This document shows, piece after piece, positions 1 through 30,992 of a stretch of 30,992 nt of DNA. A program made the position numbers and the translations under genes. Source of the DNA: Prevotella sp. UBA7594. GTDB taxonomy: Bacteria > Bacteroidota > Bacteroidia > Bacteroidales > Bacteroidaceae. The DNA lies in the NCBI GenBank assembly GCA_002490315.1, contig DLKG01000012.1, positions 1 to 30,992 of the forward strand. The letters are read 5' to 3'. Position 1 is the first letter of the stretch; the number at the start of each line of letters is the position of its first letter. The notes under the pieces were generated by a model that saw only the letters and a list, made by a program, of their open reading frames with translations, was not told the origin of the DNA and did not search any database.

Positions 1-1245
1 GCCTCCGAAGAAGTCCACCTTAATGCCTTTCACGCCGATAGACTGCATCCAGGCCATCTCGCGCTTGCGTGCAATGGCAGTGTTCATGCAGTTGCGCGGT
101 GTCTGCGGAGCCTCGTTGGCAGTGCCGTTGCTGTTGTACCACAGCATCAGGCTCACTCCTTTCTGCTGGGCGTAGCGGCTGAGTTCGGCGATGCGCTCTC
201 GTCCAGTCTGCTGGTCCCAGAGTCCGTCGACGAGCACATACTCATATCCCATAGCCGCGGCGAGGTCAACCATCTGTCGCTGGTCGTCGTAGTTGGCAGA
301 GTTGTCCTGCCAGATGAGCCAGCTCCATGTGTAGCGTCCCGGCTTGTAGTCGTATTTCGCCTCGTAGAGCGGGTCTACCACATCGTAGCTGACAGTAGTC
401 TCGACGATAGGCTTCAGCGTCGTTCCGACGGTGATGGTGCGCCAAGGCGTAGCTCCCGGCAGTGGAAACGCAGCGTTGGAGGCGCCGCGTCCGTCGCACT
501 CGCCCTGCATTGGGAAGGCAATGGAGTAGCCCTTTTGAGCGTCGTAGTCGCTCAGTCGGCATCCCGGATAGTTGCCGTGTGTACCAGTCTCGCTGACGAG
601 CACCCATCCGTCGTTGCCCACGCGGAATAGGCAAGGGAAGGTGTAGCCCTGTCCGTATTTCGATTTTGCCGTCATGGGCGCGTCGGCAGTGTACTCCTCC
701 TCATAGCTTGGCTTGGAGCGTTTCCATCCAATCATAGGGTCGCTTTGCGGTGAAAGGAAAGTGGTGGTTTGTGAGGGGAAAAGAAAAGCAGTCTTTTCCT
801 CGTCAATAATAATGTGTGTATGTTCGGGTACATTGCCGAACTCGTAGCGGAATGCGATGTCATTGTCCGACACGTTGAACCTGACGGTCATCGTGTGGTG
901 GTCGACATTCTCGTAGACCACGCTCAGTTGGTTGGCACGATAAGCCACTTGCGCAGTCTTGGTGGTGCGCATGGAGTAGTCCTTAGCCACTTCTTTCGTG
1001 TCGGCAGATTTGAATGTAAGCTGACGGCTGAAGTCGCCGGTGTTGGCTATGACTCCGAGCTGTGACGGTTTTATCATCTGTCGTCCGTCGTAGGCGACGC
1101 TATAATAAAGCAGTCCGTCGCGGTCTTCCACGCTGACGGTGAGATGTCCGTCGGGCGATACTATCTTGTTCTCTTTTGCTTGCGAGCCGATGGCTATGGC
1201 TGCAAGGATTAGTGATGTGAGTGATGTGCGTAGTGCAAGGTTCAT
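1..1245 (-). CDS. GH97 family glycoside hydrolase (SusB-like family), C-terminus cut off by the window edge
   Basis: Reading the minus strand from the ATG at 1243-1245 gives 415 codons open to base 1, so only the N-terminal part is present (complete GH97 proteins have roughly 620-740 residues). Residues 1-23 form a signal peptide ending in SQA, so the enzyme should be periplasmic. The N-terminal beta-sandwich follows, and the barrel begins around residue 320 (YTWSWLIWQDN, YVLVDGLWD). The segment GIKVDFFGG at the very end is a GH97 hallmark. Its Asp411 lies where retaining GH97 enzymes (alpha-galactosidase or beta-L-arabinopyranosidase type) carry the nucleophile; inverting SusB-type alpha-glucosidases lack it. 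I infer a retaining exo-glycosidase, probably on galactose or arabinopyranose. It is co-directional with the HTCS gene 102 bp upstream but has its own promoter-like box. The family is secure; the substrate is not. Confidence 0.88.
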   Translation of the reverse strand, partial: MNLALRTSLTSLILAAIAIGSQAKENKIVSPDGHLTVSVEDRDGLLYYSVAYDGRQMIKPSQLGVIANTGDFSRQLTFKSADTKEVAKDYSMRTTKTAQVAYRANQLSVVYENVDHHTMTVRFNVSDNDIAFRYEFGNVPEHTHIIIDEEKTAFLFPSQTTTFLSPQSDPMIGWKRSKPSYEEEYTADAPMTAKSKYGQGYTFPCLFRVGNDGWVLVSETGTHGNYPGCRLSDYDAQKGYSIAFPMQGECDGRGASNAAFPLPGATPWRTITVGTTLKPIVETTVSYDVVDPLYEAKYDYKPGRYTWSWLIWQDNSANYDDQRQMVDLAAAMGYEYVLVDGLWDQQTGRERIAELSRYAQQKGVSLMLWYNSNGTANEAPQTPRNCMNTAIARKREMAWMQSIGVKGIKVDFFGG

Positions 1246-1276
1246 AAATTTGTGCATTTAAGAATAAATTGATGCG

Positions 1277-1284
1277 CAAATTTA
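1277..1284 (-). promoter_or_regulatory. Bacteroidota-type -7 box for the GH97 gene
   Basis: On the minus strand the box reads TAAATTTG followed by CGC, matching the Bacteroidota -7 consensus TAnnTTTG. Transcription would start near 1270, about 25 nt before the GH97 ATG. No clear -33 TTTG lies at the usual distance, so this could be an activator-dependent promoter, perhaps under HTCS control. Confidence 0.45.
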
Positions 1285-1347
1285 TGAACAATAGCACATA
1301 CGGACGTATCTAAATCAATAAAAAAGGGGTACTAATCGTTAAAATCC

Positions 1348-4300
1348 TTATTCTTTCATTTGTTCCACATATTCCTTCACTGTCATACCGAATTCTTTCT
1401 TAAAACACTGCGAGAAATAGCGTGGTGTAGAGAAGCCTACACGGAAGGACAGTTCGTTGATGCGAATGTCGGGTTGCTGCCGCAGGATGCGGCAAGCCTC
1501 CTTTAGTCGTATTGAGCTGATGAACGATGTGATGTTCTGTCCGGTGGTGGCACGTAGCTTGTTGTAGAGCGACGACGAGCTGATGCACATGTCGGCGGCA
1601 AGCTGCTCGCGTCCATAGTCGCTGTCGGTGATATGCTCCATAATTTTGGCAATGACATTCTCCACGAATATTTTCTCCGGACTGCTGTAGTGTTGCTCCT
1701 CGATGTCGAAGTCGGTCTGCTGCTGGAACCATTGGCGTATTCGCTCGCGGTTCTTTATTATGTTTTCGACGCGCAGCCGCAAGTCGTCGAGGTTGAACGG
1801 CTTGGTCAGATAGGCATCGGCACCAGCCCGGTAGCCCTCGTTGCGGTCGTCGCCCTGAGTCTTGGCAGTGAGCATGATGACGGGCAGTTGTGCGTAGTCC
1901 TCGCTCTGCTTTATCCAGCGTGTCAGCTCGATGCCGTCCATCACCGGCATCATCACGTCTGTAACAACGATGTCGAGTGCTGTCTTTTCTATTAAGCGTT
2001 GTGCCCGCTCACCGTTGGCAGCCGTATGCACCTTGAAGTAAGGTGTCAGTAGCGACGACATCAGCTGTAGCAGTTCGCTGTTGTCCTCGACAAGCAATAT
2101 GGAGTATTCCTTGCTCTCGTTGGTAGCTGCTGGCTGCATAGGCGCAGAGCTTGTGGCTGGTGTGGATTGTGTGGCAGATGCTGCCGCCTGCGCAGCCTGA
2201 ACGGATGAGCCTGATGGCTCGACGGTCATGTCTGTTGTATTCTTCGCTATTTCCTCATCGTTGTAGCTGTTGCGGTCTATAGGCATTGTTATGGTGAACT
2301 TAGTTCCCTTGCCCACCTCGCTCTCGCAGTCGATATGTCCGTGGTGCAGCTTCACGAGGTCGCGCACCAGCGACAGTCCGATGCCGGTGCCCATGGTGTT
2401 CATGCGTCGGTAGTCGCCGTCGAGGAATCTTGAGTAGAGGTGGCGCATCTTTTCTTTAGATATACCTATTCCCGTGTCGGCAACGATGATAGTGGCTTTA
2501 TTGCCGTCAATGTCTACATTTATGGTCACACTACCGCCTTCGTTTGAATATTTCACGGCGTTTGACAGCAGGTTGTAGATTATTTTCTCTATTTTGTCGC
2601 TGTCAAACCATGCTGTTGTTCCGAGGCAGTTGATGTGCTGGTTGAATGTCAGTCGCTTCTGGCTAAAGATAGGCACAATGCTCTCGCATGTCTCTTTGCA
2701 GAAGTCGCCGAGCTTTCCCTCGCTCACCTTCAGTTGCAGTTTGCCTGCCTGTGCCTTTCTCACCTCCAGAATCTGTCGCAGCATACGTGTCAGCCGGTTT
2801 ATGTTGTTGTGTATGAGCGATGTGCGGTCTTTCAGCTCTGGATGCTCCCCTTCTATACTGTCAGCCGAAGCCGATATGACGGTGAGCGGAGTGAGCAGTT
2901 CGTGTGTGATATTAGTGAACACCACAGCCATCTGCAGACGGTTCTTCGTGCGCAGTCGGTCGCGGTACCACAGTATTGCGGCATATATGCCACCGATGAT
3001 TATACATATATATATAAGGTATGCCCAAGGCGACGCGTACCATGGTGGCAGCACGTGTATGGATATAGAGTAGGGCAGCTCTGTCCAGCGTCCGTAGCTG
3101 TCGGATGCCTTCAGATGCAGTTTGTATGTGCCTGATGGAATGTTCTCGAACGAAGCCTGTCGCACATCGGCGTCGACGTAGTGCCAGTCGCGGTCGTAGC
3201 CTTCGAGGAAATAGGCATACTTACATTTGTCCGTGTTTATGTAGCTCAGCAGTGCAAACTCCACGGCAAACTTTCCCACCGATGCAGGAATGGTAAGCTT
3301 GCGTGCATATTGTGGTGTGGCGTCGCCTAGTCGTTGCTGCATTGTAGAGTCGAGATCGGCATATCGCTCGCCGTCAATGATGATGCTCGTCACTATCATG
3401 TTAGGCAAGGCAAGCTTGTTGTCGTCATTGACCATGCTTGAGTTCACGCTAATGATGTTGCGGCCAGCCCCGAAATACAGCATGTTGCCCAGGCGGAAGC
3501 ATGAGCTTGGCATGAAAATCATGTCGCCGAGTCCATTCTCCGATGTGAACGTCGTATAGTGTGCCTTGCCTTTCTTGTCGAGCGACAGGCACACGAGAGC
3601 GTCGTCGGTGGTGAGCCACAGACGGTGTTGCAGGTCTTCCTTGATGGAGAATACGCGGTCCAAGTCCCAGTGCAGCTCGTCGTTCATGTTGTCGAAGCTT
3701 TGGGTCTTGCTGTTGAGGCGGAACAGTCCGCCGCTATTTGATGTCGCCCATACTCGATGTTGTGAGTCCTCAAACACGTAGATAGCGTCGTTCACAACGA
3801 AATTGGCGTGTTGTGGGTTGAAATATTCCTTCTTCAGTGTCGCCGGACGCGTGAAGTCGCCGCTCAGGCGTATTATGCCGCAGTTCTCCGTAGCCACCCA
3901 GATATTACCCTTGCTGTCCTCGCTGATGCCGCTCACTTCGATGTCTTTGCCGAGGCTGAATGTCAGTCCGCCAGGAGTGATCCAATTGAGGTGGTGGCGT
4001 TCGCCTACGAACATTATTCCTCGGCGTGTCCGGCATAGTGCCTTCACGAAGTTGTCTTTCACAAACTTGCAGTTTGTTATGTCATACGTGTGTGTATTGC
4101 CGTCCTTCCACACCGTTATGCCGTAGCTGTTGTTGGCAAACCATAGGCTGCCGTCGTTGGCCATTGCTATCGACGACATGTGTGAGTTGATGGCAGAGGT
4201 AGGCAATGCGGCCATGCCTGGTATGTCGGTGTTGAAGAGTGTGCGTCCGGTCTGCGCGTTGTATGTAGCGATGCCCGCCGGTGCGAGTGTAAGCCAGAAG

Positions 4301-5448
4301 TTGTTGCCGTCGTTGGTGTATATGGAGCGTATACGGTTGGCAATGATGTTGGCAGGCAGTATGAGTGTCTTTTTGAACAGCGGTGTCTGTGTGTTGATAT
4401 GGAAGATGCCGTTGTTGAACGTCTGCGCCCAGATATTGCCCTTGCCGTCGGTGCGTATGTCGGTTACGTTTTTCAGTATATAGCTCTTGTCGGTGTCGCC
4501 GATGGTGTTGTAGTAAGTGAAGCCCGCTTTCATGTCTTTCTCGTCGAGCACTCCGATTCCGTAGCGCGAGCACGTCCATATCGTGTGTGTCACCGGGTCG
4601 TGTATGACTCGGTAGTTGATGTCGGTGTTCTTGTCGCCGTTGTTCATGTCGACGAGTCCCGGTTCGCGTTGGCTCATCGGGCGGGTCATGCACTTTATGC
4701 CTCCGCCCCAAGTGCTTATCCATAGCCGTCCGTGCGGGTCGAACATCAGCTCATAGGTTTTCACCGACTGGTCGTTGACGGGCAGGTCGTATTTGTACAT
4801 AGTGTGCCGGCGTCGGTCGAATCGGTAGAGCGATTTCGACCATGTGCCGATGAATATGTTGCCGTGCTTATCCTCGGCAAACGACTTGGCTTTGATATCT
4901 TCCCATCGTATGCGCTTGCCGTCGGTACCTACAATGGTGGTGTTCTTCTTGCCGTAGTATGTGAATTGCCGCGTCTTGGGGTCGACGCTCTTCACTCCGT
5001 CGTCGGTGCCTATCCACACCGTTCCGTCGCGGGATGTGAACAGGGCGTAAATCTCGCGGCTGTGCTCGGTCTTCAGGTGATAGGTGTTGAAGTGTCCGCG
5101 TCGCTTGTCCATGCACACCAGTCCGTTGCGTGTGCCTATCCACAGACAGTTGTCATGGTCTTCGGTCATCGACAGCACCGCGTTGTTTGGCAGTATGTTT
5201 GGCGTTGTCGCGTCGCTGCGGTAGGATGTGAACCGGTAGCCGTCGTATGACTTCACGCCGGAGTTGGTGCCCATCCACAGCAGTCCCTGGCTGTCGATGA
5301 GCATGCATTTCTGCTCTACCGAAGCCGGCGGCATGATGGTGTTGATTAACCGGATATTAGGAACCGCAGCTGTTGCATAGACAGCTGTCATGAGCAAAAT
5401 GCCGTTAAAAAATATTCGTCTAAATAAATTGATTCTATTTGGTTTCAT
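1348..5448 (-). CDS. Hybrid two-component system regulator (HTCS): periplasmic sensor, histidine kinase, receiver and AraC DNA-binding domain in one protein
   Basis: This 1366-residue protein is a typical full-length HTCS, which senses a specific oligosaccharide in the periplasm and activates its PUL. A signal peptide or N-terminal anchor covers residues 1-28. About 14 two-component-propeller repeats follow (residues ~35-700; recurring motifs such as LLWMGTNSGV and NCLWIGTRNGLV), then a Y_Y_Y domain (~720-797). One membrane span (~803-824) precedes the kinase, whose H-box is FTNITHELLTPLT with His849 as phospho-acceptor. The ATPase N-box NLLSNAVKYS lies near 960 and the G-box GTGIGLSLV near 1017. 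The receiver motif VVTDVMMPVMDG places the acceptor at Asp1164. An AraC helix-turn-helix fills ~1266-1366. A low-complexity A/S/T/P linker joins kinase and receiver. It is transcribed away from susC across a shared spacer, so susCD and the downstream enzymes are its likely targets. The ligand is unknown. Confidence 0.97.
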   Translation of the reverse strand: MKPNRINLFRRIFFNGILLMTAVYATAAVPNIRLINTIMPPASVEQKCMLIDSQGLLWMGTNSGVKSYDGYRFTSYRSDATTPNILPNNAVLSMTEDHDNCLWIGTRNGLVCMDKRRGHFNTYHLKTEHSREIYALFTSRDGTVWIGTDDGVKSVDPKTRQFTYYGKKNTTIVGTDGKRIRWEDIKAKSFAEDKHGNIFIGTWSKSLYRFDRRRHTMYKYDLPVNDQSVKTYELMFDPHGRLWISTWGGGIKCMTRPMSQREPGLVDMNNGDKNTDINYRVIHDPVTHTIWTCSRYGIGVLDEKDMKAGFTYYNTIGDTDKSYILKNVTDIRTDGKGNIWAQTFNNGIFHINTQTPLFKKTLILPANIIANRIRSIYTNDGNNFWLTLAPAGIATYNAQTGRTLFNTDIPGMAALPTSAINSHMSSIAMANDGSLWFANNSYGITVWKDGNTHTYDITNCKFVKDNFVKALCRTRRGIMFVGERHHLNWITPGGLTFSLGKDIEVSGISEDSKGNIWVATENCGIIRLSGDFTRPATLKKEYFNPQHANFVVNDAIYVFEDSQHRVWATSNSGGLFRLNSKTQSFDNMNDELHWDLDRVFSIKEDLQHRLWLTTDDALVCLSLDKKGKAHYTTFTSENGLGDMIFMPSSCFRLGNMLYFGAGRNIISVNSSMVNDDNKLALPNMIVTSIIIDGERYADLDSTMQQRLGDATPQYARKLTIPASVGKFAVEFALLSYINTDKCKYAYFLEGYDRDWHYVDADVRQASFENIPSGTYKLHLKASDSYGRWTELPYSISIHVLPPWYASPWAYLIYICIIIGGIYAAILWYRDRLRTKNRLQMAVVFTNITHELLTPLTVISASADSIEGEHPELKDRTSLIHNNINRLTRMLRQILEVRKAQAGKLQLKVSEGKLGDFCKETCESIVPIFSQKRLTFNQHINCLGTTAWFDSDKIEKIIYNLLSNAVKYSNEGGSVTINVDIDGNKATIIVADTGIGISKEKMRHLYSRFLDGDYRRMNTMGTGIGLSLVRDLVKLHHGHIDCESEVGKGTKFTITMPIDRNSYNDEEIAKNTTDMTVEPSGSSVQAAQAAASATQSTPATSSAPMQPAATNESKEYSILLVEDNSELLQLMSSLLTPYFKVHTAANGERAQRLIEKTALDIVVTDVMMPVMDGIELTRWIKQSEDYAQLPVIMLTAKTQGDDRNEGYRAGADAYLTKPFNLDDLRLRVENIIKNRERIRQWFQQQTDFDIEEQHYSSPEKIFVENVIAKIMEHITDSDYGREQLAADMCISSSSLYNKLRATTGQNITSFISSIRLKEACRILRQQPDIRINELSFRVGFSTPRYFSQCFKKEFGMTVKEYVEQMKE

Positions 5449-5468
5449 GTTAATTTAGGTTTGCGTTG

Positions 5469-5476
5469 CAAAGTTA
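5469..5476 (-). promoter_or_regulatory. -7 box for the HTCS gene
   Basis: The minus strand reads TAACTTTG followed by CAACG, a good TAnnTTTG match about 21 nt upstream of the HTCS start codon. That leaves a leader of about 14 nt. A second candidate, TAAATTTG followed by CGC, lies at 5550-5557 on the same strand and could give a longer leader. Confidence 0.45.
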
Positions 5477-5575
5477 ATGAAAAATTGTTTTTTATGAAAA
5501 TTTTATAAAAACGAGATTATATTGTAATTTATATAAATAAGTAGTTGCGCAAATTTATCTTTACATATATTTAGA

Positions 5576-5652
5576 GGGTATGGCATCCCTGCCATACCCA
5601 CTGAATGGGCAGAACTTTATGGCGGAGTGGGTATGGCAAGGATGCCATACCC
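5576..5652. repeat. Nested inverted repeat with 27-bp arms upstream of susC
   Basis: The arms at 5576-5602 and 5626-5652 are reverse complements over 27 bp with a single mismatch, around a 23-nt loop. Each arm is itself an interrupted palindrome of GGGTATGGC and GCCATACCC, so the motif occurs four times in alternating orientation. It lies between the divergent HTCS and susC promoters. It could be a regulator-binding site or a pair of REP-like hairpins; a related sequence downstream of kduI (27515-27531) favours the repeat-family reading. Confidence 0.8.
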
Positions 5653-5784
5653 TTCTACTATGTGATGTCTGCTTTTTATGTATCTTTATCGTTAATTATG
5701 TGCAAAATATATTATTTCATATACTTATGGCGATACTTTTACCCCAAATCACGTTGTGTGTACGTACGAATATTAAACGTTTCT

Positions 5785-5792
5785 TAATTTTG
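5785..5792 (+). promoter_or_regulatory. -7 box for the susCD transcript
   Basis: TAATTTTG followed by CG matches the TAnnTTTG consensus and lies 50 nt upstream of the susC ATG. No TTTG stands at the 17-19 nt spacing seen at other promoters here (11362-11390, 30088-30118). That is what an HTCS-activated promoter with a weak -33 element would look like, but the activation is inferred. Confidence 0.45.
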
Positions 5793-5841
5793 CGACAGAT
5801 ATCTTAAACGAAGCAAAATAGTAACTAAATACCGAATCATC

Positions 5842-8800
5842 ATGGAACAAACGTTCTTATTGACAGCTGCGCGGAAAGCAATGCTTGTCGGGTTCTTGAC
5901 AGCAGTTCCCGCATTCAGTCTACCGTCAGTGGCAGACACACTTCAGTCTTCAAACATCCAGCAACAGTCTGGCAAAGTTAAGGGTAAGGTTTTCGACTCA
6001 AATGGCGAGGCCGTTATCGGTGCTTCTGTCAAGATTGTAGGACAGAAGAACAGTGGCACCATCACCGACATCGACGGCAACTTCACCATCGACGCGAAGA
6101 ATGGTCAGACCCTCGAAATCTCATATATAGGTTATAAGCCGAAAACCGTAAAGGTGAACGGTGCCAGCCTCACCGTAAAGCTTGAGGACGACGCACAACT
6201 CCTCAACGACGTGGTGGTTGTAGGCTACGGCACCATGCGCAAGAAAGATCTCACCGGTAGCGTGTTGCAGATCAACCCCGAGAAGTTTGCTAACGAGAAT
6301 CCCGGAACCGTGCAGGATCTTCTTCGTGGCACACCGGGTTTGAACGTAGGCTACAGTGCCGACGCTAAGGGCGGTGGCTCGATGCAGATTCGTGGTCAGC
6401 GTTCTGTTTATACCGACGGCGGCCACAACGACCCGCTCATCATCCTCGACGGTATGGCTTTCTACGGCGAGCTCTCGGAAATCAATCCTGACGACATCGG
6501 TCAGATTGACGTATTGAAGGATGCTTCTGCAGCAGCCGTATACGGTGCAAAGGCTGCCAACGGCGTTATCATCGTCACTACTAAGAAAGGTAAGCTTGGC
6601 AAGCCGACCGTCAACGTGAGCGCAAACCTCGGTATCAACACCAAGAGCGACTACACAATGGACGTGTACAGTCCGTCGGGCTACATGAAGTTCCGCGAGG
6701 ACTGGTACAAGGCCACAACCTACGGTATGGGCGACGACGGTGTGTATGGCGCATACAAGGGAAAAGACGGCAAGGGTAACCTTATACAGCAGCCTGGCTA
6801 TTATGACACTGCCGAGAACGCACAGCGTCTGTATGGCGTCGACCAGGCCACATGGGCAGCATACAGCAAGAATGCCGACGGCGAGTCGATGGCAAGCATC
6901 TACGCACAGCGTCTCGGACTGCGCGACAACGTGCTGCAGAACTATCTCGACGGCAACACTGTCGACTGGTGGGACAAGACATTCCGCACGGGTATCAACC
7001 AGGACTACAACGCAAGCATCTCGGGTGCAAGCGAGACAATGAATTACTATATGTCGGCTGGCTTCCTGCGCAACGAGGGTGCCGTGAAGGGTAACGAATA
7101 TCGCTCGATACGTGCCAACATGAAAGTGTCGGGCAAGGTCACAAAGTGGCTTGAGATTGGTGCCAACGTCAACTTCCAGGACCGCTCTGACGGTGACATC
7201 TCCGTAGGTCTCGGCACCAACTACTGGGACAACAACCAGCTGCGCAACTCGCCATTCTCTACCTACCGCAACGAGGACGGCACGCTGGCACAGTATCCTA
7301 TGAACCAGAACGATTACGGTGGCTACAGCTACGACTTCGAGCGTCAGTATCTCGACCTTGAGAAGGGCTACCAGGTGCTCAATACTATCTTCAACGCCAA
7401 GGTTACGCTGCCGTTCGGCATCACCTACGCTTTCAATGCGTCGCCGCGCTACCAATATTACTACAACCGCTACTTCATGTCTGCCGACCGTCCTAACACC
7501 AACGCTCAGGACCGTGGCGTAGACCGTGGATGGGGCAAGCGCTTCGACTGGTCGCTCAACAACACCATCACTTGGGACCACACCTTCGCAAAGAAGCATC
7601 ACGTCATCCTCACCCTCGTGCAGGAGGCAGAGGAGCGCCGCTACTGGAGCGATAATATCTCGGCACGCGAGATTCTTCCGTCCGATGCTCTTGGATTCCA
7701 CAACACGCAGAACGCGACACTCGAGAAGAGTAGCTTCTCTACAAACGACACCCACCAGACTGCCGATGCTCTTCTCGCACGCTTGTTCTATAGCTACGAC
7801 GACCGCTACATGATTACAGCTTCCGTACGTCGCGACGGCTACTCGGCATTCGGTAACAACAACCCATACGCCACATTCCCGTCAGTGGCTCTCGGATGGT
7901 CGTTCACCAACGAGAAGTTCTGGAAGTGGAGCGACATAATGAACACCGGTAAGCTGCGCCTCTCTTGGGGTAAGAACGGTAACCGCTCGCTCTCAGACCC
8001 GTATGTGGCTCTTGCCGATCTCGCTTCGGGCACAGGCAAGACAATGAACTACCTCACCGGCGGCAACATCGTCGACATGAAGTACCTCAGCGTGAACCGC
8101 TTGGCAAATCCTAACCTCCAGTGGGAGAAGACAGAGGCCATCAACGTAGGTCTCGACTTCGGATTCCTCAACGACCGCATCACAGGTAGCATCGACTATT
8201 ACCACATGATGACCAAGGACATGATTATGAACCAGCGTCTGCCGGGATTCACTGGCTTCGGAAGCATCACCACCAACTTGGGACAGGTGAACAACGACGG
8301 TCTTGAGGTTTCTATCAACTCGCTCAATATCAAGGAGAAGAACTTCGAGTGGCGCACAAGCTTCGGTCTCTCTTGGAACAAGAATACCATCAAGAAGCTC
8401 TACGGCACCTACGAGGACGTGCTCGACAAGAACGGCAACGTAGTAGGACGCAAGGAGTCGGACGACCTCACCAACGGTTGGTTCATTGGCAAGTCTATCG
8501 GCACCATCTGGAACTATGAAGTGACTGGCATCTGGCAGACCGACGAGTATGAGGAGGCAGCCAAGTACGGACAGCGTCCGGGCGACCCGAAGGTATGGAA
8601 CAACCCTGACAACGACCAGTACAACGAGGATGGAACTGTGAAGAAGATTGTATACGGCAACGAGGACAAGAAGTTCCTCGGACAGACCACTCCGAAGGTG
8701 CGCTGGAGCCTGCGCAACGACTTCACCATCTTCAAGAACTGGAGCATCGGCATCAGCATGTACTCGCTCATGGGACACAAGAGTCTCTCAGGCTGGTATC

Positions 8801-9156
8801 TCAACAACGACAACGGCGGCTCGCTCGTCACAAAGCAGTGCAACACATGGGTGAAGGGCTACTGGACACCGGAGAACCCGACCAACAAGTACGCTCGTCT
8901 TGACGCACAGGGACCGACCGGAGCAACCGGAGCACAGAAGCTCATCAACCGCTCGTTCGTTCGTTTCGACAACCTCTCTGTTGCCTACACCTTCCCGAAG
9001 GAGTGGCTCGCCTCTACAGGCATCAGCCGTCTGAAGCTGTTCTTCAACATCAAGAACCTCGGCACTATCCACTCTTCCGACTGGGAGTATGGCGACCCCG
9101 AGACAGCAGGTCTCGCAACACGCACCTACACCTTCGGTATGAACATAACGCTCTAA
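5842..9156 (+). CDS. susC: SusC-like TonB-dependent outer-membrane glycan transporter
   Basis: The 1104-residue protein imports oligosaccharides across the outer membrane using TonB energy and forms a lidded complex with the SusD lipoprotein. A signal peptide covers about the first 31 residues. A carboxypeptidase-regulatory-like domain follows (~45-115; GKVFDSNGEAVIGASVKIVG). The SusC TonB-box segment LNDVVVVGYGT ends near residue 131. The plug domain carries LRGTPGLNV and VLKDASAAAVYGAKAANG (~155-250), and the rest is a 22-strand-type barrel ending in RTYTFGMNITL. Length and motif order are normal for the family. susD starts 31 bp downstream, so the two are surely co-transcribed. No surface-glycan-binding (SusE/F-like) lipoprotein gene follows, which is a little unusual for a PUL of this size. 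Confidence 0.97.
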   Translation: MEQTFLLTAARKAMLVGFLTAVPAFSLPSVADTLQSSNIQQQSGKVKGKVFDSNGEAVIGASVKIVGQKNSGTITDIDGNFTIDAKNGQTLEISYIGYKPKTVKVNGASLTVKLEDDAQLLNDVVVVGYGTMRKKDLTGSVLQINPEKFANENPGTVQDLLRGTPGLNVGYSADAKGGGSMQIRGQRSVYTDGGHNDPLIILDGMAFYGELSEINPDDIGQIDVLKDASAAAVYGAKAANGVIIVTTKKGKLGKPTVNVSANLGINTKSDYTMDVYSPSGYMKFREDWYKATTYGMGDDGVYGAYKGKDGKGNLIQQPGYYDTAENAQRLYGVDQATWAAYSKNADGESMASIYAQRLGLRDNVLQNYLDGNTVDWWDKTFRTGINQDYNASISGASETMNYYMSAGFLRNEGAVKGNEYRSIRANMKVSGKVTKWLEIGANVNFQDRSDGDISVGLGTNYWDNNQLRNSPFSTYRNEDGTLAQYPMNQNDYGGYSYDFERQYLDLEKGYQVLNTIFNAKVTLPFGITYAFNASPRYQYYYNRYFMSADRPNTNAQDRGVDRGWGKRFDWSLNNTITWDHTFAKKHHVILTLVQEAEERRYWSDNISAREILPSDALGFHNTQNATLEKSSFSTNDTHQTADALLARLFYSYDDRYMITASVRRDGYSAFGNNNPYATFPSVALGWSFTNEKFWKWSDIMNTGKLRLSWGKNGNRSLSDPYVALADLASGTGKTMNYLTGGNIVDMKYLSVNRLANPNLQWEKTEAINVGLDFGFLNDRITGSIDYYHMMTKDMIMNQRLPGFTGFGSITTNLGQVNNDGLEVSINSLNIKEKNFEWRTSFGLSWNKNTIKKLYGTYEDVLDKNGNVVGRKESDDLTNGWFIGKSIGTIWNYEVTGIWQTDEYEEAAKYGQRPGDPKVWNNPDNDQYNEDGTVKKIVYGNEDKKFLGQTTPKVRWSLRNDFTIFKNWSIGISMYSLMGHKSLSGWYLNNDNGGSLVTKQCNTWVKGYWTPENPTNKYARLDAQGPTGATGAQKLINRSFVRFDNLSVAYTFPKEWLASTGISRLKLFFNIKNLGTIHSSDWEYGDPETAGLATRTYTFGMNITL

Positions 9157-9187
9157 ACCAATAACTCAATTTAAAAGCATATTCATT

Positions 9188-11185
9188 ATGAAAACCAATA
9201 TAGTTAAGCATATAGCAATGGGACTCGCCGTGGTAGCCGGAATGTCTACAATGTCAAGCTGCTCGCGCGACTTCCTCGACCCGGATCCTCTGTCAATATA
9301 TGAGCCTGGCAAGACATTCTCCACAGAGTCTGGCCTGCAGGCTGCGCTCGCAATGGCCGACCGCTCGCTCTGCAACAACTACACATACTACAACAACAAG
9401 AACCTCTCTTGTCCGATCGCCACGGAGTATATGATGTCCGACCTCATGGTATACGGCAAGACAGACCAGGGCGGCGGCATCTGGGACGATATCAACAAGA
9501 AGCTCACGCCTACCAGTGGTATGCAGGAGAACGACAACAACTACATTATGTTCTACTGGGACCAGGGCTACACAGGCATCAAGTATGCCAACACCGTGCT
9601 GTCTTACATCGACGGTGTGCAGGGACTCTCCGAGGAGAAGAAGAACGAGTATAAGGGTCGTGCTCTGTTCCACCGTGCCTATCGCTACTACAACCTCTGT
9701 TGGCAGTGGGGCGACGTGCCATTGGTGACGAAGATCCTTGAGGTGCCTAAGCAGAACTACAAGTCGACAAAGCGCGATGCCATCCTCCGTATGTGTGTGC
9801 ACGACATGGAGCAGGCTGTAGAGTGGGTTCCGTCGCAGAAGCAGATGTCTACCATCGGTATGGTCAACAAGGAGGCTTGCCGTATGCTCCTCGCCAAGCT
9901 CTATCTGTCTGTAGGCGAGTGGAAGAAGGCTGAGCAGCAGTGCGACGAGCTTATCAACAACTCGGGCCTCGCTCTTATGCAGCAGCCTTTCGGCAGCGCT
10001 GAGGATGCCGAGGGCGGCGAGCCTGAGACATGGAAGATCACACGCAACGTCATCTGGGACCTTCACCGTCCGGTGAACAAGTATCGTTCGGACAACACCG
10101 AGACCATTCTCGCCATGCTCAACATCAGCGACCAGCGCCATGTCGACTATCTCACAATGCGTATCTTCGGTCCGAGCTGGAGCGACGACAAGCGCTTGAA
10201 GACTCCCGACGGCATGAGAGCAGGTATCAACTATGCCCGCAACGACTCTAAGTACCGCAAGGACCACGACCTTCTGCGTGCCTTCGGACGCGGCATCGGT
10301 GTGTTCCGTCCCACAGCATGGTCGCAGCACACCATGTGGGAAGTGAACGGCGTGGAGGACAACGAGGATCTTCGCCACAACTCTAAGGTGGGCAACTGGG
10401 TTCACATGACCGACCTGAAGTATAACAACGAGGGCTCTGAGTACGACGGCAAACCATTCCAACTCTTCGATGAGAACGGGACATGTCTCAGCTCCGACAC
10501 CATCCGCAACTGGTATGACTTCCCTCTCTACAAGATTTACTTCAAGGACGCTTCTGCCGAGCAGAATCTTGGCGCAACACAGTTCAACGGCTGTACGAAG
10601 GGTACTGACGGCACTCTCTATCTCTACCGTCTTGCCGAGGCTTATCTCGTACGTGCCGAAGCCAAACTCTATCAGGGCGATGCCACTGGCGCAGCCGAGG
10701 ATGTGAACACTATACGTAGACGTGCCAACTGCTCACAGCTCTACACTACTGTCAACATTGGCGACATCATGAACGAGCGTGCCCGCGAGCTTTACCTTGA
10801 GGAGTGGCGCAACGTGGAGCTGACACGTGTCAGCTACGACCTCGCACTCAGCGGCAAGCCCGACGAGTGGGGCAACACCTACGACGTGAACACATGGGAC
10901 AAGCAGGAAGGTACAGAGCTTACCGGCGGTAGCTACTGGTATCAGCGTTGCGTGAACTATTCTTACTATAACCAGCCTTACGGACACAACATCAAGAGCG
11001 GTCCTGCAACTCTCAACTACACCATGAACAAGAACAACGTGTTCTGGCCGATACCTGACGGCGCTATCACAGCCAACCGCTATGGCAAGCTCATGCAGAA
11101 CTACGGCTACTCTGGCTACGACCCGTCTGTACAGGAGTGGGACAATTGGGAGGATGCCGTTGCCGATGAGGACAAGACAGAGTAA
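9188..11185 (+). CDS. susD: SusD/RagB-like outer-membrane glycan-binding lipoprotein
   Basis: This 665-residue lipoprotein captures glycans at the cell surface and caps the SusC barrel. The lipobox TMSSC puts the lipidated residue at Cys25, followed by SRDFLDPDPLS, a usual SusD start. The SusD N-terminal region with its TPR-like helices shows RALFHRAYRYYNLCWQWGDVPLV (in part, ~155-178). The RagB/SusD C-terminal domain includes YLYRLAEAYLVRAEA and the closing NNVFWPIPDGAITAN. The length is at the upper end for SusD proteins, which implies extra loops around the binding face. It is the second gene of the susCD unit; a short hairpin and a strong terminator follow within 115 bp. Confidence 0.96.
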   Translation: MKTNIVKHIAMGLAVVAGMSTMSSCSRDFLDPDPLSIYEPGKTFSTESGLQAALAMADRSLCNNYTYYNNKNLSCPIATEYMMSDLMVYGKTDQGGGIWDDINKKLTPTSGMQENDNNYIMFYWDQGYTGIKYANTVLSYIDGVQGLSEEKKNEYKGRALFHRAYRYYNLCWQWGDVPLVTKILEVPKQNYKSTKRDAILRMCVHDMEQAVEWVPSQKQMSTIGMVNKEACRMLLAKLYLSVGEWKKAEQQCDELINNSGLALMQQPFGSAEDAEGGEPETWKITRNVIWDLHRPVNKYRSDNTETILAMLNISDQRHVDYLTMRIFGPSWSDDKRLKTPDGMRAGINYARNDSKYRKDHDLLRAFGRGIGVFRPTAWSQHTMWEVNGVEDNEDLRHNSKVGNWVHMTDLKYNNEGSEYDGKPFQLFDENGTCLSSDTIRNWYDFPLYKIYFKDASAEQNLGATQFNGCTKGTDGTLYLYRLAEAYLVRAEAKLYQGDATGAAEDVNTIRRRANCSQLYTTVNIGDIMNERARELYLEEWRNVELTRVSYDLALSGKPDEWGNTYDVNTWDKQEGTELTGGSYWYQRCVNYSYYNQPYGHNIKSGPATLNYTMNKNNVFWPIPDGAITANRYGKLMQNYGYSGYDPSVQEWDNWEDAVADEDKTE

Positions 11186-11194
11186 GAGCTATTT

Positions 11195-11222
11195 GTAGGA
11201 GGTACGGTCTCCGAACCGTACC
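11195..11222 (+). repeat. Small palindromic hairpin just after susD
   Basis: Perfect 8-bp arms (GGTACGGT, 11201-11208; ACCGTACC, 11215-11222) enclose a 6-nt loop. GTAGGA precedes the stem, and the whole starts 10 nt after the susD stop codon. It resembles other small hairpins in this window and may be a REP-like repeat or a 3'-end stabiliser. Confidence 0.65.
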
Positions 11223-11246
11223 ATGCAAATTTGACACATCAATCAT

Positions 11247-11296
11247 AAAAAATCCGCAACTGGTAGACTTAAACATATACTGGTTGCGGATTTTTT
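11247..11296 (+). terminator. Hairpin terminator of the susCD operon
   Basis: The arms at 11247-11260 and 11283-11296 pair over 14 bp, including an A-tract on the left and six T on the right, around a 22-nt loop. The symmetric A/T tails mean it could also work in reverse. It separates susCD from the separately promoted GH43 gene. Confidence 0.75.
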
Positions 11297-11361
11297 GTTT
11301 GAATGTCTTTACAACTCTTCCAATTTCACGATTAATCCTCTTTTTATCACGATTAGTCTCC

Positions 11362-11390
11362 TTTGTTATATGAGGATTTTAATAACTTTG
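11362..11390 (+). promoter_or_regulatory. Promoter of the double GH43 gene (TTTG-N17-TAACTTTG)
   Basis: A -33-like TTTG (11362-11365) and a -7-like TAACTTTG (11383-11390) are separated by 17 nt, close to the Bacteroidota consensus. The predicted start near 11397 leaves a leader of about 34 nt before the ATG at 11431. It lies downstream of the susCD terminator, so this enzyme gene is transcribed separately. Confidence 0.65.
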
Positions 11391-11430
11391 ACATACCGAT
11401 AAGTAATATAACTTAAAAACCAAACAATAG

Positions 11431-13326
11431 ATGAAAAAAACTATTTTCTCAGTTGCACTTGCAGTACTTTCCATGTGTCATGTGCCTGCACTCGCGCAGC
11501 AGAATCCGATACTCCCCGGCTTCCATGCCGACCCCGAGATTGTGTACAGCAACCTCACCCACCGCTATTATATCTACTCTACGACCGACGGCACACCCGG
11601 TTGGGGCGGCTACACCTACCGTTGCTTCTCGTCTGCCGACCTGAAGGAGTGGCGCGACGAGGGCGACGTGCTCAACGCAAAGAACGGACAGATACCCTGG
11701 GCCAACGGCAACCTCTGGGCGCCTGCCATACAGGAGGTGAAGACAGGAAAGAACCGATACAAGTATTATCTCTACTACAGCGCCAATCCCAAGGCAGGAG
11801 GCGGCAAGCAGATAGGCGTGGCTGTGAGCGACAAGCCTACAGGCCCGTTTGTCGACTTCGGCAAGTCGATTGTCAACACCGCTCCCAAAGGCTGCCGCGG
11901 ACAACAGATTGACGTTGACGTGTTTGTCGACCCGCGCTCGAAGAAACCCTATCTCTACTGGGGCAACGGCTATATGGCTGGTGCCGAACTGCAGAAGAGC
12001 ATGACCGAAATAAAACCGCAGACCTTGAAGGTGCTCACTCCCGAGGGCGGCACACTGAAGGACTACGCCTATCGCGAGGCACCTTACGTGTTCTATCGCA
12101 AGGGAACGTACTATTTCATGTGGTCGGTCGACGACACCGGGTCTGCCAACTACCATGTGGCATACGGCACAGCCAAGTCGCCGCTCGGTCCTATCACCGT
12201 GGCGCGTGAGCCGATAGTGCTGCAGCAAGACCCGTCGAAGAACATCTACGGCACTGCCCACAACTCTGTCATCAACATTCCCGGCACCGACGACTGGTAC
12301 ATCGTCTACCACCGCATCAACCGCCTCTTCATCAATGCCGACGAGAAGCCCGGCATACACCGTGAGGTGTGCATCGACCGACTGGAGTTCAACGCCGACG
12401 GCACTATAAAGCCGGTGCAGCCCACTCATGCCGTGACCAATCGCGACGGTTCGCTCGACCTCATTGCCAACGGCAATCCTCTCTTCCGCAATGTCCACAC
12501 CGCCGACCCTGCTGCCTATGTAGAGGGCGACACACTCTGGCTCTTTGCCGGACACGATGCCGACGACGCTACAGCCACGGGCTACAAGATGACCGACTGG
12601 CTCGCCTTCTCCACCACCGACCTCAAGCACTGGCGTCAACATCCCGTGCCGCTCGACATCAGCGCCTTCAAGTGGGCGACGAGCAAGCAGGCTTTTGCCG
12701 GACACGTGGCGAAGCGCAACGGCAAGTACTACTGGTTTGTGTCGACCAACTGGTGTGGCATAGGCGTTGCCGAGAGCGACAACATTGCCGGACCATACAA
12801 GGACGCGATAGGCAAACCGCTGCTCACCAACAAGGACTGCCGTGGCTCGCGCCATAGCTGGGCGTGCATCGACCCTGCAATATTCATCGACGACGACAAC
12901 ACTCCTTATATCGTATGGGGCAACCGCCAGTGCTACATCGCCCGTCTGAAAGACAACATGACCGAGATTGACGGCGACATCCACCAGATCGACCTCGGCG
13001 ACAAATACACCTTCACCGAGGCTCCGTGGATTCACAAGCGCGGCGGCAAGTACTATCTCACCTATGCCACTGGCTGGCCAGAAAAGATTGCTTACGCCAT
13101 GAGCGACAACATTCTCGGCCCTTGGCAGCCCGTGGGACTGCTCGACGGCATTGCCGGCAACAGCAACACCACCCATCCCGCCATCGTTGAGTTCAAGGGC
13201 AAGTGGCTCTATTTCTCACACAACGGCGGACTGCCCGACGGACATTCCTTCAAGCGCAGCGTAGTGATGAAGCCGCTCGAATACAATGCCGACGGCACAA
13301 TGAAGCTTGTTGAGACAGACAAGTAA
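11431..13326 (+). CDS. Double-domain GH43 glycoside hydrolase (two complete GH43 modules in one chain)
   Basis: The 631-residue secreted enzyme (signal peptide 1-22, ending ALA before QQN) contains two five-bladed GH43 domains. Module 1 (~24-335) has the base in GFHADPEIV (Asp34), the pKa-modulating Asp161 in QIDVDVFVD, the acid Glu217 in REAPYVF, and His277 in GTAHNSV. Module 2 (~345-631) has Asp359 in HTADPAAY, Asp481 in CIDPAIFIDDD, Glu530 in TFTEAPWI and His582 in THPAIV. Both modules keep all three catalytic acids, so both may be active. The family covers alpha-L-arabinofuranosidases, beta-xylosidases and galactosidases; with GH127 next door I favour an arabinose- or xylose-releasing activity. 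A single GH43 module has about 300 residues, so the length fits a duplication or fusion. Confidence 0.93.
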   Translation: MKKTIFSVALAVLSMCHVPALAQQNPILPGFHADPEIVYSNLTHRYYIYSTTDGTPGWGGYTYRCFSSADLKEWRDEGDVLNAKNGQIPWANGNLWAPAIQEVKTGKNRYKYYLYYSANPKAGGGKQIGVAVSDKPTGPFVDFGKSIVNTAPKGCRGQQIDVDVFVDPRSKKPYLYWGNGYMAGAELQKSMTEIKPQTLKVLTPEGGTLKDYAYREAPYVFYRKGTYYFMWSVDDTGSANYHVAYGTAKSPLGPITVAREPIVLQQDPSKNIYGTAHNSVINIPGTDDWYIVYHRINRLFINADEKPGIHREVCIDRLEFNADGTIKPVQPTHAVTNRDGSLDLIANGNPLFRNVHTADPAAYVEGDTLWLFAGHDADDATATGYKMTDWLAFSTTDLKHWRQHPVPLDISAFKWATSKQAFAGHVAKRNGKYYWFVSTNWCGIGVAESDNIAGPYKDAIGKPLLTNKDCRGSRHSWACIDPAIFIDDDNTPYIVWGNRQCYIARLKDNMTEIDGDIHQIDLGDKYTFTEAPWIHKRGGKYYLTYATGWPEKIAYAMSDNILGPWQPVGLLDGIAGNSNTTHPAIVEFKGKWLYFSHNGGLPDGHSFKRSVVMKPLEYNADGTMKLVETDK

Positions 13327-13366
13327 GCCCGTTTTGTTGATGCAAATGACCGATCTTGTTGGTTTC

Positions 13367-13454
13367 TCACGGCTGTGGCGAGCATGAGCCACGGCCGTGG
13401 CTGACGCTTGCCACGGGCGTGACGCGTGCTCACCACGGGCGTGGCACGACGACA
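13367..13454. repeat. Four tandem 22-bp GC-rich repeats
   Basis: Units start at 13367, 13389, 13411 and 13433, an exact 22-bp period. Each begins with a version of YCACGGSYGTG; units 3 and 4 share CCACGGGCGTG exactly. Units 1 and 2 meet in a perfect 16-bp palindrome at 13387-13402. The block is much more GC-rich than the spacer around it. It begins 40 bp after the double GH43 stop codon and ends 109 bp before the GH127 start. Confidence 0.8.
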
Positions 13455-13512
13455 TTCGAGTGAGAATGACATGACATTCCTCCTTGTTAACTTGTCTACT
13501 CGTTTACTGACA

Positions 13513-13529
13513 GCATGTCTAAGACATGC
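13513..13529. repeat. Short palindrome upstream of the GH127 gene
   Basis: GCATGTC and GACATGC form perfect 7-bp arms around a 3-nt spacer, 35 bp before the GH127 start codon. The size and position would suit an operator or an mRNA leader hairpin. Immediately after it, CGAAACTTCAATA (13529-13541) is repeated in front of the heparinase-like gene (16194-16206). Confidence 0.5.
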
Positions 13530-13563
13530 GAAACTTCAATACTTAATTTAAACTTCAAAATAA

Positions 13564-15645
13564 ATGAAATCGTTCATTTTATCTGCCGCTCTCATCGTTG
13601 CCGTTTCATTCCCGGCAGCCGCAAAGACATCCAAGAATGCTACAATAGCCAACGGCTATCCCTATACTCAGGTGCCGTTCACAAGTGTGAAAATAGCCCA
13701 CGATTCGTTCTGGGGCGCACGCCTGAAGGCTGCGCGCGAGGTGACGGTGCCGCTCGCCTTCTCGAAGTGCGAGAGCGAGCACCGCTACAAGAACTTCGAC
13801 ATGGCAGCCTACACGCTGAAGCATCCGGGTCATGCCGGACTGCAGACGCCCGAGTGGGACGTGTCGAAGATTATGGGCTACTCGTTCGACGACACCGATG
13901 TCTACAAGACCATCGAGGGCGCGAGCTACATACTCCAGACCTATCCCGACAACAAGCTCAAGGCTTATATCGACAGTGTGCTCACCGTTGTCGGTGCGGC
14001 ACAGGAGGCCGACGGCTACCTCTACACGGCACGCACCATCAATCCTGAGCATCCCCACCAGTGGTCGGGCGCGAAGCGCTGGACAAAGGAGGAGGACTTG
14101 AGTCATGAGCTGTACAATCTCGGTCACATGGTCGATGCTGCCTGCGCTCATTATCAGGCAACGGGCAGCCATAAATTTCTCGACATCGCCCGCCGCTATG
14201 CCGACTGCGTGTGCCGCGAGGTGGGAGCGGGCAGCGGACAGGCAACTGTCGTGCCGGGCCATCAGATTGCCGAGATGGCTCTTGCGCGTCTCTACACGCT
14301 GACTGGCGAGAAGCGCTATCTCGACGAGGCTAAGTATCTGCTCGACTTCCGTGGCAAGACCCACATACGCCAGGAATACTCGCAGAGCCACAAGCCCATC
14401 CTCGAGCAGACGGAGGCTGTTGGTCATGCCGTGCGTGCGGGATATATGTATTCAGGAATAGCCGACGTGGCTGCCCTCACACACGACTCTGCCTACATAA
14501 AGGTAATCGACCGCATCTGGCAGAACATCTACGGCAAGAAGGTGTATCTCACAGGTGGAGTGGGGGCGCGCCACTGGGGCGAGGCTTTCGGTGCCAACTA
14601 TGAGCTTCCCAACAAGACTGCCTACAACGAGACGTGCGCCGCCATCTCTATGGTATACCTCAACGAGCGCATGTTCCTGCTTCACGGCGAGAGCAAGTAT
14701 ATCGACTGCTTGGAGCGCACATTGTATAATGGTGTGATTTCGGGAATGAGCATGGACGGAGGTCGCTTCTTCTATCCCAACCCGTTGTCGAGCGACGGCA
14801 AGTATGCTTTCAATGCCGACAACACCCTGACGCGCCAGCCGTGGTTTGGCTGTGCCTGCTGCCCGAGCAACCTGAGCCGTTTCATCCCGTCGGTGCCGGG
14901 CTATCTCTATGGCGTGAGAAACAACGACATCTATGTGAACCTCTTTGCCGCCAATACATCAACAATAAGTGTGGACGGCAAGGACGTGGTGCTTGAGCAG
15001 ACCACACAGTATCCTTGGGATGGCGACATACGGATAAAGGTGATGAAGTCGGCTGCGAAGAATGTCAACCTGCTTGTGCGCATACCCGGTTGGGTGCGCA
15101 ACAATGTGTTGCCGAGCGACCTCTATGCCTACAGCGACTCGGAGCATCCTGCCTATGCAGTGACGGTGAACGGCAAGAAGGTTGATGCCGACCTCGTCGC
15201 CAACAAGGGCTATCTGCCGGTGAAGGGCATCAAGCGTGGCGACATCATACGCGTTCATTTCGACATGCCGGTGCGCACGGTTGTCGCCAACAAGAATGTG
15301 AAGGACGACGAGGGACGTGTGGCTGTGGAGCGCGGTCCGATAGTCTACTGCGCTGAGGCTGCCGACAACCAGGGCGAGCCCATTCTGCGTGCTGTGATGA
15401 ACAAGCGTCCGACATTTGCGGTTGCCGACAACTACCGTGTTCAGAACACAGAGACAAAGGGTGCCCAGCCGTTCGCCGTCAAGGCCATCACCACCGAGGC
15501 ACAGATGCTTGAGGAGCAGGCCGACGGCAAGGTGGGCGTGAAGAACCAGAAACTCACCCTCATTCCCTACTACGCATGGAACCATCGCGGAGCGGGCGAG
15601 ATGAACGTGTGGTTTGTGCAGTCGCTGACAATGCTTGACAAGTAG
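13564..15645 (+). CDS. GH127-type beta-L-arabinofuranosidase (DUF1680 family)
   Basis: The 693-residue protein starts with a signal peptide (1-20, ending AAA). It belongs to the DUF1680/GH127 family of (alpha/alpha)6-barrel enzymes that release beta-L-arabinofuranose with a metal-bound cysteine nucleophile. The acid/base candidate is Glu340 in WGEAFGANYELPN. The metal-site residues are Glu356 and Cys358 in NETCAAIS, and Cys432-Cys433 in FGCACCPSN, with Cys432 the expected nucleophile. The 16-residue gap from Glu340 to Glu356 equals the Glu322-Glu338 gap of the characterised Bifidobacterium enzyme HypBA1. Length is normal. It sits between the double GH43 and the heparinase-like gene with its own long leader, and would remove arabinose decorations. 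GH146 is a related alternative, but its members are usually longer. Confidence 0.9.
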   Translation: MKSFILSAALIVAVSFPAAAKTSKNATIANGYPYTQVPFTSVKIAHDSFWGARLKAAREVTVPLAFSKCESEHRYKNFDMAAYTLKHPGHAGLQTPEWDVSKIMGYSFDDTDVYKTIEGASYILQTYPDNKLKAYIDSVLTVVGAAQEADGYLYTARTINPEHPHQWSGAKRWTKEEDLSHELYNLGHMVDAACAHYQATGSHKFLDIARRYADCVCREVGAGSGQATVVPGHQIAEMALARLYTLTGEKRYLDEAKYLLDFRGKTHIRQEYSQSHKPILEQTEAVGHAVRAGYMYSGIADVAALTHDSAYIKVIDRIWQNIYGKKVYLTGGVGARHWGEAFGANYELPNKTAYNETCAAISMVYLNERMFLLHGESKYIDCLERTLYNGVISGMSMDGGRFFYPNPLSSDGKYAFNADNTLTRQPWFGCACCPSNLSRFIPSVPGYLYGVRNNDIYVNLFAANTSTISVDGKDVVLEQTTQYPWDGDIRIKVMKSAAKNVNLLVRIPGWVRNNVLPSDLYAYSDSEHPAYAVTVNGKKVDADLVANKGYLPVKGIKRGDIIRVHFDMPVRTVVANKNVKDDEGRVAVERGPIVYCAEAADNQGEPILRAVMNKRPTFAVADNYRVQNTETKGAQPFAVKAITTEAQMLEEQADGKVGVKNQKLTLIPYYAWNHRGAGEMNVWFVQSLTMLDK

Positions 15646-15700
15646 TTGATTTTTATGTTAAGATAATTATGCACATTTGCTTAACCTTATATATAAATAC

Positions 15701-16126
15701 TCAAGTTTTGGATTTAGATTTTCATTGAAGCGTCCACCGCCTACGGCGAGTGGACTCGGGTCAAAAGAACACTGATAACACCGAGATGCACAGATCGGTC
15801 TTTTTCACGGATTTTGACCCGTGCTGAAATTTGATTTATTGCGCCTACGGCGCCGATTTAAAAGGATTTTGCGAGCAAGCTCGCCTCGGTGTTATATGCC
15901 ATTGCTTGAAGAGAGCACTTCTAATATTATGATGCGGAGCAGGACGCTTTAGCGTCCAAAATCCTTTTATAATCTGCGCCGCAGGCGCATAAAATCCAAA
16001 AGTGTAGGTCTAAGGAAATCAGTGAATGACCAATCTGTGTATCTCGGTGTTATCTGTGTTCCTTAGACCATTTCTCAGTAGCCGAAGGCTCTGAGAACCA
16101 ACTTCGCACTTAAATCCGAAACTTGA
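15701..16126. mobile_element. 426-bp quasi-palindromic MITE-like element
   Basis: Most of the 564-bp spacer between the GH127 and heparinase-like genes is one large imperfect inverted repeat. The ends, 15701-15716 and 16111-16126, are 16-bp inverted repeats with one mismatch. Further in, 15767-15795 pairs with 16033-16061 over 29 bp with two mismatches. Inside that, each half carries the same series of short hairpins, for example GCGCCTACGGCGC opposite GCGCCGCAGGCGC, then AAAAGGATTTTG opposite CAAAATCCTTTT. No ORF or transposase is present. Terminal inverted repeats without coding capacity suggest a non-autonomous mobile element or composite REP structure; I found no clear target-site duplication. 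The rest of the spacer (15646-15700 and 16127-16209) is AT-rich leader without a recognised gene. Confidence 0.7.
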
Positions 16127-16209
16127 ATTCATAATATATTACATACGGCTTTAACTTCTGTAACTTCTTTATTTACTTTAAATTCCACAAATCCGAAACT
16201 TCAATAAAT

Positions 16210-18096
16210 ATGTATCTACGCAGAATATTATTGTTGATAGCGATGGTCGGGGCGTTTGCCGGCGCAGTCGCCCAAGAGCGCTTCTCACCGTTTCCCGACG
16301 CATCGTCCTCCTATTGGCGCAAACATATTCCCCGTGCCATGCGTGATGACTACATTCGTTTGGGGCGTGAGAACGTGGCGCAGCCGTGGACGAGAATACC
16401 CGACAACGTGTTTGCCGAGTTCCGCACAACGGGCAACCGCATCAACTATGAGGACAAGTGTTTCGCCGTGCGTCGACGCCTGGCTTGCCTTGTCATGGCA
16501 GAGATAATGGAGCATCGCGGCAGGTTCATGCCTTCGATAGCCAAAGGACTCCACTATTTCCTCGACGACGAACCTTGGTGGGGGCTGCCAGCCCACTATC
16601 CCAAGGCGCAGCCCGACTCTGCAGTGCAGGTGGTCGATCTCTTCAATGCCGAGACTTCGTCGATGCTCGCATGGACAATCTACATGCTTGGCGATGAAAT
16701 AAACCGCACGGAAGCGGGACTGGCAGGGCGTGTGCGCGGTGAGATAGTGAGACGGTTCATACGTCCCACGCTCAACGAACGTCAGGGATGGATGCAGAAT
16801 GCCAACAACTGGAACACGTGGATAACGAGCAACTTCCTTGAATGTTCACTCCTTTGTCTTGAAAGCGGAACCCGTGAGCGCGGTGCTGCTCTTCGCACGG
16901 TCGAGGCATGTATGCGCCTGTTTCTTAAAGGCTATCCCGACGACGGCGGATGCGAGGAGGGCGTAGGCTACTGGGACAGGGCAGGGGCATCGTTCTTCGA
17001 GTCGTTGTGGATGCTGCGTGCTGCCGAGCCGTCGCTCACCGCGACCGACCACCGATACGTTCTCACTACGGCTGAACAGGAAAAGGTGGCTGCCATGGGA
17101 CGGTTCATCACCACGATGCACATCAGCGACCTCTCGTTCGTAAACTTCTCCGACGCACAGGTGCACAATGTGCCGAACATAAACATCCTTTTCCCCTATG
17201 GAACGTGGATTGGCGACAACGGCATGAAGGAGTTTGCTGCCTATATAGCCAAGAAGTACGACTATTTCGGCAAGCCATCGACACTCTTCCTGCAGTCGGG
17301 CAACTGGCCTACGCTCAACCGTGAGCTGATGCTCCTCTCCATGCTCCCGCAACTGCGCGATGCCAAGGCTGCGCAGCCGACAACGCGCGACGCATGGCTC
17401 GCCAACTCGCAGGTGATGGTGGCACGCAATGCCGACTGGCTTGTAGCTGCCAAGGGCGGCACCAACGGCGAGAGCCACAACCACAACGACATCGGCAACT
17501 TCATTGTCTATCACAACTCCCAGCCCGTCGTCATCGACCTCGGACGCGATACCTACACGTCGCAGACATTCAGCCAGCGACGCTTCGAGCTGATGAACAA
17601 CCGTTCCATGTATCATAATGTGCCGCTCGTAAACGGTTTTGAGCAACACGACGGACGGCAGTATCGCGCCTCGGGAGTGTGGCACAACGCCAACGACACC
17701 GCCTCCGTCTTCTCCCTCGACATTGCCAAGGCTTATCCCGAAGAGGCAGGCGTAGACAAGTGGCGACGCACCATAACGCTCAACCGCAAGCGTGACTGTG
17801 TGGAAATCGCAGAGGATTGTGCCACTGGCGACGGTTGCAACCAAGCGGTGCTAATGTGCTATGGCAAACCAGATTTGCTTTTGCCAGGCCGTGTGGCGCT
17901 TGCTGACGGCAGCGTCACGCTGGTATACGATGCCGGCAAGGCTGTGGTGTCGTGGGAGAAGGTGGCAATGAACGACGGCATAATGAAGACGCAGTGGAAA
18001 GACAATGTATACAGGATTGTGCTGACTGTCAACGGTGGTGTGGCATTGTTTGACTACAGGTTTGAGCAGCCGCTTATCTCACAGAAAAGGAATTGA
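16210..18096 (+). CDS. Heparinase II/III-like secreted protein, probable polysaccharide lyase
   Basis: The 628-residue protein has a signal peptide (1-21, ending AVA). It shows the two-part heparinase II/III architecture: an alpha/alpha toroid (~30-375) with NANNWNTW (Asn199-Asn200) and the Tyr-containing CEEGVGYWDRAG (~248-259), then a beta-sandwich domain (~395-628) opening with GGTNGESHNHNDIGNF, in which His423 and His425 are conserved. Related lyases (PL12, PL15, PL17, PL21 folds) cleave next to uronic acids by beta-elimination and leave a 4,5-unsaturated uronate. That is the substrate of the GH105, KduI and KduD proteins encoded downstream, so it may be the entry enzyme of the pathway. 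I cannot assign a PL family or substrate; heparin itself is unlikely beside arabinosidases. A leader of about 80 bp follows the MITE-like element. Confidence 0.82.
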   Translation: MYLRRILLLIAMVGAFAGAVAQERFSPFPDASSSYWRKHIPRAMRDDYIRLGRENVAQPWTRIPDNVFAEFRTTGNRINYEDKCFAVRRRLACLVMAEIMEHRGRFMPSIAKGLHYFLDDEPWWGLPAHYPKAQPDSAVQVVDLFNAETSSMLAWTIYMLGDEINRTEAGLAGRVRGEIVRRFIRPTLNERQGWMQNANNWNTWITSNFLECSLLCLESGTRERGAALRTVEACMRLFLKGYPDDGGCEEGVGYWDRAGASFFESLWMLRAAEPSLTATDHRYVLTTAEQEKVAAMGRFITTMHISDLSFVNFSDAQVHNVPNINILFPYGTWIGDNGMKEFAAYIAKKYDYFGKPSTLFLQSGNWPTLNRELMLLSMLPQLRDAKAAQPTTRDAWLANSQVMVARNADWLVAAKGGTNGESHNHNDIGNFIVYHNSQPVVIDLGRDTYTSQTFSQRRFELMNNRSMYHNVPLVNGFEQHDGRQYRASGVWHNANDTASVFSLDIAKAYPEEAGVDKWRRTITLNRKRDCVEIAEDCATGDGCNQAVLMCYGKPDLLLPGRVALADGSVTLVYDAGKAVVSWEKVAMNDGIMKTQWKDNVYRIVLTVNGGVALFDYRFEQPLISQKRN

Positions 18097-18116
18097 GAAG
18101 TCTGGAAAAGTATTGG

Positions 18117-18147
18117 AATCAGTAAGAGGCACAGCCTCCTACTGATT
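18117..18147. repeat. Hairpin after the heparinase-like gene
   Basis: The arms at 18117-18130 and 18134-18147 pair over 14 bp with one mismatch around a 3-nt loop. It starts 21 nt after the stop codon and is not followed by a T-run. On the minus strand it contains GTAGGAGG, the same lead-in as the hairpin-like sequence after kduI; the hairpin after susD has GTAGGAGG on the plus strand. Confidence 0.6.
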
Positions 18148-18227
18148 ATATATGATTAATTCTGAGCGATTACTTATGAAAAAACAGTCAGAAAAGGTCA
18201 ATATAATACTAGAAGAAGAAACATAAA

Positions 18228-18293
18228 ATGATTACTTATGTGTGCGCCAGCGAGACCGACGTGCGCGTCGTGGCTGATTTTGAGTTGAAGTAA
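18228..18293 (+). pseudogene. 21-codon open frame, possible remnant of a lost gene
   Basis: The frame reads MITYVCASETDVRVVADFEL plus K and stops at 18291-18293. Its third positions are G/C-rich (GTG, GCC, ACC, GAC), as in the real genes here, while the DNA around it is AT-rich. That suggests the tail of a decayed gene rather than chance. It has no recognisable domain and could equally be a small real peptide or an accident. Confidence 0.2.
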
Positions 18294-18314
18294 ATCCGTC
18301 AACAAATTATAAAG

Positions 18315-18360
18315 AAAACTGCGATTTGAATGGCAAGAAACATTCAAATCGCAGTTTTTT
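18315..18360 (+). terminator. Strong intrinsic terminator before the uronate operon
   Basis: Perfect 18-bp arms (18315-18332 and 18341-18358) enclose an 8-nt loop, and the right arm runs into six T (18355-18360). It ends the upstream transcript about 80 nt before the next promoter. The A-rich left foot makes it potentially bidirectional. Confidence 0.85.
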
Positions 18361-18438
18361 ATTGTTATAATACATGTATTAAACTACCATTTATCGACCA
18401 TTATTGATAATTACCTATTTTTTACTGATAATAGTCAG

Positions 18439-18466
18439 TTGCAGGATTTATTAGTTGGTAAATTTG
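18439..18466 (+). promoter_or_regulatory. Promoter of the nine-gene uronate operon (TTG-N17-TAAATTTG)
   Basis: TTG at 18439-18441 and TAAATTTG at 18459-18466 have 17 nt between them, the same spacing as the promoter at 11362-11390. Transcription would begin near 18473, leaving a leader of about 44 nt. From here to kduD (28392) no gap between genes exceeds 90 bp, so this may drive the whole operon. Confidence 0.65.
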
Positions 18467-18516
18467 CATTAACTGATAACTAAAGAAATATATAATAACT
18501 AAACAATAAATATTCT

Positions 18517-19635
18517 ATGAAGAAAATTTTCGCCGCGCTCTTCGCGCTGCAACTCTCTTGTATGCCGCTCCTCGCTCAGGCTCCTATGGATGGAGGCGTG
18601 TGGAAGGACAACACGGGCAAGCATATCAATGCCCATGGTGGTAGTATATTCAACTACAAAGGCACGTATTACTGGTATGGCGAAAGCCGCTCCGACGACG
18701 GCAAGCCATACAGCTCGCTTGGCGTGAGTTGCTTCACTTCGAAGAATCTGAAGGATTGGACTAATCACGGACTTGTACTCCCCGTTTCTAAGGAGCAGGG
18801 TAGCGACATCGAGGGCGGTTGCATCATAGAGCGTCCGAAGGTGCTATACAATGCGAAGACAAAGAAATTCGTCATGTGGTTTCATCTGGAGCTGAAAGGA
18901 CAAGGCTATGTTGCGGCACGCGCTGCCGTGGCTGTGAGCGACACTCCGTTCGGCCCGTTCCGCTTTGTGCGCTCGGGTCGTGTTAATGCCGGATTGTATC
19001 CCATAGGCTTCGCAAAGCCCGACACTACCGACCTGCGCCACCAGCTTCTCTATCCCGAGCTGAAGAAGTGGTGGACTCCCGAATGGCGCACGCAGATAGA
19101 GCGCGGCATGTTCTTCATGCGCGACCTTGACGGCGGACAGATGGCACGCGACATGACCGTGTTCGTAGACGACGACGGCAAGGCTTACCACATATTCTCT
19201 TCGGAGGACAACCTGACAATACAGATCGCACAGCTCACCGACGACTACATGCAGCACAACGGATCGTTCGTGCGCGTGGCTGCCGGAGGACAGAACGAGG
19301 CTCCGACCATCTTCAAGAAAGACGGCACCTACTGGATGATCACCAGCGGTTGCACCGGTTGGGCACCAAATGCCGCCCGCATGTTCCGCGCGAAGAACAT
19401 CTTCGGTCCGTGGGAGCAACTGCCCAACCCATGTCGTGGCGAGGGTGCCGACAAGACGTTCGGCGCACAAGGCACATATATTTATAAGGTGGAGACAGCC
19501 GCGCAGAAGAAGATGTTCCATGGCGCCGACTATGTGTTCATGGCTGATATGTGGAACCCGAAGCACTTGAGCGACAGCCGCCATCTGTGGATTCCTATTG
19601 TGTTTGAGAATGGAATGCCGGTGTTGAAAAAGTAA
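18517..19635 (+). CDS. GH43-family enzyme of the exo-beta-1,3-galactanase-like type
   Basis: The 372-residue secreted enzyme (signal peptide ~1-20, LLA before QAP) has a single GH43 propeller. It lacks the usual ADP base motif and has INAHGGSIF (His40-Gly-Gly) instead. Glu105 lies in IIERPKV, Asp212 in ARDMTVFVDDDGKAY and Glu261 in QNEAPTIF. This AHGG/ERPK/RDM pattern is what I know from the GH43 subfamily 24/34 group, where exo-beta-1,3-galactanases do without the canonical base and use other residues. I infer removal of galactose from a beta-1,3-galactan or similar backbone; the subfamily call is from memory of motifs. It is the first gene of the operon and ends 7 bp before the DUF2264 gene. 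Confidence 0.82.
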   Translation: MKKIFAALFALQLSCMPLLAQAPMDGGVWKDNTGKHINAHGGSIFNYKGTYYWYGESRSDDGKPYSSLGVSCFTSKNLKDWTNHGLVLPVSKEQGSDIEGGCIIERPKVLYNAKTKKFVMWFHLELKGQGYVAARAAVAVSDTPFGPFRFVRSGRVNAGLYPIGFAKPDTTDLRHQLLYPELKKWWTPEWRTQIERGMFFMRDLDGGQMARDMTVFVDDDGKAYHIFSSEDNLTIQIAQLTDDYMQHNGSFVRVAAGGQNEAPTIFKKDGTYWMITSGCTGWAPNAARMFRAKNIFGPWEQLPNPCRGEGADKTFGAQGTYIYKVETAAQKKMFHGADYVFMADMWNPKHLSDSRHLWIPIVFENGMPVLKK

Positions 19636-19642
19636 ATAAAAA

Positions 19643-20914
19643 ATGAAAAGAATACTGAGATCTATTATTCTTGCCGTTGTCATTCTCGTTGCACCATTGT
19701 CGGTGTCGGCAGCCAAGAAGAAAACCCCACAGCAAAGCGACCGCCAGTATTGGTGCTCGCTTGCCTACCGCATGGCGCAGCCCGTGCTTGAGAACATGTC
19801 GAAGGGCGAACTGCAGAAGAACATGCAGACAGAGTTCAGCCCGAGTTTCGACAACCGCAACCGCAAGGTGCTCTATATGGAGTGCTTCGGAAGACTCATG
19901 GCGGGCATAGCCCCGTGGCTGACCCTGCCCGACGACAACACCGCTGAGGGCAAACAGCGCAAGCAACTCAGAGAGTGGGCGCTGCAGTCGTACAAGAATG
20001 CCGTAGACCCCCAGAGTCCCGACTATCTCTGCTGGGGCATTGGCGGACAGAACCTTGTCGATGCTGCCTACATAGCCGAGAGTTTCCTCCGTGCCTACGA
20101 CACACTGTGGATGCCGCTCGACAACGAGACCAAGCAACGCTACTTCGCGGAGTTTCGCAAGCTGCGCAAAATCGACCCTCCCTATACCAACTGGCTGCTC
20201 TTCTCGTCGACAATAGAGAGCTTCATGGCGAAGGCAGGTGGCGAATACGACGAGTATCGCGTCAACTCGGCTTGCCGCAAGATGGAGGAGTGGTACGTTG
20301 GCGACGGATGGTATTCCGACGGCCCCTCGTTTGCCTTCGACTACTACAGTTCATACGTGTTCCATCCCATGTATCTTGAGACACTGCAGGCAATGGTCGA
20401 CGCCAAGGCAAACACACGTATTGACTATAAGAAATACTATGACCGAGAGCTGAAGCGTTGCCAGAAATATGCCATCGTGCTTGAGCGTTTCATCGCTCCC
20501 GACGGCACATTCCCCGTGTTCGGTCGCAGCATACCCTACCGCATGGCGGCAATGCAGCCGCTGGCTCTCATGGCTTGGTATCAGACTCTGCCGAAGGATC
20601 TGGGCAATGGGCAGGTGCGTGCGGTTCTCACGAAGTCGCTCCATCGCATGTTCGACCATCAGCAGAACTTCAATGAGGGTGGCTATCTCACTATCGGCTT
20701 CTGCGGACATCAGCCCAACATAGCCGACTGGTACACCAACAACGGTTCGCTCTACATGACCACGCTCGCCTTCATGCCGCTCGCACTGCCTGCCGACCAT
20801 CCTTTCTGGACCGACGCACCGCAGCCCTGGACTCAGGTGAAGGCATGGAACGGCGAGGCGTTCCCGAAGGATCACCATTGGAGCGACGACATTCAGACTA
20901 AGGACAAGTGGTGA
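19643..20914 (+). CDS. DUF2264 family protein, GH154-like putative glycosidase
   Basis: The 423-residue protein has a signal peptide (1-23, SVSA before AKKK) and a helical alpha/alpha-barrel pattern: CWGIGGQNLVDAAYIAESFL (~126-145), TNWLLFSSTIESFM (~174-187), VGDGWYSDGPSFAFDYYSSY (~214-233) and FVFGRS-like FPVFGRSIPYR. These are features of the DUF2264 family (PF10022). The GH154 exo-beta-glucuronidases known from arabinogalactan degradation in Bacteroides are, as I recall, related to it. A uronic acid-releasing activity would fit the rest of the operon, but the link is by memory of the family and not proven here. The gene is only 7 bp from the upstream GH43 gene; a 7-bp-stem hairpin follows its stop. 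Confidence 0.75.
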   Translation: MKRILRSIILAVVILVAPLSVSAAKKKTPQQSDRQYWCSLAYRMAQPVLENMSKGELQKNMQTEFSPSFDNRNRKVLYMECFGRLMAGIAPWLTLPDDNTAEGKQRKQLREWALQSYKNAVDPQSPDYLCWGIGGQNLVDAAYIAESFLRAYDTLWMPLDNETKQRYFAEFRKLRKIDPPYTNWLLFSSTIESFMAKAGGEYDEYRVNSACRKMEEWYVGDGWYSDGPSFAFDYYSSYVFHPMYLETLQAMVDAKANTRIDYKKYYDRELKRCQKYAIVLERFIAPDGTFPVFGRSIPYRMAAMQPLALMAWYQTLPKDLGNGQVRAVLTKSLHRMFDHQQNFNEGGYLTIGFCGHQPNIADWYTNNGSLYMTTLAFMPLALPADHPFWTDAPQPWTQVKAWNGEAFPKDHHWSDDIQTKDKW

Positions 20915-20922
20915 CTGGGATA

Positions 20923-20940
20923 GGGGGCGCCCTCGCCCCC
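20923..20940. repeat. GC-rich hairpin after the DUF2264 gene
   Basis: GGGGGCG (20923-20929) and CGCCCCC (20934-20940) form a perfect 7-bp stem with a 4-nt loop, 8 nt after the stop codon and without a T-run. It is inside the operon, so it may pause the polymerase or protect the upstream mRNA. Confidence 0.6.
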
Positions 20941-20986
20941 GACATTTATTCAGAATACATACAAAAAAGATTGATACATAATCACA

Positions 20987-22129
20987 ATGAAGAAGATATT
21001 TCTATTTATCATATCTCTGTTGGCGGTTCTCCCGTCAATGGCCAAGACTTGGACTCCCGACCAGGTGAAGGAGCTCATAGCACGTGTGAACACCTACTGG
21101 CAGCAGAACAACAAGGTTGAGGTGCGCTCCTTCTGGGACAACGCAGCCTATCATACGGGCAACATGGAAGCCTACAAACTATTGAAGGACGACAAGCAGC
21201 TCGACTATTCGCTGCGCTGGGCATACTACAACAACTGGAGCGGAGCCACCGAGGCCGACCCGCGCCGCTGGAAGTATGCCACATACGGCGAAGGCAAGGA
21301 CTTCGTGCTCTTCGGCGACTGGCAGGTTTGCTTTCAAACTTATATCGACCTCTACAACCTCGCTCTTGCCAACGGCGGCACCGATGCCGACAACTCTTTC
21401 ATGGTGAAGCGTGCCAAGGAGGTGATGCACTACGAGGCTTACTCGAAGAACAACGACTACTGGTGGTGGAGCGATGCTCTCTACATGGTGATGCCGGTGA
21501 TGACAAAGATGTACAAGCTCACGGGTGATGCGCGGTATCTCGACAAACTATATGAGAACCTGCTCTATTCCGACAGCATAATGCTCGACGCTGAGACGGG
21601 CTTTTATTATCGCGACGCTCGCTACGTCTATCCCAAGCACAAGAGCGTGAACGGCAAGAAGGATTTCTGGGCACGTGGCGACGGATGGGTGCTCGCCGGA
21701 CTCGCCAAGGTGCTCCAGGATATGCCGAAGGACTACAAGCACTACCAATTCTTTGTTGACAAGTTCCGCCGCCTTGCCGACATTGTGGCAAAGACACAGC
21801 AGAAGGAGGGCTACTGGACTCGCTCCATTATGGATGCCAACCATGCTCCCGGACCTGAGACAAGCGGTACGGCTTTCTTCACCTACGGCATCCTCTGGGG
21901 TGTGAACAACGGCTTCCTTGCAAAGAAGGACTACAAGAAATGTATCGACCGCGCATGGCAGTACATCTCCGAGACAGCGGTACAGGCCGACGGCAAGGTG
22001 GGCTACGTGCAGCCTATCGGCGACCGTGCCATCCCTGGACAGACTGTCGATGCCAACTCACAGGCCAACTTCGGAGTGGGTGCTGTGCTTCTTGCTTCCT
22101 GCGAGTATTACAGATACATTGCCAAGTAA
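20987..22129 (+). CDS. GH105 unsaturated glucuronyl/galacturonyl hydrolase
   Basis: The 380-residue enzyme has a signal peptide (1-19, PSMA) and the GH105 (alpha/alpha)6 fold. The family hydrates the double bond of a 4,5-unsaturated uronic acid at the non-reducing end of lyase products, and so releases the uronate as 5-keto-4-deoxyuronate. The acid candidate is Asp163 in WWWSDALYMVMP. A second conserved patch is DFWARGDGWVLAGLAKVL (227-244); many GH105 enzymes have RGNGW here, so the Asp232 form marks a sub-clade. PETSGTAFFTYGILWG (~289-304) is also typical. The length is normal. The secreted location means that unsaturated uronate would be set free in the periplasm, upstream of the kduI step. 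Confidence 0.9.
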   Translation: MKKIFLFIISLLAVLPSMAKTWTPDQVKELIARVNTYWQQNNKVEVRSFWDNAAYHTGNMEAYKLLKDDKQLDYSLRWAYYNNWSGATEADPRRWKYATYGEGKDFVLFGDWQVCFQTYIDLYNLALANGGTDADNSFMVKRAKEVMHYEAYSKNNDYWWWSDALYMVMPVMTKMYKLTGDARYLDKLYENLLYSDSIMLDAETGFYYRDARYVYPKHKSVNGKKDFWARGDGWVLAGLAKVLQDMPKDYKHYQFFVDKFRRLADIVAKTQQKEGYWTRSIMDANHAPGPETSGTAFFTYGILWGVNNGFLAKKDYKKCIDRAWQYISETAVQADGKVGYVQPIGDRAIPGQTVDANSQANFGVGAVLLASCEYYRYIAK

Positions 22130-22189
22130 AAAACAGAAGTTTGTCTTTTGCGGATAATTACAGCTTTAGTAAATAAAAGCAATAACGAA

Positions 22190-23416
22190 ATGTTGAAAAA
22201 TATCAAATCACTTCTTGTCATATTCTCCCTGTTTTGTGCAGAGGAACTTCCTGCCAAAGTTGTGTTGTCGGCTACCAACACGTCTGCTGTGCAGCGTAAT
22301 GAGGTGGTAGCTTTTGATGCTGCAGATGTGATGAAGCGTCTCGGTACAGCATCGCTCTCACAGATTGTGGTGAAGGATTCGTACAACCAGCCTGTTGCCT
22401 ATCAGCTCACTCACGACGGAAAGTTGCTTGTCGAAGCCAGTGTGCGTCCTCATGGGGTGGCGCATTTTGTGGTGGAGCCGGGCATTAAGCAGCAGTTTCG
22501 CAGTTATGTCGACGGATATTTCTCACACTGGCGTGCCGATGATTTCACTTGGGAGAACGACCTTTGTGCCTACCGTGCCTATGGTCCTGCCCTTCAGCGT
22601 AGCGGAGAGAAGGCGTTTGGGTTTGACGTATGGATGAAGTCGACCTCCGAACTTGACGTGCGCCGCCGCTACCAGTTGCATCGCGAGGCTTGCGAGGAGC
22701 GTGATGAGCTGCGCCGACAGGGACGACAGTCGGAAGTGGATTCTCTGTTTGACACAAAATCGTTCCATGTAGACCACGGACGCGGGCTCGACTGCTACAG
22801 TGTCGGTCCGAGTCTTGGCTGCGGTACACCGGCAATAATGCTTGGCGACAGTATTGTAATGCCTTGGGCATTCAAGGACTATAAGGTCTTGGACAACGGT
22901 CCGCTGCGCATCACATTCGAACTTGTCTATCCGGAAGTGGATATAAATGGCCAACATGTGACGGAACATCGTGTGATAACTCTTGACAAGGGCTCACATT
23001 TTAACAAACTTACTGTTTGGTATGATGGTCTCACACATCCCGCAACAGTTTGCAGTGGAATGGTTATGCATACAGAAGAATCTGCCGACCTCACTCTTGC
23101 CAAGGATTATGTGGCTTATTGCGACCCGACCGATTCGCCCGACCGGCACAACTTCCAAATTTATGTCGCTACGGTTTATCCCGGCGGTGTGGACAAAACA
23201 CGCACGGTTAAAGATGCCTTGCACAGAAAGCAGGGCATAGTAGGCAATGCCGTCGGCATCAAGCGCGGATTGAAGGGCGGTGAGCAATGGACTTACTGGT
23301 TTGGCGCATCATGGTGCAAGAGTGCGACAGCCGACAAGGCGGCATGGCTTCAGCAAATCCGTACATTTATAGACAACAGCAAGGCACCAATACAGACTGC
23401 TGTCCTGCAAGAGTGA
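22190..23416 (+). CDS. DUF4861 family secreted protein of unknown function
   Basis: I chose the ATG at 22190 because the 408-residue product then starts MLKNIKSLLVIFSLFC, a plausible signal peptide; an in-frame ATG at 22148 would add 14 unconserved residues. The sequence matches what I know of DUF4861 (PF16153), a beta-rich family common in Bacteroidota PULs for pectin and other uronates. Conserved-looking patches are FTWENDLCAYRAYGPAL (~119-135), FGFDVWMK (143-150) and SFHVDHGRGLDCYSVGPSLG (191-210). The last is rich in His and Asp, which suggests a metal or active site. It lies between GH105 and kdgK, so a role on free or terminal unsaturated uronate, such as ring opening or mutarotation, is possible. 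That is speculation; no activity can be read from the sequence. Confidence 0.78.
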   Translation: MLKNIKSLLVIFSLFCAEELPAKVVLSATNTSAVQRNEVVAFDAADVMKRLGTASLSQIVVKDSYNQPVAYQLTHDGKLLVEASVRPHGVAHFVVEPGIKQQFRSYVDGYFSHWRADDFTWENDLCAYRAYGPALQRSGEKAFGFDVWMKSTSELDVRRRYQLHREACEERDELRRQGRQSEVDSLFDTKSFHVDHGRGLDCYSVGPSLGCGTPAIMLGDSIVMPWAFKDYKVLDNGPLRITFELVYPEVDINGQHVTEHRVITLDKGSHFNKLTVWYDGLTHPATVCSGMVMHTEESADLTLAKDYVAYCDPTDSPDRHNFQIYVATVYPGGVDKTRTVKDALHRKQGIVGNAVGIKRGLKGGEQWTYWFGASWCKSATADKAAWLQQIRTFIDNSKAPIQTAVLQE

Positions 23417-23468
23417 AAGACTGTAAGTAAGTGACTATATATAGAAACATATAAAAAACAATATAATT

Positions 23469-24491
23469 ATGGCAAAGATTATAACACTTGGCGAGATAAT
23501 GCTCCGCCTTTCACCCGACGGCAACGACCGTTTCATCCAGACCGACCATTTCCGCATTATTCCCGGAGGTGGTGAGGCAAACGTGGCTGTGAGTCTCGCT
23601 AACTACGGCCATAACGCCTATTTCGTGAGCAAACTCCCGAAACATGAGATAGGGCAGATCGCCGTCAACGCATTGCGTCGCTATGGTGTCGACACACGAT
23701 ACATAGCTCGTGGCGGCAACCGTATCGGACTCTATTATGCCGAGACGGGGGCGTCGATGCGTCCATCAAAGGTTATCTACGACCGTGCCAACTCGTCTAT
23801 CGCTGAGGCTGATCCATCCGACTTCGATTTCGACGCCATTATGGATGGCGCACAGTGGTTTCACTGGAGTGGCATAACACCTGCAATAAGCGACAAGGCA
23901 GCACTGCTCGTCAAGTTGGCTTGCGAGGCAGCCAAGCGCCACGGCGTGACGGTGAGCGTCGACCTCAACTTCCGCAAGAAACTGTGGACATCGGAGAAGG
24001 CTATCTCTGTGATGCGCCCGCTGATGCAGTATGTCGACGTGTGCATAGGCAACGAAGAGGATGCGCAGCTCTGCCTCGGCTTCAAGCCCGATGCCGATGT
24101 GGAGGGAGGAAAGACCGACGCGAGCGGCTATCACAAGATTTTTGAGCAGATGCAGCGTGAGTTCGGCTTCAAGTATGTTGTCTCAACATTGCGCGAGAGC
24201 CATTCTGCCACACACAACGGCTGGAAGGCACTTATATATAATGGTAAAGACTTCTACGAGAGCCGCCACTACGACATCATGCCTATCGTCGACCGTGTGG
24301 GTGGTGGCGACTCGTTCTCAGGCGGACTTATCCATGGACTCCTTACGAAGGAGACGCAAGGCGAGGCCCTGGAGTTTGCTGTGGCTGCCTCGGCATTGAA
24401 GCATACAGTCAACGGCGACTTCAATCTTGTCTCGGCTGATGAGGTTGAGGCTTTGGCGGCAGGCAATGCCAACGGCAGGGTGCAGAGATAA
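23469..24491 (+). CDS. kdgK: 2-keto-3-deoxygluconate kinase (PfkB family)
   Basis: The 340-residue cytoplasmic kinase phosphorylates 2-keto-3-deoxy-D-gluconate (KDG) to KDPG. It has the PfkB fold: the N-terminal ITLGEIMLRLSP, the substrate-binding GGGEANVAVSLANYG (33-47) and the C-terminal signature DRVGGGDSFSGGLIHGL with the catalytic base at Asp281. GGGD instead of the common GAGD is usual in KdgK proteins. IGLYYAETGASMRPSKVIYD matches the KDG-kinase subgroup. There is no signal peptide, unlike the four upstream gene products. It begins 52 bp after the DUF4861 gene and ends 33 bp before the aldolase gene, so the two-step KDG-to-pyruvate unit is contiguous. Confidence 0.93.
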   Translation: MAKIITLGEIMLRLSPDGNDRFIQTDHFRIIPGGGEANVAVSLANYGHNAYFVSKLPKHEIGQIAVNALRRYGVDTRYIARGGNRIGLYYAETGASMRPSKVIYDRANSSIAEADPSDFDFDAIMDGAQWFHWSGITPAISDKAALLVKLACEAAKRHGVTVSVDLNFRKKLWTSEKAISVMRPLMQYVDVCIGNEEDAQLCLGFKPDADVEGGKTDASGYHKIFEQMQREFGFKYVVSTLRESHSATHNGWKALIYNGKDFYESRHYDIMPIVDRVGGGDSFSGGLIHGLLTKETQGEALEFAVAASALKHTVNGDFNLVSADEVEALAAGNANGRVQR

Positions 24492-24524
24492 TTTTTGAAA
24501 CATATTTTAATACTGAATTTGATT

Positions 24525-25193
24525 ATGGCAAGATTCAACAAACAGCAGGTACTCTCGAAGATTGTTTCCACCGGAATGGTGCCTGTGTTCTATAATAAAG
24601 ATGTCGAGACAGCCAAGCGCGTTGTCAAGGCTTGTTACGACGGTGGAGTGCGTGCATTTGAGTTTACCAACCGTGGCGACTTTGCCCATGAGGTGTTTGC
24701 CGAGGTGGTGAAGTTTGCAGCCGTGGAGTGTCCCGACTTGGCAATGGGTGTGGGCAGCGTTGTCGATGCCCCGACGGCAAGTCTGTACATACAGCTTGGG
24801 GCTTGCTTTGTTGTCGGTCCGTTGTTCAATCCTGATGTGGCAAAGGTGTGCAACCGCCGCCTTGTGCCTTACACGCCGGGATGCGGTTCGGTGACAGAGG
24901 TGGGCATGGCCCAGGAAGTGGGCTGCGACCTTTGCAAGGTGTTCCCCGGCGATGTACTCGGCCCGAAGTTCGTAAAGGGATTGAAGGCTCCAATGCCATG
25001 GTCGCTCATCATGGTGACGGGTGGCGTGTCGCCCGACGAGGAAAACCTCACGGCATGGATCAAGGCTGGTGCCACATGTGTGGGCATGGGCTCCAAGCTG
25101 TTCCCAAAGGATGTCGTGGCTGCCGGCGACTGGCAGAAAGTGAGCGACAAGTGTCGTGAGGCTCTTGGCTATATAGCCAAGGCACGTGGGTAG
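24525..25193 (+). CDS. kdgA: KDPG/KHG aldolase
   Basis: The 222-residue class I aldolase cleaves 2-keto-3-deoxy-6-phosphogluconate to pyruvate and glyceraldehyde-3-phosphate. I take the ATG at 24525 because [13 protein letters not shown] is the usual start; the in-frame ATG at 24495 would add ten hydrophobic residues overlapping the ribosome-binding region. Glu46 in AFEFTNRG and the Schiff-base Lys138 in [10 protein letters not shown] are present, as are [11 protein letters not shown] and [13 protein letters not shown]. It lacks a signal peptide and follows kdgK directly; the EIIC gene starts 24 bp later. The symbol eda would serve equally well. Confidence 0.93.
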
Positions 25194-25217
25194 AGAAACA
25201 TGCAAAAAAGATAATAA

Positions 25218-26582
25218 ATGGAACATGTTTTCAGTTATATAATCAGTCTTGGAGCGCCCGTGATGATGCCTATTCTGTTCACAGTAATAGGTCTGTGCAT
25301 AGGCTTGGGCTTCGGGCGCTCGCTCAAGTCGGGACTCTATGTCGGTGTGGGCTTCGTCGGACTGGGTCTCGTTACTGCCCTGCTGACCAACCACTTTGGC
25401 GACCCGCTGGCAGAGATATCCGAGATATACAGTCTCCAGCTCAAGGTGTTCGACATGGGGTGGCCGGCGGCGGCATCCGTAGCATACAACACGGCGGTGG
25501 GTGCGCTCATCATTCCCGTGTGCCTCGGCATCAATTTCCTGATGCTTGTCACGAAGACCACGCGCACCGTCAACATCGACCTTTGGAACTACTGGCACTA
25601 TGCCTTCATTGGTGCAGTGGCGTATTTCGTCATGGGCAACAGTCTGGCATGGGGATATTTCGCAGCCATCGTGTGCTACATCATCACACTCGTCATGGCA
25701 GACCTCACAGCCGAGCGCTTTCAGGGTTATTACAAAAACCTTGACGGCATATCCATACCGCAGCCGTTCTGCCAGAGTTTCGTGCCGTTTGCCGAGGTGA
25801 TATGCCGCCTGCTCGACCGCATACCGGGCTTCTCGCGCCTCGACATCGATGCCGAAGGCTTGAAGCGCAAGTTTGGCGTGCTTGGCGAGCCGCTTGTGCT
25901 TGGCGTGATAGTGGGCGTACTGATAGGAGCACTGGCATGTCTCGACGTGAAGCAGATACTGTCGCTTGGCGTGACGATGGGAGCCGTCATGGAGCTCATT
26001 CCGCGCATCACGCGCCTCTTCATCGACGGCCTGATGCCCGTGTCGGAAAAGACAAAGGAAGTGGTTGCACGCCACTTCAAGGGCAAGAAGGTGTTCATCG
26101 GCATGAGTCCGGCATTGGTGATAGGTCATCCCACGACACTTGTCGTGTCGCTCCTGCTCATCCCCGTGATGCTCGGGCTTGCCGTAGTGCTGCCCGGCAA
26201 CCAGTTCTTGCCGCTTGCCTCGCTTGCCGGCATGTTCTATGTGTTTCCGATGGTGTTGCCGGTGACAAAGGGCAATGTCGTAAAGACATTCACCGTAGGT
26301 CTTGTGGCACTCGCGATAGGACTCTATTTCGTCACCGACATGGCTCCCGATTTCACCCTCGCTGCCAATGCCGTGTACGACGCCACGCAGGATGCGGCAG
26401 CCAACATTCCCGACGATTTTGACGGCGGCGCACTCGATTTTGCCTCGTCGCTTCTCGGATGGAGCATCTACAAGCTCGTGTGCTATGGCAAGTATGTCGG
26501 CGCAGCTGTGCTTGTGGTAGTGACACTGGGCTTGATGGCATACAACAGAAAGAAGATAATAGAAGAAGAAAAACAACAGTAA
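25218..26582 (+). CDS. Orphan galactitol-type PTS EIIC (GatC-like) membrane permease
   Basis: The 454-residue protein has about ten or more membrane segments and is a clear relative of the galactitol EIIC family (PF03611). It shares with E. coli GatC the pattern of [15 protein letters not shown] (~37-51), [16 protein letters not shown] (~117-132), [15 protein letters not shown] and the late [19 protein letters not shown] and [17 protein letters not shown] proteins normally work with EIIA and EIIB, which phosphorylate the sugar on entry. Neither partner is encoded in this window, and Bacteroidota generally lack a sugar PTS. So it probably acts as a non-phosphorylating carrier. Wedged between the aldolase and kduI genes (4 bp to kduI), it is the natural candidate to import a keto-deoxy-uronate. 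The family is certain; the substrate is inferred. Confidence 0.9.
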
Positions 26583-26586
26583 AGAC

Positions 26587-27504
26587 ATGAAAAAGATATT
26601 CATCACAGCCGCTATGGCGATAATGTCGCTGACGGCAATGGCTCAGACCACCAATTTCCAGGTGCGCTGGGCCAATCATCCGGAGGACGCTAAGCACTAT
26701 GACACGAGCCGTCTGCGCAAGGAGTTTCTCATCGAGAAGGTGTTTGCCCCCAACGAGGTGAACTGGACCTACACCATGTACGACCGCTTCCTGATAGGTG
26801 GTGCCGAGCCGGTGGACGCTCCCATAGAGCTGAACCCTATTGAGCCGCTGCGTGCCAAGACCCTGCTTGAGAACCGCGAGCTTGGCATCATCAATATCGG
26901 TGGTCCCGGCATCGTCTCTATCGACGGCAAGGACTACGACCTCGGCTTCGAGGAGGGAATATACGTGGGACGCTCCACAGAGAAGAACCCCAACCGTGTG
27001 GTGCTCAAGAGCAAGGATGCGAAAAATCCTGCTAAGTTCTATATGAACAGTGCCACTGCCCACATGTCGTATCCCGTGAAGCGCGTCACGCTGAAGGAGG
27101 CAAAGAACATCAAGGCTGGCAGCCAAGCCGAGAGCAACGACCGCGTCATCCATCAGCTCATCATCAACGGTGTGGCAGGTGTACGCACATGCCAGCTTCA
27201 GATGGGTGTGACGGAACTGAAGACGGGCTCGGTGTGGAACACGATGCCTGCGCACACCCACTTGCGCCGCATGGAGACCTATCTCTACTTCAATGTGCCC
27301 GACGGACAGCGCATCTGCCACATCATGGGTGAGCCGCAGGAGACACGCCCGATGTGGATGAGCAACGAGCAGGCTGTCATCTCGCCGCAATGGTCGATAC
27401 ATTGTGCCGCCGGAACAAGCAACTACACGTTCATCTGGGGTATGGCGGGAGAGAATCTCGACTATGGCGACATGCAGGTGGTGAAGACCACCGACCTGAA
27501 GTAA
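26587..27504 (+). CDS. kduI: 5-keto-4-deoxyuronate isomerase (KduI) with an apparent signal peptide
   Basis: KduI interconverts 5-keto-4-deoxyuronate and 3-deoxy-D-glycero-2,5-hexodiulosonate. The bicupin sequence is very close to the family: [49 protein letters not shown] and [19 protein letters not shown]. The metal ligands are His223, His225, Glu230 and His272. In E. coli KduI they are 196, 198, 203 and 245, so every one is shifted by exactly 27, and the length is 305 against 278. The extra N-terminus, [20 protein letters not shown], has a charged start, a hydrophobic core and AMA before Q: a signal peptide. The family member in E. coli is cytoplasmic, so this one looks periplasmic. The start is supported by the 4-bp gap to the EIIC stop. 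The next internal Met that would remove the core is Met18, leaving AQTTNF. Confidence 0.94.
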
Positions 27505-27542
27505 GCGGTACTTTATGCCATACCCTCCTACAGATTGCCGCT
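27505..27542. repeat. Degenerate hairpin element between kduI and kduD
   Basis: AGCGG and CCGCT at the edges (27504-27508 and 27538-27542) bracket ATGCCATACCCTCCTAC (27515-27531). The latter differs by one base from 27... the equivalent 17-mer at 5642-5658 in the susC spacer. It therefore belongs with that repeat and starts right at the kduI stop codon. The kduI-kduD gap of 87 bp is one of the longest in the operon. Confidence 0.5.
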
Positions 27543-27591
27543 CATATTTAAAGATAATTCAGAACAAATACCCATAAATATAAATAAAAAT

Positions 27592-28392
27592 ATGGACATG
27601 GACAAAATGTTTTCGCTTGAGGGCAAGGTAGCCCTCGTGACGGGTGCCGCCTACGGCATCGGTTTCGCAATGGCTGAGGCTCTGCACAACGCTGGTGCAA
27701 AGATCGCCTTCAACTGTCGCTCGCAGCACCACATGGATCAGGCTCTCGCCGACTACAAGGCAAAGGGCATCGACGCGCGTGGATACATCTGCGACGTGAC
27801 CGACGAGGTTCAGGTGAAGAAGATGGTGGCAGACATCGAGAAGGAACTTGGCGTGATAGACATCCTCGTCAACAACGCCGGCATCATCAAGCGTATTCCG
27901 ATGGAAGAGATGAGCGTGGAGGACTTCCGAGAGGTGGTGGACATCGACCTCAACGCTCCGTTCATCGTGTCGAAGGCTGTCATCCCCGGAATGAAGAAGA
28001 AGGGACATGGCAAGATTATCAACATCTGCTCTATGATGTCGGAACTTGGACGCGAGACAGTATCGGCATACGCAGCCGCAAAGGGAGGACTGAAGATGCT
28101 CACGCGCAACATCTGCTCGGAGTTCGGCGAGTACAACATACAGTGCAACGGCATCGGCCCGGGCTACATCGCCACTCCACAGACAGCTCCGCTGCGTGAA
28201 CGCCAGGCCGACGGTAGCCGTCATCCGTTCGACAGTTTCATCGTGGCAAAGACTCCGGCGGCTCGCTGGGGTACGCCTGAGGACCTGATGGGACCGGTTG
28301 TCTTCCTCGCGAGCGATGCCTCCAACTTCGTCAACGGACATATTCTTTATGTCGACGGTGGCATACTTGCATATATCGGCAAGCAACCTTAA
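27592..28392 (+). CDS. kduD: 2-deoxy-D-gluconate 3-dehydrogenase / diketo-uronate reductase (KduD), SDR family
   Basis: The 266-residue cytoplasmic short-chain dehydrogenase reduces 3-deoxy-D-glycero-2,5-hexodiulosonate to KDG with NAD(P)H. I use the ATG at 27592 (MDMDKMFSLEGK) because the cofactor fold begins at residue 10; the open frame reaches back to 27535, but that part is AT-rich and overlaps the repeat after kduI. The glycine motif is TGAAYGIG (17-24), NNAG is at 94-97, and the catalytic residues are Ser147, Tyr160 and Lys164 (SAYAAAKGG). GPGYIATPQTAPLR and NGHILYVDGGILAYIGKQP are typical of KduD. No signal peptide is seen, so the KduI product must reach the cytoplasm first. It is the last gene before a long hairpin. 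Confidence 0.94.
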   Translation: MDMDKMFSLEGKVALVTGAAYGIGFAMAEALHNAGAKIAFNCRSQHHMDQALADYKAKGIDARGYICDVTDEVQVKKMVADIEKELGVIDILVNNAGIIKRIPMEEMSVEDFREVVDIDLNAPFIVSKAVIPGMKKKGHGKIINICSMMSELGRETVSAYAAAKGGLKMLTRNICSEFGEYNIQCNGIGPGYIATPQTAPLRERQADGSRHPFDSFIVAKTPAARWGTPEDLMGPVVFLASDASNFVNGHILYVDGGILAYIGKQP

Positions 28393-28410
28393 TAGATAAT
28401 GTATAAATAT

Positions 28411-28475
28411 CGTTCAAAAGGGGTGATTTTTTATTCAAAACAGCTATTTGATAAAAAATTACCTCTTTTTGAACG
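28411..28475. terminator. Long hairpin at the end of the uronate operon
   Basis: The arms, about 28411-28439 and 28447-28475, pair over about 29 bp with one bulge and a few mismatches, around a short loop. The stem contains A/T runs (GATTTTTTAT opposite ATAAAAAATT) and begins 18 nt after the kduD stop. There is no T-run right after the base, so it could be a terminator, an RNA-stabilising hairpin or an operator. Confidence 0.6.
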
Positions 28476-28506
28476 TATTTTGACACTCGATTAAGCTACA
28501 TAGTTG

Positions 28507-28514
28507 TAATTTTG
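28507..28514 (+). promoter_or_regulatory. -7-like box upstream of the C-depleted intergenic tract
   Basis: TAATTTTG followed by CG matches the Bacteroidota -7 consensus. A TTTG lies 24 nt upstream (28479-28482), longer than usual. The same TTTTG-N24-TAATTTTGCG arrangement recurs at 28931-28969 before the last GH43 gene, so the spacing may be meaningful. Confidence 0.4.
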
Positions 28515-28520
28515 CGTCAG

Positions 28521-28903
28521 AAAAACAAAGCACACGGTGCTGATATATATCGACATCGTCACGACAAAGCTTCAAATAGCAGAGGGTATGAGTCTTTTCT
28601 GCTTAGGTATAAAAGGTTGTTTTCTTAGGATGATTTCTATTGATTATTAGAAGAAAGCAATGTTAGTAGATAGCAAAGAGAAAGTTCTAAGTGATATATG
28701 AAAGTAAAGAGAGTGATAGAAAATATTTGATTGTTTTTGATATAGTAAATTAAGTAAGTAGTTAGTTAGGTTTTTAAACATTAGGTAATTGTTTTTAAAT
28801 TAGTAGTTAGGTTTTAGGTTATTTATAGGTTAGTTGATTAGGTATAAAAACACAGTTAAGGTTTGTTGGAGAGGTGTATGCTGTGACAGCATACACCTTT
28901 TTT
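28521..28903 (+). ncRNA. Candidate small RNA or untranslated transcript (about 380 nt)
   Basis: The interval is bounded by a -7-like box and a strong intrinsic terminator but has no normal gene. Between 28688 and 28880 (193 nt) I count three C residues on the plus strand, an extreme bias that fits a selected RNA better than neutral spacer. TTAGGT-like repeats occur through 28759-28845. It does not resemble RNase P RNA, tmRNA or 6S RNA as far as I can judge. A short leader peptide at 28588-28650 is possible inside it. Confidence 0.3.
28872..28903 (+). terminator. Strong intrinsic terminator
   Basis: A perfect 12-bp stem (AGGTGTATGCTG, 28872-28883; its complement, 28887-28898) with a 3-nt loop runs into six T (28898-28903). 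No gene ends nearby upstream, as kduD stops 480 bp earlier. It must end either long read-through from the operon or a separate non-coding transcript. Confidence 0.88.
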
Positions 28904-28959
28904 ATTAAAAAGTATACTTTTTAGACTGATTTTTGTACCTGATGTTCGTGTTTATAGTG

Positions 28960-28967
28960 TAATTTTG
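28960..28967 (+). promoter_or_regulatory. -7 box for the last GH43 gene
   Basis: TAATTTTG followed by CGG matches the -7 consensus, with TTTTG 24 nt upstream (28931-28935). The predicted start near 28974 gives a leader of about 39 nt before the ATG at 29013. Confidence 0.5.
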
Positions 28968-29012
28968 CGGATGCTTAGTAGAATGTAAAAACCTAAAAAA
29001 TACGACAAGACA

Positions 29013-29999
29013 ATGAACATCTGCCAAAAATTAAAATGTATGTTTCTGCTTGCCGCCATGCTGTTGGTGTGCAAGTCGGGCGAAGCACGCAACAAGTATC
29101 TTTTCGTTTATTTCACCGGCAATGCTCCCGAGCAGGAGCAGATAATGTATGCCGTGAGCGACGACGGTTTCAACTACACGCCGCTCAACGGTGGCCGTCC
29201 GGTTGTCGCATCCGACTCCATCGCACGCACCGGTTGCGTGCGCGACCCGCATATTCTGCGTACCAAGAAAGGCGAATATCTGATGGTGGCAACCGATATG
29301 CGCTCATCGCTCGGCTGGTCGAGCAACCGCGGCATAGTGCTGATGAAGTCGCGCGACCTTGTGCATTGGGAGCACCATACGGTGCATTTCCCGGAGAAGT
29401 ATGCCGGCTCCAATCTTGCCAATGTCACGCGAGTGTGGGCTCCGCAGACTATCTACGACGAGAAGGCAAAGAAATATATGGTGTACTTCTCGCTGCTCAC
29501 CAACGACGGCACTATTCCCTACGACCGCGTCTACTGGGCATACGCCAACGACGACTTCACCGACCTTGCCACCACTCCGCAAGTACTCTTCGACTTCCAT
29601 GCCCCTGCCATCGATACCGACATCGTGCAGGACAAGACCGGCGAGTATCACCTCTTCTTCAAGACCGAGCAGGACGGCGCCCACAAGGGCATACGCCAGT
29701 ATACATTCCGCGATATCCACAACCCGCAGTCGTGGACGCTGCTCGATGGATTCTGCGAGCAGACAAAGGATAATGTGGAGGGCGCAGGAGTGTTCCCGCT
29801 CATCGACGGCGGCTGGTGTCTGATGTACGACTGCTATATGTCGGGACACTATCAGTTCACACGCTCGGAAGACTTGCGCTCGTTCAAGTGGATGGCGGAC
29901 ACTAAGACGTCGGGCGCGTTCACGCCACGCCACGGCACCGTGATTCAAATCACGCCGAAGGAGTACAAGAGACTGATGAAATGGTTTGGCAGCAAATGA
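29013..29999 (+). CDS. GH43-family glycosidase, probable arabinosidase
   Basis: The 328-residue protein is a single GH43 propeller. The catalytic set is complete: base Asp78 in CVRDPHILR, Asp201 in AIDTDIVQD and acid Glu257 in NVEGAGVFPL. The blade starts RNKYLFVYFTGNAPEQEQIM and YAVSDDGFNYTPLN define a Bacteroidota GH43 group often called arabinosidase; the subfamily is uncertain. A hydrophobic leader (1-25) supports export. Cys20 in LLVCKSG is only a weak lipobox because of the Val before it. The gene stands alone with its own promoter, after a terminator and before lptB, so it is an add-on at the PUL edge. Removal of arabinose or a similar side chain fits the other enzymes. Confidence 0.85.
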   Translation: MNICQKLKCMFLLAAMLLVCKSGEARNKYLFVYFTGNAPEQEQIMYAVSDDGFNYTPLNGGRPVVASDSIARTGCVRDPHILRTKKGEYLMVATDMRSSLGWSSNRGIVLMKSRDLVHWEHHTVHFPEKYAGSNLANVTRVWAPQTIYDEKAKKYMVYFSLLTNDGTIPYDRVYWAYANDDFTDLATTPQVLFDFHAPAIDTDIVQDKTGEYHLFFKTEQDGAHKGIRQYTFRDIHNPQSWTLLDGFCEQTKDNVEGAGVFPLIDGGWCLMYDCYMSGHYQFTRSEDLRSFKWMADTKTSGAFTPRHGTVIQITPKEYKRLMKWFGSK

Positions 30000-30033
30000 C
30001 TGCGCAATCATCATAAAATAAAGCATATCATAG

Positions 30034-30060
30034 GGTGTACATGTCTCCGGACCGACAACC
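30034..30060. repeat. Degenerate hairpin after the last GH43 gene
   Basis: The core GTCTCCGGACCG (30043-30054) matches 11 of 12 bases of GTCTCCGAACCG in the hairpin after susD (11207-11218). The flanks GGGTG and CAACC can pair only in part. It starts 35 nt after the stop codon. Confidence 0.45.
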
Positions 30061-30087
30061 AATAAAAAGAACTTTTGTGTAATAAAT

Positions 30088-30118
30088 TTTGTGTTGTCGC
30101 GTATTTAGACTAACTTTG
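30088..30118 (+). promoter_or_regulatory. Promoter of lptB (TTTG-N19-TAACTTTG)
   Basis: TTTG at 30088-30091 and TAACTTTG at 30111-30118 are 19 nt apart, the best match in the window to the Bacteroidota housekeeping consensus. The start near 30125 would leave a leader of about 23 nt. Confidence 0.7.
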
Positions 30119-30147
30119 CGTGTCTAATCCGACAATATGAAAATGAT

Positions 30148-30972
30148 ATGGATAAAAACGAAATAACCGACAAACCGCACTGCATGGTGCTCCGCACCGA
30201 GGGACTGGTCAAGCGCTACGGCAAGCGTACCGTCGTCAACGACGTGTCTATCAACGTGCGTCAGGGTGAGATTGTGGGACTGCTCGGACCTAACGGTGCG
30301 GGCAAGACCACATCGTTCTATATGACCACTGGCCTTATCGTGCCAAACGCTGGTCACATCTACCTCGACGACCACGACATCACCGACTATCCCGTCTACA
30401 AACGTGCACGTGCCGGCATCGGCTACCTGCCACAGGAGGCGAGCGTGTTTCGCAAACTCAGCGTGGAGGACAATATCATGGCGGTGCTTGAGATGACACA
30501 GCTGCCACGCAAGACGCAGCTTGAGAAACTTGAGAGCCTCATTGCCGACTTCAACCTCGGCAAGGTGCGCAAGAACATGGGTGACCAACTCTCCGGTGGA
30601 GAGCGACGCCGCACGGAGATAGCGCGTTGCCTTGCCATCGACCCTAAGTTCATCATGCTCGACGAGCCGTTTGCCGGTGTCGACCCTATCGCCGTGGAGG
30701 AGATACAGCACGTGGTGTGGCGACTGAAATATCGCAACATCGGCATCCTCATTACCGACCACAACGTGCAGGAGACACTCACCATCACCGACCGTGCCTA
30801 TCTGCTCTTCGAGGGACGCATACTCTTCCAAGGCAACCCGGAGCAGCTCGCCGAGAACCAGATAGTGCGTGAGAAATACCTCGGCTCGCAGTTCGAACTC
30901 AAGAAGAAGGATTTCCAACTCGTCGACGAGCAAAAGCGTAAGCGCGACATGGAACGCGAACTGCAGGATTAG
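30148..30972 (+). CDS. lptB: LptB, ATPase of the lipopolysaccharide export ABC transporter
   Basis: The 274-residue cytoplasmic ATPase powers LPS extraction from the inner membrane with LptF, LptG and LptC. All ABC motifs are present: Walker A GPNGAGKT (47-54), Q-loop Gln96 in [11 protein letters not shown], signature LSGGE (148-152) followed by RRR, Walker B FIMLDEP with Asp172-Glu173, and H-loop His205. [17 protein letters not shown] and [14 protein letters not shown] are specific to LptB. There is a charged tail (~245-274) beyond the usual ~240 residues and a 12-residue N-terminal extension; Met13 (30184) is an alternative start. It is a housekeeping gene with its own promoter and marks the end of the PUL. 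The remaining 20 bp hold nothing recognisable. Confidence 0.95.
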
Positions 30973-30992
30973 GAGTTTTGAATTTTGAGTTT

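Follow-up and report, generated by a model that had tools for sequence, protein, structure and literature searches.

KduI, the 5-keto-4-deoxyuronate isomerase, is usually placed in the cytoplasm. The enzyme encoded in the window, by which we mean the whole stretch of 30,992 nucleotides that was analysed, carries a predicted signal peptide and is very likely periplasmic, and the molecule that the cell imports is probably the isomerised keto-acid, DK-II, as judged from gene content and gene neighbourhood. In the explanation that we regard as the best and consider likely to be correct, KduI would leave the cytoplasm by the Sec route and be cut by signal peptidase I before Gln20. In the periplasm, a GH88/GH105-type hydrolase, perhaps together with a heparinase-like protein, would yield a 4,5-unsaturated uronate, which would open to 5-keto-4-deoxyuronate (DK-I or DHU, the aldehyde form), and KduI would convert DK-I to the diketo-acid DK-II at the same location. 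DK-II, and not DK-I, would traverse the inner membrane; its most likely route is the orphan EIIC-GAT protein encoded next to KduI, which would operate independently of PTS phosphorylation. The cytoplasmic enzymes KduD/DhuD, KdgK and Eda would complete the pathway. Exported KduI is a variant of a known pathway, and the first-pass annotation, which had proposed the export from the letters of the window, was right in its main point, which is now better supported than the sequence alone had shown.

The open reading frame at 26587–27504 (+) translates into a 305-residue precursor and is a genuine KduI by its curated family score (395.6 bits with NF002091, whose cutoff is 250), in addition to its PF04962 domain. 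The AlphaFold model, computed with 34 sequences, reached a mean pLDDT of 77.8 and a pTM of 0.82. The model displays an isolated helix of low pLDDT at residues 3–16, with the strands of the KduI fold starting from residue 21, and is of low confidence near residues 195–201 and 222–226, the latter being the metal site. A Foldseek search with the model returned KduI1 and KduI2 of Bacteroides ovatus as the best matches, followed by the Lactobacillus and Escherichia coli KduI structures; the match to 9kcz has an E-value of 3.9e-34 and a TM-score by target of 0.93.

The four metal ligands, His223, His225, Glu230 and His272, are encoded within 27253–27402 (+) and align with His196, His198, Glu203 and His245 of E. 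coli K-12 KduI, confirming the constant offset of 27 that had been noted before; the total lengths (305 and 278 residues) differ by the same number. The accompanying claim that the 27 extra residues are a clean N-terminal addition does not hold, as Met1 of the E. coli enzyme aligns with residue 24, and the difference is made up of 23 N-terminal residues and a net 4 from three internal indels. The E. coli enzyme (b2843; PDB codes 1x8m and 1xru) resembles the window KduI in family, fold and the four ligands, and its 278-residue domain aligns over the full length. It differs in lacking a signal peptide, in having kduD directly adjoining, and in having no EIIC gene among the nine features of the 10 kb compared. 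The ligands are retained in 115, 114, 114 and 114 of the 115 exported copies described below.

The predicted signal peptide occupies codons 1–19 (26587–26643, +), with cleavage before Gln20. It comprises a charged n-region, a hydrophobic core and the residues A-M-A before the glutamine, and obtains a score of 5.28, so that the signal peptide claimed at first pass is borne out by a rule-based measure. The window KduI has the n-region, h-region, A-x-A motif and Gln at +1 of a Sec/signal peptidase I substrate, and the isolated helix 3–16 of the model coincides with this segment. According to the abstracts of two papers (PMC5837995, PMC10653852), signal peptidase I of Bacteroidetes exposes a glutamine that later becomes pyroglutamate, the so-called Q-rule, and the A-x-A|Q arrangement at the KduI cleavage site fits it. 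A lipoprotein processed by signal peptidase II was considered and rejected, since the +1 residue is Gln20 and not Cys.

The scorer is rule-based and was made for this analysis, with a threshold of 4 for the exported class and 3.2 in the controls. Within the window, it found the hydrolases, the lyase-like protein and the DUF proteins to be outside the inner membrane, the proteins expected there scoring 4.2–6.3, and detected no signal on KdgK, Eda, KduD or an ABC ATPase; the EIIC membrane protein received a false 4.45 that stems from an internal TTG at codon 30. Controls of the cytoplasmic type were negative at 3.2 (KdgK 0/20, Eda 0/18, ABC ATPase 0/11), and those of the exported type were mostly positive (SusC 23/30, DUF4861 33/42, SusD 8/14, GH88 4/7). 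False positives at 3.2 amounted to 22 of 136 KduD and 8 of 94 EIIC frames, and to 11 and 6 at 3.8. The scorer errs when the wrong start is chosen or when a hydrophobic strand or transmembrane segment lies near the start, and it misses some expected positives.

An error in the start codon would make the protein an ordinary cytoplasmic KduI translated from Met10, Met13 or Met18, a reading to which we attach very little probability. Some database records do begin downstream, P0005 at Met10 and P0053 at the equivalent of Met13. However, the lysine-containing start, the hydrophobic core and the A-x-A|Q site are common to 109 distinct signal sequences, and this reading is rejected on the conservation of the start and of the cleavage site. 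The kduI ATG, moreover, lies just 4 bp past the upstream stop, and the non-exported copies have open codons (median about 11) ahead of the aligned start.

KduI copies were collected by NF002091 searches, which exceeded the cutoff in 98 of 395 genomes sampled from the phylum, in 167 of 301 genomes from a single family and in all 16 genomes with named loci. The DNA surrounding many of the copies was read, and a set of 259 was reduced to 224 distinct ones by collapsing those identical in their last 240 residues, a step by which L077 dropped out as a duplicate of L123. The first-pass annotation had named an absence of signal scores across homologues as counter-evidence; this was not seen, as 115 of the 224 distinct copies were classed as exported by the rule-based scorer, with 109 different signal sequences among them. 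The motif [AGS]|Q is found at positions 15–31 in 113 of the 115. Over 2000 sampled pairs, the likeness was 41% in the N-terminal stretch and 67% in the mature part. A further copy, L141, was removed from the 116 that scored at least 4, its value of 4.45 being a false one caused by a hydrophobic stretch upstream of the usual start. Six copies scoring between 2 and 4 were classed as not exported (L092, L126 and L130 at 3.5–3.6; L108, L133 and L013 at 2.2–2.8), so that the non-exported set consists of 102 clear and 6 intermediate copies. L141, because of its false signal, and L164, because of its truncation by the contig, were left out of the residue counts and of the careful tree.

In that tree (IQ-TREE, 63 rows), the exported copies form one group with a single change and a support of 79/69, with non-exported copies of the same family as neighbours. 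In the FastTree tree of all 224 rows, the exported group had a support of only 16 and two changes were needed, because the contig-truncated L164 was labelled signal-less; the IQ-TREE subset was picked without L164. The distribution of the signal is explained by a single gain, with or without a single loss, which amounts to about one origin; many independent origins were looked for in the trees and not found. The linkage counts given below are thus not independent events, but reflect the repeated retention of one arrangement. A second, non-exported KduI is present in about 19 genomes, often with KduD and a DUF4861 gene; G417, in which the start of the second copy is disrupted, is on the list, and G439, whose L141 is of the non-exported kind, is not.

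Two solved structures from B. ovatus correspond to the two groups of KduI. KduI2 (PDB code 9kd0) belongs to the exported clade, like the window enzyme, and is near-identical to L146, a precursor with a signal. The crystallised chain has the predicted mature glutamine at its residue 2 and begins at the predicted mature end, from which the depositors seem to have left the signal out. KduI1 (PDB code 9kcz) is a paralogue with the same fold that starts at MKTNYE, is signal-less and matches the non-exported copies. The title of 9kd0 refers to GAG metabolism; the window locus, by contrast, encodes GH43 and GH127 enzymes. A search of the open-licence literature for a paper on 9KD0 and 9kcz found none. 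Taken together, the conserved signal with its Q-rule site, the isolated helix at residues 3–16 and the start of the 9kd0 chain support the predicted export.

The window is a polysaccharide utilisation locus that includes GH43 and GH127 enzymes and a DUF2264 protein. A hybrid two-component regulator of the HTCS type lies at 1348–5448 (−; Reg_prop, Y_Y_Y, HisKA, HATPase_c, Response_reg and HTH_18 domains), and a SusC/SusD pair at 5842–11185 (+; PF07715, PF00593, PF07980, PF14322). A heparinase II/III-like protein with a signal peptide, a candidate lyase, is encoded at 16210–18096 (+; PF07940; 266.4 bits to PDB 8r73; signal score 5.94), and a GH88/GH105-type unsaturated uronyl hydrolase, also with a signal peptide, at 20987–22129 (+; PF07470, 265.3 bits; 511.7 bits to PDB 5noa; signal score 5.29). 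The latter enzyme would make the periplasm the site at which the unsaturated uronate is released. The gene at 22148–23416 (+) encodes a polysaccharide-utilisation protein of the DUF4861 (BT_3233) family (NF058564, 384.4 bits against a cutoff of 320) that is predicted to be exported from an ATG at codon 15 (signal score 4.21). It is followed by a PfkB-type sugar kinase without signal, a probable 2-keto-3-deoxygluconate kinase (23469–24491, +; PF00294, with NF041332 and NF040938 below their cutoffs), and by a KDPG/KHG aldolase (Eda), likewise without signal (24495–25193, +; NF005499, 378.7 bits against a cutoff of 275). Between 11431 and 22129, the heparinase II/III-like, DUF2264 and GH88/GH105-type proteins are encoded beside GH43 and GH127 enzymes, and the gene content suggests a plant glycan bearing arabinose and uronate as the substrate of the locus.

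Downstream of kduI, a KduD/DhuD-type SDR reductase without signal peptide is encoded on the same strand (27535–28392, +), its translation probably starting at Met20 or Met22 within the open reading frame. It scores 496.6 bits with NF005488 (cutoff 369) and 227.6 bits with TIGR01832 for kduD, below the cutoff of 338.85. A reductase lies near 16 of the 73 exported-KduI loci that have wide flanks, the other 57 being without one nearby, and none of these 16 reductases has a signal by reading of its N-terminus. A reductase of the KduD/DhuD family is encoded in each of the 40 genomes with exported KduI that were tested, in 39 cases over the cutoff, and 80 of the 103 genomes with both EIIC and KduI have a single KduI match. 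Since KduI has a signal and the reductase has none, the inner membrane is predicted to separate the two, and the isomerised form has to pass through it if the reductase uses the product of KduI. The signal-less reductases, their presence throughout the genomes tested and the prevalence of a single KduI support the earlier proposal that isomerisation precedes the crossing of the inner membrane and changes the transport substrate.

The strongest evidence, which is absent from the first-pass annotation, is the coupling of exported KduI to an orphan EIIC-GAT gene. In the window, this gene (25218–26582, +) encodes a membrane protein of 454 residues with 12 hydrophobic peaks, some of them overlapping, and a PF03611 (EIIC-GAT) score of 242.2 bits against a cutoff of 24.2; it is a candidate for importing the isomerised keto-acid. 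The EIIC stop at 26582 and the kduI start at 26587 are 4 bp apart. Of the 115 exported copies, 113 are preceded on their own strand by an EIIC-GAT gene, at a median gap of 31 bp (range −17 to 234 bp, plus one of 810 bp). The two exceptions are L184, which is near a contig edge, and L145 of genome G588, in which EIIC is located elsewhere. Within the flanks read, no EIIC was found beside any of the 102 clear and 6 intermediate non-exported copies; for many of the 102 clear copies the flank extends to about 1.5 kb only, and 45 are flanked on each side by 4 kb or more.

The same association is seen at the level of whole genomes. PF03611 exceeded its cutoff in 104 of the 301 genomes of the family, of which 101 have an exported KduI, adjoining EIIC in 99. 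The remaining three are incomplete: the genes of G622 and G648 lie at contig ends, and in G678 the EIIC match is partial and KduI is not matched. Conversely, no exported copy was found among the 66 genomes with KduI but without EIIC (39 read in sequence, 25 with an open frame too short for a signal, and 2 with fragments that are undecidable). In the phylum sample, EIIC exceeded the cutoff in 3 of 395 genomes, the same three that have an exported KduI, the other KduI copies being read in sequence or having open frames of at most 290 codons, too short for a signal; the restriction of the export to "this lineage", as it had been put, is correct as far as sampled. In an order-level sample, EIIC was over the cutoff in 10 of 393 genomes, and the six newly met all have a downstream KduI with an N-terminus that is signal-like by eye. 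An EIIC frame with in-frame stops stands next to an intact exported KduI in G447:C381 (L149), possibly an early loss or an assembly error. Two long matches, P0123 (677 residues) and P0048 (423 residues), were examined as EIIC–KduI fusions and proved to be self-repeats without fusion, probably assembly artefacts.

The window EIIC belongs to the same PF03611 family as the galactitol-specific IIC protein of the PTS (GatC; PDB code 9u82; 259 bits). GatC is a PTS permease, whereas the proteins of the window type occur without PTS IIB (PF02302), EIIA_2 (PF00359) or HPr (PF00381), each of which was matched in none of 40 related genomes with exported KduI and was matched in control genomes. A role as part of a PTS GAT permease is rejected for these genomes, and, barring unusual partners that escaped the searches, the EIIC has to function without phosphorylation by a PTS. 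In G588, where exported KduI and EIIC are apart, the EIIC match starts 55 bp after the reductase match, and in L267, L271 and L272 the gene order is KduD-EIIC-KduI. Both arrangements point to an EIIC that handles the substrate of the reductase. The orphan EIIC is the best candidate for a DK-II carrier and is perhaps that carrier, as far as neighbourhood allows us to infer. For a branch of Bacteroidota comprising Prevotellaceae and Bacteroides, we lean towards a general arrangement in which the DHU pathway would be split across the inner membrane, with an orphan, PTS-less EIIC-GAT as its dedicated DK-II importer.

Other explanations accept the export of KduI and differ in what follows. DK-II might be made in the periplasm and enter through another carrier, for example of the MFS type, with EIIC carrying a different product of the same polysaccharides. 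We consider this unlikely, although 32 of the 73 exported-KduI loci with wide flanks have an MFS gene no more than 6.5 kb away, and the best NCBIfam match of one member is the D-galactonate transporter TIGR00893, below cutoff. An MFS gene is thus present in under half of the loci, against an upstream EIIC in nearly all exported copies; MFS genes also occur near 4 of 57 non-exported copies, none is among the open reading frames identified in the window locus, and in G588 it is EIIC that adjoins the reductase. The MFS proteins near exported KduI may carry uronates or share the transport role.

Two further alternatives concern the function of the exported enzyme, and we regard both as improbable. 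Side activities have been reported for E. coli KduI, and would allow the exported enzyme to act mainly on another periplasmic uronate, such as free galacturonate or glucuronate. Exported and other copies also differ at conserved positions, R75, P138, A147 and H228 in E. coli numbering, and with these clade-specific changes the substrate of KduI could have shifted. The window operon, however, pairs KduI with a KduD/DhuD-type reductase, a kinase and a KDPG aldolase, and contains no uronate isomerase and no mannonate or altronate enzyme among the identified open reading frames; the NF002091 equivalog score is well above its cutoff, and the depositors' title names 9kd0 as a KduI of GAG metabolism. 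Alternatively, KduI might serve mainly in the detoxification of DK-I, which bears an aldehyde where DK-II has none, and transport of DK-II would be secondary. Detoxification alone leaves the coupling to a single family of membrane proteins unexplained. Import of DK-II made by periplasmic KduI, most likely through EIIC, remains our preferred reading.

Passages of a review (PMC9067506) describe the import of unsulfated monomers into the cytoplasm, and the inner-membrane carrier of the keto-uronate from pectin or glycosaminoglycan breakdown in Bacteroidota is not named in those passages. The finding puts forward DK-II as a candidate molecule and EIIC-GAT proteins without a PTS as a candidate carrier family. 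It further offers a natural contrast, since some genomes have the exported form, some the other form and some both, and with these elements the question becomes testable by simple deletions. It also bears on annotation, which at present puts an exported enzyme into a cytoplasmic pathway, and the label "PTS galactitol subunit IIC" is likely misleading in these bacteria. If true, DK-II as a transport substrate and a PTS-less mode of EIIC would be features for which no description was found in the literature searched. Among the papers retrieved from the open-licence literature, no title or abstract opening states an exported KduI or a link between KduI and EIIC, which is no proof of absence, and "KduI" does not occur in PMC11784079.

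The closest described gene arrangement is that of the "type E" kduI-dhuD clusters of Bacteroidota, in which, according to the sections consulted of PMC12838403, kduI is followed by a DhuD-type reductase; the window has the same order, with both genes on one strand. Unlike the finding reported here, the main text of that paper contains the word "signal" 0 times and "periplasm" once, for D. dadantii, and its sections 5, 6 and 11 draw no link to EIIC.

Several minor features of individual copies were observed. L077, the second copy of G417, keeps the signal-coding sequence but has its start codon disrupted, with no EIIC in the 1.5 kb read, and looks like a decaying duplicate of an exported KduI. 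In the related copies L092, L097 and L126, the usual MKTNYE start is preceded in frame by a hydrophobic stretch, with marginal signal scores in L092 and L126; the stretch is probably untranslated, and these copies are treated as non-exported. In L006, L007, L009, L010, L012, L016 and L017, and in proteins of 320–327 residues, about 15 extra residues lie between the signal peptide and the KduI domain. An MFS carrier gene is located directly downstream of exported KduI in L009, L010, L146, L185–L190 and L195–L198, in several cases with a GH88/GH105-type hydrolase gene upstream. In L125, L132, L208, L209, L211 and L214, a non-exported KduI is followed by KduD and DUF4861, with no EIIC or MFS among the nearest genes. 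Exported and other copies cannot be told apart by their Cys content (means of 3.15 and 3.08, respectively). At position 228 (E. coli numbering), at least 95% of the non-exported copies carry His, compared with only 5% of the exported ones, which mostly have Leu, Val or Pro; the residue comparison used 108 non-exported copies (the 102 clear and 6 intermediate ones, plus L141 and minus L164). The shifts at this position, and also at 75, 138 and 147, may mark a changed active site.
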